From NCBI RefSeq assembly GCF_001746415.1, contig NZ_MEHJ01000001.1, positions 4,175,001-4,239,000 on the forward strand: 64,000 nucleotides of DNA, given 5' to 3'. The DNA is from Streptomyces agglomeratus. Its GTDB lineage: Bacteria > Actinomycetota > Actinomycetes > Streptomycetales > Streptomycetaceae. The position numbers were made by a program, and so were the translations under genes. The notes under the pieces are model-generated. The model did no database searches and was not told the DNA's origin. It saw only the letters and a program-made list of their open reading frames with translations. Position 1 is the first letter of the stretch, and each line of letters opens with the position of its first letter. This document shows, piece after piece, positions 1 through 64,000 of the stretch.

Positions 1-886
1 TCTCACGGGCGAGCATCTCCTCGTACCGCTTCGTCTCACGGTCGAGTACCTCTGCCTGCTTTTCGACCAGTTCGTCGTACGGCCGGCGGTCGGTGAAGGT
101 CATCACGGCGCCGACGAGCTGGTCGCCGTCCCGGACCGGAGCGGTCGTGAGGTCGACGGCGACCGACTTGCCGTTCTTCGCCCACAGGACCTGCCCGCGC
201 ACCCGGTGCTTGCGCCCGGACTTGAGGGTGTCCGCGAGGGGTGAATCCTCGTACGGGAACGCTGTGCCGTCGGCCTTCGAGTGGATCGCGAGGGGGTGCA
301 GCTCCTTGCCGCCCAGGTCGCTCGCGCGGTAACCCAGTATCTGCGCGGCGGCCGGGTTGACCAGGACCACGCGACCGTCGGTGTCGGTGCCGACGACGCC
401 CTCGGACGCGGCGCGCAGGATCATCTCGGTCTGACGCTGGGAACGGGCCAGTTCGGCCTCGGTGTCGACAGTCCCGGAGAGGTCGCGGACGACGAGCATC
501 AGCAGCTCGTCGCCGGTGAAACTGGGCCGGTCGGCGTAGGAGGCGTAGGCGTCCCGGCCGTCCTCCAGGTTCGCGCTGGTCACCTCGACCGGGAACTCCG
601 TCCCGTCGGTGCGCCGCGCGATCATCCGGGTGGGCTTCGTACGCCCTTGATCGTCTTCGCCGTCCGCCCGCCGCATCGAACCGGGGATGAGCTTCGAGTC
701 GAACATCGGGAGGAGATCGAGCAGTCCGCGCCCGACGAGTCCCGTACCGGGCGACTCGAACGTCTCCAGGGCGATGGTGTTGGCATTGACGACGGTGCCG
801 TTGCAATTGACGAGCAACAGCCCGTCAGGAAGTGCGTCGAGTATCGCTGCGAGGCGAGCAGCGCCTCGGGATGGCCTGCTGCTCAC
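1..886 (-). CDS. PAS-domain sensor protein (3' part outside window)
   Basis: Only the first 295 codons are present. The chosen start is GTG at 886, preceded by a GGAGG about 8 nt upstream. Residues about 15-110 form a PAS-like fold (ALPDGLLLVN, then an FPVEVT strand). A second PAS lies at about 135-265, with the classic elements EGVVGTDTDGRVVLVNPAA, ILGY and VRDGDQLVGAVMTFTD. The last 30 residues are a charged coiled-coil linker of the kind that joins PAS sensors to an output domain. That output domain (histidine kinase, PP2C phosphatase or other) is beyond the left edge, so the enzymatic role cannot be stated. The PAS assignment is firm; the product class is inference. Confidence 0.75.
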   Translation of the reverse strand, partial: MSSRPSRGAARLAAILDALPDGLLLVNCNGTVVNANTIALETFESPGTGLVGRGLLDLLPMFDSKLIPGSMRRADGEDDQGRTKPTRMIARRTDGTEFPVEVTSANLEDGRDAYASYADRPSFTGDELLMLVVRDLSGTVDTEAELARSQRQTEMILRAASEGVVGTDTDGRVVLVNPAAAQILGYRASDLGGKELHPLAIHSKADGTAFPYEDSPLADTLKSGRKHRVRGQVLWAKNGKSVAVDLTTAPVRDGDQLVGAVMTFTDRRPYDELVEKQAEVLDRETKRYEEMLARE

Positions 887-1124
887 GACGACGGTTCCTC
901 CCTGAACTACTGCACCTTGCCGGCAGCCGGCCTCATTTTGCCCCTCGGGCCGCAAGCTGTCACTGGAGGGAGTCTAAAGGCAGGCGACGGGCGCGCGACG
1001 GCGGATGAGGGGGAGCTCTCACCAAGGTTGTGTGCGCTTGGGGGCACATCGGACGCCGCGGCGTATGCCCTGACCAGGTACGAGTGCTCCACAGCGGCGG
1101 TGGGGGCGGACCGGCGGCGGGCGG

Positions 1125-1622
1125 TCAACGGACGCTGGGAAGCACCGGCTCCATCTGACGCCAGCGGGAGATTTCGCAGCCATTGCCCTGATTGAACTTC
1201 GCGTCGACCGTTCGTCCGTTCCAGGTACCGGTGACCCGCGCCGTGGCCGGCCCGCCGTGCTGATGGGTGCACATCCGGTCCTGCGGCACCGGGGCGAAGG
1301 GGTCGCCGTTCTCCTTGGCCAGCTCCTCCAGCCGGGCGCAGGCGGACTGTGCCTCCGGGTGCGTGCCGCCGGTGGGGCCGCATTCCAGTTCGTACGTCCC
1401 ATTGGCGGCCCGGTTGCCCGTCTCGGCCGTCGTCACGGTGAGCCGGCCCCGCGTGTCCGCCACCTCGTCCGCCGTGCTGTCCGCCGCCTTTTCCTCCGCG
1501 CTCCGGAGTACGTCCTGGAGCAGCGGAAGCGGGATCGGCGCGGTCGCGGCGGCCGCGCCGGGAGCGGCGGCGGACAGCACGGCGAGGGACGCGGCGGCGG
1601 TGAGGGTGAGACGGCGCAGCAT
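1125..1622 (-). CDS. SSI-family secreted subtilisin inhibitor
   Basis: 165-residue secreted protease inhibitor of the Streptomyces subtilisin inhibitor family (Kazal-independent SSI fold). An n-region MLRRLT, a hydrophobic core and an AAA-rich cleavage zone near residue 26 form a Sec signal peptide. The mature part holds the family signatures YELECGPTGGTHPEAQSAC, FAPVP, the reactive loop MCTHQHGGPATA and WNGRTVDAKFNQGNGCEISRW, including four Cys for two disulfides. The ATG at 1622 follows an AGGAG. By alignment to SSI (reactive residue two after the Cys), P1 appears to be His, where family members usually have Lys, Arg or Met. It probably restrains extracellular proteases. Monocistronic. Confidence 0.93.
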   Translation of the reverse strand: MLRRLTLTAAASLAVLSAAAPGAAAATAPIPLPLLQDVLRSAEEKAADSTADEVADTRGRLTVTTAETGNRAANGTYELECGPTGGTHPEAQSACARLEELAKENGDPFAPVPQDRMCTHQHGGPATARVTGTWNGRTVDAKFNQGNGCEISRWRQMEPVLPSVR

Positions 1623-1707
1623 GGAGGCTCCTGAGGTTCAAGAGGGGGCAGGGTGCCCCGCACTCTCTAACGCTCCGCAGACCCGGGCGTTGCGCAACCG
1701 GTAAGAC

Positions 1708-1735
1708 TTTGCCCTGGCCCCCGCCTGCCTAGTAC
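1708..1735 (+). promoter_or_regulatory. Possible promoter upstream of tRNA-Ser(GCU)
   Basis: TTTGCC at 1708-1713 and TAGTAC at 1730-1735 lie 16 nt apart, about 80 nt before the tRNA. Spacing and motif are plausible for a vegetative sigma factor, but this rests on eye inspection only. Confidence 0.3.
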
Positions 1736-1815
1736 CGTGGTCAGCGATTGGTGGCATGCCGCAAGGCTGTGTCATCATCTGCACGCACCCACTCGCGCAG
1801 GCGAGAGAGTGTGCT

Positions 1816-1906
1816 GGAGGCGTCGCCTAGTCCGGTCTATGGCGCCGCACTGCTAATGCGGTTTGGGGTTTACGCTCCATCGAGGGTTCAAATCCCTCCG
1901 CCTCCG
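1816..1906 (+). tRNA. tRNA-Ser (anticodon GCU)
   Basis: The acceptor arm GGAGGCG pairs with CGCCTCC at 1899-1905, followed by discriminator G. The anticodon loop is CTGCTAA, giving GCU. There is a long class II variable arm, and the T arm is GAGGG TTCAAAT CCCTC. Length about 91 nt, as expected for tRNA-Ser. Confidence 0.95.
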
Positions 1907-1915
1907 CGCAAGATC

Positions 1916-1949
1916 ACCGAAGCCCCGGTCCACGGACCGGGGCTTCGGT
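1916..1949 (+). terminator. Hairpin after tRNA-Ser
   Basis: A 16-bp perfect inverted repeat (1916-1931 with 1934-1949, core GCCCCGGTCC) lies 9 nt after the tRNA. No U tract follows, as is common for Streptomyces terminators or processing hairpins. Confidence 0.7.
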
Positions 1950-2159
1950 CGTTCCGCGTTCGGCGAGTCGTTCCGTGGTGGTCCCGCGGGTCGTTCCGCT
2001 GCCGGTCCGTGGTCGTCCCGTGGTCGTGCTCGGGGCCCCGCTCATGGGGCGTTTCCGCAGCTCAGCACGGGTCCGGCTAATGGATTTCGCGTGACGGCGC
2101 AGGTCATGTAATGTTGTTCTCGCAACGCCGACGGGGCAGAAAAAAGCCCAGGACGCCAA

Positions 2160-2232
2160 GCACTCGTAGCTTAACGGATAGAGCATCTGACTACGGATCA
2201 GAAGGTTGCAGGTTCGAATCCTGCCGAGTGCA
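2160..2232 (+). tRNA. tRNA-Arg (anticodon ACG)
   Basis: The acceptor GCACTCG (2160-2166) pairs with CGAGTGC (2225-2231), with discriminator A. Anticodon stem TCTGA/TCAGA encloses CTACGGA, giving ACG, read as ICG after deamination by TadA, whose gene is at 24.1-24.6 kb. T loop is TTCGAAT. 73 nt. Confidence 0.96.
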
Positions 2233-2239
2233 CAGCAGG

Positions 2240-2281
2240 CCGGAGGCCCTGACGAGAAATCGTCAGGGCCTCCGGTTTTTT
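2240..2281 (+). terminator. Rho-independent terminator after tRNA-Arg
   Basis: A 16-bp stem (2240-2255 with 2260-2275), a four-base AAAT-type loop and a following run of T residues make a textbook intrinsic terminator directly after the tRNA. Confidence 0.92.
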
Positions 2282-2293
2282 GTCCGTTGCCCG

Positions 2294-2971
2294 TCAACCG
2301 CCGTAGCGCCTGGCCGACTCGGACTCCTGGGCTAGGCGGCGCAGGGCCAGCAGGGCGGGTTCCAGCAACACGGTCAGCAGTACGGCTCGTTCGGCCCGTT
2401 CCAGGGGGTCGGTCGTGTCGGCCAGTTGGTCGAGGTCGAGGGCGGCGGTGCGTTCGGCGAGGGCCGCGTACGGGACGAGGGACCGCCAGTCGTAGTCGAC
2501 GCCGAGCGCGCGGAGGGTCTCCAGGGTCTCGGTGACGACGTGCCTGGCCGGGGCGTGCTCGGAGACCTCCCAGCCCATCTCCGCCAGCAGGGCGTCCGCG
2601 TCCGTTGTGCCTGCCGCGTCCGTCGCGTCCGTCGCGTTCCTCGCGCCCTCCGGTCGGTCGCCGCCGTCCTCCTTCCCGGCCGTCGCGTGGTTCGTCGTGG
2701 CCGGCCTGGCGCCGAGCACGAGGCCGAGCACCTGGTGCGGATCCGTTTCGTGCTCGGACACGGCTTTCAGTACCTCCCGGGTGGCCCCGACCGACAGCCC
2801 CCGGACGCCGATGAGGGCCCGGATCAGGCGCAGGCGGCGGATGTGCGTCTCCCCGTACTCCGCCTGGGTGGCCGATGTCGGCCGGCCGGGGGGCAGCAAC
2901 CCCTCCCGGAGGTAGTGCTTGACGGTCGTGACCGGTACTCCGCCACGGCGGCTCAGTTCGGAGATTCGCAC
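2294..2971 (-). CDS. MerR-family transcriptional regulator
   Basis: About 225-residue regulator. The N-terminus has the MerR winged helix: VRISELSRRGGVPVTTVKHY, then LREGLLPPGRPTSATQAEY and HIRRLRLIRALIGVRGLSV. An Ala/Thr/Asp-rich low-complexity linker (about residues 100-140) precedes a helical effector region with no recognised ligand pocket. I place the start at GTG 2971, where AGAGG sits 6 nt upstream; reading on to the GTG at 3007 would put the start inside the operator. It is divergent from the DUF3291-like gene at 3057 across a 19-bp palindrome pair, so autoregulation and control of that neighbour are likely. Effector unknown. Confidence 0.88.
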   Translation of the reverse strand: MRISELSRRGGVPVTTVKHYLREGLLPPGRPTSATQAEYGETHIRRLRLIRALIGVRGLSVGATREVLKAVSEHETDPHQVLGLVLGARPATTNHATAGKEDGGDRPEGARNATDATDAAGTTDADALLAEMGWEVSEHAPARHVVTETLETLRALGVDYDWRSLVPYAALAERTAALDLDQLADTTDPLERAERAVLLTVLLEPALLALRRLAQESESARRYGG

Positions 2972-2994
2972 GGGTTTCCTCTTTCGCGGAGCAT

Positions 2995-3035
2995 TAGAGA
3001 GTGGCACTCTCTAATATAGACAGTGCCACTCTCCA
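2995..3035. promoter_or_regulatory. Tandem operators between MerR gene and divergent gene
   Basis: TAGAGAGTG-G-CACTCTCTA at 2995-3013 is a perfect 9-bp inverted repeat. A degenerate copy, TAGACAGTG-C-CACTCTCCA, lies at 3017-3035, 22 bp centre to centre (two helical turns). A TAATAT -10-like element sits between them. Confidence 0.7.
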
Positions 3036-3056
3036 ATTTAGAAGGTGAGCAGTGCC

Positions 3057-3467
3057 ATGCCGACACTCCCCTGGGTCACGCCCAACGCCGCTCCGCCGCA
3101 CGCACAGGCCGTCGTCATGGCCTCCCGCTTCGAGGTGCGTTCCCTGAAGGACGTGCCGAGGTTCTTCTGGAAGTCGCTCGCAGCCTGGCGTCAGGTGCGG
3201 TCGGCGCCCGGCGCGTACGGCGCCTCGCTCATCGCCCGGCCGGCGAAGCGCGTCTTCTACACGCTGTCCGCGTGGGAGAGCCGCGAAGCGCTCTACGCCT
3301 ACGCGCGGGCCGAACCGCACCGCGGCATCATGACCGGGCTGCGCCCGACCATGCGGACCTCGACGTTCACCTTCTGGGAAGTTCCGGCCGACCGGCTGCC
3401 CATCGGCTGGGACGACGCGAAGCGCCGTCTCGCCGAACAGGCACGGACCGACGCGGCTGCCGCCTGA
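3057..3467 (+). CDS. DUF3291-like / spheroidene-monooxygenase-like protein
   Basis: 136-residue protein of a dimeric alpha/beta-barrel-like type. The body carries the pattern MASRFEVRSLKDVPRFFWKS, then VFYTLSAWESREALYAYARA, HRGIMTGLRPTMRTSTFTFWE and a C-terminal GWDDAKRRLAE. This resembles DUF3291 and monooxygenase-type (ABM superfamily) proteins that are often paired with regulators. ATG 3057 is preceded by AAGGTGAG; the upstream GTG at 3045 lies inside that ribosome-binding site. Transcription should start in the divergent operator region shared with the MerR gene. No catalytic function can be assigned. Confidence 0.72.
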   Translation: MPTLPWVTPNAAPPHAQAVVMASRFEVRSLKDVPRFFWKSLAAWRQVRSAPGAYGASLIARPAKRVFYTLSAWESREALYAYARAEPHRGIMTGLRPTMRTSTFTFWEVPADRLPIGWDDAKRRLAEQARTDAAAA

Positions 3468-3586
3468 CACGGCCGGTGGCCGACGGCGCCGGTGCCGACG
3501 GCGCCCGATGGCCGACGCCGCCCGGTGTTGATCGGCGGGGCGGTCGGCGGCGGTCGGTTGTCAGAGGTGGCCGTTAGCCTCCTGGT

Positions 3587-4483
3587 ATGAGCTGGCTGTG
3601 CGGGGGGCTGCGGTGGACGGCGGGGCGGCCGGCGCTTGCCTGGTACGGGGGCGGGGGACGCCTGGAGCACGTCGAGCGTGTCAGTGAGCTGACGTACGGG
3701 AACGACGTCGCGTTCCGGGTGACGGGGGAGGACCGGCTGTGCGTCGGCGTGCGCCGGGGCGGGTGTCCGCTGCGCTCCGTGGTGCCGCGTCGGAGCAGTG
3801 GCGGGCAGTGCCCCGAGTGCGCGCGGCTGGAGCGGTCGCGGTCCGTTGCCGCTGACACGATGGCCGACGATCCCCGGCCGTACGCCGTCTACCTGGCCTG
3901 GTTCGGCTCCGGCATGGTCAAGGTCGGCATCACGGCGGACGAGCGCGGGTCCGCCCGGCTGCTGGAGCAGGGGGCGGTGGCGTTCACCTGGCTGGGACGC
4001 GGGCCGCTGATGGCGGCGCGGCGGACCGAGGAGCTGCTGCGGGCGGCGCTGGGGGTGCCGGACCGGATTCCGTACAAGGAGAAGCGGGCCGTGCGCAGCT
4101 CGTTGCCCGGGCGGGCGGAGCGGGCGCGGGAGATCGAGGAGTTGCACCGGCGGGCCGGGGCGCTGGCGGGGTGGCCCGAGTCCCTGGAGCGGGCGCCGTT
4201 CGAGGCGGTGGACCACGCCGGAGTGTTTGGTCTCGAAGGACTGCGGCCGATGACCGGCGTGGTGACGGAGCTGGCGCCGGAGGGGACGGTCGTGGGGCGG
4301 CTGCTGGCCGCAGCCGGGCCCGATCTGCACCTGGGGACGGCCGACGGTGCGGTCGTGGTGCTCGACACCCGGCTGATGAGCGGGTGGGAGCTGGCGGGCG
4401 TGGGGCCGGAGGGCGGGGCGGCGGCGGGGGTGACCGTTCCGGTGAAGAGCGTGGAGCGGGGCGTGCAGGGTGGGCTTTTCTGA
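3587..4483 (+). CDS. DUF2797 domain protein
   Basis: 298 residues. The N-terminal third contains a Cys cluster (GGCPLR near residue 65 and QCPECARLERSRSVAADT near residue 80) that looks like a zinc site. The middle reads YAVYLAWFGSGMVKVGITAD, a GIY-YIG-like strand-turn typical of DUF2797. A beta-rich C-terminus follows. DUF2797 proteins are common in actinobacteria and have no established function; the GIY-YIG resemblance is suggestive of nucleic-acid binding but is inference. An octamer tandem repeat begins at its stop codon. Confidence 0.82.
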   Translation: MSWLCGGLRWTAGRPALAWYGGGGRLEHVERVSELTYGNDVAFRVTGEDRLCVGVRRGGCPLRSVVPRRSSGGQCPECARLERSRSVAADTMADDPRPYAVYLAWFGSGMVKVGITADERGSARLLEQGAVAFTWLGRGPLMAARRTEELLRAALGVPDRIPYKEKRAVRSSLPGRAERAREIEELHRRAGALAGWPESLERAPFEAVDHAGVFGLEGLRPMTGVVTELAPEGTVVGRLLAAAGPDLHLGTADGAVVVLDTRLMSGWELAGVGPEGGAAAGVTVPVKSVERGVQGGLF

Positions 4484-4535
4484 GTGGGTGAGTGGGTGAG
4501 TGGGTGAGTGGGTGAGTGGGTGAGTGGGTGAGTGG
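4482..4535 (+). repeat. Octamer tandem repeat (GAGTGGGT x about 7)
   Basis: Six perfect copies of GAGTGGGT run from 4482 to 4529, followed by a partial seventh. They start within the stop codon of the DUF2797 gene and end about 85 nt before the amidohydrolase start. Confidence 0.97.
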
Positions 4536-4621
4536 AAGGGGTGGCGGGGTGGGTGGTCTCTTGGATCTCGTAGCGCTGTGGCTCTGGACTGGGGCGGCGT
4601 GCCCGGCGGAGAGTGACCGTC

Positions 4622-5551
4622 ATGGACGTCAAGCCGGTCGAAGCGCATGAACCGCCCTCCTGTGCCGTGGACATGGCGTTGAGCGAGGCCGAGAACGTAC
4701 GGCGGTTCTGGGAGCGGCTCGGGCTGCCGGGGATCATCGACGTACACACGCACTTCATGCCGGAGCGGGTGCTCAGCAAGGTGTGGGCGTACTTCGACGC
4801 GGTCGGGCCGCTGACCGGGATGGAATGGCCCATCACCTACCGGCACGAGGAAGAGGAACGCGTCGGGCTGCTCCGTGAGTTCGGAGTGCGGCACTTCACC
4901 TCGATGCTCTACCCGCACAAGGCGGGGATGGCCGCCTGGCTCAACGACTGGGCGGCCGGCTTCGCCGCCCGTACCCCCGAGTGCCTGCACACGGCGACGC
5001 TCTTCCCGGAGGACGGGGTGGCGGCGTACGTGCGGCAGGCCGTGGAGAGCGGCGCGCGTGTCTTCAAGTCGCACCTTCAGGTGGGGGCGTACGACGCGAA
5101 CGACCCGTTGCTCGACCCCGTGTGGGGGCTGCTCGCCGAGGCCGGGATTCCCGTGGTGATGCACTGCGGGTCCGGGCCCGCGCCCGGCAAGCACACCGGT
5201 CCCGAGCCGGTCGGACGGCTGCTCGCGCGGCATCCGCGGCTGCGGCTCGTGGTCGCGCACATGGGCATGCCCGAGTACAGCGACTTCCTCGGTCTGGCGG
5301 AGCGGTACGGGGAGGTCCGGCTGGACACGACCATGGCCTTCACCGACTTCTCCGAGCGCCTCTCGCCCTTCCCCGAGGCCGAGCTGGGGCGGCTCGCGGA
5401 TCTGGGTGACCGGATCGTGCTGGGTACGGACTTCCCGAACATTCCGTACGGCTACGCGCACCAGTTGGAGGCCCTGGAGCGGCTCGGCCTGGGAGACGAC
5501 TGGCTGCGGGCCGTCTGTCACGGGAACGCGGAGCGGCTCTTCGGGCTGTGA
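4622..5551 (+). CDS. Amidohydrolase-family protein (TIM-barrel metallohydrolase)
   Basis: 309 residues. Metal-binding signatures of the amidohydrolase-2 (ACMSD/uracil-decarboxylase-like) group are visible: DVHTHF near residue 40, FKSHLQVG, VVMHCGSG, VVAHMGMPEY and a terminal GTDFPN with the catalytic Asp. The last helix ends HGNAERLFGL, the typical family ending. ATG 4622 has GGAGAG at 8 nt; GTG 4613 is less favoured. It probably acts on a small carboxylate or amide in the cytoplasm, but the substrate is not evident and neighbours give no pathway clue. Confidence 0.87.
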   Translation: MDVKPVEAHEPPSCAVDMALSEAENVRRFWERLGLPGIIDVHTHFMPERVLSKVWAYFDAVGPLTGMEWPITYRHEEEERVGLLREFGVRHFTSMLYPHKAGMAAWLNDWAAGFAARTPECLHTATLFPEDGVAAYVRQAVESGARVFKSHLQVGAYDANDPLLDPVWGLLAEAGIPVVMHCGSGPAPGKHTGPEPVGRLLARHPRLRLVVAHMGMPEYSDFLGLAERYGEVRLDTTMAFTDFSERLSPFPEAELGRLADLGDRIVLGTDFPNIPYGYAHQLEALERLGLGDDWLRAVCHGNAERLFGL

Positions 5552-5692
5552 CCGCTATGACCGTTGTGACCGGTTGTGCCGTTTGTGTCGTTTGTGCCGG
5601 GAGGCCCGGGGAGCACCCCCGGCACGAATTTCTCAGCGTATTCACAGGAACGGGAAAGAGGGCTCTCAGGGACGTCGCCCAGCCTGGGGCCC

Positions 5693-6415
5693 ATGCGTAC
5701 CGAAATGCTCAGGCCCGGCGGCGGGCCCGTCCGGGTGCTCGTCGTGGACGACGAGGCGCCGCTCGCCGAGCTGCTGTCGATGGCGCTGCGATACGAGGGC
5801 TGGGAGGTCCGCAGCGCCGGTGACGGCGTGGGAGCGGTCCGTTCCGCCCGCGACTTCCGGCCCGACGCGGTCGTACTGGACGTGATGCTGCCGGACATGG
5901 ACGGCCTCGCCGTGCTCGGGCGGCTGCGCTGCGAGCTGCCCGACGTGCCCGTGCTGTTCCTGACGGCCAAGGACTCCGTCGAGGACCGGATCGCGGGGCT
6001 GACGGCGGGTGGCGACGACTACGTCACCAAGCCGTTCAGCCTGGAGGAGGTCGTGGCGCGGCTGCGCGGGCTGATCCGGCGCTCGGGGACGGCGGCAGCG
6101 GCCGTACGGGACGAATCGCTCCTGGTGGTCGGGGACCTGACGCTGGATGAGGACAGCCACGAGGTCGTGCGGGGCGGTGAGGGGATTCATCTCACCGCCA
6201 CCGAGTTCGAACTGCTGCGCTTCCTGATGCGCAACCCGCGCCGCGTGCTCAGCAAGGCGCAGATCCTCGACCGGGTGTGGAGCTACGACTTCGGCGGGCA
6301 GGCGAACGTCGTCGAGCTCTACATCTCGTACCTGAGGCGAAAGATCGACGCCGGCCGTACGCCGATGATCCACACCCGGCGCGGTGCGGGCTATCTGATC
6401 AAGCCCGGTGGGTGA
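5693..6415 (+). CDS. OmpR/PhoB-family response regulator
   Basis: About 240 residues. The receiver domain has VLVVDDEAPLAELL with the acidic pair, the phospho-acceptor Asp in VVLDVMLPDMDG, Thr in LFLTAKDS and Lys in DDYVTKPFS. The C-terminal winged helix has LTATEFELLRFLMRNPRRVL, then VWSYDFGGQANVVELYISYL and TRRGAGYLI. The start is uncertain: ATG 5693 is taken, ATG 5705 is possible. Its stop overlaps the start of the kinase gene by 8 nt, so the two form a two-component operon. The stimulus is not evident. Confidence 0.92.
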   Translation: MRTEMLRPGGGPVRVLVVDDEAPLAELLSMALRYEGWEVRSAGDGVGAVRSARDFRPDAVVLDVMLPDMDGLAVLGRLRCELPDVPVLFLTAKDSVEDRIAGLTAGGDDYVTKPFSLEEVVARLRGLIRRSGTAAAAVRDESLLVVGDLTLDEDSHEVVRGGEGIHLTATEFELLRFLMRNPRRVLSKAQILDRVWSYDFGGQANVVELYISYLRRKIDAGRTPMIHTRRGAGYLIKPGG

Positions 6416-7975
6416 GCGCGCGGTGTCCCTGCGGACCCGTCTGGTGGTGTCGGCCGTCGCGCTGATCGCGGTGGTCGCGGCGGTGATCGGGGCGGTCACG
6501 ACGATCGCCCTGCACTCGTATCTGGAGCACCAGCTCGACGGTCAGCTGTTGTCGTCCGTACGGCGCGCCGAGCGCGACCCGGTGGAGGCGACGGCCGGAC
6601 AGGAACTGCGGTTCGTGGCGGCGCCGGGGCAGCCGCTGGGGACCGTCGGGGCGCGGCTCGCGCAGGACGGGGCCGTGCTCATGAGCGCGAAGAGCGTCGA
6701 GGTGGAGGGGGTGCGGCCCGAGGCGCACCTGGCGGCGCTGTCCGGTGCGCAGGCGCGGGCGCTGGGGTCGGTCGAGCGGGACTCCGAACCGCACACCGTG
6801 GAGGTACCCGGGCTCGGGGACTACCGGATCGTTGCCACGGGCGACGGGTCGGTCGTACTGGGCTTTCCGCTCGGCGGAGTACAGGACACCGTCAGCACCC
6901 TCGTTGTCGTCGAGGTGTGCGTCACCGGCGCCGGGCTGGTGGCCGCCGGGCTCGCCGGGACGGCGATCGTGGGCGTCGCGCTCCGGCCGCTGCGGCGGGT
7001 CGCCGCGATGGCGACGCGGGTGGCCGAACTGCCGCTGCACAGCGGTGAGGTGGCCCTGCACGAGCGGGTACGGGGCCAGGAGGCCGATCCGCGCACCGAG
7101 GTCGGGCAGGTCGGCGCGGCACTCAACCGGATGCTCGGGCACGTCGGTTCGGCCCTCGCGGCGCGGCAGGAGAGCGAGACGCGGGTACGGCAGTTCGTGG
7201 CCGACGCGAGCCATGAGCTGCGTACGCCGCTGGCCTCGATCCGGGGGTACGCGGAGCTGACCCGGCGTGGGCGCGAGCCGGCCGGTCCCGACACGCGGCA
7301 CGCGCTCGGGCGGATCGAGTCCGAGGCGGCGCGGATGACGGGGCTGGTGGAGGACCTGTTGCTGCTGGCCCGGCTGGACGCGGGGCGTCCGCTGTCGCCG
7401 TCGTACGAGAGCACCGATCTCTCGCCACTGGTCGTGGACGCGGTGAGCGATGCGCGGGTGGCCGGGCGGGAGCACGTCTGGCGGCTGGAGCTGCCGGACG
7501 ATCCCGCCGTCGTACGGGGCGACCCCGCGCGGCTCCAGCAGGTACTGGTGAACCTGCTGGCCAACGCGCGTACGCACACCCCGCCGGGCACCACGGTCAC
7601 TGCGGCCGTGCGGTGCGAGGGGGATGGCTGGACGGTGGTGGAGGTACGGGACGACGGGCCCGGCGTCGCGCCGGAGCTGCTGCCGCACGTCTTCGAGCGG
7701 TTCGCGCGGGGGATGCGTCGCGGGCGCGCGTGGGGGCGGGGGCGGGGGCCGCCGGTGCGGGTACTGGTGCGGGTACCGGTGCCGGGGTCGGGTCGACCGG
7801 GCTGGGGCTGGCCATCGTGCAGGCGGTCGTGCGCGCGCACGGCGGTGAGGTGACGGTCGAGAGCGCGCCGGGGCGAACGGTCTTCGCGGTGCGGTTGCCG
7901 GGGGGCGGGCCGGGGGCCGGGGCCGGGGTTTCCGTTGATCCCGGGCGGGGCCGGGTCTTTCGTCCCGCCGGCTGA
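6408..7975 (+). pseudogene. Sensor histidine kinase, apparent single-base frameshift
   Basis: The upstream frame (GTG 6408) gives two membrane helices around a short extracellular region (residues about 10-35 and 160-190), HAMP, the dimerisation/phosphoacceptor motif DASHELRTPLASIRGYAEL, the N box LVNLLANARTH and the D box VRDDGPGV. The frame then breaks in the G5 run at 7708-7712. The missing ATP-lid end and G box (STGLGLAIVQAVVRAHGG, then VESAPGRTVFAVRLP) continue in the next frame to 7975. One base appears to be absent from the G run. An extra Gly/Ala/Val-rich stretch of about 20 residues sits in the lid. It is either an assembly indel or a genuine inactivation; the gene is otherwise complete and partners the regulator upstream. 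Confidence 0.82.
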
Positions 7976-8029
7976 GGGCCTCTCGGGCCGCCCCGCGCTG
8001 GGGCGGGTGTGCGGTGCCGCGCGCAGGGC

Positions 8030-8300
8030 CGGGGCCGAGTGGTCCGGGGTTTCGGGGTCGGTGCCGCGTCGGGGCGTCTCCTCGGGTGCCGAACGTTCGG
8101 GTAGGGCTGCGGTGTGTTCGGGGTGGTTGTGTTCGGCGCCCTGCGGGGAGCGCCCCGGCGCGTCCCCTCCGGCACGGTGGGGTGCGGCGGGGCTGCGCGG
8201 GGCCGCCGGGTTGTGTTCGGCGCCCTGTGGGGAGCGCCCCCCCGGCGCGTTACCTCCTGGCGGCGTGGAGTGCGGCGGGGCTGCGCGAGGGCCACCGGTC
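8030..8300 (+). repeat. GC-rich dispersed repeat, copy A
   Basis: This non-coding stretch after the kinase gene shares long near-identical runs with the reverse complement of 53720-53965. An identical segment of about 40 bp begins at about 8054 (core GTCGGTGCCGCGTCGGGGCG), and further blocks are the CTGCGGGGAGCGCCCC segment and the GAGTGGTCCGGGG segment. The unit ending GTGTTCGGCGCCCTG is itself duplicated at about 8128 and 8213. All six frames give Pro/Ala/Gly/Arg-rich translations without domain character, so I call no gene between 7976 and 8396. Confidence 0.8.
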
Positions 8301-8396
8301 GGTGCCGTGGGGTCCTGGGTGGGGGTGGAGGGGACTCATAGGGTCCGCACAGGGGTGTCACACTCCGCTGACAGGGCGGTTCGTGAGGGTCGGACC

Positions 8397-9692
8397 ATGC
8401 GAACCCACACCTCAGCGGGCGCCCTTCCGGCCAGGGAGCATCTTCCGGCCGTAGAGCCGGGCGCCCCCGTAACCCCCGTGCTCGACGTCGTCATCCCCGT
8501 CCACAACGAGGAGAAGGATCTCGAAGCGTGCGTGGTCCGGCTTCGTGAGTACCTGACCCGCACCTTTCCGTACGCCTTCCGGATCACCGTCGCCGACAAC
8601 GCGAGCACCGACCGCACACCCGAAATCGCCCGCCGGCTCGGGCACGTGATGGCCGAAGTGACGTCCGTACGGCTGGAGCAGAAGGGGCGCGGGCGGGCTC
8701 TGCGGGCCGTCTGGGAGCGTTCCGACGCGCCCGTCCTCGCCTACATGGACGTCGATCTGTCCACCGACCTCAAGGCGCTGTTTCCCCTGGTCGCGCCTCT
8801 GATCTCCGGCCACTCCGACCTGGCGATCGGCTCCCGGCTGGCGGGCGGTTCGCGGGTGGTGCGCGGTCCGAAGCGCGAGTTCGTCTCCCGTACGTACAAC
8901 CTGATCCTCCGTTCCTCGCTCGCCGCCCGTTTCTCCGACGCGCAGTGCGGGTTCAAGGCGATACGCGCCGATGTGGCCGAGCGGCTGCTGCCGATGGTCG
9001 AGGACACCGGATGGTTCTTCGACACGGAGATGCTGGTGCTCGCCGAACGGGCCGGACTGCGCATCCACGAGGTGCCGGTGGACTGGGTCGACGATCCGGA
9101 CAGCACGGTGCGCATCGTGCGTACGGCCGTCGACGACCTCAAGGGCGTGTGGCGAGTGGGGCGGGCGCTCGCCGTGGGCGCCCTGCCGCTGGACCGGCTC
9201 GCGCGGCCCTTCGGGGACGATCCGCGCGACCGGACGATCGGTGGCGTGCCCGGCGGGCTGGCCCGCCAGCTCGTGGGGTTCTGCGTCGTGGGCGCGCTGA
9301 GCACGCTGGCCTACCTGGCGCTGTACTCCCTATTCCGGGCGGGAGTGGGCCCCCAGGCCGCCAACGCGCTGGCGCTGCTGGTCTCGGCGGTGGCCAACAC
9401 GGCGGCCAACCGGAGACTCACCTTCGGCGTCCGGGGCCGTGAGCGGGCCGTACGGCACCAGGCGCAGGGGCTCGTCGTGTTCGGCATCGGGCTCGCGCTC
9501 ACCAGCGGTTCGCTCGCCGCGCTCGACGCCGCCGCCTCCGCCGGATCGCCCTCCCACGGCACCGAACTCGCCGTGCTCGTCGCCGCCAACCTCGCCGCGA
9601 CCGTACTGCGCTTCCTGCTCTTCCGCGCCTGGGTCTTCCCCGACCGGCGCACCGATCACCCCGCACCCGGAAATGAGAAGGCCGTCCGATGA
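8397..9692 (+). CDS. GT2 glycosyltransferase fused to GtrA-like membrane domain
   Basis: 431 residues. Residues about 30-250 form a dolichyl/polyprenyl-phosphate-sugar synthase type GT2: VLDVVIPVHNEEKDLEACV, then VADNASTDRTPEIA, the DXD-like YMDVDLSTD and SDAQCGFKAIRADVA. Residues about 285-420 form four hydrophobic helices of the GtrA/DPMS_C type, with the conserved N-R in AANRRLTFG and FLLFRAWVFP near the end. The likely role is to make a polyprenyl-linked sugar and present or flip it for the neighbouring GT39 enzyme. ATG 8397 agrees with where homology begins. The stop overlaps the next start (ATGA), so the pair is translationally coupled. Confidence 0.92.
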   Translation: MRTHTSAGALPAREHLPAVEPGAPVTPVLDVVIPVHNEEKDLEACVVRLREYLTRTFPYAFRITVADNASTDRTPEIARRLGHVMAEVTSVRLEQKGRGRALRAVWERSDAPVLAYMDVDLSTDLKALFPLVAPLISGHSDLAIGSRLAGGSRVVRGPKREFVSRTYNLILRSSLAARFSDAQCGFKAIRADVAERLLPMVEDTGWFFDTEMLVLAERAGLRIHEVPVDWVDDPDSTVRIVRTAVDDLKGVWRVGRALAVGALPLDRLARPFGDDPRDRTIGGVPGGLARQLVGFCVVGALSTLAYLALYSLFRAGVGPQAANALALLVSAVANTAANRRLTFGVRGRERAVRHQAQGLVVFGIGLALTSGSLAALDAAASAGSPSHGTELAVLVAANLAATVLRFLLFRAWVFPDRRTDHPAPGNEKAVR

Positions 9693-11686
9693 CTCCGTCC
9701 CGAAGTGCCGATCCTCGCTGGGCGCGCCCCGCGCTGGCCGGGCTGCTGCTCGTCACCGCGCTGTTCTACCTGTGGAACCTCAGTTCCTCCGGGTACGCCA
9801 ACTCCTTCTACTCCGCGGCCGTCCAGGCCGGCAGCGAGAGCTGGAAGGCGTTCTTCTTCGGCTCGTCCGACGCCGCGAACTCCATCACCGTCGACAAGCC
9901 CCCCGCCGCCCTGTGGCCGATGGCCCTGTCCGTACGCCTCTTCGGCCTCGGCTCGTGGCAGATCCTCGTCCCCGAGGTGCTGATGGGAGTGGGGACGGTC
10001 GCGGTGCTGTACGCCGCCGTACGCCGTCGCTTCTCCCCCGCCGCCGGGCTGATCGCGGGCGGCGTGCTCGCGCTGACGCCGGTCGCCGCGCTGATGTTCC
10101 GGTTCAACAACCCCGACGCGCTGCTCGCCCTGCTGATGACCGTCACCGTGTACTGCGTGCTCCGCGCCCTGGAGGACGCGCGGACCAGGTGGCTGGTGTG
10201 GGCGGGCGTGGCGGTCGGCTTCGCGTTTCTCACCAAGACCCTCCAGGCGTTTCTCATCCTGCCGCCGCTCGCCGTGCTGTACGCCGTGTGCGCGCCGACG
10301 CCGGTACGCCGGCGTCTCGGCCAGCTCGCCCTGTCCGGGCTCGCGGTCGTGGTCGCGGGCGGCTGGTGGGTGGCGATCGTCGAGCTGTGGCCGGCCGCCT
10401 CGCGCCCGTACGTCGGAGGGTCGCAGACCAACAGCTTCCTGGAGCTGACGTTCGGCTACAACGGTCTCGGCCGCATCAACGGCGAGGAGGCCGGCAGCGT
10501 CGGCGGGGGCCGTGGGGGCGGCGGCTGGGGCGAGAGCGGTATCGGGCGGATGTTCGGTACGAACATCGGCGGCCAGATCTCCTGGCTGCTGCCCGCCGCG
10601 CTGATCCTGCTGGTCGCCGGTCTGGTCGTCACGTGGCGGGCGAAGCGGACCGACAGTGCGCGGGCCGCGTTCGTCGCGTGGGGCGGATCGCTGCTGATGA
10701 CGGCGGGCGTCTTCAGCTTCATGGCGGGGATCTTCCACGAGTACTACACCGTGGCCCTGGCCCCGTACATCGCCGCCCTGATCGGCATGGGTGCGACCGT
10801 GCTGTGGGAGGAGCGCCGCTCGCTCCTGGCGGCGGGGACACTGGCCGCGACCGCCGCGGTGACCTCGGTGTGGGCGTACGTCCTGCTGGGGCGCACCGCC
10901 GACCATCTGCCGTGGCTGCGCTGGACGGTGCTGGTCTCCGGGCTGCTCGCGGCCCTCGTGCTGGCGGTCGCGGGGCGCGTGGACCGGCGTATCGCGCTGG
11001 GGGCCGCCGGGCTCGGGCTCGCGGCGGCGCTGGCGGGGCCTGCCGCGTACGCCGCTTCGACGGTCGCCACCGCCCACACCGGGTCCATCGTGACGGCGGG
11101 ACCCGCCTCGCTGCGGGGCGGGCCCGGGGGCTTCGGCGGGGGCGAGCGTCCGGCGGGCGGCATGGGGCAGCCCCCGGCGGGCGCGGCCGGTCAGGGGCAG
11201 CCTCCGGCCGGCGCGGGTGGTCAGGCCGGGCCGGGCGGCCGGGGTGGGGGGCCGGGGCAACCGGCCGCTCCTGGCGGCATGATGCCCGGCGCGGCGGCCC
11301 GTGAAGGCGGCGGGGGCGGCGCGGCCGGCACGGGCGGCCTCCTCAACGGCCAGAGCGTCGGCGCCGAGGCCGAGGCCCTGATCCGCGCCGGCGCCGGGGG
11401 CCACACCTGGGCCGCCGCCGCCATCGGCTCCCAGAACGCGGCGAGCTACCAACTCGCCACCGAGAAGCCGGTGATGGCGATCGGCGGGTTCAACGGCAGC
11501 GATCCGTCTCCGACCCTGGAGCAGTTCAAGGCGTACGTGAACGAGGGCGCCATCCACTACTTCGTCGCAGGCGGCAGTGGCGGAGGCCCCGGCGGCGGGT
11601 CCGCCGTCACCACCTGGGTGGAGGCGAACTTTACGAAGGTCACCGTCGGCGGTACGACCCTTTACGACCTGACCGAGCGGAAATAA
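9689..11686 (+). CDS. ArnT-like glycosyltransferase (GT39/GT83 family)
   Basis: 665 residues with about 11-12 predicted membrane helices. N-terminal features match the dolichyl-mannosyltransferase/ArnT superfamily: LFYLWNLSSSGYANSFYSAA, then SITVDKPPAALWPMAL with the catalytic-loop Asp-Lys-Pro, and MFRFNNPDALLALLM. A Gly/Pro/Gln-rich extracytoplasmic linker (about 465-545) precedes a soluble C-terminal domain ending VTVGGTTLYDLTERK. It should transfer the polyprenyl-linked sugar made by the upstream GT2-GtrA enzyme to an envelope acceptor (protein or lipid). The acceptor is unknown. The linker composition is far more Gly-rich than the rest of the protein. Confidence 0.9.
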   Translation: MTPSRSADPRWARPALAGLLLVTALFYLWNLSSSGYANSFYSAAVQAGSESWKAFFFGSSDAANSITVDKPPAALWPMALSVRLFGLGSWQILVPEVLMGVGTVAVLYAAVRRRFSPAAGLIAGGVLALTPVAALMFRFNNPDALLALLMTVTVYCVLRALEDARTRWLVWAGVAVGFAFLTKTLQAFLILPPLAVLYAVCAPTPVRRRLGQLALSGLAVVVAGGWWVAIVELWPAASRPYVGGSQTNSFLELTFGYNGLGRINGEEAGSVGGGRGGGGWGESGIGRMFGTNIGGQISWLLPAALILLVAGLVVTWRAKRTDSARAAFVAWGGSLLMTAGVFSFMAGIFHEYYTVALAPYIAALIGMGATVLWEERRSLLAAGTLAATAAVTSVWAYVLLGRTADHLPWLRWTVLVSGLLAALVLAVAGRVDRRIALGAAGLGLAAALAGPAAYAASTVATAHTGSIVTAGPASLRGGPGGFGGGERPAGGMGQPPAGAAGQGQPPAGAGGQAGPGGRGGGPGQPAAPGGMMPGAAAREGGGGGAAGTGGLLNGQSVGAEAEALIRAGAGGHTWAAAAIGSQNAASYQLATEKPVMAIGGFNGSDPSPTLEQFKAYVNEGAIHYFVAGGSGGGPGGGSAVTTWVEANFTKVTVGGTTLYDLTERK

Positions 11687-11760
11687 TTATACGGCGTACA
11701 GGAGCCCCTTGTACGGTGTACGGGAAAGGCCCGCCGGCCTTCGTACCCGTACAAGGAGAC
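11687..11760 (+). promoter_or_regulatory. Promoter/operator region of MFS pump gene
   Basis: An AT-containing TAATTATACGG at the downstream end of the GT39 gene is followed by repeated GTAC-rich half-sites (CGGCGTACA, TTGTACGGTGTACGG, CGTACCCGTACAAGG). These are candidate binding sites for the TetR regulator encoded downstream of the pump. Confidence 0.45.
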
Positions 11761-11766
11761 CCCCGC

Positions 11767-13281
11767 ATGACGGCGACGACCGCCGAGAACCGCCCCACCG
11801 CGCAAGGGCACCCGCAGCGCTGGCTGATCCTCGGTGTCATCTGCCTCGCCCAGCTCACCGTGCTGCTCGACAACACCGTCCTCAACGTCGCGATCCCGTC
11901 CCTGACCAAGGAACTGGACGCGTCCACCGCCGACATCCAATGGATGATCAACGCGTACTCGCTGGTCCAGTCGGGTCTGCTGCTCACCGCCGGCAGCGCC
12001 GCCGACCGCTACGGCCGCAAGAGGATGCTGACGGCCGGCCTCGCGCTCTTCGGCATCGGCTCGCTCGTCGCCGGACTCTCGCAATCCAGCGCCCAGTTGA
12101 TCGCCGCCCGCGCGGGCATGGGCATCGGCGGCGCGCTGCTGATCACCACGACCCTGGCCGTCGTCGTGCAGATCTTCGACGACACCGAGCGCGTGAAGGC
12201 CATCGGGCTCTGGTCGACCGTCAACTCGCTCGGCTTCGCGGTGGGTCCGCTGATCGGCGGCGTCGTGCTCGACCACTTCTGGTGGGGCGCGATCTTCCTG
12301 ATCAACATCCCGGTCGCGGTCATCGGCCTGGTCGCCGTCGTCGCGCTCGTACCGGAGTCCAGGAGCGGGCAGGGCGACCGTCCCGACCTGCTCGGCGCGG
12401 TGCTGTCCACGATCGGAATGACCGCCGCCGTGTACGCGATCATCTCCGGCCCGGAGCACGGCTGGACCTCGGCCCAGGTGCTCGTCCCGGCGGTGGCGGG
12501 CGTCCTCGTGCTCGGCGCGTTCGCCCTCTGGGAGCTGCGCGTCCCGCACCCGATGCTGGACATGCACTTCTTCCGCGACCAGCGCTTCATCGGCGCGGTC
12601 GCCGGTGCGGTCCTCGTCGCGTTCGGGATGGGCGGCTCGCTGTTCCTGCTGACGCAGCACCTCCAGTTCGTGCTCGGGTACGGGCCCCTGGAGGCGGGGC
12701 TGCGCACGGCGCCCCTCGCGCTCACCGTGGTGGCGCTCAACCTCGCCGGCATCGGCGCGCGGCTGCTGCCCCGGCTGGGGACGCCCGGCACCATCGCCTC
12801 CGGCATGACGCTGCTGTCGGCGGGCCTCGCCGCGATCGCCCTGCTCGGCGGCTCCGGTTACGGCGGGATGCTGCTGGGCCTCGTCGTGATGGGCGCCGGC
12901 ATCTCGCTCGCGATGCCGGCCATGGCCAACGCCATCATGAGCGCCATACCGCCGGAGAAGGCGGGCGTCGGCGCCGGGATCAACGGCACGCTGGCCGAGT
13001 TCGGCAACGGCCTCGGCGTCGCCGTCCTGGGCGCGGTACTGAACTCCCGCTTCGCCGCGCTGGTCCCGGCCGCCGTCGGCGCGGCCTCGCTGCCCGCCGC
13101 GCTGGCGGCGGCCGAGGACGCGGGGGAGCGGGCCCGTATCGCGGACGCCTTCGCGTCGGGGGTCGGGACGAGCCAGCTGGTCGGGGCCGTCGCCGTACTC
13201 GCGGGCGGAGTTCTCGCCGCTGTGCTGTTGCGCCGGGCCGAGCGGGCAGACTCATCCGGAGCCGCAGCGCCAGCGGCATAG
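11767..13281 (+). CDS. DHA2-type MFS drug exporter (14 TM)
   Basis: 504 residues, about 14 hydrophobic helices. Motif A-like GSAADRYGRKRM lies after TM2, motif C-like GLWSTVNSLGFAVGPLIGG in TM5, and the N-terminal QLTVLLDNTVLNVAIPSL is typical of the EmrB/QacA (DHA2) group. ATG 11767 follows AAGGAGA. It probably exports a hydrophobic compound by proton antiport. A TetR regulator follows immediately on the same strand, the usual repressor-pump pairing. Substrate not inferable. Confidence 0.92.
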   Translation: MTATTAENRPTAQGHPQRWLILGVICLAQLTVLLDNTVLNVAIPSLTKELDASTADIQWMINAYSLVQSGLLLTAGSAADRYGRKRMLTAGLALFGIGSLVAGLSQSSAQLIAARAGMGIGGALLITTTLAVVVQIFDDTERVKAIGLWSTVNSLGFAVGPLIGGVVLDHFWWGAIFLINIPVAVIGLVAVVALVPESRSGQGDRPDLLGAVLSTIGMTAAVYAIISGPEHGWTSAQVLVPAVAGVLVLGAFALWELRVPHPMLDMHFFRDQRFIGAVAGAVLVAFGMGGSLFLLTQHLQFVLGYGPLEAGLRTAPLALTVVALNLAGIGARLLPRLGTPGTIASGMTLLSAGLAAIALLGGSGYGGMLLGLVVMGAGISLAMPAMANAIMSAIPPEKAGVGAGINGTLAEFGNGLGVAVLGAVLNSRFAALVPAAVGAASLPAALAAAEDAGERARIADAFASGVGTSQLVGAVAVLAGGVLAAVLLRRAERADSSGAAAPAA

Positions 13282-13362
13282 CATCGGGAACGAGGGAGCG
13301 GACCGGAGCATTCCGGTCCGTGACCCGTCCCCGCCCCGCCGGGAGAACGAGGAGTGTGCGCC

Positions 13363-14118
13363 ATGGTGTCCGCGGCCGACCGCGTCAGGAATCCGGCGCG
13401 TAACAGCGTCTGGCTGGAGGAGAGGACGTCCCGCACCCGCAAGGCGGACCAGCCGGCCGGCCTGGACCGGGACCGGATCACCGCGGTCGTCGTGCGGCTG
13501 CTGGACGCGGAGGGGCTCGCGAAGTTCTCCATGCGCAGGCTCGCCGCCGAGCTGAACGTCACCGCGATGTCCGTCTACTGGTACGTCGACACCAAGGACG
13601 ACCTGCTGGAACTGGCCCTGGACTCGGTCTTCGCCGAGATCGCGCCGCCCGCCGAGACGGACGACTGGCGCGACCGGCTGCGCGGACTGGCGACCAGCTA
13701 CCGGGAGTTGCTCGTGCGGCATGTCTGGGTGTCGCCGCTGATCGGCAATTTCCTGAACATCGGGCCGCACTGGCTGGCCTTCTCCCGGGCCGTCCACGAC
13801 GTGATGCGGGCGACGGGGCTGCCGCCGCACGGGCAGATGGGCGGCCTGTCGGCGGTCTTCCAGTTCGTCTACGGGTTCGGAACGATCGAGGGCCACTTCG
13901 TGCAGCGGTGCGCGTCGGCGGGCATGAGCCAGGACGAGTACTTCACGCAGGCGATGGGCACGATGAGCACCGCGCCGCAGTTGCGTGAGACGTACGAGAA
14001 CGCGAAGGATCTGATGGACGCGCGGGGCGGGGCGACGGTCGCGGAGATGCGCGAGCGGGACTTCGATTTCGCCCTGGAGACGTTGATCGCGGGCATCGAG
14101 GCCATGGCGTCCCGCTGA
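13363..14118 (+). CDS. TetR-family repressor, likely of the upstream MFS pump
   Basis: 251 residues. The DNA-binding region at about 35-80 reads ITAVVVRLLDAEGLAKFSMR, LAAELNVTAMSVYWYVDTKD and LLELALDSVF: a TetR helix-turn-helix with the YWYV recognition helix typical of the tetracycline-repressor-like C-terminal-domain group. The C-terminal ligand domain is helical with HGQMGGLSAVFQFVYGFGTIEGH. ATG 13363 is preceded by GAGGAG at 8 nt; the in-frame GTG at 13354 would sit within that site. It probably represses the pump at GTAC-rich sites at 11.69-11.76 kb. Confidence 0.9.
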   Translation: MVSAADRVRNPARNSVWLEERTSRTRKADQPAGLDRDRITAVVVRLLDAEGLAKFSMRRLAAELNVTAMSVYWYVDTKDDLLELALDSVFAEIAPPAETDDWRDRLRGLATSYRELLVRHVWVSPLIGNFLNIGPHWLAFSRAVHDVMRATGLPPHGQMGGLSAVFQFVYGFGTIEGHFVQRCASAGMSQDEYFTQAMGTMSTAPQLRETYENAKDLMDARGGATVAEMRERDFDFALETLIAGIEAMASR

Positions 14119-14262
14119 GCGGTCGGGGCGCCACCGTGAATGCTTCGTCGCAGGACAGAAGCGGATAGAGTCTGTCCGTCCTTTGCTCGCAGTCGGGAAT
14201 GTGCTGCGGAGCTCTCCTGCGCATGGCCGCACCCTCAGCCATGCTCGCCGAAGAGGTTCGTG

Positions 14263-14985
14263 GTGACTGCGTCCGACATTCCGGAGATTTCGTACGATTC
14301 TGCCCATTTGGGGGCAGCTGACTCGGTGGCCGAGTCGCTGGCCGCTGCCGCGACCGCCCTGCACGAGGCGGAGGGGCGCGCGGAGACGGCGAGGATCGCG
14401 GTACGGCTGGCCAGGGACGTCGTGCCCGACGCCGACCAGGCGGGAATCTCCGTCGTCGAACGTGCGGGACGCGTCCGTACCGTCGCCTGCACCGACGAAG
14501 TGGTACGGACCGTGGACGCGGCGACGAGCTGCGGAGCCGGCTGCGCGACGCGCCGGCAGGACCTCTGGAACAGCCCCGTCGCCCGCGTCGAGGACATCAC
14601 CGCCTGTGACGTCCACGGGCCGGTTCTGACCGCGAGCGGACTGCGATCGGCCCTGTTCCTGCGGCTGCGCGGGCACCAGCGAAGATTCAGCGTGCTGACG
14701 CTCTACTCGCTTCGCCCGCACGCCTTCGACGAGGAATCCGTACGCATCGGGCGGCTGTTCTCGGCGCATCTCGGTATCGCCCTGGAGAGCGTCGAAGTGC
14801 AGGAACAGCTTGCCGAGGCCATGCACACCAGAGACGTGATCGGACAGGCCACCGGCATTCTCATGGGGCGAATGAACATCGACGCCGCCCAGGCATTCGA
14901 CCAGCTGGTGCGCGCCTCGCAGAAAGGCAATGTGAAGCTCCGCGACATCGCGTCACGTATCGTGGAAGTGCGGGCCATCGAATAG
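14263..14985 (+). CDS. GAF-ANTAR regulatory protein
   Basis: 240 residues. The N-terminal two thirds form a GAF-type sensor (DADQAGISVVERAGRVRTVA, then LYSLRPHAFDEES). The C-terminus is an ANTAR RNA-binding domain: TRDVIGQATGILMGRMNIDA, AQAFDQLVRASQKGNVKLRD and IASRIVEV. ANTAR proteins act as antiterminators on paired stem-loop leaders; no such leader is evident nearby. The start is GTG 14263 (AGAGG at 6 nt), with GTG 14260 as the alternative. A second GAF-ANTAR gene follows 40 nt later. Confidence 0.88.
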   Translation: MTASDIPEISYDSAHLGAADSVAESLAAAATALHEAEGRAETARIAVRLARDVVPDADQAGISVVERAGRVRTVACTDEVVRTVDAATSCGAGCATRRQDLWNSPVARVEDITACDVHGPVLTASGLRSALFLRLRGHQRRFSVLTLYSLRPHAFDEESVRIGRLFSAHLGIALESVEVQEQLAEAMHTRDVIGQATGILMGRMNIDAAQAFDQLVRASQKGNVKLRDIASRIVEVRAIE

Positions 14986-15025
14986 CACCCAGCGTCACCG
15001 GCGTGAACGCGGGAAGACGGAATAC

Positions 15026-15808
15026 ATGACGGACACCGCGCGAAGTACAGACGGCGCCAGCACCAGAGCGGCCGGCGGTTTCGACCTGGCGTTGTTCCAG
15101 GACGCCTTCACCGAGTGGCGGGGACTGCACGCCTTCCTCCAGGACGTCACGGAACGCGCCGTACGGGCCGTGGAGGGTGCTGACGGGTGCAGCATCACCA
15201 TGCGCCGCAACAACCGCCTCGCCACCGCCGCCGCCGACGGCACGGGCGCGCTCGAACTGGACCTCCTCCAGTACGAGGCCGAGGCCGGACCCTGCGTGTG
15301 CAGCATGGAGAACGGCGAGGAGAACTACGTCCCGGACATGCTCCTGGAGCGGCGCTGGGCGCCCTACCCGGCCTCCGCGGCCGCGCGAGGCGTGCGGTCC
15401 GTGCTGGCCACGCCGCTGGCGGTGAACTCGCACTCCCTCGGCGCCCTCAACCTCTACTCCCGCAAGCCGGACGCGTTCGCGGCCCACCTGGCCACCGTCC
15501 GGCGGCTCTCCGCCCAGGCGGCGGGAGCGATCGCCGTGGCCGAGCGCATCGAGCAGGAGTCGGAGACCGTCCAGGACCTGCGGACCGCGATGCTCTCGCG
15601 CTCCGTCATCGACCAGGCGATCGGCATGGTCATCGCGACCCGGCGCTGCACCCCGGACGAGGCCATGGAGGTGCTGCGCCGCGCCTCCCAGGCCCGGAAC
15701 GTCAAGCTGCGCGACCTCTGCCGCGACATGGTGGCCGCGGCGGCGGGCGGCCCGCCCCCGCCCGGCTCCTTCACCAGGCGCGGGCACGGGGACCCCACCT
15801 CCTTGTAG
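15026..15808 (+). CDS. GAF-ANTAR regulatory protein (paralogue)
   Basis: 260 residues with the same layout as its upstream neighbour. The GAF domain spans about 30-180 (ADGCSITMRRNNRLATAAA, YEAEAGPCVCSMENGEENYV, VNSHSLGALNLYSRKPDAF). The ANTAR domain spans about 185-245 (RSVIDQAIGMVIATRRCTPD, EAMEVLRRASQARNVKLRDL). A Pro/Gly-rich tail follows. ATG 15026 has GGAAGA upstream. Two consecutive ANTAR sensors suggest a local duplication feeding the same type of post-transcriptional control. Ligand unknown. Confidence 0.9.
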   Translation: MTDTARSTDGASTRAAGGFDLALFQDAFTEWRGLHAFLQDVTERAVRAVEGADGCSITMRRNNRLATAAADGTGALELDLLQYEAEAGPCVCSMENGEENYVPDMLLERRWAPYPASAAARGVRSVLATPLAVNSHSLGALNLYSRKPDAFAAHLATVRRLSAQAAGAIAVAERIEQESETVQDLRTAMLSRSVIDQAIGMVIATRRCTPDEAMEVLRRASQARNVKLRDLCRDMVAAAAGGPPPPGSFTRRGHGDPTSL

Positions 15809-15817
15809 GTCCGGCCG

Positions 15818-16636
15818 CTAGGCCGCCGGCAGCCTGTCCCCCTGCACCGCCTGTATGTCGAGCTCGACCCGCAGCGTCGCGCCGATCGCCGAGATGCCCG
15901 CCCGGACGACCTGGTTGTAGTTCATGGCGAAGTCCTCCCGCCGCAGCTCCGCCGTGGCCCGGAAGGCCGCCCGTACGCCGCCCCACGGGTCCGGGCCCGT
16001 CCCCAGGTAGCTCAGGTCCAGCTCGACCGCGCGGGCGACGCCGTGCAGCGACAGTTCGCCGTGCACCGTCCACCGGTCCGGACCCGCCGGGGTCAGGCCC
16101 GTACTGCTGTACGTGATCTCCGGGTACCGCTCGACGTCCAGGAAGTCGGGCGACTTGAGGTGCCCGTCTCGCATGCCGTCGCCGGTGTCGATGCTCGCCG
16201 CGCCGATCACCGCCTCCACCCGCGACTTGCCGAGGTCCTCGGCGATCTCGACGCGGCCGCCGAACTCCAGGAACCGCCCGTGCACGCTGGACAGCCCGAG
16301 GTGCTGGGCGACCGCCGCCACCGACGAGTGCGCGGGGTCCAGGGTCCAGGTGCCGGGCGGCGGCAGTTCCACGCCGCCCTGGCGGGCCAGTACGACCGTT
16401 CCGGCGTCCGCGCGCCCGCTCGCCGTGACGAACGCCGTGGACGCGGCGGGTGCGTAACCGGCCGCCGTCACGATCACCGTGTAAGGACCGGCCGGCAAGG
16501 GAGCATCGGTCCTTACCGCTCCCTCCGCGTCCGCCGCCGCGCGGAGCACCTGCGTGCCCGTCGTGTCGGTCACGGTCACCACCGCGTGCTGGACGGCCCA
16601 GCCGTCCCGCGTCCGTACCTGTGCGCGAAGTCCCAT
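15818..16636 (-). CDS. YceI-family protein with N-terminal carboxypeptidase-regulatory-like domain
   Basis: 272 residues. Residues 1-85 form a CarboxypepD_reg-like beta sandwich (VQHAVVTVTDTTGTQVLRAA, then LPAGPYTVIVTAAGYAPAAS). Residues about 95-270 are a YceI lipocalin-like barrel that binds isoprenoids in known members (TWTLDPAHSSVAAVAQHLGL, VHGRFLEFGG, SPDFLDVERYPEITYSST, ELSLHGVARAVELDLSYLG). No signal peptide, so cytoplasmic. The start is the ATG at about 16636 with GGAGAG at 8 nt. It lies downstream of the MFS gene that carries three copies of the same sandwich domain, suggesting domain sharing within this group. Confidence 0.88.
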   Translation of the reverse strand: MGLRAQVRTRDGWAVQHAVVTVTDTTGTQVLRAAADAEGAVRTDAPLPAGPYTVIVTAAGYAPAASTAFVTASGRADAGTVVLARQGGVELPPPGTWTLDPAHSSVAAVAQHLGLSSVHGRFLEFGGRVEIAEDLGKSRVEAVIGAASIDTGDGMRDGHLKSPDFLDVERYPEITYSSTGLTPAGPDRWTVHGELSLHGVARAVELDLSYLGTGPDPWGGVRAAFRATAELRREDFAMNYNQVVRAGISAIGATLRVELDIQAVQGDRLPAA

Positions 16637-16804
16637 CCCGTTTTCTCTCCTTGCGAACGAATGACGAGGGCCCCGGGCCGGGACCGACAGGCGTCCCCTG
16701 CCTGTCGGCCCCGTACCGGGGCCCCTTTTCCGCACCGGCCGGGTCACGGGTGGCGCGCCTCCGCTCGGGACGCGCCCCCCCGCGACGCGGCCGGGGGCTC
16801 TGGA

Positions 16805-19237
16805 CTACTCGCCCGGGTGGGCGAGTTCGATGTCGTGGCCGTCGACGCCGCGGCCCGTGACCGTGAGCGCTCCGGCCACCGGCGGGTAACCGGTCGCGAC
16901 GACCGTGTACTCGCCCGCGTCGAGGTCGGCGAAGGCGTACGCCCCGTCGTCCCCGGTGGTGGAGCCGGCGACCACGTTCCCGGCCGCGTCCATCAGCGTC
17001 ACGCGGGCATCGGCCAGTGGCCGCCGCCCGGCGCCGCCGCGCACGGTGCCCCGGACCAGCGCACCGGACCGGAGTACGACCTCGACCCGGGTGACGCCCT
17101 GGCCGCCGATCTCGACCGGCAGCGCCACCGGCCGGAAGCCGGCCGCGTTCACGGCGACGGTCACCGTTCCGGGGATCAGCTCGCCGAAGACGAACTCGCC
17201 CCCCTCGGCGGACTTGCCCGTGGCCAGCACGTCGCCGCGCACGTCGGTCACGACGACCATGGCGTCCCCGACGGGCAGACCGCCGTCGGCGGTGCGCACG
17301 GTGCCGGTGAGGCCGCTCGTACCGGACAGGAGGATGTCGTACGCGACGGGCTCGTCCGCCACGACCACCGTGGACGCCTGCGGCTGGAAGCCGTCGGCGG
17401 AGGCGATCAGGACGTACGAACCGGCCGCCGGGGCGTCCAGCGCGTAGCGGCCGTCCTGGGCGACCGCGCGCCCGAGCTGCCGCCCGGCCAGGGAGATCAG
17501 GGTGACGGCGGCGTGGGACACCGCCGTGCCCTCGGCCGTACGGACCGTGCCGTGCAGGGTCCTGCCGGTGGCGGGCGGGGCGGCCGCGACGGGCGCCTGC
17601 GTGGCGGCGGCCGCGTCGGCCGTCTCGGTACCCGGCTCCGCCTGCGCCGACTGCGGGGCGTCGTCGTTGGACGACTTCAGGGCGACCTCCTTCACGAACA
17701 GCACCAGGACCAGACCGACCAGCGCGATGGGCGCGGCGTACAGGAAGAGGTCCGCGATCCCGTCTCCGTACGCGCTCTCCATCACGGTCCGGATCGGCTT
17801 CGGCAGCGCGTCCATGTCCGGGATGGTGTTCCCGCCGGCCGCCGCGCCGCCCGGCTTGATGTGGAGGGCGGCCAGGCCGTCCTCGACGTAGTGCGTGATC
17901 CGGCTGGAGAGCACCGCGCCGAGCGCGGAGACGCCGACCGCGCCGCCGAGCGAGCGGGTGAAGGTGACCAGCGAGCTGGCCGCGCCGAGTTCGGCGGGCT
18001 TCACCTGGTTCTGGGAGGCCAGGACCAGGTTCTGCATCATCATGCCGAGGCCGAGGCCCAGGACCGCCATGTAGACGGCGACCTTCCAGTACTCGGTGTC
18101 GTACGTGATCGTGCTGAGCAGGCCGAGGCCCGCGACCAGGCCGACGCCGCCGCCGACCAGGAAGCCCTTCCAGCGGCCGGTCTTGGTGATGATCTGACCG
18201 GAGACCGTGGAGGAGACGAACAGGCCCGCGATCATCGGAATCGTCATGACGCCGGACATTGTCGGCGACTTGTCCCGGGCGAGCTGGAAGTACTGGCTCA
18301 GGAAGACGGTCGAGCCGAACATCGCGACACCGACGAACAGGCTGGCGAAGGACGTGAGCGCGATCGTGCGGTTGCGGAAGAAGCGCAGCGGGATCAGGGG
18401 CTCCGCGGCCTTCGTCTCGACCACGACGAAGATCAGGCCGAGCAGGACCGAGCCGCCGACCATGGCGTACGTCTGCCACGAGATCCAGTCGTAGTCGTCG
18501 CCCGCCAGGGTCACCCAGATCATCAGCAGGGAGACCGAGGCGGCCAGGAAGAACGCGCCGAGCCAGTCGATCTTCACCTTGCGGCGGACGACCGGGAGCT
18601 TGAGGGTCTTCTGGAGGAGGACCAGGGCGATCGCCGCGAACGGCACGCCGACGTAGAAGCACCAGCGCCAGCCGAGCCAGTCGGTGTCGGTGATGACGCC
18701 GCCGAGCAGCGGACCGCCGACCGTGGCGACCGCGAAGGTCGCGCCGATGTATCCGGCGTACCGGCCGCGCTCACGCGGCGGGATCATCGCGGCGATCACG
18801 ATCTGCGACAGCGCCACCAGACCGCCGGTACCGATGCCCTGGAGCACCCGGAAGGCGATGAGCGTGCCGGTGTTCTGCGAGATGCCGGCGAGCGCCGAGC
18901 CGATGACGAAGATGACCAGGGCTATCTGGACCAGCAGCTTCTGGCTGAAGAGGTCCGCCAGCTTGCCCCACAGGGGGGTGGTCACGGTCATGGACAGCAG
19001 GGCGGCGGTGACGACCCAGGTGTACGCGCTCTGGGTGCCGTCGAGGTCCCTGATGATCTCGGGGAGGGCGTTGGACACGATCGTCGACGACAGCATCGCG
19101 ACGAACATGCCGAGCAGAAGACCGGTGAGGGCCTCCATGATCTGCCGGTGAGTCATCGGCGCGCCGTCGGAGGAGTGGTGGTGGGACCCCTGCTTGGCGT
19201 GGCCGCCCCGCACACCGGCCGGTGTGGTCGTAGCCAT
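16805..19237 (-). CDS. DHA2-type MFS transporter with three C-terminal carboxypeptidase-regulatory-like domains
   Basis: 810 residues, much longer than a normal 14-TM MFS pump (about 500). Residues about 30-540 are the transporter: ALTGLLLGMFVAMLSSTIVS, motif A TPLWGKLADLFSQKLLVQ, motif C-like GATFAVATVGGPLLGG. An Ala/Pro linker then leads to three consecutive beta-sandwich repeats (GRTLHGTVRTAEGTAVSHAA, SGLTGTVRTADGGLPVGDAM, GALVRGTVRGGAGRRPLADA), each with the pattern of a CarboxypepD_reg module. The start is ATG 19237. The likely role is drug or lipid export; the function of the appended sandwiches is unknown. A MarR regulator ends 13 nt upstream of it on the same strand. Confidence 0.9.
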   Translation of the reverse strand: MATTTPAGVRGGHAKQGSHHHSSDGAPMTHRQIMEALTGLLLGMFVAMLSSTIVSNALPEIIRDLDGTQSAYTWVVTAALLSMTVTTPLWGKLADLFSQKLLVQIALVIFVIGSALAGISQNTGTLIAFRVLQGIGTGGLVALSQIVIAAMIPPRERGRYAGYIGATFAVATVGGPLLGGVITDTDWLGWRWCFYVGVPFAAIALVLLQKTLKLPVVRRKVKIDWLGAFFLAASVSLLMIWVTLAGDDYDWISWQTYAMVGGSVLLGLIFVVVETKAAEPLIPLRFFRNRTIALTSFASLFVGVAMFGSTVFLSQYFQLARDKSPTMSGVMTIPMIAGLFVSSTVSGQIITKTGRWKGFLVGGGVGLVAGLGLLSTITYDTEYWKVAVYMAVLGLGLGMMMQNLVLASQNQVKPAELGAASSLVTFTRSLGGAVGVSALGAVLSSRITHYVEDGLAALHIKPGGAAAGGNTIPDMDALPKPIRTVMESAYGDGIADLFLYAAPIALVGLVLVLFVKEVALKSSNDDAPQSAQAEPGTETADAAAATQAPVAAAPPATGRTLHGTVRTAEGTAVSHAAVTLISLAGRQLGRAVAQDGRYALDAPAAGSYVLIASADGFQPQASTVVVADEPVAYDILLSGTSGLTGTVRTADGGLPVGDAMVVVTDVRGDVLATGKSAEGGEFVFGELIPGTVTVAVNAAGFRPVALPVEIGGQGVTRVEVVLRSGALVRGTVRGGAGRRPLADARVTLMDAAGNVVAGSTTGDDGAYAFADLDAGEYTVVATGYPPVAGALTVTGRGVDGHDIELAHPGE

Positions 19238-19250
19238 TGAATTCCTTTGC

Positions 19251-19745
19251 TTACGCGGGTGTTGCGGGTGGAACGGGCACTTCTGCGTCGTGCTGGAAGT
19301 GGTGCGGAGCCCGGGCCCGGCAATCGCCGAAGCTGTTGCGCAGGCGGGCCAGCATCGTGTTGAGCTGTCCGACCTCTTCGTCGGACCAGTCGTCGAGGGC
19401 ACCGGCGAGGGCCTGGGTGTAGCGCTCGGAGAGTTCCTCCAGGAGCACCCGGCCCGCCGGGTTGAGCCGCAGGATGCGGGAGCGCTTGTCGTACGGGTCG
19501 GGGGCCCGGTCGATCCAGCCGCGCTCCGCCACGTGCGCCACGTTCCGGCTGGTTACCGACATGTCGACCGCGAGGAGCTCGGCGAGCCGGCTCATCCGCA
19601 TCTCGCCGTGCCGGTCGAGAAGGGTGAGTACGGCGGCCGATCCGGCCGGGCAGTGCGCGGGGAGGACGCGTGCGAGATCGCGCTTCACGGCACCGATGGC
19701 ACTGAGCTGCCGGGCCAGTTCCTCGAACCGGCTCTGTGCGGCCAT
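19251..19745 (-). CDS. MarR-family regulator of the downstream MFS gene
   Basis: 164 residues. MarR winged helix: CPAGSAAVLTLLDRHGEMRM, LAELLAVDMSVTSRNVAHVA and the wing RGWIDRAPDPYDKRSRILRL, flanked by dimerisation helices. ATG 19745 has GGAGG at 5 nt; the GTG at 19751 abuts that site and is rejected. It is the first gene of a three-gene minus-strand group (MarR, MFS-sandwich fusion, YceI). Two TTGC-N5-GCAA palindromes directly upstream imply autorepression of the operon. Confidence 0.9.
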   Translation of the reverse strand: MAAQSRFEELARQLSAIGAVKRDLARVLPAHCPAGSAAVLTLLDRHGEMRMSRLAELLAVDMSVTSRNVAHVAERGWIDRAPDPYDKRSRILRLNPAGRVLLEELSERYTQALAGALDDWSDEEVGQLNTMLARLRNSFGDCRARAPHHFQHDAEVPVPPATPA

Positions 19746-19765
19746 GGGCACCTCCGAACATCTTG

Positions 19766-19807
19766 TTGCTTAGGGCAACCATAGAAGTAGTTGGTTGCTC
19801 CAGGCAA
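19766..19807. promoter_or_regulatory. Paired MarR-type operators
   Basis: TTGCTTAGGGCAA at 19766-19778 and TTGCTCCAGGCAA at 19795-19807 share the palindrome TTGC-N5-GCAA, 29 bp centre to centre, immediately upstream of the MarR start. Confidence 0.7.
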
Positions 19808-19956
19808 ACGAATTCGGGCCTGTGGGAGTAAAGGAACCCAAAAGGCTCCGTGCGCGACGGGTCAAGGACGTCCGGGGGGCCGGTAAAGCCGCAGATCACG
19901 CCGGGCGGAGGGTCCGGGGGTGTGCTGAGCGGCCCACTTCGCTAGGGTCGTGCCCC

Positions 19957-20172
19957 ATGGCACACAACCCCCATGCTCCGCAGGGCCCCGAGGGTCAGCA
20001 CGACCCGGCGGGCAGCACCCAGATGTTCCGCGCCTTCGTGGACGACGGCGAACCGCAGCGACAGCAGCCGGCCGCGGCCACCGCGCCGGGCGGCCCCAGG
20101 ACCGGCCTGATCGTCGGCGTCGTGGCCGTCGTCGTGATCCTCGCGGCGGTCGCCTGGCTCGCGTTCGGCTGA
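19957..20172 (+). CDS. Small single-pass membrane protein
   Basis: 71 residues. A polar N-terminal half (HAPQGPEGQHDPAGSTQMF, then a Gln/Pro/Ala-rich segment) is followed by one C-terminal hydrophobic helix, GLIVGVVAVVVILAAVAWLAF, ending Gly. Tail-anchored-like topology, no cysteines. Codon use is typical of coding DNA. No family recognised. The gene stands alone on the plus strand between two minus-strand genes. Confidence 0.68.
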   Translation: MAHNPHAPQGPEGQHDPAGSTQMFRAFVDDGEPQRQQPAAATAPGGPRTGLIVGVVAVVVILAAVAWLAFG

Positions 20173-20239
20173 TCACGCACCGCGCGGATCACCCGACGCA
20201 TCCGATCGGTCCGCGTATCTGATCGCTCCGCCCGGCCGG

Positions 20240-21142
20240 TCACTTCCAGTCGGCCGTGACGTCCTGGGTCTCGACACGCATGCCCAGCGGCACCCGCCAG
20301 GCGTCCACGCACACGGTGTACGTCTTCGTCACGGCCGCACCCGCGGCGATCGGCCCGGGCAGCGGCTGGGTCGACGTCCGCGTGCCCCAGTCCACACCGA
20401 GCGCGCCGATGATGTGCGTCCCGAACGTCACGGTGCCCGAACGGACCGCCGATTCCCCGGTGTTGCGGAACGGTACGGTCACCTGCTCGCACCACCGCTT
20501 CTCGCGGGGGGGCAGCAGGGGGTCGCCGACCTTGAGCACGGCCGGTCCGGCGGGCGGCGCGGGGGAGGCGCCACCGGAGCCGTCTCCTGTCCCCGGGCCG
20601 TCTCCCGGCGGTCCTGGCGAGTCCGGTGATCCGGGCGGCCCCGGGGTGCCGGGCGACCCGCCGGCCGGCGGCTTCGCCGGCGTATCGCCGCCACCGGTAC
20701 CGCCGCCGCCCCCACCCGTACCGGCGCTGCCGCCCCCGTCAGGGGCCTGTGGCTTTCCCGGGGCCGCGGGAGCGTGCGTCGCGCCGGGGTCCCCGCCCTC
20801 GGCGTCCGGCCCGTCGGACTTGGAAGCCCTGCCGTCGCGGGGAACGGCCGCACCGGCCTCCGCACCGACGGCGGGGGAGCCGCGCCCGTCGCCACCGCTA
20901 CGCGCACCGCCGCGCGAGGCGTCGTCGCCGTCGAGCGGTACCAGTTCGACCCCGCCCTCCGGCGGTACGGCCCGTCCCGGCGCCCGCTCCGGACCCCGGC
21001 CCGCCGCTCCGATCGCCGCATAGCCGTCGTCGTCGCCGTTCCCGCCGCCGCACGCGGCCAGTACCCCGCCCAGACCCAGCACAACCGCCGCGGCGCCCGT
21101 AGCGGCACCTCGGCGGCCGTGCGTCAGACCATGACGTCGCAT
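20240..21142 (-). CDS. Putative lipoprotein with Pro/Gly-rich stalk
   Basis: 300 residues. The N-terminus MRRHGLTHGRRGAATG leads into a hydrophobic segment and the lipobox-like LAACGG, so membrane anchoring through Cys near residue 31 is likely. A long Gly/Pro/Asp/Ser-rich stalk (about 35-200) precedes a C-terminal beta domain (VLKVGDPLLPPREKRWCEQV, then TYTVCVDAWRVPLGMRVETQ) with two Cys that could pair. Function unknown. It is the gene downstream of the two sigma factors on the same strand, but a gap of about 80 nt leaves co-transcription open. Confidence 0.78.
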   Translation of the reverse strand: MRRHGLTHGRRGAATGAAAVVLGLGGVLAACGGGNGDDDGYAAIGAAGRGPERAPGRAVPPEGGVELVPLDGDDASRGGARSGGDGRGSPAVGAEAGAAVPRDGRASKSDGPDAEGGDPGATHAPAAPGKPQAPDGGGSAGTGGGGGGTGGGDTPAKPPAGGSPGTPGPPGSPDSPGPPGDGPGTGDGSGGASPAPPAGPAVLKVGDPLLPPREKRWCEQVTVPFRNTGESAVRSGTVTFGTHIIGALGVDWGTRTSTQPLPGPIAAGAAVTKTYTVCVDAWRVPLGMRVETQDVTADWK

Positions 21143-21221
21143 CGCGCCAGTGTGTCTGACGCACCGTCAATTAGAAACCCCGCCGACCGACCCCGCCGAC
21201 CGACCCGGCCGATCGCGGAGG

Positions 21222-22088
21222 TCAGTCCGCGATGAGCCCTTCCCGCAACTGCGACAGCGTGCGCGTCAGCAGCCGCGAGACATGCATCTGCGAGATGCCG
21301 ACCTCTTCACCGATCTGGGACTGCGTCATGTTCGCGAAGAACCGCAGCATGATGATCTGGCGCTCGCGCGGCGGCAGTTTGGCCAACAGCGGCTTCAGCG
21401 ACTCGCGGTACTCGACGCCTTCCAGCGCCGTGTCCTCGTAGCCGAGCCGGTCCGCCAGTGAACCCTCGCCGCCGTCGTCCTCCGGGGAGGGCGAGTCCAG
21501 AGAGCTCGCGGTGTAGGCGTTGCCCACCGCCAGCCCGTCGACGACGTCCTCCTCCGACACCCCCAGTACGGCGGCGAGTTCGGGGACGGTCGGCGACCGG
21601 TCGAGCTTCTGCGCGAGGTCGTCGCTGGCCTTCGTGAGCGCGAGGCGCAGCTCCTGGAGGCGGCGCGGGACCCGTACCGACCAACTCGTGTCACGGAAGA
21701 AGCGCTTGATCTCGCCGACCACCGTGGGCATCGCGAACGTCGGGAATTCGACGCCCCGTTCGCAGTCGAACCGGTCGATCGCCTTGATCAGGCCGATCGT
21801 TCCGACCTGGACGATGTCTTCCATCGGCTCGTTGCGGCTGCGGAAACGGGCCGCGGCGTAACGCACCAGGGGGAGGTTGAGTTCGATGAGCGTGTCCCGT
21901 ACGTACGTACGGTCAGGGCTGTCCTTGTCCAGGGCGGCGAGCCGCAGGAAGAGCGAGCGGGACAGAGTGCGGGTGTCGATTGCTTCCGGCTGTGCGGCGA
22001 CGAGCGGCGGCTGAGGAGCCGTCACCTGGTCGAGCACGGCGGGCACTTCCTTCGTGAGCACCTTCGAGCTGCCCTGTTCTGCGGACAT
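21222..22088 (-). CDS. sigN: SigB/F/G-group RNA polymerase sigma factor (SigN-like)
   Basis: 288 residues. Region 2 reads [40 protein letters not shown] and [20 protein letters not shown]; region 3 is RVPRRLQELRLALTKASDDL; region 4 is LPPRERQIIMLRFFANMTQS and [17 protein letters not shown]. All are typical of stress/sporulation sigma factors. ATG 22088 follows GAAAGGGGGCC. The symbol rests on its position directly next to the SigF homologue, as I recall for SCO4034/SCO4035. No anti-sigma factor is adjacent. It probably directs a developmental or stress regulon. Confidence 0.88.
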   Translation of the reverse strand: MSAEQGSSKVLTKEVPAVLDQVTAPQPPLVAAQPEAIDTRTLSRSLFLRLAALDKDSPDRTYVRDTLIELNLPLVRYAAARFRSRNEPMEDIVQVGTIGLIKAIDRFDCERGVEFPTFAMPTVVGEIKRFFRDTSWSVRVPRRLQELRLALTKASDDLAQKLDRSPTVPELAAVLGVSEEDVVDGLAVGNAYTASSLDSPSPEDDGGEGSLADRLGYEDTALEGVEYRESLKPLLAKLPPRERQIIMLRFFANMTQSQIGEEVGISQMHVSRLLTRTLSQLREGLIAD

Positions 22089-22309
22089 GCCGGCCCCCTT
22101 TCAAGCACTGAGGTCGCTGACGGTAGCGGCGGACGCTCCCGTCGGAGGAAGCAGCCTCCACCTGAATACCGGCGGCGGAGCTGCGGCAAACGCGGTTCCA
22201 GCAGAATGTCACATGTCGGCAACACGCTGTAGCGCCAAGTCGACAAATCTGCGCAGGAAAAGGGGGGTGTGCGGCTTTTCGGCCATTCGACGGGTACTAC
22301 CCGATCCGG

Positions 22310-23168
22310 TTACGCCTCGATTCGATTTGCGGATCTGAGGCGGGCGAAGCTCCTCGCCAGAAGTCTTGACACATGCATCTGCGAGACGCCCAGTTCGGCA
22401 CTGATCTGGGACTGCGTCAGATTGTTGTAGTACCGGAGCAGCAAAATCCGCTGCTCGCGCTCGGGCAGCTGTACGAGCAGGTGCCGCACGAGGTCGCGGT
22501 GTTCGACGCCGGCCAGTGCCGGGTCCTCGTAACCGAGCCGGTCGAGCAGCCCCGGCAGCCCGTCACCCTCCTGGGCGGCCTCCAGCGAGGTCGCGTGGTA
22601 CGAGCGCCCCGCCTCGATGCACGCCAGTACCTCGTCCTCGGGGATGCGCAGGCGCTCGGCAATCTCGGCGGTCGTGGGAGAGCGTCCGTGGGCCGTCGTG
22701 AGGTCCTCGGTGGCCCCGCTGACCTGCACCCACAGTTCGTGCAGCCGCCGGGGCACGTGGACGGTTCTGACGTTGTCGCGGAAGTACCGCTTGATCTCGC
22801 CCACGACGGTCGGCATCGCGAAGGTGGGGAACTGCACGCCGCGGTCGGGGTCGAACCGGTCGATCGCGTTGATCAGCCCGATCGTTCCGACCTGTACGAC
22901 GTCCTCCATGGGCTCGTTGCGGCTGCGGAACCGGGCGGCGGCGTACCGGACCAGGGGCAGGTTCGCCTCGATGAGCACCCCGCGCACGCGGTTGTGCTCG
23001 GGCGTACCCGGGGCCAGCTCCTTCAGCTCGGCGAACAGCACCTGCGTGAGGGCCCTGGTGTCCGCGCCGCGGCTTTTGGGGGTGCTTCCCGCCGGGGGTC
23101 GGGGCGGTCTCGGGAGGGAGTGGTTGGAGCTGCTGGGGTGGTGCTTGAGGCGCTGTACTGGCCGGCAC
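22310..23168 (-). CDS. sigF: Sporulation sigma factor SigF homologue, N-terminus in a different frame
   Basis: The frame ending at 22310 gives a full SigB/F-type core: [80 protein letters not shown] and [17 protein letters not shown]. Its first standard start (GTG 23041) falls inside a conserved stretch ([17 protein letters not shown]) whose upstream part has no start before a TGA near 23173. The expected N-terminus [10 protein letters not shown], behind an AAGGGG site and GTG 23168, lies in another frame. The two frames join if one extra base is removed near 23088-23098. An assembly indel or a real lesion is possible. The role, late sporulation sigma factor, follows from the family and neighbourhood. 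Confidence 0.82.
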
Positions 23169-23303
23169 GGTCACGCCACCCCTTCTCTCGGTCAACCACG
23201 GTCAACTCATCCGTCAAAAGCGGTCATAGCATCACAAGACATGTGCACTGTGTGCAAGCACCGCATAACTCCGTGTTGACACCAAGTGGGGATGTAAACA
23301 TGC

Positions 23304-23331
23304 AAAAACCCCACACCTGAACGGTGCGGGG
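23304..23331 (-). terminator. Rho-independent terminator after Dabb gene
   Basis: On the minus strand, CCCCGCACC pairs with GGTGTGGGG (one mismatch) and is followed by TTTTT, 18 nt after the Dabb stop codon. Confidence 0.85.
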
Positions 23332-23348
23332 CCTGCTGGCGCGGGGTC

Positions 23349-23642
23349 TCAGAACTCGTAGTCGGCGATCACCCACGTGGCGAATTCACGCCACTGACCG
23401 GCGGCCGCCTGGTGGGCCGGGTGCTCGATGTACCGCTTCAGTGCCTCGCGGTCCGCGACCGCCGAGTTGATGGCGAAGTCGTACGCGATGGGCCGGTCGG
23501 TGATGTTCCAGGCGCACTCCCAGAACTCCAGTTCGGGGACGACACCGTCGAGCTCCTCGAACGCCTTCACGCCGGCGAGGACGCAGGGCTCGTCCCGCTC
23601 GACACCCTCGTTGAGCTTGAAGAGGACCAGATGGCGGATCAA
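23349..23642 (-). CDS. Dabb-family (stress-responsive A/B barrel) protein
   Basis: 97 residues. MIRHLVLFKLNEGVERDEPC at the N-terminus, ECAWNITDRPIAYDFAINSA in the middle and LKRYIEHPAHQAAAGQWREF at the end match the dimeric alpha/beta-barrel Dabb family. Known relatives range from stress proteins to polyketide cyclases; no reaction is assigned. It is followed on the same strand by an intrinsic terminator and preceded by a 54-residue membrane peptide gene 9 nt away, so the two are probably co-transcribed. Confidence 0.88.
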   Translation of the reverse strand: MIRHLVLFKLNEGVERDEPCVLAGVKAFEELDGVVPELEFWECAWNITDRPIAYDFAINSAVADREALKRYIEHPAHQAAAGQWREFATWVIADYEF

Positions 23643-23651
23643 GGGGTACTC

Positions 23652-23816
23652 CTACTGGATCAGCTGGGACATGAACTCGCCGACGCCCTGGGCGGCACTG
23701 GACACGCCCTCGAAGCCTATCTGGACCAGATCGGCCGCCCGCTCGGGGGACGTGATGATCGTGTACAGCACGAAGACGACGAGCATGTACAGCGCTATCT
23801 TCTTCGTTTGCACCAT
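23652..23816 (-). CDS. Small membrane protein (54 residues)
   Basis: Starts at ATG 23816 with GGGGAGG 8 nt upstream, which fixes the start despite a longer open frame into the terminator and tRNA. The sequence has one hydrophobic helix (IALYMLVVFVLYTIIT) after MVQTKK, then an amphipathic tail (ADLVQIGFEGVSSAAQGVGE). No family known to me. It sits directly upstream of the Dabb gene. Confidence 0.72.
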   Translation of the reverse strand: MVQTKKIALYMLVVFVLYTIITSPERAADLVQIGFEGVSSAAQGVGEFMSQLIQ

Positions 23817-23869
23817 CTGTGCGGCCTCCCCTGCCGGTCCCGTGAGTCGCGTGAGTCTAACCGCACAAC

Positions 23870-23904
23870 ACGAGAGCCCCGACTCGGGGAGTCGGGGCTC
23901 TCGT
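23870..23904. terminator. Bidirectional hairpin between tRNA-Ser and small ORF
   Basis: A 16-bp perfect stem (ACGAGAGCCCCGACTC with its complement, 23870-23885 and 23889-23904) with a 3-nt loop lies 6 nt downstream of the minus-strand tRNA-Ser(CGA). Confidence 0.85.
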
Positions 23905-23910
23905 TCTGAG

Positions 23911-23997
23911 CGGTAGCGGTGGGATTTGAACCCACGGATAGCTTGCACCATCACACGCTTTCGAGGCGTGCTCCTTAGGCCACTCGGACACGCTACC
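23911..23997 (-). tRNA. tRNA-Ser (anticodon CGA)
   Basis: Acceptor GGTAGCG/CGCTACC with discriminator G. Anticodon stem CACGC/GCGTG encloses CTCGAAA, giving CGA. Long variable arm, T arm with TTCAAAT. 87 nt. Confidence 0.95.
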
Positions 23998-24126
23998 GAG
24001 AGAGAGCTTAGCCCACACCGGGCCGTGCTCCGAAATCGGTTCCCCGGCGTTCCCTCCGGAGAGCCGTCAGCAGTCCCTCAGAGGTCCCTCAGAGGTCCCT
24101 CGGCGGTCCTGCGGAGAAGGAGACCG

Positions 24127-24630
24127 TCAGCGGTCCCTGAAGAAGGCCGTCAGCTGCGCCGAACACTCCCTTTCGAGGACACCGTGGATCACTTCGGGCC
24201 GGTGGTTCAGCCTCCGGTCCCGTACGACGTCCCAGAGCGAGCCGGCGGCGCCCGCCTTCTCGTCGAGCGCTCCGTAGACCACCCGCTCCACCCGGGACTG
24301 CACGAGTGCTCCCGCGCACATCGTGCAGGGTTCCAGGGTGACGACGAGCGTGCAGCCCGTCAGCCGCCACTCGCCGAGCTCGCGCGCCGCCCTGCGGATG
24401 GCCAGCACCTCGGCGTGCGCCGTCGGATCACCCGTGGCCTCGCGCTCGTTGTGTCCCGCCGCGAGCAGCGAGCCGTCGGGAGCCAGCAGGACGGCGCCGA
24501 CCGGCACATCGCCGGCCTCCGCCGCCCGCGCCGCCTCGTCCAGGGCAAGGCGCATGGGCGCCCGCCACCGGTCCCGGACCGGGTCCGGTCCGGGGTCCGG
24601 TTGCTGTTCCTCTGTCACCGCGGGGTTCAC
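24127..24630 (-). CDS. tadA: tRNA adenosine(34) deaminase TadA
   Basis: 167 residues. Zinc-dependent deaminase motifs are intact: TAHAEVLAIRRAA (catalytic HAE near residue 72) and TLEPCTMCAGA (PCxxC near residue 102), plus VPVGAVLLAPDG and the C-terminal RVVYGALDEKAGAAGSLWDV. It converts A34 to inosine in tRNA-Arg(ACG), which is encoded in this window at 2160. Its GTG start overlaps by one base the stop of the tRNA adenosine deaminase-associated protein gene, so the two are coupled. Confidence 0.96.
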   Translation of the reverse strand: MNPAVTEEQQPDPGPDPVRDRWRAPMRLALDEAARAAEAGDVPVGAVLLAPDGSLLAAGHNEREATGDPTAHAEVLAIRRAARELGEWRLTGCTLVVTLEPCTMCAGALVQSRVERVVYGALDEKAGAAGSLWDVVRDRRLNHRPEVIHGVLERECSAQLTAFFRDR

Positions 24631-25187
24631 TACTGGACGGTCTCCAGTACGTCGGCGGCCCCCAGCGCGTCGGCGATCTCCACAAGGGCGTCCGTGCCGA
24701 GCGCCAGCAGGTCCTTGTCGGAGAGGCCGAGGTCCGCGAGGATCCCCGTTTCCCCGACCGGACCCGCCGGTACGACGCCGCCGTCGTCCGCCGTGATCTC
24801 CTCCTCGTCGTTTTCGTCGTTCCCGTTGATGGTTTCCGCGTCCGGTTCACCGTCCTCGGTGCCGTCGAGGTCGACGAGCTCCTCCAGGGCGTCCAGGTCC
24901 TCGGGGTCCCGGCCGAGCAGTTCGTCGGTGAGCAGGATCTCCCCGTACGAGGAACGGGCGGCCGCGGCCGCGTCGGAGACATAGATGCGCGGGTCCTCCT
25001 CGCCGTCCACCCGGACGAGGCCGAACCATGCGTCTTCCTGCTCGATGAAGACGATCACCGTGTCGTCGTCGACCGTGGCCTCGCGGGCCAGATCGGTCAG
25101 GTCGGACAGGGTTTCCACGTCGTCGAGCTCCGTGTCGCTCGCTTTCCACCCGTCTTCGGTGCGCGCGAGCAGTGCGGCGAAGTACAC
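24630..25187 (-). CDS. tRNA adenosine deaminase-associated protein
   Basis: 185-residue acidic protein. It opens with (V)[19 protein letters not shown], contains [20 protein letters not shown] and [20 protein letters not shown], then a strongly acidic insert (Asp/Glu-rich, about 105-145) and a C-terminal helix pair ending [14 protein letters not shown]. This family is named for its constant pairing with tadA in actinobacteria; the molecular role is not established. GTG 25187 follows GGGAGAG. A much longer open frame upstream is a shadow without coding character. Confidence 0.88.
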
Positions 25188-25371
25188 CGTGACTCTCCCA
25201 CTGGTCTTGAGAAGTGCCGGTTGGAGTTCCTCCCGGCCGGAGGGTGTGCCTGAGGTGGGGAGAAACCGTTTCGCAGCTCCGAGCCCCGCCCACTCGGAAT
25301 CGTGGCAGAAGAAAGCGTTCCGCGAGAGGTCTTCCGCTCTTGCGTCGTGTACCAGTCCTGCGAGAACGCCC

Positions 25372-25569
25372 CTACCAGCGGAAGGTACGCATCCGCATCT
25401 GCTGCCGCATCCGCGCCGCCCGGGCCCGGCGCGGCTGTACCCGCTCGCGCAGTGCCTTCGCCTCGTTGAGTTCGCGCAGGAACTGGGCGCGCCGCCGCCT
25501 GCGGTCGGCCTCCCCGGTGCCTTCCCGCCGTTCCTGGTCCTGTTCCCGCTCCTGGTCCTCGTCCGGCAT
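25372..25569 (-). CDS. Small Arg/Glu-rich protein
   Basis: 65 residues, highly charged: [15 protein letters not shown] at the start, then [20 protein letters not shown] and a basic tail with [13 protein letters not shown]. Probably a single long helix that could bind nucleic acid. The start ATG 25569 lies within an unusually dense stretch of Arg/Glu codons; a GTG nine bases upstream is the alternative. Located between the tadA pair and divergent upp; no recognised family. Confidence 0.6.
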
Positions 25570-25677
25570 CGGCCACACCACCCCAAGCCCGAGTCTGCCC
25601 CCCCCACCCCACCTTCCCCCGGCCGGCGTGTTGATGCCAGCGCGAGCGGGCCCGTATGCCCGGTTACTGTTGACGTC

Positions 25678-26313
25678 ATGCGGATCCACGTCGTCGACCA
25701 CCCGCTGGTGGCGCACAAACTCACCACGCTGCGCGACAAGCGCACCGACTCTGCGACCTTCCGGCGCCTCGCCGACGAGCTGGTCACCCTGCTCGCGTAC
25801 GAGGCCACCCGGGACGTGCGCACCGAACAGGTCGACATCCAGACCCCGGTGACGGCGACGACGGGCGTGAAGCTGTCCCACCCCCGCCCCCTGGTCGTAC
25901 CGATCCTGCGGGCCGGTCTGGGCATGCTGGACGGCATGGTGCGGCTGCTGCCGACCGCCGAGGTCGGCTTCCTCGGAATGATCCGCAACGAGGAGACGCT
26001 CCAGGCGGAGACGTACGCCACGCGGATGCCGGAGGACCTCTCCGGCCGTCAGGTGTACGTCCTCGACCCGATGCTCGCCACCGGTGGCACCCTGGTCGCG
26101 GCGATCCGTGAGCTGATCAAGCGCGGCGCGGACGATGTCACGGCGGTCGTGCTGCTCGCGGCGCCCGAGGGCGTCGAGGTCATGGAGCGCGAGCTCGCCG
26201 GCACACCGGTCACCGTGGTCACCGCCTCGGTCGACGAGCGGCTCAACGAGCACGGCTACATCGTGCCGGGGCTCGGCGACGCGGGCGACCGGATGTACGG
26301 GACCGCCGGCTAG
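25678..26313 (+). CDS. upp: Uracil phosphoribosyltransferase
   Basis: 211 residues, the normal length. Conserved blocks: [20 protein letters not shown] at the N-terminus, [16 protein letters not shown], the PRPP-binding loop [19 protein letters not shown] and the C-terminal uracil-binding [17 protein letters not shown]. It makes UMP from uracil and PRPP in pyrimidine salvage. ATG 25678 fits homology. Cytoplasmic, monocistronic. Confidence 0.97.
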
Positions 26314-26326
26314 CAGTCGGGCGTAC

Positions 26327-26959
26327 TCAGCACTTCTTGGAGGGCGCGGGCGCGGGCCTGGCCAGAGCGGCCAGGGCCTTGTCCGCGTCCTTCTTCGTCG
26401 TCAGCGACTTGAACGCCGTGCCCAGGATCAGGTCCACGTCCTTGCCCTTGCGGGTGTCGGCCTTCTGCACGGCGCCCCTGAGCTGCGTACCCAGTACGGG
26501 AAGCACCTCGGAGACCGACTTGGGCGCGCCCAGCACCATGCCGGGGCCCTTGACCTTCTTGTCGTACTCCGGCGGCGCGTTGCCGACCTTCCCGACGGTG
26601 AAGCCGCGCTTCTTCAGCTCGTCGGCGGTCTCCTTGGCCAGACCGCCGCGCTTGGTCGCGTTGTAGACGTTGACCTTGATCTTGGCGGGCTTCAGCAGGG
26701 TGGCGCTGCGCGCGGGAGCGGAAGGCGCGGCGGCCTTCGTGCAGTCCTTGCCGCGTTCCGCGGCCGAGGTCTTCTTCGTGCCACCGGTGAAGACGTCGAT
26801 GAGCTCCAGCGTCCCCCAGCCGGCCAGACCGAGGGCCACGAGGGAGGCCACCATCGCGACGCTGGTCCTGCGCCGGTTCCGGGGGCGTCGCATGCGGGGG
26901 TACTTGTCGCCCGTAATGCGGTACTTTCCGCCCATGCCGGGGGGTGTCAGCATGCTCAT
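26327..26959 (-). CDS. LytR_C domain membrane-anchored protein
   Basis: 210 residues. A basic cytoplasmic N-terminus (MRRPRNRRRTSVAMVASL) runs into one transmembrane helix. The extracytoplasmic C-terminal domain has the LytR cell-envelope-attenuator C-terminal fold (KIKVNVYNATKRGGLAKETA, DELKKRGFTVGKVGN, VDLILGTAFKSL). It ends in a Cys. Stand-alone LytR_C proteins are common in actinobacteria and assumed to work at the cell wall; the biochemical role is unknown. The start is ambiguous among three in-frame ATGs; the most upstream is given. Confidence 0.85.
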   Translation of the reverse strand: MSMLTPPGMGGKYRITGDKYPRMRRPRNRRRTSVAMVASLVALGLAGWGTLELIDVFTGGTKKTSAAERGKDCTKAAAPSAPARSATLLKPAKIKVNVYNATKRGGLAKETADELKKRGFTVGKVGNAPPEYDKKVKGPGMVLGAPKSVSEVLPVLGTQLRGAVQKADTRKGKDVDLILGTAFKSLTTKKDADKALAALARPAPAPSKKC

Positions 26960-27082
26960 GGGCGCAGCGTAGTGCGCCTCGGTGACGATGCCTACTAAAT
27001 GATCAATGACACCGGGTCAGGCCAACCCATAAGGCCCAATGCGACGTCCGTTCGGGCGGTGGTGCGGCCGGGCCGGCGTGTC

Positions 27083-27385
27083 TCAGGTGCGGTCGAGTTC
27101 GAGGACACGCGCGTGCAGCACTTGGCGCTGCTGGAGCGCGGCGCGGACCGCGCGGTGCAGTCCGTCCTCCAGGTACAGGTCGCCCTGCCACTTCACGACG
27201 TGGGCGAAGAGGTCGCCGTAGAACGTCGAGTCCTCGGCCAGCAGTGTCTCGAGATCCAGCTGACCCTTGGTGGTCACGAGCTGATCGAGGCGGACCGGGC
27301 GCGGCGCGACATCCGCCCACTGCCGGGTGCTTTCCCGGCCGTGGTCGGGATACGGCCGGCCGTTTCCGATGCGCTTGAAGATCAC
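27083..27385 (-). CDS. ParB-like small protein of unknown role
   Basis: 100 residues: MIFKRIGNGRPYPDHGRES, then RPVRLDQLVTTKGQLDLETL and the segment YLEDGLHRAVRAALQQRQVL. The last contains the D-G-x-H-R turn characteristic of ParB/sulfiredoxin-type nucleotide-binding folds. This family occurs widely in streptomycetes and is often automatically labelled antitoxin-like; no toxin partner is visible here, so I do not adopt that label. GTG 27385 start. Confidence 0.72.
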   Translation of the reverse strand: MIFKRIGNGRPYPDHGRESTRQWADVAPRPVRLDQLVTTKGQLDLETLLAEDSTFYGDLFAHVVKWQGDLYLEDGLHRAVRAALQQRQVLHARVLELDRT

Positions 27386-27584
27386 ACGGAAAGCCTACCG
27401 GGCAAGCGGCTCCGGGCGCAGCCATGAGGACGGGGTGCAAAGGGCGTATTCGTCGCCAGAACGGGACCAAATCATGAGCGGAACTAACCCCTCCGGTGAT
27501 GTGGAGCGGTCCTGATGACGGAAAAAGCGGGCCGGGCGGGCTTCCCCCGTACGGAGTACGCCCCCAGCGCGCCGCGCCTGCGGG

Positions 27585-28175
27585 CTACTTCGCCGGAGCC
27601 TTCTTCTTCGCCGCCGCCTTCGTCTGCTGCTTGAACGCGCGGACCTTCGCGAGGGACTCCGGGCCCGTGATGTCCGCCGCCGAGCGGAACGCGCCCTCGT
27701 CGCCGTACGACCCCGCCGCCTCCCGCCAGCCCTCCGGGCGTACGCCGAGCTGCTTGCCCAGCAGGGCCAGGAAGATCTGCGACTTCTGCTTGCCGAAGCC
27801 GGGCAGCGCGTTCAGCCGGGCCAGCAGTTCCCTGCCGGTTTCGACGTCGCGCCAGATCGCGGTCGCGTCGCCGTCGTACTCGTCGACCAGGTACTGGCAG
27901 AGCTGCTGCACGCGCTTGGCCATGGACCCCGGGTAGCGGTGCACGGCGGGCTTGGCCGACAGGAGCTCCGCGAAGGCGTCGGGGTCGTACGCCGCGATCT
28001 CGTGCGCGTCGAGATCGTCGGCGCCGAGCCGCTGGGCGATCGTGTACGGGCCGGCGAACGCCCACTCCATCGGGACCTGCTGGTCGAGCAGCATGCCGAT
28101 CAGGTCGGCGAGCGGGCTGCGGCCGAGCAGTTCGTCGGCCTCCGGTTGCTGGGCGAGACGGATGTCGGGGCTCAT
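27585..28175 (-). CDS. HhH-GPD-type base excision repair protein
   Basis: 196 residues. PLADLIGMLLDQQVPMEWAF corresponds to the first helices of the HhH-GPD fold, and LNALPGFGKQKSQIFLALLG is the helix-hairpin-helix. A Lys/Ala-rich tail (QQTKAAAKKKAPAK) may aid DNA binding. No Fe-S cluster cysteines. It belongs to a short actinobacterial subfamily of DNA glycosylase-like proteins whose substrate is not established. It follows the ABC-F gene by 10 nt on the same strand, so the two are probably co-transcribed. Confidence 0.85.
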   Translation of the reverse strand: MSPDIRLAQQPEADELLGRSPLADLIGMLLDQQVPMEWAFAGPYTIAQRLGADDLDAHEIAAYDPDAFAELLSAKPAVHRYPGSMAKRVQQLCQYLVDEYDGDATAIWRDVETGRELLARLNALPGFGKQKSQIFLALLGKQLGVRPEGWREAAGSYGDEGAFRSAADITGPESLAKVRAFKQQTKAAAKKKAPAK

Positions 28176-28185
28176 CCTCCGATGA

Positions 28186-29820
28186 TCACGCACCCGGGCC
28201 GGCTTCGCACACCTCACCGCCCGCCATGTCCAGCCGGGTGCCCGTGAACGAGCGCCGCATCCGCCGGTCGTGCGTGACGATCACCAGCGTGCCCGCGTAG
28301 CCGGCCAGGGCCGCTTCGATCTCTTCGACCAGGGCCGGAGCGAGGTGGTTCGTCGGTTCGTCGAGGAGCAGCAGGTCCACGGGGTTCGTGACGAGCCGGG
28401 CCAGTTCGAGCTTGCGGCGGCCGCCGGTGGACAGGGCGCGTACGGGCTTCGCCAGGTCGGCCTCGCGGAACAGGCCCAGGGAGAGCAGCTCGTGGGCGCG
28501 GTCGGCCGGTCCGAACGCCTCCAGGACCGTACGGCTGTCGCCGCCGGGGGCCGTACGGAAGGTGTCCTGGCGCAGGAAGCCGGTGCGCGGGGGCCGGGTG
28601 GCCGTGCCGCTGACGGGTTTCAGCTCGCCCGCGAGGACCTGGAGCAGCGTCGACTTGCCGGCGCCGTTGGGCCCGGTGACCAGCACGCGCTCACCCGGCT
28701 CGAAGCGCAGCGAGCCGACGCGCAGGCGCCCCGGCACGCGTACGCCGTCGAGCCGTGCCCCGGTCGTCCCGTCCGCCGCCCCGCCGTCGATGCGGGCCGA
28801 GAAGCGCAGCGGACGGGGGGGCGGCGGCATCGGGCGCTCGGTCAGCCGGTTCAGGTGCTCGCGGGCGCTGCGGATGCGGCTCATCGCGCCGTGCGCGCGG
28901 GACCTGGCCCGGAAGGCGCCGGCGCCGCTGAAGGAGGCCGGTGCCTTGCGGGGGATGGCGGAGAGCAGAACGGTGTTCGTCTCGGCGAGGGCGGATCGCC
29001 GGGCCACCTCGGCGCGCCACTGCTCGTACTCCCTGGCCCAGCGGGCACGGGCGGCGGCCTTGGCGGTGAGGAAACCGGCGTAACCGTTGCCGTAGCGGCG
29101 TACCGTCCGCAGGTCCTGGTCCACCTCCAGCACGGTCGTGGTGACGCGGTCGAGGAACGTCCGGTCGTGGGTGACCGCGACCACCGTGCCGCGATGGGCG
29201 CGCAGGTGTTCCTCCAGCCAGCCGACGGCCTCGTCGTCGAGGTCGTTGGTCGGTTCGTCGAGCAGCAGCACCTCCGGCGCGGCGGCCAGCGTGGCGGCGA
29301 GCGCGAGCCGTGAGCGCTGGCCGCCGGAGAGCGTGCCGAGGGGACGGGCGCGGTCGAACGGGGTGCGTTCGCCGAGCCTGCGCAGGGTGATGTCGACGCG
29401 GCGGTCGGCGTCGTGGCCGCCGCGCGCCTCGAACTCCGCCACGAGGGCGGCGTACGCCGAGAGCCCGGCCGGGCCGGCGTCGCCGAGCCCCGCCTCGGCC
29501 TGCCTCATGCGCCGCTCCAGCGCCCGCAGTTCGGCGAGGGCGAGATCGACGGCGGCGCCGACGGGCGCGGTGGGCGGCAGGTCGAGGGTCTGGGCGAGGT
29601 GACCGACGCCGCCGTGGGCGGTGAGGGTGACGGTGCCGTTGTCGGGCTTCTGGAGGCCGGCGAGGAGGCGGAGCAGTGTGGACTTGCCGGACCCGTTGTC
29701 GCCGACGACGCCGGCTTTCTCGCCGGGCCGGACGGTGAGGGAGACGCGGTCGAGGACGACGTGGTCGTCGTACCGCAGGGTGACGTCGGACAGGGCGAGC
29801 CGGGTGCCGGATCGGAGCAA
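28186..29820 (-). CDS. ABC-F family ATPase (possible antibiotic-resistance type)
   Basis: 544 residues, two ATP-binding domains, no membrane segment. Domain 1: VVGDNGSGKSTLLRLL, signature LSGGQRSRL, LLLDEPTNDLD and VTHDRTFLD. Domain 2: VTGPNGAGKSTLLQVL, a drifted signature LSTGGRRKLELARLV and LLLDEPTNHLAPA. A charged linker of about 80 residues (about 260-340) lies between them, the length class of ribosome-protecting ABC-F proteins. It may displace an inhibitor from the ribosome or act in translation generally. Start is TTG 29820 with AAAGG at 7 nt. A perfect 8-bp inverted repeat sits directly upstream. Confidence 0.9.
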   Translation of the reverse strand: MLRSGTRLALSDVTLRYDDHVVLDRVSLTVRPGEKAGVVGDNGSGKSTLLRLLAGLQKPDNGTVTLTAHGGVGHLAQTLDLPPTAPVGAAVDLALAELRALERRMRQAEAGLGDAGPAGLSAYAALVAEFEARGGHDADRRVDITLRRLGERTPFDRARPLGTLSGGQRSRLALAATLAAAPEVLLLDEPTNDLDDEAVGWLEEHLRAHRGTVVAVTHDRTFLDRVTTTVLEVDQDLRTVRRYGNGYAGFLTAKAAARARWAREYEQWRAEVARRSALAETNTVLLSAIPRKAPASFSGAGAFRARSRAHGAMSRIRSAREHLNRLTERPMPPPPRPLRFSARIDGGAADGTTGARLDGVRVPGRLRVGSLRFEPGERVLVTGPNGAGKSTLLQVLAGELKPVSGTATRPPRTGFLRQDTFRTAPGGDSRTVLEAFGPADRAHELLSLGLFREADLAKPVRALSTGGRRKLELARLVTNPVDLLLLDEPTNHLAPALVEEIEAALAGYAGTLVIVTHDRRMRRSFTGTRLDMAGGEVCEAGPGA

Positions 29821-29848
29821 GAGGGAGCCTTTCTTCTTCAGCAGGGTT

Positions 29849-29872
29849 GCGAGACGGAACGGTTCGTCTCGC
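29849..29872 (-). promoter_or_regulatory. Palindromic operator upstream of ABC-F gene
   Basis: GCGAGACG-N8-CGTCTCGC forms perfect 8-bp arms about 30-50 nt before the TTG start. An additional half-site TTCGTCTCGC lies at 29911-29920. A TTTATCTT -10-like element lies between them. No regulator gene is adjacent. Confidence 0.6.
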
Positions 29873-30057
29873 TAAGAAGATAAACGCCTGCCCGCCGCCC
29901 CGCAAGACGTTTCGTCTCGCCATCCCGCCGGCTCAAGCCCGTGGGCGGACGGAGCGGACCCGGCCAATGATCGAAGGGCGACGAAGGCGATGAAGGTACC
30001 GAGGCGAATCCGCGCGACCGGCCGGATTCGGGTGACCGACCCGGAAGGACGAGCCGC

Positions 30058-30573
30058 ATGTCCGACGCACCACCCCCGCCACCGCCCGGCGACCCGCGGT
30101 GGGGCCCCCGGCCACCGGGCGGCGGCCCGCCGCCGCCCGCCTGGGCCGGTTACCCGCCGACGCCCCCGATGCCTCCTCGAAAGCGCCGGATCTGGCCGTG
30201 GGTGCTGCTCGGCCTGGTGCTCCTGTTCGCCGGCGGCTGCATCGCCGTCATCGCCACGGTCACCACGGTGGTGGACGAGGAGTCGACCCGGACCGTGACG
30301 GTGAGGTACGCCGTGACGGGCGACGCCAGGGACGTCACCATCAGGTACACGACCTGGCGGGAGGGTGACGCCTCGTCCACCACCGTGACCGACGCCCGGC
30401 TCCCCTGGCGGGAGGAAGTCGAGACCACCGGCCTGGTGAAGGGCGGCTCGCTGACCGTCGTCACCGGCGCCTCCGGCGGCACCGCCACCTGTTCCGTGAC
30501 GGTCGACGAGAACGCGCCCAGGACCGCCACGGCCACCGGCAGGTTCGCGACCGCGACGTGCGACGACTTCTGA
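30058..30573 (+). CDS. MmpS-like membrane accessory protein
   Basis: 171 residues. A Pro/Gly-rich cytoplasmic N-terminus (MSDAPPPPPPGDPRWGPRPP), then the basic RKRRIWPW and one transmembrane helix. The extracytoplasmic beta-domain (VTVRYAVTGDARDVTIRYTT, then VETTGLVKGGSLTVVTGASG, with a C-terminal Cys pair) resembles MmpS/DUF4333-type accessory proteins. ATG 30058. Partner transporter not present here; function unknown beyond envelope association. Confidence 0.8.
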   Translation: MSDAPPPPPPGDPRWGPRPPGGGPPPPAWAGYPPTPPMPPRKRRIWPWVLLGLVLLFAGGCIAVIATVTTVVDEESTRTVTVRYAVTGDARDVTIRYTTWREGDASSTTVTDARLPWREEVETTGLVKGGSLTVVTGASGGTATCSVTVDENAPRTATATGRFATATCDDF

Positions 30574-30686
30574 CGCGGCGGTCGGAGGTGGCGGCCGGAG
30601 GCGGCGGTCGGCGGGCATGATTGTCGTACCCCCGTGGAACGATGCCGAAGTCGGCCGTAAAACAGGGCAGTTCGCGGGTGGGGGTC

Positions 30687-30932
30687 ATGGTCTCTTACGA
30701 CGAGAACGACGTGTGCGACGCGTGCGGTGTCCCGCGCGGCAGGTGGCGGGCCGTGCTGGCGATGACGCTGTGCGGCCCCTGCGAACGGACCGGGGGAAGC
30801 CGCCCCGGCCCCGAACCGGTGCTGCTCGCCGAGGTCCTGGCCGCCGCGACCGCCGAGCTGACGCTCGCGGCGCGCACCGGCCGCTTCGACCTCTTCCCGG
30901 CCCGCATACCGGCGGCCGAGAGACCGTCGTGA
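30687..30932 (+). CDS. Small protein with paired CxxC motifs
   Basis: 81 residues from ATG 30687: MVSYDENDVCDACGVPRGRW, then MTLCGPCERTGG. The four Cys in two CxxC pairs could hold zinc or form a rubredoxin-like knuckle. The remainder is helical (VLLAEVLAAATAELTLAART). ATG 30642 is an alternative start that adds 15 residues. No family recognised. It lies upstream of the XRE regulator gene on the same strand. Confidence 0.58.
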   Translation: MVSYDENDVCDACGVPRGRWRAVLAMTLCGPCERTGGSRPGPEPVLLAEVLAAATAELTLAARTGRFDLFPARIPAAERPS

Positions 30933-31052
30933 GGGATTGGTGATGGGGACTCGTGAGGGGGACTCGTGGCAGGGGAGCCGGCCGTAGCGATTGGGCGGGG
31001 GAGCCGGCCGTAGCGATCGCGCTCGTTTCGTATCTGAGATAACTTCTCTGAT

Positions 31053-31610
31053 ATGAGAACAGTCGACGATCGTCTGGCCCACCGGCTCGCGGAGCTGCGC
31101 ACCGAGCGCGGCTGGTCGCTGGACGAGCTGGCGCGGCGTACGGACATCAGCCGGTCGACCCTTTCCCGGCTGGAACGTGCGGAGATCAGCCCGACGGCGG
31201 CCCTGCTGGGGAGCCTGTGCGCCGCGTACGGGCGGACGATGTCGCAACTGCTGGCCGAGGTCGAGTCCGAGCCTCCACAACTGGTGCGCGCCGAGCGCCA
31301 GTTGGTGTGGCGCGACGAGGAATCGGGCTTCACCCGGCGGTCGGTGTCCCCGCCGCACCCCGGCCTGCGGGGCGAGATCGTCGAGGGGGCGCTGCGGCCG
31401 GGCGCGGACATCACGTACGACGGGCCACCCGTGCCGGGCATCGAACAGCACATCTGGGTGCTGGAGGGCGTACTGGAGGTCACGGCGGGCGGCGCTGTCC
31501 ACGAAATCCGCGCCGGGGACTGCCTGCGCTTCCGCCTCTGGGGCGATTCCCGGTTCCACTGCCCGGGCCCGGACCCGGTCCGCTACGCGGTCGTGGTGGT
31601 CCTGCCGTGA
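31053..31610 (+). CDS. XRE-cupin transcriptional regulator
   Basis: 185 residues. N-terminal XRE helix-turn-helix (RLAELRTERGWSLDELARRT, ISRSTLSRLERAEISPTAAL), then a C-terminal cupin barrel (GADITYDGPPVPGIEQHIWV, EVTAGGAVHEIRAGDCLRFR). ATG 31053 has no ribosome-binding site: the bases before it are TATCTGAGATAACTTCTCTGAT-like, which suggests a leaderless or operator-overlapping start. The stop overlaps the GNAT start (GTGA), so it probably controls its own operon with the acetyltransferase. Confidence 0.88.
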   Translation: MRTVDDRLAHRLAELRTERGWSLDELARRTDISRSTLSRLERAEISPTAALLGSLCAAYGRTMSQLLAEVESEPPQLVRAERQLVWRDEESGFTRRSVSPPHPGLRGEIVEGALRPGADITYDGPPVPGIEQHIWVLEGVLEVTAGGAVHEIRAGDCLRFRLWGDSRFHCPGPDPVRYAVVVVLP

Positions 31611-32164
31611 CCGCCGCGACCCGGACGCCCGTCATCACCCGGCTGACCGCCGGCGAGTTCCGCGACAGTGTGCCGGACCTGGCCCGCGTCCTCGTGGACG
31701 CGGTCGACGGCAACGCGTCCGTCGGCTTCCTCGCCCCCTTCCCGTACGAGGAAGCCGCGGCGTGGTGGACCGCGCAGCAGCCCGCGGTGGACGACGGCAG
31801 CCTCGCCGTGTGGGCCGCCCGCGGTCCGGGCGGCGGCATCACCGGCACCTTCGGACTCGCCCGCGGGCCCAAGCCCAACAGCCGGCACCGCGCCGAACTG
31901 GTCAAGCTCATGGTCCACCGGGACGCGCGCGGACAGGGCCTGGGCCGCGCCCTGCTGGCCGCCGCCGAAGAGGCCGCCGCCGACGCGGGTGCCACGCTCC
32001 TGCTGCTGGACACCGAGACCGGCAGCCCCGCCGAGTACCTCTACCGCGCGGCGGGCTGGACCCGCTACGGCGTCGTACCCGGGTACGCGGGCGATCCGGC
32101 CGGCACCCCGAAGGATTGCAGCTTCTACTTCAAGCGCCTCGACCCGACGCCTCGCACGACGTAG
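31607..32164 (+). CDS. GNAT-family N-acetyltransferase
   Basis: 185 residues. The acetyl-CoA binding region is clear: LVKLMVHRDARGQGLGRALL (motif A, RGQGLG) and AGATLLLLDTETGSPAEYLY with AAGWTRYGVVPGYAGDP, typical of the family that acts on small amines and antibiotics. Translationally coupled to the XRE-cupin gene. Substrate unknown; coupling to a ligand-sensing regulator hints at detoxification of a small molecule. Confidence 0.88.
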   Translation: MTAATRTPVITRLTAGEFRDSVPDLARVLVDAVDGNASVGFLAPFPYEEAAAWWTAQQPAVDDGSLAVWAARGPGGGITGTFGLARGPKPNSRHRAELVKLMVHRDARGQGLGRALLAAAEEAAADAGATLLLLDTETGSPAEYLYRAAGWTRYGVVPGYAGDPAGTPKDCSFYFKRLDPTPRTT

Positions 32165-32212
32165 AAGACCGGCCGTCAGGCCACCCGGCCCCGGCCACCC
32201 GGCTCCCGGCCC

Positions 32213-33226
32213 TCAGATCCAGCCGCGGTCGCGGGCCAGGAGCGCCGCCTGGAAGCGGTTCGCGGCGCCGAGCCGGTGCATGAGGTCGGCGATGTACTTG
32301 CGGTACGTGCGCACGGAGAGGCCGACCTCCCGTGCCCCCGACTCGTCCTTGTCCACCTGGTACATGGTGGACAGGATCCTGCGCTCCACGTCGGTGAGCT
32401 GCGCGCCGGGGTCGGAGGTGTGCCCCAGCAGGTCGCGGATGTCGGTGGCGTCGTTCCACATGCGCTCGAAGAGGGAGACGAGGTTGGCCACCAGCCCCGG
32501 CTCCCGGACGAGCAGCGCGCCCTGCACCGAGGCGGTGGGGTCGATCGGGGTGAGGGCGGCGGTGCGGTCGAAGACGAGCAGGCGTTCCAGCGGGCGGTCG
32601 GAGATCCGTATCTCGGCGCCGGCCGCGACGAGTTCCGAGAGGTAGGCCAGCGTCGGCGGGTCACCGGCGGCGGCGGCGCCCATGATGGTCCGCATCCGGA
32701 CGCCCCGGCGCAGGATGCGGGTGTCCAGCGGGCGCGAGGCGGCGATGCTCTCGGCGGTCAGGGTGCCGTGCGGCTGGGTGGTCAGGCCCTCGCTGCGCGT
32801 GTAGAAGGTGAGTTCGTCGATGTGGGCCCGGATCTGCTCCAGGCCCTCGATGCGCTCGATCGCCGGACGGTCGGGGGCGCTCAGCCCCGGGGCGGGACGA
32901 GCGGTCGCGCGCTCGTTCAGCAGCGATTCGACCACGTCCTCCTCGACCACCACCCGTTCGAGCTCCTGGCGCAGTTCGTGCACCTGCTGCTCGATGAGCC
33001 GCTGCACGGCCTTGGCCGGCGGGGCGGGGCGGCTCCTGCCGTCCACGGACGGCTCGGCCAGGTCCCGGGTCAGAAGACGTTCGAGGGCGGCGGCCGTCTG
33101 CTGCGGGCCGGTACCCAGTTCGTCGGCCAGCTCACCGGCCGTCGCCTCGGTCAGCCGCAGCAACGCGCGGTAGCACCGCTCGTCCTCGTCGCTCACGCCC
33201 AGATACGCCAGAGTTCCCCGCTGCAC
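32213..33226 (-). CDS. LuxR-type regulator with TrmB-like N-terminus, probable daptide cluster regulator
   Basis: 337 residues. Residues about 10-60 resemble a TrmB winged helix (SDEDERCYRALLRLTEATAG, ELADELGTGPQQTAAALERL). The middle forms a PLD-like alpha/beta effector domain. The C-terminus (about 270-337) is a LuxR helix-turn-helix (LTDVERRILSTMYQVDKDES, REVGLSVRTYRKYIADLMHR, LGAANRFQAALLARDRGWI). Start GTG 33226 after GGGGGAG. It is divergent from the cluster; tandem GTGCAGCAAGCTGC sites lie in the shared intergenic region, so it is the best candidate pathway regulator. Inducer unknown. Confidence 0.86.
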   Translation of the reverse strand: MQRGTLAYLGVSDEDERCYRALLRLTEATAGELADELGTGPQQTAAALERLLTRDLAEPSVDGRSRPAPPAKAVQRLIEQQVHELRQELERVVVEEDVVESLLNERATARPAPGLSAPDRPAIERIEGLEQIRAHIDELTFYTRSEGLTTQPHGTLTAESIAASRPLDTRILRRGVRMRTIMGAAAAGDPPTLAYLSELVAAGAEIRISDRPLERLLVFDRTAALTPIDPTASVQGALLVREPGLVANLVSLFERMWNDATDIRDLLGHTSDPGAQLTDVERRILSTMYQVDKDESGAREVGLSVRTYRKYIADLMHRLGAANRFQAALLARDRGWI

Positions 33227-33361
33227 GACTCCCCCAGTGCTGGCGCCACCGCCCCGGCGAGCGGCGGCCGTCCGCCCCGATCGTACAGCGGTTGTCTTGA
33301 TACGGCCGTTTCGCGCCTTCCGTGGAACGCGGCGCTCCGGGCCGTGGGTTGCACCGTCCCC

Positions 33362-33399
33362 GTGCAGCAAGCTGCGGTCGGCGGTGCAGCAAGCTGCAC
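33362..33399. promoter_or_regulatory. Tandem palindromic operators at the head of the RiPP cluster
   Basis: GTGCAGC-AA-GCTGCAC at 33384-33399 is a perfect 7-bp inverted repeat. A near copy lies at 33362-33377, 22 bp away. They sit between the divergent LuxR gene and the secreted-peptide gene, and a TTGGCA-type -35 follows near 33429. Confidence 0.75.
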
Positions 33400-33485
33400 G
33401 CTTCCACCGCCCCGAAGTGCCCGCCGGGTTGGCAGTCTTCTCCTTGTCGGAAACGACGCACCGCACACCAGGGGGACACCGCACC

Positions 33486-33869
33486 ATGACCGGAAACCAG
33501 TTTCGTACGCAGACCCGCACGCTGACCGCCCGCGCCGCTCTCGCCGCCGCACTTGGACTCGGCGCTCTCCTGACCGTCGGAGCGCCGGCGGCATCGGCGG
33601 CCGACGCGCAGCCCGTGGAGCGCCCGCAGATCACGACGGCCGCCGAGAGTTCCACGGCGGGCGGCGCGGGCTCCGGGAGCGTCACGGCGGACGAGGCCGG
33701 TTCCACGGCCGGGGAAGCGGCGCAGGACCGCTGCATCCTCTACATCGGCGGCACCTGCAAGGTGCGGGCGACCGGGCCGGGCGCGGGGATCTTCAAGCCC
33801 GGCGGCCATGTCGTCATCAAGCCCGGCACCGGCTTCCCCGGCGGCCTGAACACGTTCGACTGGGCCTGA
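33486..33869 (+). CDS. Small secreted protein with one Cys loop
   Basis: 127 residues. A Sec signal peptide (TARAALAAALGLGALLTVGA, cleavage near AASA-AD at residue 40) precedes a Ser/Thr/Ala-rich region and a C-terminal segment containing CILYIGGTC, KVRATGPGAGIFKPGGHVVI and a terminal NTFDWA. The two Cys, eight apart, probably form a disulfide. No family recognised. As the first gene on the cluster side of the LuxR operators it may be co-regulated with the RiPP genes; immunity, signalling or an unrelated envelope role are all open. Confidence 0.7.
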   Translation: MTGNQFRTQTRTLTARAALAAALGLGALLTVGAPAASAADAQPVERPQITTAAESSTAGGAGSGSVTADEAGSTAGEAAQDRCILYIGGTCKVRATGPGAGIFKPGGHVVIKPGTGFPGGLNTFDWA

Positions 33870-33934
33870 CCGCCCCACCCCGCCCGGCCCACCGACCCGC
33901 CCGACCACCAGGCAACCCGAACCAGGAGCGAGCC

Positions 33935-34912
33935 ATGACCGCGTACTCGGTCCTCATCCCCTTCGTACCCCGCAGGCCCGAGCAGGTCCTCCCGTACGCG
34001 GCACTCGTCCAGTGGACCGGGGCGCGGCGGCTGTGGCAGGGCCAGTCCCTAATCCTGGAACCGCACCAGACCTTCGCCCACGTGGCGGGTGCCGGGTTCC
34101 GGGTACCGGTAGGGCTCGGGGTGACGCTGATGCCGCTGCGGCATCCGTACGAGGCGGCGCTCCAGGCCAGGTCGCTGGCGATGCTGACGGGGCAGCCGGT
34201 GGTGGCCGGGTACGGGCCGGGCGGTACGTCGCTCCAGCGCAGTCTGCTCGGCTCCCCCTACCGCAGTCCGCTGACGGCGGCCCGGGAGTACCTGGGTGTC
34301 GTACGGGGGCTGCTGACGGGAGCTTCCGAGGAGGAGGTGGCGGCGGCCGGCGGAGAGTACTTCTCCTGCCACGGCCGGCTCGCCCCCTACCCGGCGCCCC
34401 AGGTGGAACTGGGACTCGGCGTACTGCGGCCGGGAATGGCCAGGGTCGCGGGGGAACTCGCGGACGTCGCCATCACCTGGCTGGCGTCGGCCGACTACCT
34501 GGCCGAGCAGATCATGCCCGCCCTGCGCGAAGGCGCCGCCACCGCCGGCCGCCCGGTGCCCAGGGTGGCCGCCATGGTGCCGCTCGCGCTGACCAGGCCC
34601 GAACGCGAGCCCGCGGAGCTGGCGCTGGCGAGCAACGCGGCACACCTCCAGGCCCCGCACTACCAGGACATGCTGCGGCGCTCCGGCATCGAGGCGCGTG
34701 ACGAGGAGCCGCTCGCCCGCGCCAAGGCGCTGGTCGACGGCGACGCGTTCCTCAGCGGCGACCTCGACGCGCTGACGGAGAAGCTGGCGCGGTACGAACG
34801 GGCGGGCGTCGACGAGGTCGTGCTCAACCTGACCGGAGTCGCCAACCTCTTCGGTCCGCAGGCCGCCATGGCCGAACTCAAGACCCTGCTGGCCGCGCTC
34901 GGCGTGAGCTGA
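33935..34912 (+). CDS. LLM-class (F420/flavin) oxidoreductase of the RiPP cluster
   Basis: 325 residues with the bacterial-luciferase-like TIM barrel: RVPVGLGVTLMPLRHPYEAA, LAMLTGQPVVAGYGPGGTSL, SPLTAAREYLGVVRGLLTGA and a long C-terminal helical part ending VVLNLTGVANLFGPQAAMAE-like. Such enzymes use F420 or FMN. In the lanthipeptide lexapeptide, an F420H2-dependent member of this superfamily (the LanJ_C type) reduces dehydroalanine to D-Ala. The same reaction is a reasonable inference here because a LanKC dehydratase is in the cluster. An RBS (AGGAGCG) precedes ATG 33935. The reaction is inference; the fold is firm. Confidence 0.85.
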   Translation: MTAYSVLIPFVPRRPEQVLPYAALVQWTGARRLWQGQSLILEPHQTFAHVAGAGFRVPVGLGVTLMPLRHPYEAALQARSLAMLTGQPVVAGYGPGGTSLQRSLLGSPYRSPLTAAREYLGVVRGLLTGASEEEVAAAGGEYFSCHGRLAPYPAPQVELGLGVLRPGMARVAGELADVAITWLASADYLAEQIMPALREGAATAGRPVPRVAAMVPLALTRPEREPAELALASNAAHLQAPHYQDMLRRSGIEARDEEPLARAKALVDGDAFLSGDLDALTEKLARYERAGVDEVVLNLTGVANLFGPQAAMAELKTLLAALGVS

Positions 34913-35177
34913 GCCGGCGGGCCGCGACCGACCCGCCGTACCCGTACGACGGCTCCGTACCGCTCCCGCGACGGACCCGTACCCCCACGACCCTTCCACT
35001 CTTCGCGCGGTGCGCCGACGCCCGGTTCGGCATGCGCCCGTACGACACCCACCCCACATCGTGAACCGCCCGCCCGGCGGCCGGACCGCCACGGGCAGCC
35101 CCGGCGCGACACCGCGCCCGCCGGCCACCGAACGTCATCACCCCACGCCGTGATCGCGGCATGAGAGGAGGAATCCC

Positions 35178-36320
35178 ATGAGTGCCACCAAGAGACACCT
35201 GATGCAGTGGGGCACGGGGAGGCCGGCTACGGCCGGTTCCACCGGCTCCGAGTCCGCACCCGGATCACGGCGCGGCGCCGCCACCGTGGTCCTGGAGGAC
35301 CCGGGACACCTCGACGCCGTACTCGCGGCGGGCCTCGCCGGCCCCGGCGCCACCGTCTTCGTCCCCGGTCACCCGGGTACGGAGGCGGGTACCGGTCCGG
35401 ACGCGGGACCGGCCGTGATCGGGTACGAGGGTTCGTTCGGCGAGCCCGGCGGTGAGGGCTCGATCGGCTCCGACTTCTACCTCCAGGTGCAGAGCTACGG
35501 CGTCAGCGCGTACATGTCGGTGGTCGGCCCCACGCTGCTGCGGGTCGCCGACGAAAGCGACTTCGAGGCTTTCCTCGACGACGCCGACCGGGCGCGGCAC
35601 GACGGAGTGTTCGCCGACTTCCTCACGCACCCCGTCATGCAGCTCGCCGATCTCCCCGCCCTGGGCGCGGGACCGTCCGGCGACGGTCCGCTGCTGCGGC
35701 TGCACGTCGCGGCCGACGGCGGCGTCTCCACCTCTCCCACGGGCCGTCGCCTCGGCGAGCCGGGCGACGCGTTCACCGTCCTGGAGGAGAACTGGCGGCG
35801 GTACAACGAGGAGTCCGCGCAGCCCTGTCCGGTTGCCCTCGGGCTGGTGCTGCCGGAGGAAGTACGCTCCGCCGCCCTCGCCGCCCGCCCCTGGCTCGGC
35901 CGGTACCTGGCCGCCGTCGACGGCCTGCGCGACCTGCGGGCCCGTGGCCTCGACCGGCTGCGCGTCTCCGGGTTCGGCGGCCGGATGCTGCCCGCCCTGG
36001 AGGCGGTGCCCGGCGCGGACACGGGAAGCGACGTACCGCTCCTGCTGTGGAACGAGGACGCTTCCTTCCTCTACAGCGCCCACAGCGCCCACAGCACCGA
36101 TTCCGGGCACGGGCCGGGCGCCGGCCGCAGGCTGTTCCAGCTGGAGCGGAAGGCCGCGCAGGCGGCCGAGGCGCTGCTGGTCCTGGGATCGCGGCCCGCC
36201 GCGGCCGAGTTCGCCGATGAGGAGCACCTGGCGGCGGTCGACCGGTTCTTCACCGGGGCGGGCGTGCCGCTGGACTCCGTCGGGGCTGTCGCCGCCGCCT
36301 CCGTACCGGCAGGGCGGTGA
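35178..36320 (+). CDS. Daptide-type RiPP recognition/scaffold protein
   Basis: 380 residues. No catalytic motif is visible. The order of genes (this, methyltransferase, aminotransferase, dehydrogenase, precursors) and its sequence character match the stand-alone recognition protein described for daptide clusters. Notable segments: AATVVLEDPGHLDAVLAAGL, SDFYLQVQSYGVSAYMSVVG, LRLHVAADGGVSTSPTGRRL and WLGRYLAAVDGLRDLRARGL. Presumably it binds the leader peptide and presents the C-terminal Thr to the modifying enzymes. AGGAGG precedes ATG 35178. Its stop overlaps the GTG of the methyltransferase. Assignment is by context plus memory of the family, not a search. Confidence 0.7.
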   Translation: MSATKRHLMQWGTGRPATAGSTGSESAPGSRRGAATVVLEDPGHLDAVLAAGLAGPGATVFVPGHPGTEAGTGPDAGPAVIGYEGSFGEPGGEGSIGSDFYLQVQSYGVSAYMSVVGPTLLRVADESDFEAFLDDADRARHDGVFADFLTHPVMQLADLPALGAGPSGDGPLLRLHVAADGGVSTSPTGRRLGEPGDAFTVLEENWRRYNEESAQPCPVALGLVLPEEVRSAALAARPWLGRYLAAVDGLRDLRARGLDRLRVSGFGGRMLPALEAVPGADTGSDVPLLLWNEDASFLYSAHSAHSTDSGHGPGAGRRLFQLERKAAQAAEALLVLGSRPAAAEFADEEHLAAVDRFFTGAGVPLDSVGAVAAASVPAGR

Positions 36321-37183
36321 CCCCGGTGACCACGACGTTCACGACAGCCGCGACGACACTCCCCATGGCACCCGCGACGGCACCCGCCGCGCGGCTCGTG
36401 CCCGGACGGGCCGGTGAACTGCTCGCCGAACTCGGCGACCGCGCCGTGCTGTGCGACATGTACGACGCGACCGGCTCCGAGGTCTACCACGACCTCGCCG
36501 GTGGCAACACCCTCGAAATCCGCGAACTCCTCGCCGCCATCAGGCCGTTCCCCGGCCCGGTGCTCGACCTGGCGGCCGGCTCCGGCCGGCTGACGTTCCC
36601 GCTGCTCGCGGCGGGCCGGCCGGTCACCGCCCTCGAACTGTCCCCGGACATGCTGCGGCTGCTGCACGCCCGCCTGGACGAGGCGCCCGCCTCGCTGCGC
36701 GGCCGGTGCGACACCGTACGGGCCGACATGAGCGACTTCTCGCTCGGCCGCCGGTACGCGGTCGTCGTCCTGGGCACCACCACCGTCTCCCTGCTGGACG
36801 CCGACGGCCGGGCCGGCCTGTACCGGGCGGTCCGCGACCATCTGGAGCCCGGCGGCCGGTTCCTCCTGTCCACGGTGGACCTCGACCCGGACGACGACGG
36901 GCCGGCCGAGGCGGAGCTGCTGCACGCCGCCCCGAGCGGACGCGCGTACCGGATGTTCGAGCACTGGGTGGACGGCTCCGGCACCCGTACGGTCACCGTC
37001 TTCCCGGCTGAGCCCGGCGCCGGACCCGTCCCCGTGTGCGTGACGTCCATCAACGTCCTGCCCGTCGCCGTACTGGAGGACGAGCTGGCCCGGGCCGGAT
37101 TCGCCGTCCGCTCCCGTATCCCCCTGACCGGCGCCGGCGAGCGCCACCACGACGTACTGCTGGAAGCGGAGGCCCTGCGATGA
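36317..37183 (+). CDS. Daptide-type SAM-dependent N-methyltransferase
   Basis: 288 residues, class I SAM methyltransferase: motif I VLDLAAGSGRLTFPLL at 82-97, the acidic ALELSPDML after strand 2, CDTVRADMSDFSL, then VVVLGTTTVSLLDADGRAGL and LEPGGRFLLSTVDLD. It is expected to dimethylate the amine that the aminotransferase creates at the peptide C-terminus, giving N2,N2-dimethyl-1,2-propanediamine. GTG 36317 overlaps the previous stop. An internal ATG (residue 17) is an alternative start, since the first 25 residues are Thr/Ala-rich. Confidence 0.88.
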   Translation: MTPVTTTFTTAATTLPMAPATAPAARLVPGRAGELLAELGDRAVLCDMYDATGSEVYHDLAGGNTLEIRELLAAIRPFPGPVLDLAAGSGRLTFPLLAAGRPVTALELSPDMLRLLHARLDEAPASLRGRCDTVRADMSDFSLGRRYAVVVLGTTTVSLLDADGRAGLYRAVRDHLEPGGRFLLSTVDLDPDDDGPAEAELLHAAPSGRAYRMFEHWVDGSGTRTVTVFPAEPGAGPVPVCVTSINVLPVAVLEDELARAGFAVRSRIPLTGAGERHHDVLLEAEALR

Positions 37184-38490
37184 GCCGCACGAGCACGAAC
37201 GGCACGGCCGACGCCGTCCGCACCGCACAGGCCCTGTGGCCCTCCCTGCTCGCCCCCTCGGACCACGGCCGCCCCGACCTGTGCGCGGTCTCCGCCGAAG
37301 GCGTCCGGGTCCGGTTCGCCGACGGCCGTGAACTCCTCGACGGATCGAGCGGGTTGTGGAACACGAACATCGGTTACGGCAACCGCGCCATCGCCCGGGC
37401 GGCGGCCGAAGCCCTGACCGACGCCTCCTACCTGAGCGTCTTCCGGTACGAGAACACCTACGCCCGGCGGGCGGCGGACGAACTCGTCGAGCTGGCCGGC
37501 GCCGAGCACTACGGCCGCGTCCTCTTCTCCACCAGCGGCGGCGCCGCCAACGACCTCGTGATGAAGCTGGCCCGGCAGTACCACGCCCTGCGCGGCGAGG
37601 GCCGCCGCAAGATCGTGGTGGGGCTGCGCGGCGGCTACCACGGCCTGACCTTCGGCGGCTTCGCACTCACCGGAGACGACCTCGGCCAGCAGGTGTACGG
37701 CGTCGACCAGCGCCTGGTCCGTCACGTCACGCCCAACGACCCGGCCGAACTGGTGACGCTGCTCGCCCGGCAGGGGGCGCAGATCGCAGCCGTCGTCGTC
37801 GAACCGGTCCTCGGCAGCGGAGCCGTCCCGCTGACCGACGACTATCTCGCCACCCTGCTCGCCCTGCGCGAGGAGCACGGCTTCCTGCTGGTCGCCGACG
37901 AGGTGGCCACCGGGTTCTGCCGTACGGGCGACTTCTTCGCCACCGAGCGCTGGCCCGCCCGGCCGGACCTGCTCATCGCGTCCAAGGGGCTGACCAACGG
38001 CACCAGCGCGGCCGCCGCCGTACTCGCGTCCCGGCAGGTCGCCGGGGTCTTCGACGAGGCCGACGCGGTGCTCAGTCACGGCGAGACGCAGGCCGGGACC
38101 CCCGTCACCTGCGCCACCATCCTGGCCACCCTGGCCGAGATGCGCCGGCTGGACGCGGTGGGCCTGTCCCACCGGCTGTCCGCGCTGCTCGACGAGCGTC
38201 TCGCCGCACTGGCCGCCTCCCACGACCTGGTGACCGGTTCCACCGGGGCCGGCTGCTTCCGCTCGATCCGGCTGCGTACCCCCGACGGAGAGCCGTTCCC
38301 GCAGGCCGAGGTGCCCGCGCTGGTCGCGGCCGTCCGCGCGGCGGGAGCGATCGTCCACCCCGGTGTCCACGGCGTCCAGCTCTTCCCGGCCCTCACCTAC
38401 ACCGAGGCCGACCTGGACGAACTGCTCGGCTGCGTACGGACCGGCCTCGACGCCGTCACCCCGGCGGCACTGGCGGGGTCGGCGCGATGA
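37180..38490 (+). CDS. Daptide-type class III aminotransferase (PLP)
   Basis: 436 residues. Fold type I PLP enzyme: phosphate-binding FSTSGGAANDLVMKLARQYH (about 117-136), ring-stacking region GYHGLTFGG, the Asp that holds pyridine N in LLVADEVATGFCRTGDF (D240) and the Schiff-base Lys in LIASKGLTNG (K269). It resembles acetylornithine/omega-aminotransferases. In the daptide pathway it aminates the C-terminal aminoketone formed by oxidative decarboxylation of Thr. Coupled by ATGA overlaps on both sides to the methyltransferase and dehydrogenase genes. Confidence 0.92.
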   Translation: MSRTSTNGTADAVRTAQALWPSLLAPSDHGRPDLCAVSAEGVRVRFADGRELLDGSSGLWNTNIGYGNRAIARAAAEALTDASYLSVFRYENTYARRAADELVELAGAEHYGRVLFSTSGGAANDLVMKLARQYHALRGEGRRKIVVGLRGGYHGLTFGGFALTGDDLGQQVYGVDQRLVRHVTPNDPAELVTLLARQGAQIAAVVVEPVLGSGAVPLTDDYLATLLALREEHGFLLVADEVATGFCRTGDFFATERWPARPDLLIASKGLTNGTSAAAAVLASRQVAGVFDEADAVLSHGETQAGTPVTCATILATLAEMRRLDAVGLSHRLSALLDERLAALAASHDLVTGSTGAGCFRSIRLRTPDGEPFPQAEVPALVAAVRAAGAIVHPGVHGVQLFPALTYTEADLDELLGCVRTGLDAVTPAALAGSAR

Positions 38491-39701
38491 GCCTGAGCTG
38501 GTCCGGGCCCACCCGGCTGCTGCACGGCGGTGACGGACTCACCACCTGGCTGGAGGACTTCCGCGGCCACCGCGTCACCCTCCTCGCCGACGCGGCCGTC
38601 GCCGACGCCGCCATCACGCGTACGGTGACCGACCGCCTGGGCCGCTCCCGCCTCGACACCGACACGGTCGTACTGGACGGCCCCGGCGACGCCCACTCGA
38701 TCGCCGCCCTCGCGAGCCGGCTCGACGGCACCGACCTGGTGATCGGGATCGGCGGCGGCACCCTGCTCGACCAGGCCAAACTCGCCGCGCTGCAGCACGC
38801 CGTACCCGAGGCGGGCGGGGTGCTGACCGGCCCGCAGCGCAGCGGACTCGTCGTGCTGCCGCGCTGGACGGCGCGGAGCGTGCCGCTGGTGGCCGTACCC
38901 ACCACGGTGGGCACCGGGTCCGAGCTGAGCCACGTGGCCTGCCTGGCGCACGGGGACGGCAAGCGGCTGGTCATGGGCGGGGCACTGCGGCCCGACGCGG
39001 CCCTGATGGACCCCGCCGCCACGGCGACGCTGCCGGACGAGCTGCTCGCGGAGGGCGTCCTCGAGGCGCTGTTCCGGGTGGTCAGCCCGTACGTCGGGGA
39101 CCACCGGGACCTGCCCGTCGAGGACGCGCTGGCCGAGACGGTCGCCGGGCTGCTGACCACGCTGGGGCACCGGGTGCGCGAGGACCGGCTGGCCGGGCGG
39201 CAGCCCGACGAGCGGGTCCGCGGCGACATCGCCCGGCTCAGCGGGCTGGGCCACGCCGACTGGCTGAACCTGGGCCGGCCGCCCTTCGCGGTCAAGGGCT
39301 GGCTGGTCGCCAACGAACTGTCCCACGCGCTGGGCATCCGCAAGGTCACCGCCGTGGCGGCCCTGCTGCCGGCGCTGTGGCGGGCCGTGCTCGACGGGGA
39401 CGAACGGCTCGGCTCCGCGCCGCGGCTGCGCCGGCTGTGGGCCGGGCTGCGGGCGACCGCCCCCGGCGTACTGCCCGCCGACCCGGCCGACGGAGTCGCC
39501 GCGCTGGCTGGGCACTGGCTGATCGACAGCCGGACAGCGGCGGACGCCGGCCGGCTGGACGCGATCACGGCTCGGATCGTACGGGCCTGGGGTGCGGGGC
39601 TGCCGATGCTCGGCGGCCTGCGGGCCGACGACATCCGCCGGCTCCTCGGGGACGCGGTGGCGTCCCCGCCGGTGCCCGTGCGGATGCCCACCGCGGCCTG
39701 A
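38487..39701 (+). CDS. Daptide-type dehydrogenase (iron-containing ADH fold)
   Basis: 404 residues. The NAD-binding GIGGGTLLDQAK (87-98) and PTTVGTGSELS (138-148) place it in the class III (iron) alcohol dehydrogenase superfamily. It should oxidise the beta-hydroxyl of the C-terminal Thr, after which the beta-keto acid loses CO2. The metal site looks altered: the usual G-x-D-A-x-x-H helix reads GVLEALFRVV (L192 and F196 at the Asp and His positions), and the His of the second helix region is replaced near RKVTAVAALLP; only H280 appears kept. Either metal-independent chemistry or another ligand set is implied. Coupled to the aminotransferase by ATGA. Confidence 0.87.
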   Translation: MSLSWSGPTRLLHGGDGLTTWLEDFRGHRVTLLADAAVADAAITRTVTDRLGRSRLDTDTVVLDGPGDAHSIAALASRLDGTDLVIGIGGGTLLDQAKLAALQHAVPEAGGVLTGPQRSGLVVLPRWTARSVPLVAVPTTVGTGSELSHVACLAHGDGKRLVMGGALRPDAALMDPAATATLPDELLAEGVLEALFRVVSPYVGDHRDLPVEDALAETVAGLLTTLGHRVREDRLAGRQPDERVRGDIARLSGLGHADWLNLGRPPFAVKGWLVANELSHALGIRKVTAVAALLPALWRAVLDGDERLGSAPRLRRLWAGLRATAPGVLPADPADGVAALAGHWLIDSRTAADAGRLDAITARIVRAWGAGLPMLGGLRADDIRRLLGDAVASPPVPVRMPTAA

Positions 39702-39721
39702 CGGCCGCCACCACAGACTTC

Positions 39722-39750
39722 CGCGCCGGACGGATCGGTCCTCCGGCGCG
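39722..39750 (+). terminator. Hairpin between biosynthetic and precursor genes
   Basis: CGCGCCGGA pairs with TCCGGCGCG around an 11-nt loop, 20 nt after the dehydrogenase stop and about 60 nt before the first precursor. There is no U run; it could be an attenuator or an RNA-processing/stability element that sets precursor dosage. Confidence 0.5.
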
Positions 39751-39810
39751 GCAGAGAAACACACACGCGTCACGGGGCTCACGAAGCCCACGACAACACA
39801 GGAGATGACC

Positions 39811-40008
39811 ATGCAGGACGTTTTCAAGTCCGGCCAGGAGCTGGGCGCGCAGGGCGCGTTCCCGGCGGAGCTGGAGCTCGGCATGCAGGAGCTCGAGGCC
39901 ATGGAGGCGCCGGGCTGGTGGACGGCGGCCGGTGTCAGCGCGGGCGTCGTCGGCACCTCGGCCGCGGGCTACCTGAGCTACGTCGCCTCCGCCGCGATCA
40001 TCACCTGA
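39811..40008 (+). CDS. Daptide-like RiPP precursor peptide 1
   Basis: 65 residues, no Cys. Leader: MQDVFKSGQELGAQGAFP, then the acidic ELELGMQELEAMEAPG. The predicted core (residues 35-65) starts GWWTAAGVSAGVVG and ends YVASAAIIT, so a free C-terminal Thr is available for conversion to the daptide amine. Hydrophobic, Ala/Gly/Val-rich and probably helical. ATG 39811 is chosen because GGAG at 39801 is correctly spaced and it matches the start of precursor 2; ATG 39805 would add two residues. The core also contains Thr4, Ser9, Thr15, Ser16, Ser22 and Ser26 as possible dehydration sites. Confidence 0.9.
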   Translation: MQDVFKSGQELGAQGAFPAELELGMQELEAMEAPGWWTAAGVSAGVVGTSAAGYLSYVASAAIIT

Positions 40009-40081
40009 TCCGGCCGCACCACAAGCGGTACCTCACCACCGCACAACCCATCGACTTCTCCCACAGCAAAGGAAATTGACC

Positions 40082-40279
40082 ATGGAGAACATCTACAAGT
40101 CCGGCCAGGAGCTGGGCGCGCAGGGCGCGTTCCCGGCGGAGCTGGAGCTCGGCATGCAGGAGCTCGAGGCCATGGAGGCGCCGGGCTGGTGGACGGCGGC
40201 CGGTGTCAGCGCCGGTGTCGTCGGCACCTCGGCCGCGGGCTACCTGAGCTACGTCGCCTCCGCCGCGATCATCACCTGA
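40082..40279 (+). CDS. Daptide-like RiPP precursor peptide 2
   Basis: 65 residues, identical to precursor 1 from residue 6 to the end; only residues 2-5 differ (MENIYKSG against MQDVFKSG). The DNA is also nearly identical, with a few silent changes in the core, so this is a recent tandem duplication that raises dosage of one product. AGGAAA precedes ATG 40082. It ends in SAAIIT-stop like copy 1. Confidence 0.9.
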   Translation: MENIYKSGQELGAQGAFPAELELGMQELEAMEAPGWWTAAGVSAGVVGTSAAGYLSYVASAAIIT

Positions 40280-40292
40280 TCCGGCCCGCCGA

Positions 40293-40351
40293 ACCGCACC
40301 ACAGGCAGTACCGCACCACCGCACCACAGGCAGTACCGCACCACAGGCAGT
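40293..40351 (+). repeat. 17-bp tandem repeat between precursors 2 and 3
   Basis: ACCGCACCACAGGCAGT occurs three times (40293-40309, 40318-40334, 40335-40351), with a partial unit at 40310-40317 and another at 40352. A related ACCGCACCACAAGCGGT follows precursor 1 at about 40014-40030, so the spacer was duplicated along with the precursors. Confidence 0.93.
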
Positions 40352-40393
40352 ACCGCAGTACCTCACCGCATCTCATCGACGTAAGGAACTCTC

Positions 40394-40561
40394 ATGGAGC
40401 ACCTCACCCCCGCCTTCCAGGGCACCCAGGACGGCACCGACGCGCTGGAGCTGAACATGCAGGAGCTGGAGGCCATGGAGGCCCCGGGCTTCTGGACCGG
40501 CTTCACCGCCGGCGCCGCGATCAGCGGTGCGGCCATCGCCTCCGCCGCCATCGCCACCTGA
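40394..40561 (+). CDS. Daptide-like RiPP precursor peptide 3
   Basis: 55 residues, no Cys. It shares the MQELEAMEAPG leader end with the other two but has a distinct N-terminus (MEHLTPAFQGTQDGTDALEL) and a shorter core, from residue 32: GFWTGFTAGAAISG, ending ASAAIAT. The terminal Thr is retained, supporting the same C-terminal chemistry and a second product. Candidate dehydration sites in the core are Thr4, Thr7, Ser13 and Ser19. AAGGAACT precedes ATG 40394. Confidence 0.9.
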   Translation: MEHLTPAFQGTQDGTDALELNMQELEAMEAPGFWTGFTAGAAISGAAIASAAIAT

Positions 40562-40606
40562 CGGCGCCGCGCCACCTGGCGCTCCGCCCCTGACGGCGCT
40601 CCGCGT

Positions 40607-40634
40607 CCCGGCCGGGTGACGACACCCGGCCGGG
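40607..40634 (+). terminator. Strong hairpin after the precursor genes
   Basis: CCCGGCCGGGTG pairs perfectly with CACCCGGCCGGG (12 bp, ACGA loop), 45 nt after precursor 3 and 63 nt before the next gene. No U tract. It probably acts as a partial terminator or 3' stabiliser that makes precursor mRNA more abundant than transporter mRNA. Confidence 0.7.
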
Positions 40635-40696
40635 CGCGGCCCCACTTCCCCCCACCCCGCACAGCAGCACCCGGACTTCCGGAACTGGAGACACTC

Positions 40697-40906
40697 ATGC
40701 CGCAGCCGGCCTCCCCGCCCCCCTCGAACCCGTCCCGCGCCGGCGGCAGGACCGCCCTCGCCGCCGCCTTCCTGGTCATCGCCACGTCCCTCGCCCTGAT
40801 CGCGCTCGACGGCACCGCTCGCGTCGCCGTCACCGCCGTGCTGGTGGCCGGTCTGCTGGTGTGCGCGGGAGTGTTCGGCGCCCAGCTCCGGTCGGCCCGC
40901 CGATGA
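40697..40906 (+). CDS. Small two-helix membrane protein of the RiPP cluster
   Basis: 69 residues. A Pro/Ser-rich start, then two hydrophobic helices (TALAAAFLVIATSLALIALD and VAVTAVLVAGLLVCAGVFGA) and a basic end QLRSARR. The stop overlaps the ATG of the ABC ATPase, which ties it to export or immunity. No family recognised; a role as a transporter accessory or immunity peptide is inference. Confidence 0.72.
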   Translation: MPQPASPPPSNPSRAGGRTALAAAFLVIATSLALIALDGTARVAVTAVLVAGLLVCAGVFGAQLRSARR

Positions 40907-41715
40907 GCGCCGGCCCGGTCGTCGCCTTCCGGAACCTGACCAAGAGCTTCGGCGGGGTCACGGCCGTGGAGGACCTCACGTTCGAGGTCCGGCCGGGCCG
41001 TGTCACCGGGCTGCTCGGGCGCAACGGGGCCGGCAAGACCACCACCCTGCGGATGCTCCTCGGACTCGCTGCCCCGACCTCCGGCTCGGCCACCGTCTTC
41101 GGCAGCCCGTACGCGCAACTTCCGCGCGCCGCGCACCGCGTGGGCGTCTGCATGGACGGCCTGGGCTCGGTCCCCGGCGCCACCGGCCGCCGGGAACTGG
41201 ACATCTGGTCCGCCACCCTGGGCCTGCCGGCCCGCAGGACCGACGAAGTCCTCGGCCTCGTCGGCCTGTCCGAGGCGGCCGACCGCCCGGTCAAGGGGTA
41301 CTCGACGGGCATGCGCCAGCGCCTCGGCCTGGCCACCGCCCTCCTTCCCGACCCCGAACTGCTGATCCTCGACGAGCCGGCCAACGGCCTCGACCCGGAC
41401 GGCATCCGACAGCTCCGCGAGACCCTGCGCGCCCTCGCGGCCGAGGGCCGCACCGTCCTGGTCTCCAGCCACCTTCTCGCCGAGGTCGAGCAGACCGTCG
41501 ACGACGTGGTGGTCGTCCAGCGCACCCTGCGGTACGCCGGCACGCTCGCCGACCTCACCGGCAACGGCGCCCACCGCCTCGAAGACCGCTTCTTCGCACT
41601 GGCCGGAGAGGCGCCCGGAACCGACGCGGCTTCCGGAGCGACCGGACCCCGGCCCGAAGCGAATCCCGAAGCGAAGCCGGGATCGAAGCCCGAGGGGAGC
41701 CTCACCCATGCGTGA
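40903..41715 (+). CDS. ABC transporter ATP-binding protein (RiPP export/immunity)
   Basis: 270 residues. Walker A GLLGRNGAGKTTTLRMLLGL, signature YSTGMRQRLGLATALLPDPE (drug-ABC variant), Walker B LLILDEPANGLDPDG and switch VSSHLLAEVEQ: the DrrA/BcrA-type ATPase of ABC-2 systems. The C-terminal tail is Pro/Glu-rich. ATG 40903 overlaps the upstream stop and the gene overlaps the permease by 8 nt. It probably exports the mature peptide or protects the producer from it. Confidence 0.93.
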   Translation: MSAGPVVAFRNLTKSFGGVTAVEDLTFEVRPGRVTGLLGRNGAGKTTTLRMLLGLAAPTSGSATVFGSPYAQLPRAAHRVGVCMDGLGSVPGATGRRELDIWSATLGLPARRTDEVLGLVGLSEAADRPVKGYSTGMRQRLGLATALLPDPELLILDEPANGLDPDGIRQLRETLRALAAEGRTVLVSSHLLAEVEQTVDDVVVVQRTLRYAGTLADLTGNGAHRLEDRFFALAGEAPGTDAASGATGPRPEANPEAKPGSKPEGSLTHA

Positions 41716-42451
41716 CCTGATCACCGCCGAGTGGCGCAAGGCCACCACCGGCCGCACCTGGTGGATCCTCGCGGGCCTCGGCGTACTGATGAGCCTGACC
41801 TCCGGCTTCGGCTTCGCCTCCCAGGGCGACGCTGCCATCACCACCGGAGCGGCCTCACCGTCCGCCGTCACCGACGACGTGGTGCGGGCCTGGATGATGA
41901 CGTTCCTCTTCTCGTCGCTGTTCGGCGCCCTGCTCGTCACCCGTGAGTACGCGAGCGGCTCCATCACGCGCTCGGTCCTCCTCAGTGGCACCCGCGGCCG
42001 CCTCTTCGCGGCCAAACTGACCGTCGCCACGCTCTCGGGAGTCCTGTACGGGCTGCTGGCGGCCGCCCTGGCGGCCCTCTGCGCGTACGCGACCCTCAAC
42101 CACTTCGGCCACAGCCCCGAGTGGACCACCGAGACCACCCTCATCGCGCTCGGCGTCCTCGCCTGCAACGTGCTGGCGGCGGCCTGGGGCGCGTTCCTCG
42201 GCTGGATCGTGCGGCACCAGACGGCGACGGTCGTGCTGCTGATGGCCCTCACCCTGCTGGTGGACCCCGGAGTGCAGCAACTCGCCCCGGACGTCGCCAA
42301 GTTCCTGCTGACCATCGCCATGAGCTCGGTCTACCGGGACGCCAAGCCCGACCTGCTCTCCGTCCCGGTCGCCCTGCTCGTCATCGGCGGCTGGCTGACC
42401 GCGGCCGGGTTCGCCGCCCGCAAGCTGCTGTTCACCCGCGACGTTACGTGA
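41708..42451 (+). CDS. ABC-2 type transporter permease (RiPP export/immunity)
   Basis: 247 residues with six predicted membrane helices. An N-terminal cytoplasmic LITAEWRKATTGRTWWIL is typical of BcrB/ABC-2 permeases; the TREYASGSITRSVLLSGTRG loop after TM2 is the usual coupling segment (REYxxGT-like). Overlaps the ATPase gene, giving stoichiometric synthesis. Works with the upstream ATPase in export or self-protection. Confidence 0.91.
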   Translation: MRDLITAEWRKATTGRTWWILAGLGVLMSLTSGFGFASQGDAAITTGAASPSAVTDDVVRAWMMTFLFSSLFGALLVTREYASGSITRSVLLSGTRGRLFAAKLTVATLSGVLYGLLAAALAALCAYATLNHFGHSPEWTTETTLIALGVLACNVLAAAWGAFLGWIVRHQTATVVLLMALTLLVDPGVQQLAPDVAKFLLTIAMSSVYRDAKPDLLSVPVALLVIGGWLTAAGFAARKLLFTRDVT

Positions 42452-42464
42452 GGTAAGGCCCGAC

Positions 42465-44105
42465 ATGCCCACCAAGACAGCACCCGCCGGCGGCGACACC
42501 GCCCTCATCGACCGGCCCCGCACCGCCCCCGACGTCGCGGTGCACGAGCCCGTCGAGGACGGTGCCCCCTGGGTCGTCCAGCGCGGCCACCACCAGCACT
42601 TCCGGGTCGCCCCCGACCTCGCCCGGCTGATCCGCACCCTGGACGGCACCCGCGACCACGCCGAGCTGGCGCAGGTCCTGGGCCCGCCCTGGACCTCCGG
42701 CCACGTGGACACCGCCGTACGCAGGCTCGCGGGCAGCAAGCTGCTCGACGACGGGCGGCCGCGCCGCCGCAAGGCGTCCTGGGTGCGGTTCGTGCCTCCG
42801 CTGACCGTCCAGTTCACGGTGGTCCGGCCCGAACGGGTGCTGGCCCGGCTGGTGCCCGTCATCTCGGCGCTCGCGAACCGGGCGATGGCGGTCGTCGCCG
42901 CGGCCGTCGCCGTCGGCGGCATCCTCGCCCTCGCGCTGCTGGCCCCGGCCCTCACCGGCGCGCTCGGCCGGCCGCTGCCGCTGGCCGCGTACCTCGGGGT
43001 CGTCGCCGGCGTACTCGCCACCACGGTCGTCCACGAGATCGGCCACGGCGCGGTCCTGACCTACTACGGCGGGCGCCCCAGCCGGATGGGCGTGATGCTC
43101 TTCTACCTCTCGCCCGCCTTCTTCTGCGACGTGTCGGACGGCTGGCGGCTTCCGCACCCCCACCAGCGCGTCAGGGTGGCCCTGGCCGGCATCACGACGC
43201 AGACCGTGATCGCCGGTTCCGCCGCGCTCACCGCCCTGTTCCTCGGCCCCACGACCCTGCGCGACGCCCTGCTGGTGCTGGCCCTGACGACGTACGTCTC
43301 CGGACTGGTCAACCTCCTCCCGCTGGTCAAGCTCGACGGCTACATCGCTCTCATGAGCCACCTGGACATTCCCCACCTGCGGGACAGGGCGATGACCGAC
43401 GGCCGCCGCTGGCTGACCCGCGTCCTGTTCGGCGGCCGGTACGAGCGTGAACTGCCCGGCCGCTCCTGGTCGGTCCCGTACGGCCTGGCCTGCGCCGCCT
43501 TCCCGCTCTACATCGTCGCCGGGGCCCTCGCCCTGTGGTCGGACCTGCTCCAGCGGCTCGGCCCCGTCGGCGCCTGGATGCTCTTCCTGGGCGTCGGCTA
43601 CCTGCTCTACCGGCTGGGCGCGGGCTACGTCCGTGCCTGCCGGGAGGCCCGCGCCGCCGGCGGCCGTCCGTGGCGCACCGTCGCCGTCACCGCCGTGGTG
43701 GCGGGCGCGGCCACCGCCGCCGCCCTGCTCGTACAGCTGCCCCTGGCCGTCTCCGGCGGGTACGTCACGCGGGCCGACGGGCGCACCGAGCTGGTCCTGC
43801 CGACCAGCGCCGACCGGTCGCTGATCCGGGAGGGCGCCACGGTCGAGCTCATCACCTCCGGCCTGATGACCCGCCGGCAGACGGGCTCGGCGACGGTCGC
43901 CGCCGCCGGCCCGGCCGAGTCCACGGCATCGATCTCGGCTTTCCTCCCGGTCCGTACGGACGCCCTTCCGTCGCCCGTACTGGCCTACCCCCTGAGCGTC
44001 GGCGAGGCCCCCGAGGACCGCACGGGCACCGCCCGGATCGACGCCGGGACCCGTCCGCTGTGGGACTGGGTCCTCACCAAGTACATCGCCCCGGTGTGGC
44101 GCTGA
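42465..44105 (+). CDS. M50-type membrane metalloprotease, probable leader peptidase of the daptide cluster
   Basis: 546 residues. The zinc-protease motif HEIGH is at 190-194 within a membrane helix, and the third ligand motif is VKLDGY at 288-293, as in site-2 proteases. Several further membrane helices follow, then an extracytoplasmic C-terminal domain (about 410-546: SADRSLIREGATVELITSGL). Residues about 35-100 (HHQHFRVAPDLARLIRTLDG, then VDTAVRRLAGSKLLDDG) look like a PqqD-type winged helix, which would bind the leader. It likely removes the leader near MEAPG during export. AGGTAAGG precedes ATG 42465. Confidence 0.86.
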   Translation: MPTKTAPAGGDTALIDRPRTAPDVAVHEPVEDGAPWVVQRGHHQHFRVAPDLARLIRTLDGTRDHAELAQVLGPPWTSGHVDTAVRRLAGSKLLDDGRPRRRKASWVRFVPPLTVQFTVVRPERVLARLVPVISALANRAMAVVAAAVAVGGILALALLAPALTGALGRPLPLAAYLGVVAGVLATTVVHEIGHGAVLTYYGGRPSRMGVMLFYLSPAFFCDVSDGWRLPHPHQRVRVALAGITTQTVIAGSAALTALFLGPTTLRDALLVLALTTYVSGLVNLLPLVKLDGYIALMSHLDIPHLRDRAMTDGRRWLTRVLFGGRYERELPGRSWSVPYGLACAAFPLYIVAGALALWSDLLQRLGPVGAWMLFLGVGYLLYRLGAGYVRACREARAAGGRPWRTVAVTAVVAGAATAAALLVQLPLAVSGGYVTRADGRTELVLPTSADRSLIREGATVELITSGLMTRRQTGSATVAAAGPAESTASISAFLPVRTDALPSPVLAYPLSVGEAPEDRTGTARIDAGTRPLWDWVLTKYIAPVWR

Positions 44106-44170
44106 CGGCGGCCCGCCGCCCCGCACCCCCCGGCCCCTGACGCATCCCGAGCGGGAAGAGACCCGAGACC

Positions 44171-46795
44171 ATGGACCTTCGCTACCTGCACCACTGCCCG
44201 GTGGGCACGCCGTACTACGACGTTCCCGACACGGGCGCCACCGCCGACCAGGACTTCGCGGCGGTCCTCGCCCCGCCGCCGCCCGGCTGGACGCAGGGCG
44301 ACCTCGCGGAGTGGGTGGTCCTGACCCCGCCGGACCACGAACTGCCCGCGCAGGGCTGGAAGATCCACGTCTCGGCCGGTCCGGACAACGCCGAGCGCGT
44401 CCTGGAGACGGTCCGCTCGTACTGCTTCGAGCAGGGCCTGATGTTCAAGTTCATCCGCAGCTCCACGCTCCTGCACCGCCGCAACAGCAAGTACGGCGAC
44501 CGGGGCAGCAGCGGCAAGTTCATGGCGCTCTACCCGCTGAACGACGAGCAGCTCGCGGTGGTCCTGGCCGAACTGGGCGAACTGCTGGACGGGGAGAGCG
44601 GCCCGTACATCCTCAGCGACCTGCGCTGGCGCTTGGGTCCGCTGTACGTCCGCTACGGCGGTTTCGTGGCCCGCATGGGCCGCGCCCCCTCCGGCGAGCT
44701 GGTCCACTGCATCGAGGACCCCGACGGCCGGCTCGTCCCCGACGTACGCGGCCCCTCCTTCCGGCCGCCGGGCTGGGTCACCCTGCCCGCGTGCCTCCAG
44801 GAGGCGCTGGCGGCGCGCGGCGCGGGCACGCTGCGCGACTTCCCGTTCCGTGCCACCAAGGCCCTGCACTTCTCCAACGGCGGCGGCGTGTACCGCGCCA
44901 CCCACCTGCACAACGGTTCCGAGGTACTGCTCAAGGAGGCCCGCCCGCTGGCCGGGCTGGACGAGGACGGCACCGACGCGGTGACCCGGCTCGCCCGCGA
45001 ACACTGGGCGCTGACCACGCTGGCCGGACTGCCGGCCGTCCCGCGCGCCCTCGACTTCCGCAAGGGCAGCGAGCACTGGTTCCTCGCCCGGGAGTACGTC
45101 GAAGGCGCGTCCCTGGCCAAGGAGAGCGCCATGTGCAACCCGGTCGTGGGCGGCGCCGGGAGCGTCACCGCGCAGGACACCGCGGCGTACACCCGCTGGG
45201 CGCTGGACATCCTCGACCAGGTGGACGAGACCGTACGGGCCATGCACGGCCGCGGTGTGGTCTTCGGCGACCTGCACCCCAACAACATCCTCGTCCGTCC
45301 GGACGGCACGGTGGCCTTCATCGACATGGAGACCGCCAGCGAGGCCGCCGACGACACCGCCCAGGCCATCGGAGCGCCCGGCTTCCGGGCCCCGGCGGGC
45401 TGGAGCGGCACCGCGGTCGACCGCTACGCGCTGGGCTGCCTGCGGCTGTCCGTCTTCCTCCCGCTGACGGTGGTGATGCCCTGGGCGCCCGAGAAGACCG
45501 ACCAGCTCCTGGAGCTGATCACCGACCGTTTCCCCGTACCGCCGGGCTTCGCCGACCAGGTCCGCCGCGAGCTGGGCCACACCTCCGCCCCGCCCGCCGG
45601 CGCCCGGCGCGCCACCGACGTGGTGTGGGCCGCGCCCGACGCCGGGAACTGGCCGGAGACCCGCGAGCGCATCGCGGCCGCCGTCCTCGCCTCGGCGACC
45701 CCGCACCGTACGGACCGGCTCTTCCCCGGAGACGTCGAGCAGTTCACCACCCCGGGCGGCGGACTGGGGTTCGCCAACGGCGCGGCCGGCGTGCTGTGGG
45801 CCCTCGCCGAGACCGGGACCACCGTCCCCGGGGAGCACGTCGAGTGGCTGACGGCCGCGGTCCGCACCGCGCCGGACCCGCAGCCCGGATTCCACCACGG
45901 GCTGGCGGGCATCGCGTACGCGCTGGACCGGCTCGGCCGCCCGGCGGAGGCCCTCGGCGTACTGGACCGGGCCCTCGCGCTGCCGCGGGAGGAGCTGGAC
46001 GACAGCCTGCACGCGGGCCTGTCGGGCCTGGGGCTGACGCTGCTGCACTTCGCGGACCGCACCGGTGAGCGCGGTCTGCTGGACGAGGCGGCCGCGACAG
46101 CCGCCCGCGTCATCTCCCGCCCGCACGCCGACACCCCCGGCAAGCGGCTCCCCGGCCTGCTGCACGGCGGCTCCGGTGAGGCCCTGTTCCTGCTGCGGAT
46201 GTACGAACGCACCCTGGACGGCGCCTACCTGACCGCCGCCGAGTCCGCCCTGCGGCGCGACCTGGCGGAGACCGGCCGGCTGCCGTACGAGGAGGCGCCG
46301 GAGGGCGCCCCCTGGGCCCGCCCGCACCTGGGCGCGGGAAGCGCCGGCCTGGGCATGGTGCTGCACGACTTCCTCGCGCACCGGCCCGACCCGGAACTGG
46401 CCGCCGTACGCGACACCGTGCGACGGGAACTCCAGCCCGAATTCGCCCACCAGAGTGGCCTGTTCAACGGCCGGGCCGGTACGCTCGCGGCCCTGACGCA
46501 CCTCGACGACGGCAGCCAGGACACGGAGCGCGCGATCCGCGCCCACCTGGCCGGTTTCGGCTGGCACGCCATCCCGCACCAGGGACACCTGACGTTCCTC
46601 GGCGACCAGACGCTGCGGCTGTCGGCCGACCTCGGCACCGGCGCGTGCGGCGTACTGCTCACCGTGGACGCCGCACTGGCCGCCAGGCCGTGCCTGCCCT
46701 TCTTCGCCGCCCTCCCCGCTTCCCGGCCCGCCCCGCCGGAACCCCGCGCCGCCGTACGCCCGCCCGTACGGCTCCTCGCCGGCACCGCCCGCTGA
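44171..46795 (+). CDS. Class III lanthipeptide synthetase-like protein (LanKC)
   Basis: 874 residues with the full LanKC order. Lyase (about 1-205): MFKFIRSSTLLHRRNSKYGD and LRWRLGPLYVRYGGFVARMG. Kinase (about 225-480): Gly loop FSNGGGVYRATH, Lys in EVLLKEARP (K255), catalytic VVFGDLHPNNILV (D367, N372), metal site FIDMETAS (D385). Cyclase-like toroid (about 520-850): GLLHGGSGEALFLLRM and LGTGACGVLL, without the Cys-Cys-His zinc ligands, as normal for class III. It should phosphorylate Ser/Thr and eliminate phosphate to give Dha/Dhb. The three precursors have no Cys, so thioether rings cannot form. Confidence 0.93.
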   Translation: MDLRYLHHCPVGTPYYDVPDTGATADQDFAAVLAPPPPGWTQGDLAEWVVLTPPDHELPAQGWKIHVSAGPDNAERVLETVRSYCFEQGLMFKFIRSSTLLHRRNSKYGDRGSSGKFMALYPLNDEQLAVVLAELGELLDGESGPYILSDLRWRLGPLYVRYGGFVARMGRAPSGELVHCIEDPDGRLVPDVRGPSFRPPGWVTLPACLQEALAARGAGTLRDFPFRATKALHFSNGGGVYRATHLHNGSEVLLKEARPLAGLDEDGTDAVTRLAREHWALTTLAGLPAVPRALDFRKGSEHWFLAREYVEGASLAKESAMCNPVVGGAGSVTAQDTAAYTRWALDILDQVDETVRAMHGRGVVFGDLHPNNILVRPDGTVAFIDMETASEAADDTAQAIGAPGFRAPAGWSGTAVDRYALGCLRLSVFLPLTVVMPWAPEKTDQLLELITDRFPVPPGFADQVRRELGHTSAPPAGARRATDVVWAAPDAGNWPETRERIAAAVLASATPHRTDRLFPGDVEQFTTPGGGLGFANGAAGVLWALAETGTTVPGEHVEWLTAAVRTAPDPQPGFHHGLAGIAYALDRLGRPAEALGVLDRALALPREELDDSLHAGLSGLGLTLLHFADRTGERGLLDEAAATAARVISRPHADTPGKRLPGLLHGGSGEALFLLRMYERTLDGAYLTAAESALRRDLAETGRLPYEEAPEGAPWARPHLGAGSAGLGMVLHDFLAHRPDPELAAVRDTVRRELQPEFAHQSGLFNGRAGTLAALTHLDDGSQDTERAIRAHLAGFGWHAIPHQGHLTFLGDQTLRLSADLGTGACGVLLTVDAALAARPCLPFFAALPASRPAPPEPRAAVRPPVRLLAGTAR

Positions 46796-46809
46796 CCAGG
46801 GAGACCGAC

Positions 46810-47103
46810 ATGACTGCCCCGAACGCCCACGACCACGTATTAATCGTTCCAAGGGACGACGGCGGGGCGGGAGCACCCGAGCTGGCCGCGGTCCGCCTGA
46901 TCGCCCTGCTGCCGCCCCAGTGGCGGTACGCCCCGACGTACCCCGGCCAGAAGGTCTGTCTGCGGGTCAGCACGGGCGGCCGGGCGAGCGCCGCCGAGGT
47001 CCGCTCGCTGGTGGACCGGGCACTGGCCGACCCGGGCCTGCGCGCCTGGCGGCGTACCGCCTCCTGCGACGAGCGCGTACCCCGCCCGGCGACCTCGGTC
47101 TGA
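46810..47103 (+). CDS. Small protein at the end of the RiPP cluster
   Basis: 97 residues, directly after LanKC (14-nt gap, GGGAGA site). It begins MTAPNAHDHVLIVPRDDGGA, continues LAAVRLIALLPPQWRYAPTY and ends with VRSLVDRALADPGLRAWRRT and CDERVPRP. Two Cys, no signal or membrane segment. No family recognised. Its position suggests a partner of LanKC or the last accessory gene of the operon. Confidence 0.72.
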   Translation: MTAPNAHDHVLIVPRDDGGAGAPELAAVRLIALLPPQWRYAPTYPGQKVCLRVSTGGRASAAEVRSLVDRALADPGLRAWRRTASCDERVPRPATSV

Positions 47104-47195
47104 GGCCGCCGGGCGGTCCCGCCGCGCCCGGCACCCGGCAGTCACACCGGTCGGGCCCGCCGCGCCTGCCGGGCCCGCCGCGCCTGCCGGGTCAG

Positions 47196-47255
47196 GCGGG
47201 GGTGACTTCAGGCCGGGGTGACTTCAAATGAGGGTGACTTTCAGGTGAGGGTGAC
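47196..47255 (-). repeat. 16-bp tandem repeat at the 3' end of the GPP34 gene
   Basis: Read on the minus strand, GTCACCCTCACCTGA (the last codons and stop of the GPP34 gene) is followed by three diverged copies of the pattern AAGTCACCC-N5-TGA. Each copy repeats the stop codon. Confidence 0.8.
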
Positions 47256-47894
47256 GGCCGTCACGGCGGCGATCGTCGCGGTGGTGGCGGCCTGCACCGC
47301 CCGCACGGCGTCCCGCACCAGGGGAACCGACCACTGCCCCTGCGCCAGCTCGGTCAGGCGCCGGTCGAGCGCCTTCTTCTCCGCCTCGGGGAACGCAAGC
47401 TCCTGGAGCCCCGCGCCGTGCAGCAGCCCCAGCAGCGCCACCGTCCGCTCGTCGGGCTCGGCGCCGCCGTGGACCACCGCCTCCAGCGTGTCCCGCAGCT
47501 CGCGCTCCACGCTCCCGTCGGCCTCCGGGTAGCGGCGGGTCGGGAAGATCCCCCAGACCCGCTTCCTCTCCTCGCGCACGAGGCCCCGCTCCAGCAGCCG
47601 CCCACGCGCCGCGTTCACCGCGTCCTTCTGGAGCAGCTCGACCCAGTCGCGCGCCTTGCGGGGCTTCTCCCGCCCGGCGAGGGCCGCGAGCACCGGATCC
47701 ACGGCGGGCTCCCCGACCGGTGCCGCGTCCCGCACCACGATGTCCTTGCCCACCACGGCGATACGCCCCAGGAGCGCCAGCTCCACCAGCGCGGCCCCCG
47801 CCACCGCCAGCCCCGTCCTCATCGGCTCCTGGCCGGCACCCGTGTCGTCCTCCAGCGAGAGGAGCATGACCTGTTCCCCGAGCGTGCTGTCCAC
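47241..47894 (-). CDS. GPP34 (GOLPH3/VPS74-like) family protein
   Basis: 217 residues. The pattern DSTLGEQVMLLSLEDDTGAG, VAGAALVELALLGRIAVVGK, LERGLVREERKRVWGIFPTR and VALLGLLHGAGLQELAFPEA is that of the actinobacterial GPP34 family, related to the Golgi phosphoprotein that binds phosphatidylinositol-4-phosphate. Role in bacteria not established. GTG 47894 start; an upstream in-frame ATG would run into the terminator region. It marks the return to core-type genes after the RiPP cluster. Confidence 0.9.
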   Translation of the reverse strand: MDSTLGEQVMLLSLEDDTGAGQEPMRTGLAVAGAALVELALLGRIAVVGKDIVVRDAAPVGEPAVDPVLAALAGREKPRKARDWVELLQKDAVNAARGRLLERGLVREERKRVWGIFPTRRYPEADGSVERELRDTLEAVVHGGAEPDERTVALLGLLHGAGLQELAFPEAEKKALDRRLTELAQGQWSVPLVRDAVRAVQAATTATIAAVTAVTLT

Positions 47895-47948
47895 AGCTGT
47901 TCCCCATCCCCGAGTCGTTACCGCTGAGCGACGGTCCTCGCTCAACGA

Positions 47949-47984
47949 CGAAGGCCCCGGCCGGTTTCCCGGTCGGGGCCTTCG
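47949..47984. terminator. Bidirectional hairpin upstream of GPP34 / after tRNA-Ser(GGA)
   Basis: CGAAGGCCCCGGCCGG and CCGGTCGGGGCCTTCG form a 16-bp stem with one G-U type mismatch, 21 nt downstream of the minus-strand tRNA-Ser. Confidence 0.8.
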
Positions 47985-48004
47985 TCTGCCCTGACGGGCA
48001 AGTG

Positions 48005-48089
48005 CGGAGGATACGAGATTCGAACTCGTGAGGGGTTGCCCCCAACACGCTTTCCAAGCGTGCGCCCTAGGCCACTAGGCGAATCCTCC
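48005..48089 (-). tRNA. tRNA-Ser (anticodon GGA)
   Basis: Acceptor GGAGGAT/ATCCTCC, discriminator G. Anticodon stem CACGC/GCGTG with loop TTGGAAA, giving GGA. Long variable arm; T arm with TTCGAAT. About 85 nt. Confidence 0.95.
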
Positions 48090-48180
48090 GCCGCAAACAA
48101 TACAAGACGTTGAGGAGTGCTCGCGAACGCGTTCCGCGTGGTGGGGGCCGGGCTCGTTTTCCCGGGGGGCGATCCGCTAG

Positions 48181-48277
48181 GGTGGGGGCCAGCCCCTCAC
48201 GTGGCGCTATCTCACCGAACTCCCCCAGGGCCGGAAGGCAGCAAGGGTAAGTGGGCTCTGGCGGGTGCGTGGGGGGC
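48181..48277 (+). ncRNA. ffs: Signal recognition particle RNA (small bacterial 4.5S type)
   Basis: The diagnostic helix 8 is present: CCCCCAGGGCCGGAAGGCAG followed by CAAGGGTAAG (48222-48250), with flanking GCCAGCCCCTCAC and GTGGGCTCTGGC that can pair into the long stem. It lies just upstream of dnaX, its usual place in actinobacteria. Exact ends are approximate. Confidence 0.88.
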
Positions 48278-48328
48278 GCTTGCGTTGGGCGGGGCCGGTT
48301 GTCGGTGGGTCCCGATAACCTCGTATAC

Positions 48329-50521
48329 GTGTCGTCCCTTGCGCTCTACCGCCGCTACCGTCCCGAGTCGTTCGCCGAGGTCATCGGGCAGGAGCATGTC
48401 ACTGCCCCCTTGCAGCAGGCCCTGCGTAACAACCGGGTCAATCACGCGTACCTGTTCAGCGGGCCGCGGGGCTGTGGAAAGACGACCAGCGCCCGCATCC
48501 TCGCCCGCTGTCTGAACTGTGAGCAGGGTCCCACTCCGAACCCGTGCGGCGAGTGCCAGTCCTGCGTCGACCTGGCCAGGAACGGCCGGGGTTCGATCGA
48601 CGTCATCGAGATCGACGCCGCTTCGCACGGTGGCGTGGACGACGCCCGTGACCTGCGGGAAAAGGCGTTCTTCGGCCCGGCGAGCAGCCGCTACAAGATC
48701 TACATCATCGACGAGGCGCACATGGTCACCCCGGCGGGCTTCAACGCCCTGCTGAAGGTGGTCGAGGAGCCCCCGGAGCACCTGAAGTTCATCTTCGCGA
48801 CGACGGAGCCCGAGAAGGTCATCGGCACGATCCGTTCGCGTACGCACCACTACCCGTTCCGCCTGGTGCCGCCGGGCACCCTGCGCGAGTACCTCGGCGA
48901 GGTGTGCGGCAAGGAGGGCATCCCGGTCGAGGACGGCGTACTGCCCCTCGTCGTACGGTCCGGGGCCGGATCCGTCCGTGACTCGATGTCCGTGATGGAC
49001 CAGCTCCTCGCCGGCGCGGCCGACGACGGTGTGACATATGCCATGGCGACCGCGCTCCTGGGGTACACCGAGAGCTCCCTGCTCGACTCGGTCGTGGACG
49101 CCTTCGCGGCCGGGGACGGGGCGGCCGCGTTCGAGGTCGTCGACCAGGTCATCGAGGGCGGCAACGACCCCCGGCGGTTCGTGGCCGACCTGCTGGAGCG
49201 GCTGCGCGACCTGGTGATCCTCGCCGCCGTGCCCGACGCCCGCGAGAAGGGCCTGATCGACGCGCCGGCGGATGTCGTGGAGCGCATGCAGGCCCAGGCT
49301 TCGGTCTTCGGCGCCGCGGAGCTGAGCCGCGCCGCCGACCTGGTCAACACCGGCCTCACGGAGATGCGCGGGGCGACGTCGCCCCGGCTCCAGCTGGAGC
49401 TGATCTGCGCCCGCGTGCTGCTGCCCGCCGCCTTCGACGACGAGCGTTCCTTCCAGGCGCGGCTGGACCGCCTGGAGCGCAACGGCGGCGGCGCCTTCAT
49501 GGCCGCGGCCGCCGCCCCCGGTCCGGCGATGGGATATGTACCGGGCGCCGAGGCGCACGGGGCGCCCGCGGCTGCGGCGGCCGCACCGGCCCCCGCCCCC
49601 GTGGTGCCCGCGCCCGTCCCCGCAGCGGCGCCCGCACCGCTGGCGCCCGTGGCCGGGCCGGCCGCCCCCGAGGGCGGTCAGCGCCCCGGTGCGTGGCCCG
49701 GTTCCGGCGGCGCCGGTGCCGCCGGGCAGGACGCCGGGGGGCGCCGGCCCGGCGGGTGGCCCACCGCCTCCGCCCCGGGCCAGGGCCGGCCCGAACCGCA
49801 GCCCGCGCCGCCCGCAGCGGCGCCGTCGGCCCCCGCCGCTCCGGCTGCTGCCGCGCCCGCCGTCTCGCAGCAGGCCGTGCAGGGCGCCGTACAAGTGCAG
49901 AACATGTGGCCGGGCATTCTGGAGGCCGTCAAGAACCGGCGCCGCTTCACCTGGATCCTGCTCAGCCAGAACGCCCAGGTCAGCGGCTTCGACGGGACCA
50001 CGCTCCAGATCGCGTTCATCAACGCCGGCGCCCGCGACAACTTCGCGAGCAGCGGCAGCGAGGACGTGCTGAAGCAGGCGCTGGCCGAGTCCTTCAACGT
50101 GCAGTGGAAGATCGAGTCGGTTGTCGACCCGTCCGGCGGCGCAGGCGGCGGAGGCGCGCAGCCCCCCGGTGCGGGAGGCGGCTTCGGCGGTGGTGGCGCC
50201 GCGGGTGGAGGCGGTTTCGGCGGCCGGCCCCCTGCCCCGGCACCGCGACCGGCCCAGCCCGCCCCGCAGCCCCAGCCTGCCCCGGCCCACACCGGCCCGC
50301 AGTCCCCGGGCCCGCAGCGGCCGGCCCCCGAAGGGGCTCCGGGCAGCTCGTACGCCATGGACTCGGCGCCCCCGCCCGCACCCGCGCCGCCGCCCATGGC
50401 GATCGAGGACGACGTACCGGAAGAGGACGACCCGGACCTCGTCGACTCGGCCCTCTCCGGTCATGACCTGATCGTGCGGGAACTGGGCGCGACGGTCGTC
50501 GAGGAGTTCACGAACGAGTAG
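48329..50521 (+). CDS. dnaX: DNA polymerase III subunit gamma/tau
   Basis: 730 residues. The AAA+ clamp-loader core fills residues 1-370: [20 protein letters not shown], Walker [18 protein letters not shown], a zinc module (CLNCEQ, CGECQSC), Walker [21 protein letters not shown] and sensor [19 protein letters not shown] Pro/Ala/Gly-rich tau-like region (about 390-540 and 600-700) surrounds a small conserved domain ([20 protein letters not shown]). Loads the beta clamp and tethers polymerase. GTG 48329 has no clear ribosome-binding site. The tail ends EEFTNE. No obvious frameshift-producing slippery sequence was noted. Confidence 0.96.
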
Positions 50522-50562
50522 CCCGGCGGGGGGAGCGCGGCGCGCGGGCTAGGCTGCACACC

Positions 50563-51816
50563 GTGAAGGTCCTCGTCATCGGCGGCGGCGCCCGCGAACA
50601 CGCCCTGTGCCGCTCTCTGTCCCTCGATCCCGACGTCACCGCGCTGTACTGCGCCCCCGGCAACGCCGGCATCGCCGAGGTGGCCGAGCTGCACCCGGTC
50701 GACGCCCTCGACGGCGCCGCCGTGGCCCGCCTCGCCGGCGAGCTCGGCGCCGGCCTCGTCGTCGTCGGCCCGGAGGCGCCGCTCGTCGCGGGCGTCGCCG
50801 ACGCCGTGCGCGCGGCCGGTATCCCGTGCTTCGGCCCGTCCAAGGAGGCCGCCCAGCTGGAGGGCTCCAAGGCGTTCGCCAAGGACGTGATGGCCGCGGC
50901 GAACGTTCCCACCGCCCGCAGCTACGTCTGCACCACCCCCGAAGAGATCGACACGGCACTGGACGCCTTCGGCGCGCCGTACGTCGTGAAGGACGACGGT
51001 CTCGCCGCCGGCAAGGGCGTCGTCGTGACCGACGACCTCGCGGCGGCCCGCGACCACGCGCTCGCCTGCGACCGCGTGGTCATCGAGGAGTTCCTCGACG
51101 GCCCCGAGGTCTCCCTCTTCGCGATCACCGACGGTGTGACCGTCCTCCCGCTCCAGCCCGCGCAGGACTTCAAGCGCGCGCTCGACGGCGACGAGGGCCC
51201 GAACACCGGCGGCATGGGCGCGTACTCCCCGCTCCCGTGGGCCGACCCCAAGCTGGTCGACGAGGTCATGGCGACCGTCCTCCAGCCGACCGTGGACGAG
51301 CTCCGCCGCCGCGGCACTCCCTTCTCGGGGCTGCTGTACGCGGGTCTGGCGATCACCTCGCGCGGCGTACGGGTCATCGAGTTCAACGCCCGTTTCGGCG
51401 ACCCGGAGACCCAGGTGGTCCTGGCCCGTCTCAAGACCCCGCTGGCGAGCGTCCTGCTGCACTCCGCCAACGGCACTCTCGACGTCGAGCCGCCGCTGAC
51501 CTGGCGCGACGACGCCGCCGTGACGGTCGTCATCGCCTCGCACAACTACCCGGAAACGCCGCGCACGGGGGACCCGATCGAGGGCCTCGGCGAGGTCGCG
51601 GCCCAGGATGCGCCCCATGCGTACGTCCTGCACGCCGGCACGCGGCGCGAGGGCGACGCGATCGTGAGCGCGGGCGGCCGGGTGCTGTCCGTGACAGCGA
51701 CCGGCAAGGACCTCACCCAGGCCCGCGAGCGCGCGTACAAGGCCGTCTCCCGGATCCGCCTGGACGGCTCCCAGCACCGCACGGACATCGCCCAGAAGGC
51801 GGCAGCGGGGTCCTGA
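50563..51816 (+). CDS. purD: Phosphoribosylamine--glycine ligase
   Basis: 417 residues, normal length. N-domain [20 protein letters not shown], then the ATP-grasp blocks [40 protein letters not shown], and the metal-binding [20 protein letters not shown]. Catalyses formation of glycinamide ribonucleotide, step 2 of de novo purine synthesis. GTG 50563, 41 nt after dnaX. Other purine genes (purC, purSQL) lie further downstream in the window. Confidence 0.97.
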
Positions 51817-52068
51817 CCACCCACTGCGCCCACTCCACTCACCCGGGCCACCGCGCCCTCTCCTGTTGCCGACCAAGTCAGCAGCTTTCCCCAAAGCCAT
51901 TCCATCGGGTGACCGCTGGTCCATCCGGCTGACGGCCGCCGAACCCCCAACTAGGGTGCGGCGCAAGCGTTCCGGCACTTGGCCCACCGACATTGCGATG
52001 TCAGTGACGGGTGCCACAGTGGGGGAGTGAGCAAAGCCGTCGCAGGGCGAAGGGGGTGACGTCCGGCC

Positions 52069-53703
52069 GTGTCCGGTACCGGTATGGGTGTGGAGAAGGG
52101 CGCGCGGTCCGCGCGTTCCAGGGCTCTCGCCGTGCTGCACATCCGCAGCACGGCGCTGGCCGTCGCCCTGCTTCCCGCGGCCGTCGCCGTCGTCCTGCTC
52201 GTGGGCGGCGCGACGGGTCACGCGGTCGGCGGGGGCTGGGACACCGCGCGCTGGGTGACGAGTGCGGTCGCGGTGGTGGCGCTGCTGGCGGCCGCCGCCG
52301 TGGGGGCCGTGATCGTACGGGCGAGACCCGCCACGAGTCCGACGGTGGAGGTCGCCGAACAGTCGGCGCCGGACCTCTACCGGCTCGTGCGCGACCTGGC
52401 GGACCGCCTGGAGGTCCCGGTGCCGTCCGCGATAGCGCTCACCCCGGACTGCGACAGCTGGCTGGAGGACCGTACGCACCCGGCGGCGTCGATACCGGGC
52501 GAGACCCCCCGGCGCCGCAGGTCCACGGAGGCCCCCGTGCTCGTCATCGGGTCGCCTTTCCTGTGGTGGATGCGGGTCGCCGAGCTGCGCGCGGTGCTCG
52601 CCCCGGTCGTCGCCGGTACGGGCCCCTCCGCGCACCCCGACATAGCCGCCGCCCGCCGCTTCGTACGCGGCCTGGACGCGGCGGTCGCGGTCGCGGCGGC
52701 CCCGGGGCAGAGCCTGCTGCGCCGTGTCCTCCTCGGTTTCGTCGGCCGGGTCTCCCGGCTTCTCCTGCGGAGCTGCCGCGTCCACGCGGCCGAGATGGAG
52801 CGCGGCGTGGCCGCCGCCGCTTCCGACCGCGCGCAGACCGTCGACTACGGCCTGCGGATCGTCGCCCAGGAGCAGGTCGGCCTGGCGTACGCTGGCTGGG
52901 ACCGGCTCCTGACCCGGGTCGCGCTGCCCGCCTGGCGGATGGGCCGCTGGCCCTCCCGCCTGGACGCGGGCGTCGTCTCGGCGCTCACCGAACTCTCGCG
53001 CCGCGACCGCCTGGCCGAGGGTTTCGCCTCCCGTCTGGGCGAGCGTCCGGCGTGCGATCTGCTCGAAGAGCCGGGCACGGTGGACGAGGCCGCGTCGCTC
53101 CTCGCCGCCCGCCTGTTCCACGGCGGCCCCGCCGAGCCGGGACCGGACTGGTCACCGGTGGACTGGAGCCATTACCCGGAAGAGGTCGTGGACCGTAAGT
53201 GGCGCGCGGACGCCGCCCGCCTGCACCGCGTCCTGGACACCATGGGCGTACGCCGCGCCACGGCCCCCACCCTCACCCGGGTAATGGACCACCTGTCGGC
53301 CGCCACGCCCCCCGACAACCCCGCGGCGGAGACACTGGCCGCCGCGATCGGCGCCGAGGTGGCCCGGGAAGAGGCCGCGGCCCCGCCGCCCGCCCCCCTG
53401 GGCGTCGACGCCGACGGGGACACCGGCCCCCTCCCGCTCCTGCCCCTGGTCCCGCCCAGAACGGGCCGCGACCTGCTGGCCGACCACGTCACCGCGATGG
53501 TCTGCTGCGCCGCGGTGGACACGGCCGGCGCGACCCCGGGCCTGGACTGGCTCGACGGCCCCACGCTCCTGGTGGACGGCGAAAAGCGCGCGGACCTCGG
53601 CTCCCCGGTCCTGACCCTCGTGGAGGACGGCGACGCGACACCACTGCGCTCCTGGCTGGCCTCAGTAGGAGTACGCCCGGAAAAAACAGTCCGCCTGGTC
53701 TGA
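52069..53703 (+). CDS. Membrane-anchored protein of unknown function
   Basis: 544 residues. Two N-terminal hydrophobic helices (ALAVALLPAAVAVVLLVGGA and VTSAVAVVALLAAAAVGAVI) precede a long cytoplasmic part. Segments such as LYRLVRDLADRLEVPVPSAI, SPFLWWMRVAELRAVLAPVV and RAQTVDYGLRIVAQEQVGLA resemble the frame of M48-type peptidases, but no HExxH is present, so any peptidase relation is degenerate. The C-terminal third carries Pro/Ala-rich stretches. It sits between purD and purC in what I recall as a conserved streptomycete arrangement. GTG 52069 start; ATG 52084 possible. Confidence 0.8.
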   Translation: MSGTGMGVEKGARSARSRALAVLHIRSTALAVALLPAAVAVVLLVGGATGHAVGGGWDTARWVTSAVAVVALLAAAAVGAVIVRARPATSPTVEVAEQSAPDLYRLVRDLADRLEVPVPSAIALTPDCDSWLEDRTHPAASIPGETPRRRRSTEAPVLVIGSPFLWWMRVAELRAVLAPVVAGTGPSAHPDIAAARRFVRGLDAAVAVAAAPGQSLLRRVLLGFVGRVSRLLLRSCRVHAAEMERGVAAAASDRAQTVDYGLRIVAQEQVGLAYAGWDRLLTRVALPAWRMGRWPSRLDAGVVSALTELSRRDRLAEGFASRLGERPACDLLEEPGTVDEAASLLAARLFHGGPAEPGPDWSPVDWSHYPEEVVDRKWRADAARLHRVLDTMGVRRATAPTLTRVMDHLSAATPPDNPAAETLAAAIGAEVAREEAAAPPPAPLGVDADGDTGPLPLLPLVPPRTGRDLLADHVTAMVCCAAVDTAGATPGLDWLDGPTLLVDGEKRADLGSPVLTLVEDGDATPLRSWLASVGVRPEKTVRLV

Positions 53704-53719
53704 CCCCGGCACAGACCCA

Positions 53720-53965
53720 CCGCACTCCACGGTGCCGGGAGGGGCCGTGTCGGGGCGCTCCCCGCAGGGTGTCGAACGCAACGACCGCGAACACACCGCA
53801 GCGCTGCCCGAAGGTTCGGCACCCGAGGAGACGCCCCGACGCGGCACCGACCCCAGCGCCTCTGCCCCGAAGCCCCCGCGATGCACTCCACGGTGCCGGG
53901 AGGACGCGGCACCGACCCCGAAGCCCCGGACCACTCGGCCCTGCCGCACTCCACGGCACCGACCC
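53720..53965 (-). repeat. GC-rich dispersed repeat, copy B
   Basis: This is the inverted counterpart of 8030-8300. It shares an identical block of about 40 bp (around 53811-53855), the CTGCGGGGAGCGCCCC block, the GTGGAGTGCGG block and the GAGTGGTCCGGGG block. Relative to copy A it holds an extra internal duplication of about 70 bp (GGGTCGGTGCCG unit repeated). It follows the membrane-protein gene. The rest of the 53704-54198 gap shows no convincing gene. Confidence 0.8.
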
Positions 53966-54198
53966 CGAAGCCACCGCACCGAAGGCCCCAGCCCCCGCCC
54001 CCGCGCCCCCGTCGCGCCCCGCCCGCGCTCCCTCACCACCCCCTTACCACGACACCCTCGTACCGGAGGCTGAGGTTCCGTTAACGTCAATTCGCGACGA
54101 ACGGTGACGGAGTGCGTGCGTTATGTGATGTGCTGGGGGCCAGTAGCTGACAAGTGACGCATCACAGTTGTCTCGGGGGCTAGAGGGAGGGAAGCGGC

Positions 54199-55706
54199 AT
54201 GGGGGACGAGTTTATCCGGCGCTGGGAATCGGGCGCGCTCGCCCATGCCGTGTCGGACCCGTTCGGGCAGGGCCCCCTGCCCTGGCTGCGCGGCAGCGAG
54301 CACTACTTCAGCGACAGCGGCCAGGTCATCCCCTGGTACGCCGAGCCCACGGAAGGCGCCGACCACCGCGACCCCGTCACCGGAGCCCGCCTCCCGCAGC
54401 CCCGCTCCGCTTCCACCGGCGGCCCCCGCACCGCCGACGACGTACGGCAGCAGATCAAAGGCTTCGCGTCACCCGGCGCGGCCGCCCCCGGCGAGGCGAT
54501 CGACTTCCACATCACGGTGGACCCGCCCCAGCAGTTCTCCGTGGACATCTACCGGATCGGCCACTACGGCGGCGACGGCGCGGCGAAGATCACCACCAGC
54601 CCCCGCCTGTCCGGCATCGTCCAGCCGGCCCCGCTCACCGCCGACCGCACGGTCTCCTGCCACCACTGGTGGCTGTCCTGGCGCCTCCAGATCCCGGACT
54701 TCTGGAGCATCGGGGCGTACGTGGCCGTGCTGACCACTGCCGACGGCTACCGCTCGCACATCCCCTTCACGGTCCGCGACAGCCACCCGGCCGACCTGCT
54801 CCTGCTCCTCCCGGACATCACGTGGCAGGCGTACAACCTCTACCCGGAGGACGGCCGCACCGGCGCCAGCCTGTACCACGCGTGGGACAGCATGGGCCGG
54901 CTCCTGGGCGAGGAGCAGGCGGCCATGACGGTCTCCTTCGACCGCCCGTACGCGGGCGCGGGCCTCCCACTGCACGTGGGCCACGCGTACGACTTCATCC
55001 GCTGGGCCGAGCGCTACGGCTACGACCTGGCGTACGCGGACGCCCGCGACCTGCACGCCGGCCGCATCGACCCGACCCGCTACCGGGGCCTGGTGTTCCC
55101 GGGCCACGACGAGTACTGGTCGGCCCCCATGCGCCGCACCACGGAACTCGCACGCGAATCCGGCACCTCACTCGTCTTCCTCTCGGCGAACACGATGTAC
55201 TGGCAGGTCGAGCTCGCCCCCTCCGCGTCCGGCACCGCCGACCGCCTCCTCACCTGTCGCAAGCGCCGAGCCCCCGGCAAGGCCGCCCTGTGGCGCGAGA
55301 TCGACCGCCCCGAGCAGCAGCTCCTGGGAATCCAGTACGCCGGAAGGGTCCCGGAGCCCAGGCCCCTGGTCGTACGCAACGCGGACCACTGGCTGTGGGA
55401 CGCGACCGGCGCCCACGAGAACGACGAGATCGAGGGCCTGGTGGCGGGCGAGGCCGACCGCTACTTCCCCCGCACGCAGCTCCCGAGCACCAGGAACGGA
55501 TCCTGCTCGCCCATTCCCCGTACGAGGACAGCGAGGGCCACCGCCGCCACCAGGAGACCTCGCTCTACCGCGCCCCCAGCGGCGCCCTGGTCTTCGCCTC
55601 CGGCACCTTCGCCTGGTCGCCAGCGCTGGACCGCCCCGGCCATGTGGACCCGCGCATCCAGCGCGCGACGGCGAACCTCCTGGACCGCATCTGCAAACGC
55701 GACTGA
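54199..55706 (+). pseudogene. N,N-dimethylformamidase large-subunit-like protein, apparent frameshift
   Basis: The upstream frame from ATG 54199 (GGAGGG at 7 nt) gives about 430 residues of the dimethylformamidase beta-subunit-like family: FSVDIYRIGHYGGDGAAKIT, LLLLLPDITWQAYNLYPEDG, RYRGLVFPGHDEYWSAPMRR and LVFLSANTMYWQVELAP. After DRYFPRTQLP (about 55480) the frame becomes non-coding in character. The expected end, EHQERILLAHSPY, ETSLYRAPSGALVFASGTFA and DPRIQRATANLLDRICKRD, continues in the neighbouring frame to 55706. One base seems missing between 55467 and 55490. Without it the frame runs on into purC, giving a false 830-residue fusion. Substrate of the family here unknown. Confidence 0.83.
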
Positions 55707-55791
55707 CCGACGCACCGCCCCCGCCCCGACACCCGCGCTCCGCATACGGGAGAATCGGAAGCGTTCCTGGATCAACCTACGCGGAGGAACC

Positions 55792-56691
55792 GTGTCCGGA
55801 TTCGTAGAAAAGCCCGAGCCGCTCCAGCTGCCGGGCCTGACCCACCTCCACACGGGCAAGGTGCGTGACCTCTACCAGAACGAGGCCGGCGACCTCGTGA
55901 TGGTCGCCAGCGACCGCATCTCCGCGTACGACTGGGTACTGCCCACCGAGATCCCCGACAAGGGCCGGGTGCTCACCCAGCTCTCGCTCTGGTGGTTCGA
56001 CCAGCTCGCGGACCTCGCCCCGAACCACGTGATCTCCACCGACCTTCCCGACGGCGCCCCGGCCGACTGGGCCGGCCGTACGCTCATCTGCAAGTCCCTG
56101 CGGATGGTGCCGGTCGAGTGCGTGGCCCGCGGCTACCTCACCGGTTCGGGCCTCGTGGAGTACAAGGAATCAAGGACCGTCTGCGGCCTCGCCCTCCCCG
56201 AGGGCCTGACCGACGGCTCCGAGCTGCCGGCCCCGATCTTCACGCCCGCCACGAAGGCGGCGGTCGGCGACCACGACGAGAACGTCAGCTACGAGGAAGT
56301 GGCCCGCCAGGTCGGCGCCGAGACCGCCGCCCAGCTGCGCCAGATGACCCTCGCCATCTACAGCCGGGCCCGCGACATCGCCCGCGACCGGGGCATCGTC
56401 CTCGCCGACACGAAGTTCGAGTTCGGCTTCGACGGCGACGAGCTGATCATCGCCGACGAGGTGCTGACCCCGGATTCCTCGCGTTTCTGGCCCGCCGCCA
56501 CCTGGGAGCCGGGCCACGCACAGCCCTCGTACGACAAGCAGTACGTCCGCGACTGGCTGACCTCGCCGGCCTCCGGCTGGGACCGCAAGGCGGAACTGCC
56601 GCCGCCCGCGCTTCCGCAGGAGATCGTCGACGCCACCCGGGCGAAGTACCTGGAGGCGTACGAACTCCTCACCGGCACCACGTGGTCGTAG
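55792..56691 (+). CDS. purC: Phosphoribosylaminoimidazole-succinocarboxamide synthase
   Basis: 299 residues. THLHTGKVRDLYQNEAGDLV, MVASDRISAYDWVLPTEIPD, VPVECVARGYLTGSGLVEYK, LADTKFEFGFDGDELIIADE and TPDSSRFWPAATWEPG are the SAICAR synthetase signatures. Couples CAIR with aspartate in de novo purine synthesis. Start GTG 55792 with GGAGG at 5 nt, exactly where homology begins, even though the frame is open far upstream because of the frameshift in the preceding gene. Confidence 0.96.
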   Translation: MSGFVEKPEPLQLPGLTHLHTGKVRDLYQNEAGDLVMVASDRISAYDWVLPTEIPDKGRVLTQLSLWWFDQLADLAPNHVISTDLPDGAPADWAGRTLICKSLRMVPVECVARGYLTGSGLVEYKESRTVCGLALPEGLTDGSELPAPIFTPATKAAVGDHDENVSYEEVARQVGAETAAQLRQMTLAIYSRARDIARDRGIVLADTKFEFGFDGDELIIADEVLTPDSSRFWPAATWEPGHAQPSYDKQYVRDWLTSPASGWDRKAELPPPALPQEIVDATRAKYLEAYELLTGTTWS

Positions 56692-56697
56692 CAACGC

Positions 56698-56732
56698 AGA
56701 AGGCCCCGGTCGTGGTGACCGGGGCCTTCTGA
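56698..56732 (+). terminator. Terminator after purC
   Basis: CAGAAGGCCCCGGTC pairs with GACCGGGGCCTTCTG in a near-perfect hairpin beginning 6 nt after the purC stop. It also lies just downstream of the minus-strand tRNA-Gly, so it may serve both. Confidence 0.85.
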
Positions 56733-56737
56733 CTCTG

Positions 56738-56810
56738 AGCGGACGACCAGGTTCGAACTGGCGACCTCAACCTTGGCAAGGTTGCGCTCTACCAACTGAG
56801 CTACGTCCGC
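56738..56810 (-). tRNA. tRNA-Gly (anticodon GCC), copy 1
   Basis: Acceptor GCGGACG/CGTCCGC, discriminator T. Anticodon stem CAACC/GGTTG around TTGCCAA, giving GCC. T loop TTCGAAC. 73 nt. Confidence 0.95.
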
Positions 56811-56839
56811 ATGCACTGTGTTGCCGTGTGCGTTGCCAA

Positions 56840-57616
56840 CTATACCCAACCTCGCTCGCGTGCGAGGCGCACCGCGGCATGACGATTTTCCGCACCCAGT
56901 TTCGAGGCGGCCGAGGACAGGTAGTTCCGGACCGTCCCGGGCGACAGCGCGGCCCGCTCGGCGATCTCCGCGACGGGCGCCCCGTCCGCCGCCAGCTCCA
57001 GCACTTCCGCCTCGCGCGCGGTCAGCGGCGAGTCCCCGGCGGAGATCGCGTCGGCCGCCAACTCCGGGTCCACGTAACGGTTTCCGTCCCGTACGCTCCG
57101 GATCAGCTCGGCCAGCCGCTGCGCGCTGACGGTCTTCGGCACGAAGGCCCGCACCCCCGCCGCGAGCGCCCGTTTCAGGTGGCCGGGCCGCCCGTGGCTG
57201 GTCACGATCATGCAGCGGCAGCCGGGCAGCTCGGCCCGCAGGGTTGTGGCCACACTCACACCGTCGGCGCCCGGCATCTGGAGATCAAGGACGGCGACGT
57301 CCGGCCGGTGCGCCCGCGCCATCGCTATCGCCTCGGGGCCGGTGGCCGCCTGGGCGACGACGACGAGGTCGTCCTCCAGCCCGAGGAGCGCGGCGAGGGC
57401 TCCCCGGATCAGATGCTCGTCGTCGGCGAGCAGCACCCGAACCGGCCTTCCGCCGGACCCGCGCCCCTCATCCCCACCCACGGCACGACCACCCGACCCA
57501 GCACCGTCCACCGCACCGCCACCCACTCCGGCACCCCCCACACCGGCACCACCCACCGCACCGCCACCCACTCCGGCACCTCCCGCACCAGTGTTACCCG
57601 CCCCGGTACCGCTCAC
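56840..57616 (-). CDS. NarL/DesR-type response regulator
   Basis: 258 residues. The receiver (about 58-170) has VRVLLADDEHLIRGALAALL, the phospho-Asp in VAVLDLQMPGADG, VTSHGRPGHLKRALAAGVRA and the Lys of FVPKTVSAQ. The C-terminal LuxR helix-turn-helix reads LTAREAEVLELAADGAPVAE, then SPGTVRNYLSSAASKLGAEN. The first 57 residues are an unusual Gly/Ala/Val-only tract encoded by imperfect repeats; a start nearer the receiver is possible, although the GTG at 57616 overlaps the kinase stop (GTGA). Regulates, by inference, the adjacent ABC exporter or membrane-lipid genes. Confidence 0.9.
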   Translation of the reverse strand: MSGTGAGNTGAGGAGVGGGAVGGAGVGGAGVGGGAVDGAGSGGRAVGGDEGRGSGGRPVRVLLADDEHLIRGALAALLGLEDDLVVVAQAATGPEAIAMARAHRPDVAVLDLQMPGADGVSVATTLRAELPGCRCMIVTSHGRPGHLKRALAAGVRAFVPKTVSAQRLAELIRSVRDGNRYVDPELAADAISAGDSPLTAREAEVLELAADGAPVAEIAERAALSPGTVRNYLSSAASKLGAENRHAAVRLARERGWV

Positions 57617-58833
57617 CGCAGCACCTCCCGTACCAGCGGCACCTCGGCCGTGAGCCGGAACCGCCCGCCCGCGGCCGGCCCCGCCCGCAGCGTCCCGCCG
57701 ACCGCGCTCAGCCGCTCCCGGAGCCCCGCGATCCCCGACCCGGGAGTCGCCGAGGCGCTCACCTCACCCGCACCGTCGTTCTCCACGACCAGCACCGCCC
57801 GCTCCCCGTCCGCCGTCAGCCGCACCGTGCAGTTGCGGGCGTCCCCGTGCCGCAGCACATTGGTCGTCGCCTCCCGTACGACCCACCCGAGCGCCGACTG
57901 CACGCCGGCCGGAAGCTGCACCCCGGCCTCCCGCTCCATCCGGCACGCGATGCCCGCCGCACTCAGCACGCCCCGTGCCCCTTCCAGTTCGGCGGGCAGA
58001 TCCGCCGCACGGTAGCCCCGTACGAGCTCACGCACCTCGCGCTGCGACTCCTGGGCGATCCGCTGCACCTCGGCCATCTGGTCGGCGGCCTCCGGCCGGC
58101 CGCGCCGCGCCAGCTGCACCGCCAGCTCGCTCTTGAGCGCGATGACGGCGAGATTGCGGCCCATAACGTCGTGCATGTCCCGTCCGAAACGCAGCCGCTC
58201 CTCGGCCACCGCGAGCCGCGCCGACACGTCACGGGCCTTGTCCAGCTCGCGGATGACCGCCATGAACCAGGCCGACGACCGCGTGGTGATCAGCGCGATC
58301 AGCCCTATGACGACCACGACCACCGCCCCGGCCACCGCCGCCGACGCGGGCGCGCCGGTGGCGGCGAGCGCCCCGGCGATCAGCACCGCGACCACCGACG
58401 TCCCGAGCACCAGGCGCCGCAGGGTCGACAGCATGTACGTCGACATGGCCGTCGTGAGCAGGGTGTACGGGAGTATCCCCACCAGAGCCGAGCCGTCGTC
58501 CCGAACTCCGTCGGTCGCCCGGAGGGCCAGGACGAACCCCGCCGAAGCGCCGCCCAGCGCCAGCGAGGCCAGGGCCGAACGCCACGGGGTCGGCGCCCCC
58601 TCGATGTAGTGCGCGAGCCCGTGGTGGATGGTGTGCATAGCGACGGCGCACTGAGCCACGGTGAGGGCGATCAGCCCGCGGGCGAGGGCGACGGAATCGG
58701 AGTCGTGGCCGAGCTCCTGTGTGAGTGGCGTGAGCATGCCGAGGGACATGAGCCACGGCAGCACATACAGCAGCACCCGCATGTACAGGTCGAGCTTCCC
58801 CGCCTGAGTGCGCTTGCCCCAGAACCCCTTCAT
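57613..58833 (-). CDS. DesK-type sensor histidine kinase
   Basis: 406 residues. Six hydrophobic helices occupy about 15-200. The HisKA_3 phosphoacceptor is in RLRFGRDMHDVMGRNLAVIA, and the ATPase domain has WVVREATTNVLRHGDARNCT (N box), LVVENDGAG and SGIAGLRERLSAVGGTL (G box). Multi-helix sensor plus HisKA_3 is the DesK (membrane-fluidity sensor) architecture. ATG 58833 follows GGGGGACGGGG. Coupled to the response regulator downstream by a 4-nt overlap and preceded by the ABC exporter genes on the same strand. Confidence 0.92.
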   Translation of the reverse strand: MKGFWGKRTQAGKLDLYMRVLLYVLPWLMSLGMLTPLTQELGHDSDSVALARGLIALTVAQCAVAMHTIHHGLAHYIEGAPTPWRSALASLALGGASAGFVLALRATDGVRDDGSALVGILPYTLLTTAMSTYMLSTLRRLVLGTSVVAVLIAGALAATGAPASAAVAGAVVVVVIGLIALITTRSSAWFMAVIRELDKARDVSARLAVAEERLRFGRDMHDVMGRNLAVIALKSELAVQLARRGRPEAADQMAEVQRIAQESQREVRELVRGYRAADLPAELEGARGVLSAAGIACRMEREAGVQLPAGVQSALGWVVREATTNVLRHGDARNCTVRLTADGERAVLVVENDGAGEVSASATPGSGIAGLRERLSAVGGTLRAGPAAGGRFRLTAEVPLVREVLR

Positions 58834-58876
58834 CCCCGTCCCCCGATTCCCGGCGCCACCGCCCCGCCCCCGTCCG

Positions 58877-59644
58877 TTACCGCCGCGGTTCCCACCGGAA
58901 CCACCGCCGCACCGCGACCACTGACAGTACGGTCCACGCCACCGCCGTGCCGACCGACCCCAGCGCCTCGTACACGCCCAACTGCCCACTCCAGCCGCCC
59001 CGCACGAGCTCCACCACCGGCGACAGCGGCAGCAGCTCCAGCACCGAGGCCACTCTGTCCGGCAGCAGCTCAAGCGGCACGACGACGCCGGAGCCCACCA
59101 GCGAGATCAGCATCAGCGGCATGATCGTGATCTGGGCTCCCTCGGCGGACCGGGTGAACACCGTGGTCAGGGCCGCCATCCCGCTCGTGACCACCAGCCC
59201 CAGCAGCACACCGGCCACCACCCACACCGGATCGGCCGGCATGTCCATCCCCAGCACCGCCGCGCCCGCGACCATCAGCACCACGCACTGCGCCAGCCCG
59301 GCCACCAGCGTGGCGGCGGCCGTGCCGGCCAGGATCTCGGCGTCGCTCAGCTCCCCCGTGCGCAGCCGCTTCAGTACGAGCTCCTCGCGGCGCACCACGT
59401 AGACCGTGACCAGCGCCGAGTACACCCCGAAGAGCAGGACGAACGCCACGGCCATCGGCATCATCGCCTCCCCCAGCGAGAGCCCCGCCTCTGCGAGGTC
59501 CAGGTCCTCGACGACCGGCCGCATCGAGTACGTCATGGCCACCGGAACCACCAGCGCCGTGAGGAGTACCGCCTTGTGGCGTACGAGCAGGGTCAGTTCG
59601 GCCCGCGTCAGAGCCGCCATACGTCCTGTGACAGCGGTACTCAT
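58877..59644 (-). CDS. ABC-2 type transporter permease
   Basis: 255 residues, six membrane helices: ALTRAELTLLVRHKAVLLTA at the N-terminus, YVVRREELVLKRLRTGELSD (the coupling loop with the ELxLKRLRTG motif of DrrB-like permeases), then LISLVGSGVVVPLELLPDRV near TM5. ATG 59644 overlaps the ATPase stop (ATGA). Pairs with the ATPase upstream; together with the DesKR-like genes it forms the common actinobacterial exporter-sensor module. Confidence 0.92.
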   Translation of the reverse strand: MSTAVTGRMAALTRAELTLLVRHKAVLLTALVVPVAMTYSMRPVVEDLDLAEAGLSLGEAMMPMAVAFVLLFGVYSALVTVYVVRREELVLKRLRTGELSDAEILAGTAAATLVAGLAQCVVLMVAGAAVLGMDMPADPVWVVAGVLLGLVVTSGMAALTTVFTRSAEGAQITIMPLMLISLVGSGVVVPLELLPDRVASVLELLPLSPVVELVRGGWSGQLGVYEALGSVGTAVAWTVLSVVAVRRWFRWEPRR

Positions 59645-60627
59645 CGTGCCGCCACCCCCTCTTCCACCTTGTCGTTCCGGTCGTCCTGCCCGTCCTGCCC
59701 GTCCTTCCCGGCATCCCGGGCAATGCTGAGGAACGCCTCCTCCAGCGAAGCCGACCGCACATCGAGCCCGCGCAGCTCCAGCCCCGCCGCCTCCGCCCAC
59801 ATCAGCAGCCCCGTGGCGGTCCGCTGAAGGTGTTCGGTGAACAACCTGGCCGTGCGCCCCGCCAGTTCGTGCCCCGTGACGCCCAGCGGCCCCAGCGGCG
59901 GCAGGTCTCCCAGGTGGTAACCGTCCGGCAGCTCGAAGGAGATCTGCGACGGGTACTCCGCCACCACCTCGGCCACCCGCCCCTCGGCGGCGATCCGCCC
60001 CTCGTGCAGGATCGCCAGCCGGTCGGCCAGCTCCTCCGCTTCCTCCAGGTAGTGCGTGGTCAGCAGCACGGTCGTCCCTCCGTCGCGCAGCTCCCGCACC
60101 AGCTGCCACGTCTCGCGCCGCCCCTCGGCGTCGAGCCCCGTGGTCGGCTCGTCGAGGAAGAGGACCTCGGGCCGTCCGAGCAGCGCCGTGGCCAGGTCCA
60201 GCCGCCGCCGTTCGCCGCCGGACAGCTGTTTCACCCGTACGCTCTGCCGCTTCCCCAGCCCCACCAGATCCAGCGCCTCGCCCACCGGCCGCGCCCCGCT
60301 GGTGCAGCCCGCCCACATCCGGACGGTCTCGCGCACGGTCAGCTCGGACGGGAAACCGCCTTCCTGGAGCATGACGCCGACCCGGGGCCGCACCTTGGCG
60401 CGTTCGGCGTACGGGTCGTGTCCGAGCACCCGGACGCTGCCGCCGCTGGGCCGGGCGAGGCCCTCCAGGAGTTCCATGGTCGAGGTCTTGCCGGCGCCGT
60501 TGGTGCCGAGCAGCGCGAAGAGTTCGCCGCGCGCCACGGAGAAGGAGAGCGAACGGACGGCCTCGAAGCCGCCACTGTAGGTACGCCGGAGCCCCTCGGC
60601 GTCGATCACGTACTCGTTACTGGTCAT
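59641..60627 (-). CDS. ABC transporter ATP-binding protein
   Basis: 328 residues. Walker A LLGTNGAGKTSTMELLEGLA, Q loop VGVMLQEGGFPSELTVRETV, signature KQLSGGERRRLDLATALLGR, Walker B LFLDEPTTGLDAEG and switch TTHYLEEAEELAD. A DrrA-like C-terminal domain of about 110 residues follows. ATG 60627 chosen after GGAAG. First gene of a four-gene minus-strand operon (ATPase, permease, kinase, regulator). Confidence 0.93.
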   Translation of the reverse strand: MTSNEYVIDAEGLRRTYSGGFEAVRSLSFSVARGELFALLGTNGAGKTSTMELLEGLARPSGGSVRVLGHDPYAERAKVRPRVGVMLQEGGFPSELTVRETVRMWAGCTSGARPVGEALDLVGLGKRQSVRVKQLSGGERRRLDLATALLGRPEVLFLDEPTTGLDAEGRRETWQLVRELRDGGTTVLLTTHYLEEAEELADRLAILHEGRIAAEGRVAEVVAEYPSQISFELPDGYHLGDLPPLGPLGVTGHELAGRTARLFTEHLQRTATGLLMWAEAAGLELRGLDVRSASLEEAFLSIARDAGKDGQDGQDDRNDKVEEGVAAR

Positions 60628-60737
60628 GCCACAAGGCTTCCGCCGGACCACGGCCACCGGCAGTGCGCGTTGTCATCACTGCACATGACAAATGTCAGAT
60701 CGGCGGTGGGACGGGAACACCGGACCCAGGACGTACG

Positions 60738-60772
60738 ACGAAGGCCCCGGTCGTGATGACCGGGGCCTTCGT
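60738..60772. terminator. Hairpin after tRNA-Gly copy 2
   Basis: ACGAAGGCCCCGGTC pairs with GACCGGGGCCTTCGT, 8 nt downstream of the minus-strand tRNA-Gly at 60781. It resembles the hairpin beside the other tRNA-Gly(GCC). Confidence 0.82.
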
Positions 60773-60780
60773 ACTCATGG

Positions 60781-60853
60781 AGCGGACGACGAGATTCGAA
60801 CTCGCGACCCTCACCTTGGCAAGGTGATGCTCTACCAACTGAGCCACGTCCGC
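60781..60853 (-). tRNA. tRNA-Gly (anticodon GCC), copy 2
   Basis: Acceptor GCGGACG/CGTCCGC as in copy 1, but the anticodon stem is TCACC/GGTGA and the T stem differs (GCGAG/CTCGT-type). Loop TTGCCAA gives GCC. 73 nt. Confidence 0.94.
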
Positions 60854-60906
60854 ATTTGGTGCCACCACTGTACCCGACACACCGAAGTGGTAGGTAAGCG
60901 ATGTAG

Positions 60907-60978
60907 AGCGGGTGACAGGAATTGCACACTGCGCCTCCCCCCTGGAAGGGGGGTGTTCTACTACTGAACTACACCCGC
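60907..60978 (-). tRNA. tRNA-Gly (anticodon UCC)
   Basis: Acceptor GCGGGTG/CACCCGC with discriminator T. Anticodon stem CCCC/GGGG around TTCCAGG, giving UCC. T loop TTGCACA-type variant (GTGCAATTC) rather than the canonical TTCGAAT order when read on the minus strand. 72 nt, 53 nt upstream of the second tRNA-Gly(GCC). Confidence 0.85.
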
Positions 60979-61134
60979 ACGCTGCTCGGGGACCGGCCCT
61001 TCGGCCTTGCCCCTCGGCGTGCTCCAGACTCTAGCCGATCACCCGGGGTGGAACGCAAGTCGGCTGCTCCCGGGGCCTGCCGAGCGTGCCCGAACCCTTC
61101 CGGTCCGGGCACCGGCCCACCTCCGCCCGGCCGT

Positions 61135-61452
61135 TCAGGACGCCTCCGCGAAGGCTTCGTAGACCTTCTTCGGGATGCGGCCGCGGGCCGGCACGTCCAT
61201 CTGGTGCGAGCGCGCCCAGGCGCGCACCGCCGCCGGGTCGGGTGCCACGGCGGTGTGGCGGTAGACCTTGCCCGACTTCGAGTGCTTTCGGGCAGCCTCG
61301 ACGAACGGTTCCAGCGCGGTGCGCAGTTTCTTTGCATTGGCGGGATTCAGGTCGATCTCGTACGACTTCCCGTCCAGGCCGAAGCTGACCGTTTCCGCTG
61401 CTTCCCCGCCGTCGATGTCGTCGGAGAGCGTGACCACTACGCGCTGAGCCAC
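61135..61452 (-). CDS. lsr2: Lsr2-family nucleoid-associated protein
   Basis: 105 residues. The N-terminal dimerisation domain has AQRVVVTLSDDIDGGEAAET, VSFGLDGKSYEIDLNPANAK and LRTALEPFVEAARKH. The C-terminal DNA-binding domain has VRAWARSHQMDVPARGRIPK, with the RGR-type AT-hook-like motif, and VYEAFAEAS. It silences AT-rich, often horizontally acquired DNA. GTG 61452 start. The region upstream is unusually AT-rich for this genome, a plausible self-binding site. Confidence 0.95.
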   Translation of the reverse strand: MAQRVVVTLSDDIDGGEAAETVSFGLDGKSYEIDLNPANAKKLRTALEPFVEAARKHSKSGKVYRHTAVAPDPAAVRAWARSHQMDVPARGRIPKKVYEAFAEAS

Positions 61453-61776
61453 GGATATCGGTCCTTTCCTGCGGCACTACCGCGTCGGACAGCGCGTCTG
61501 ACATGCGGTGATGCCGGCCTTCCGGCTGATTCTGGGCAATGTTGTTTTTCTCGCTATTCCTTTGTACAGCGAGAGGCATTGCATGGTGAAGCCCAGTTAA
61601 TTCCGTCCGCGTGTCCTTCCGCAATCGGAGACGGCTGTTTTTCCGTGAATTTTTCCCCGGTTGTCGCCTCCGATACCGGAACGTGATCCACGTCAGCCTA
61701 TATCTATGCGCGTAGAATTTCTGGGCGGGTACGCTGATGGAACCGCCTTCGCACCACACCACCACCGGGAGTGCCA
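61453..61776 (-). promoter_or_regulatory. AT-rich divergent promoter region of lsr2 and purS
   Basis: This 324-bp gap contains no gene. Between about 61530 and 61720 it holds many A/T runs (GTTGTTTTTCTCGCTATTCC, GTGAATTTTTCCCC, ATATCTATGCGCG), in contrast with the surrounding DNA. It should hold the divergent promoters; TATATCTATG near 61698 could serve as a -10 for purS. Confidence 0.6.
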
Positions 61777-62028
61777 GTGGCACGCGTCGTAGTCGACGTC
61801 ATGCTCAAGCCCGAGATCCTCGACCCGCAGGGACAGGCGGTGCAGCGTGCACTGCCCCGTCTCGGCTTCGAGGGAATCGCGGACGTCCGTCAGGGAAAGC
61901 GTTTCGAGCTCGAGGTCGAGGGGCCGGTCGATGACGCCGCCCTCGCTCGCATCAACGAGATGGCCGAAACGTTCCTCGCCAACACCGTCATCGAGGACTT
62001 CACCGTGAAGGTGGAGGAGCCGAAGTGA
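61777..62028 (+). CDS. purS: Phosphoribosylformylglycinamidine synthase subunit PurS
   Basis: 83 residues: [60 protein letters not shown] and [13 protein letters not shown]. Small structural subunit that joins PurQ and PurL in the three-part FGAM synthase. GTG 61777 fits homology and the GGGAG site; GTG 61771 is the alternative. Its stop overlaps the purQ start. Confidence 0.95.
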
Positions 62029-62705
62029 CCGCTCGTATCGGAGTCGTCACCTTTCCGGGAACGCTCGACGACAAGGACAGCCTCCGCGCCGTCCGGACCG
62101 CGGGCGCCGAGCCGGTCTCGCTGTGGCACCGCGACAAGGACCTCAAGCAGGTCGACGCGGTCGTGCTCGCGGGAGGCTTCTCCTACGGCGACTACCTGCG
62201 GGCCGGAGCCATCGCCCGCTTCTCGCCGGTGATGGAGACGATCATCGAGCAGGCGAAGGCCGGTCTTCCGGTCCTCGGCATCTGCAACGGATTCCAGATC
62301 CTCACCGAGGCGCACCTGCTGCCCGGCGGGATGCTCCAGAACAACCACCTGCACTTCATCTGCCGCGAGCAGAAGCTGCGCGTGGAGACGAGCGGGACGG
62401 CCTGGACGGCGGACTACACCGCCGGGCAGGAGATCCACATCCCGCTCAAGAACATGGACGGCCGTTACGTCGCCGAGGAGCGCGTGCTCGACGAGCTGGA
62501 GGCGGAGGGCCGCGTCGCCTTCCGCTACCTCGACGTCAACCCGAACGGCTCGCTCCGCGACATCGCCGGCATCACCAACGCCGCCGGCAACGTCGTCGGG
62601 CTGATGCCGCACCCGGAGCACGCCGTGGAGCCGCTGGTCGGCACGGGACGTACCGACGGCCTCGGATTCTTCACCTCGATCCTGAAGAAGCTGGTCAACG
62701 CATGA
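62025..62705 (+). CDS. purQ: Phosphoribosylformylglycinamidine synthase subunit PurQ (glutaminase)
   Basis: 226 residues. Class I glutamine amidotransferase: oxyanion strand [20 protein letters not shown], nucleophile Cys in [20 protein letters not shown], and the His/Glu pair in [11 protein letters not shown]. Supplies ammonia from glutamine to PurL. GTG 62025 overlaps the purS stop, and purL starts inside its final codons (4-nt overlap), giving a coupled purSQL operon. Confidence 0.97.
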
Positions 62706-64000
62706 CTCTGGACACCGTCAAGCACGCCTCACAGACCCCAGAGGCGGAGCAGCCCTGGAAGGAACTCGGCCTCAAGGAGGACGAGTACGCGCGCATCCGG
62801 GAGATCCTCGGCCGCCGCCCGACCGGCGCCGAGCTCGCCATGTACAGCGTCATGTGGTCCGAGCACTGCTCGTACAAGAGCAGCAAGGTCCACCTGAAGC
62901 AGTTCGGCGAGAAGGTCCCCGAGAACGACGCCATGCTCGTCGGCATCGGCGAGAACGCGGGCGTCGTCGACGTCGGCCAGGGCTACGCCGTGACCTTCAA
63001 GGTCGAGTCGCACAACCACCCCTCGTACATCGAGCCCTACCAGGGCGCGGCCACGGGTGTCGGCGGCATCGTCCGCGACATCCTCGCCATGGGCGCCCGC
63101 CCGGTCGCGGTCGTCGACCCGCTGCGCTTCGGCGCGGCCGACCACCCCGACACCCGGCGCGTGCTGCCCGGCGTCGTCGCGGGCATCGGCGGCTACGGCA
63201 ACTGCCTGGGCCTGCCGAACATCGGCGGCGAGGTCGTCTTCGACGAGTGCTACCAGGGCAACCCGCTGGTCAACGCCGGCTGCATCGGCGTCATGAAGCA
63301 CGAGGACATCCACCTCGCGAAGGCGAGCGGTCCCGGCAACAAGGTCGTCCTGTACGGCGCCCGCACGGGCGGCGACGGCATCGGCGGCGTGTCGGTGCTG
63401 GCCTCGGAGACCTTCGAGTCGACGGGTCCCGCGAAGCGTCCGGCCGTTCAGGTCGGTGACCCGTTCCAGGAGAAGCTCCTCATCGAGTGCACCCTGGAGA
63501 TCTTCCGCGAGCAGCTCGTCGCGGGCATCCAGGACCTCGGCGGCGCGGGCCTGTCCTGCGCGACCTCCGAGCTGGCCTCGGCCGGTTCCGGCGGCATGCG
63601 GGTGGAGCTGGACACCGTTCCGCTGCGCGACTCCTCCCTCTCGCCCGAGGAAATCCTCATGAGCGAGTCGCAGGAGCGCATGTGCGCGATCGTCGAGCCG
63701 GACAAGGTCGACCGGTTCATGGAGATCTGCGAGAAGTGGGACGTCATCGCCACCGTCATCGGTGAGGTGACCGACGGTTCGCAGCTGGAGATCTTCTGGC
63801 ACGGCGAGCAGATCGTCGACGTACCGCCGCGCACCGTGGCCCACGAGGGCCCGGTCTACAACCGGCCGTACGCCCGGCCCGCGTGGCAGGACGCGCTCCA
63901 GGCCGACGACGCGAACAAGCTGGCGCGCCCGGCGAACGCGGCGGAGCTGCGCGAGCAGGTCCTGAAGCTCGTCTCGTCGCCGAACCAGGCGTCGAAGTCG
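62702..64000 (+). CDS. purL: Phosphoribosylformylglycinamidine synthase subunit PurL (3' part outside window)
   Basis: 433 codons of the small-type PurL (about 750 expected) are visible. N-terminal [38 protein letters not shown], the ATP/Mg site [40 protein letters not shown] and the second-half [14 protein letters not shown] are canonical. ATP-dependent amination of FGAR to FGAM. Runs off the right edge with no stop. Confidence 0.97.

Follow-up and report, generated by a model that had tools for sequence, protein, structure and literature searches.

The founding daptide pathway is that of the mpa cluster of Microbacterium paraoxydans (PMC10036551). As described, this pathway starts with oxidative decarboxylation of the C-terminal Thr by DapB and DapC; transamination by DapD and dimethylation by DapM then yield Dmp (PMC10036551, PMC12338566). 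The mpa system has in common with the locus analyzed here the leader motif, the C-terminal Thr and the B/C/D/M chemistry predicted below, with the difference that its authors picked it as encoding primary enzymes only (PMC10036551). Daptide clusters carrying LanKC/LanJC pairs are already on record (PMC10036551). The sca cluster of Streptomyces capuensis NRRL B-3501, expressed by Ren et al. 2023, combines the primary daptide enzymes with LanKC/LanJC, as does the present locus; its product carries Dmp and five Ser converted to Ala, D-Ala being detected in the mixture of two major products (PMC10036551). Its cores probably differ from those reported here. The tfDap cluster of Thermobifida fusca has the same DapBCDM, P, T1T2, LanKC and LLM genes but is distinguished by five precursors and by a YcaO protein making imidazoline (PMC12338566); no match to YcaO models was found among the proteins scanned between positions 31053 and 47945 of the window, the 64,000-nucleotide stretch of Streptomyces agglomeratus DNA under analysis. 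Staphylococcal hominicin shares the Dmp C-terminus and a lanthipeptide dehydratase, and differs from the product predicted here in its retained dehydrobutyrines and dimethylated N-terminus (PMC10036551). LxmJ of lexapeptide, a class V lanthipeptide and no daptide, is a luciferase-like F420H2-dependent enzyme that reduces dehydroalanine to D-Ala (PMC8498797), the activity predicted below for the LLM protein.

Gene content and limits of the cluster

The segment 33935-46795 very probably holds a daptide cluster that is complete, of standard streptomycete make-up and of the type with LanKC and LanJ (Table 1). All its genes lie on the forward strand of the 9.13 Mb host genome, in the order LLM reductase (J), DapB, DapM, DapD, DapC, three precursors, a small membrane protein, ABC ATPase, permease, DapP and class III LanKC. 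Five adjacent gene pairs overlap by 4-8 nt each, among them B/M (36317-36320), M/D (37180-37183), D/C (38487-38490) and T1/T2 (41708-41715). The sequence-only reading had placed a daptide-type cluster of mostly overlapping genes here; the genes that it named are all present at about the positions it gave and the overlaps B/M, M/D, D/C and T1/T2 are real.

Table 1. Features of the locus and of its immediate neighbors, in window positions
Feature	Coordinates	Strand	Evidence
Probable pathway regulator	32213-33229	-	TrmB-like N-terminus, LuxR-type (GerE) helix-turn-helix C-terminus; divergent from cluster
127-aa protein	33486-33869	+	Signal-peptide-like start (by eye), two Cys; between regulator and LLM gene
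DapJ/LanJ-type LLM (luciferase-like) reductase, 325 aa, predicted dehydroalanine reductase	33935-34912	+	PF00296 2.2e-30
DapB, RRE-bearing recognition partner of oxidative decarboxylase	35178-36320	+	NF041823 daptide_RRE 385.8 bits, cut-off 150
DapM, SAM N-methyltransferase	36317-37183	+	NF041820 daptide_MTase 320.9 bits, cut-off 175
DapD, class III PLP aminotransferase	37180-38490	+	NF041821 daptide_amino 644.4 bits, cut-off 450; PF00202
DapC, Fe-ADH-fold oxidative decarboxylase	38487-39701	+	NF041822 daptide_DH 484.9 bits, cut-off 300; PF00465
Precursor DapA1, 67 aa, core GWWTAAGVSAGVVGTSAAGYLSYVASAAIIT	39805-40008	+	NF041808 daptide-type RiPP 39.6 bits, cut-off 25
Precursor DapA2, 65 aa, core identical to A1	40082-40279	+	NF041808 39.6 bits, cut-off 25
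Precursor DapA3, 55 aa, core GFWTGFTAGAAISGAAIASAAIAT	40394-40561	+	NF041808 36.1 bits, cut-off 25
Predicted 69-aa membrane protein	40697-40906	+	ORF; 4-nt overlap with ABC ATPase gene
DapT1, ABC transporter ATPase	40903-41715	+	PF00005
DapT2, ABC-2 type permease	41708-42451	+	PF12730 33.9 bits, cut-off 27
DapP, intramembrane metalloprotease, expected leader removal after MEAP	42465-44105	+	NF041824 daptide_HExxH 531.4 bits, cut-off 300
DapKC/LanKC, class III lanthionine synthetase, predicted Ser dehydratase here	44171-46795	+	NF038151 950.7 bits, cut-off 575
97-aa protein directly behind LanKC	46810-47103	+	tblastn homologues behind LanKC in L006, L009

The identity of the core enzymes is a direct observation. 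DapB, DapM, DapD, DapC and DapP were scored against the NCBI daptide equivalog models with their curated cut-offs and pass them by wide margins, which makes chance irrelevant; the daptide_RRE model matches none of 14 control genomes. The dehydrogenase, aminotransferase and methyltransferase, on whose family hits the sequence-only reading had made its daptide assignment depend, are all above cut-off; that assignment is right. The top NCBIfam match of DapT1 is a lantibiotic-protection ABC ATPase (175.8 bits, under the cut-off of 309.75), DapP matches Pfam M50 weakly, under its gathering score, and the 69-aa membrane protein has no family match above any cut-off. In an alignment of DapC with the YqhD-type alcohol dehydrogenase 4qgs, the residues opposite the metal ligands, at what we take to be the ligand positions, appear substituted. 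This agrees with the statement on T. fusca DapC that its metal ligands are substituted and its reaction independent of added metal (PMC12338566).

The span 33486-47103 originally delimited also takes in two small genes without family match, one at each end. At E up to 0.001, database searching gives the 127-aa protein two matches: one is 100% identical and listed without source, like the protein itself, and the other, its one relative, comes from Streptomyces flavidovirens (81% identity over 40%). The 127-aa protein was rejected as a part of the pathway and is left as a neighbor, its only match among the daptide loci compared being its own locus (L001). The 97-aa protein also scores by tblastn in L126 (the same place as L009) and L129, and has five database homologues, S. 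flavidovirens included, none with a Pfam domain; it is possibly a lineage-specific accessory. The two domains of the probable regulator fall slightly under their Pfam gathering scores (TrmB 25.1 bits, cut-off 25.6; GerE 21, cut-off 23.5), and its homologues are divergent from LanJ in four other loci (L006, L009, L012, L018). A scan for promoters and terminators between 39600 and 40960 found none with a consensus that may not suit S. agglomeratus.

The downstream flank codes for a GPP34 (GOLPH3-like) protein (47241-47945, reverse strand), followed by a tRNA-Ser gene (48004-48089, reverse strand); a gene like that of DNA polymerase III gamma/tau lies at 48251 and one like purD at 50563. Further on, an 830-aa frame (54199-56691, forward strand) joins an N,N-dimethylformamidase-like domain (residues 115-431) to SAICAR synthetase (residues 550-799); it represents a fusion or else two genes taken for one.

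Precursors, modifying enzymes and proposed pathway

The three precursors belong to the daptide family by direct evidence. As in the sequence-only reading, each is free of Cys and ends in Thr; in addition each passes NF041808 and has a leader ending in MQELEAMEAP, an instance of the ELExMEAP-like motif that together with the invariant Thr characterizes daptide precursors. Absence of Cys sets them apart from lanthipeptides, whose cores provide Cys for (methyl)lanthionine, and no thioether rings are therefore expected. The genes of A1 and A2 differ at 2 of 183 shared nucleotides and their cores are identical, a detail missed by the earlier reading, so that three genes encode two distinct core peptides and two predicted products. 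The A1/A2 core has four Ser and two internal Thr, that of A3 two Ser and two internal Thr.

The synthetase carries RamC_N lyase, kinase (Pkinase) and LANC_like domains in a single chain, the arrangement that defines class III; the class III LanKC of the earlier reading is genuine. Its kinase motifs GDLHPNN and FIDME are retained, and 8sao is among its solved homologues. Residues 424-825 contain no Cys; class III enzymes are not known to carry the usual LanC zinc cysteines. Two more class III LanKC genes occur elsewhere in the genome (L117 and L118; 1156.5 and 1125.1 bits, above cut-off). In the midpoint-rooted drawing of a LanKC tree built with 29 of 32 tblastn finds (L153, L157 and L159, under 600 aa, were dropped), L117 and L118 fall inside a weakly supported group (80/58) of 20 sequences. 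They are not cleanly outside the daptide LanKCs, and the tree is thus no demonstration of a single LanKC recruitment.

The top NCBIfam match of the LLM protein is the F420-dependent family TIGR03564 (125.2 bits, cut-off 234.25). All its matches to F420 subfamilies lie below cut-off, as with every other curated NCBIfam model, so dehydroalanine reduction is assigned from context and homology. The closest solved structure by sequence is the F420-dependent methylene-tetrahydromethanopterin reductase Mer (1z69), and the host genome encodes the F420 enzyme CofE with a score above cut-off; the cofactor may be F420.

We infer all chemical steps of the pathway from published homologues. LanKC would phosphorylate core Ser and eliminate to dehydroalanine, which the LLM reductase would convert to D-Ala; conversion is expected at every Ser and at no internal Thr. 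DapB would bind the leader and hand the peptide to DapC for oxidation and decarboxylation of the C-terminal Thr to an aminoacetone, which DapD may transaminate to 1,2-diaminopropane and DapM dimethylate to Dmp. DapP would then cleave after the proline of MEAP, and the ABC pair would export two distinct hydrophobic peptides. Both predicted products end in Dmp; that of A1/A2 has 31 residues with four D-Ala, that of A3 has 24 with two. Their computed [M+H]+ values are 2876.582 (A1/A2) and 2134.181 (A3), against 2957.504 and 2183.113 for the unmodified cores and 2940.562 and 2166.171 for cores changed only by Dmp; reduction of internal Thr as well would give 2844.592 and 2102.191. The sequence-only reading was right to propose that LanKC and the LLM protein form a second modification layer, for which the sca product is a precedent (PMC10036551).

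Distribution, synteny and core Ser content

DapB scores above cut-off in 24 of 392 genomes of the genus sample, S. agglomeratus included. The search returned 30 places. Four were left out: the cluster's own locus, L094 and L096, which are pieces of loci otherwise included, and L095, a fragment at a contig end. The 26 regions from the other 23 genomes were compared by tblastn with the proteins of this cluster. LanKC is found in 24 of these 26, including all 24 with a DapD match, and LanJ in 25. The two regions without LanKC are L148, truncated by its contig end, and L150, a remnant in which J and B alone are found; the one without LanJ (L136) is also cut by a contig end. L150 is a second locus of its genome (G125), with LanJ, a DapB match in two pieces and no further daptide genes by tblastn; it is possibly a decayed cluster. 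The class sample has 394 genomes, of which 17 score above the DapB cut-off (L112 and L113, with matches below it, were left out); two of the 17 also belong to the genus sample. Among the other 15, tblastn finds LanKC in five, three of which are Streptomyces (L151, L157, L159), and LanJ in six; in L152 the contig breaks off on the cluster side of DapB, the side where LanKC would be expected. Seventeen daptide-like loci were compared for gene order, and J-B-M-D-C-T1-T2-P-KC is conserved in 10/10 Streptomyces loci with both J and KC.

LanKC/LanJ-bearing daptides are published (PMC10036551) and common in Streptomyces. The sequence-only reading had suggested that the full combination might define a new class of product. 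The genes do occur together, but the same enzymes are published for S. capuensis, whose products were examined, and for T. fusca (PMC10036551, PMC12338566), and the combination is common in the genus sample. A new class was therefore rejected and is given almost no credence; since the combination is characterized in another Streptomyces (PMC10036551), the locus belongs to a known class, as one of its ordinary members.

Clusters with LanKC and LanJ should have Ser-richer cores if the pair acts on them. Precursors were found by the chosen leader motif, which those with other leaders would escape. The counts exclude L160 and L161 (no motif-matching precursor), a spurious ORF of L164, the incomplete L148, L150 and L152, and also L002-L018, since several of these last duplicate contigs of the sampled genomes. 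L136 was counted with the LanKC clusters though LanJ is unseen there, the contig ending near DapB; absence of LanKC is less certain in L155, whose stretch has only 13.2 kb. The Ser fraction of distinct cores has an upper median of 0.176 and a minimum of 0.100 in the 30 LanKC clusters, the present one included (0.109, near the low end), against a median of 0.011 and a maximum of 0.067 in the seven without LanKC. The two groups do not overlap (Mann-Whitney p 4.9e-5, uncorrected for ancestry). Per distinct core, the 60 cores with LanKC have 2-8 Ser and the 15 without have 0-3; none of these 75 contains Cys. After collapse at 70% identity, 37 cores average 0.155 Ser against 0.024 for 12. Core Ser content thus separates LanKC from no-LanKC clusters, an observation that is new here and has ancestry as a confounder: 28 of the 30 LanKC clusters are in Streptomyces (the others being L153 and L154) and all seven without LanKC lie outside it. 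Family f18 includes both kinds: cores have seven and six Ser in L153, which has LanKC, and 0-1 in L155, L156, L158 and L165, which lack it; two of these loci, L153 and L165, come from a single genus.

These data bear on the alternative that LanKC and the LLM enzyme act in a separate lanthipeptide pathway and merely adjoin the daptide genes. LanKC enzymes also occur outside daptide clusters, and this genome has two more LanKC genes elsewhere. Against this, J and KC flank the daptide genes on both sides in all ten Streptomyces loci that have both, the small genes identified between them here are the three Cys-free precursors and that of the 69-aa membrane protein, core Ser content goes with LanKC presence, and in sca a LanKC/LanJC pair acts on a daptide (PMC10036551). 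Synteny, Cys-free precursors, core Ser content and the sca precedent together make a separate lanthipeptide extremely unlikely.

Another reading keeps the daptide layer as known but has LanKC and LanJ also turn internal Thr into D-aminobutyrate, giving a product more modified than that of sca. Internal Thr is indeed enriched with LanKC (upper median 0.090 against a median of 0.022 without; 0.073 against 0.021 after the 70% collapse), and hominicin contains dehydrobutyrines, as the earlier reading correctly stated in citing it as a daptide precedent (PMC10036551). Yet the Thr fractions of the two groups overlap, whereas their Ser fractions do not; the hominicin-like cluster is staphylococcal and has its own type of enzymes; and the passage describing the sca product reports five converted Ser and mentions no Thr conversion (PMC10036551). 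Conversion of internal Thr is on balance unlikely. Its stronger form, in which LanKC and LanJ convert Ser and internal Thr to D-Ala and D-aminobutyrate with the 97-aa protein as dedicated partner, is very unlikely; if true, it would put up to six D-residues into the A1/A2 daptide and four into that of A3.

The S. agglomeratus cluster brings two further cores to a class in which few products are characterized, and changes no general view. The link between LanKC and core Ser points to a simple sequence criterion by which daptides that bear D-Ala might be predicted.
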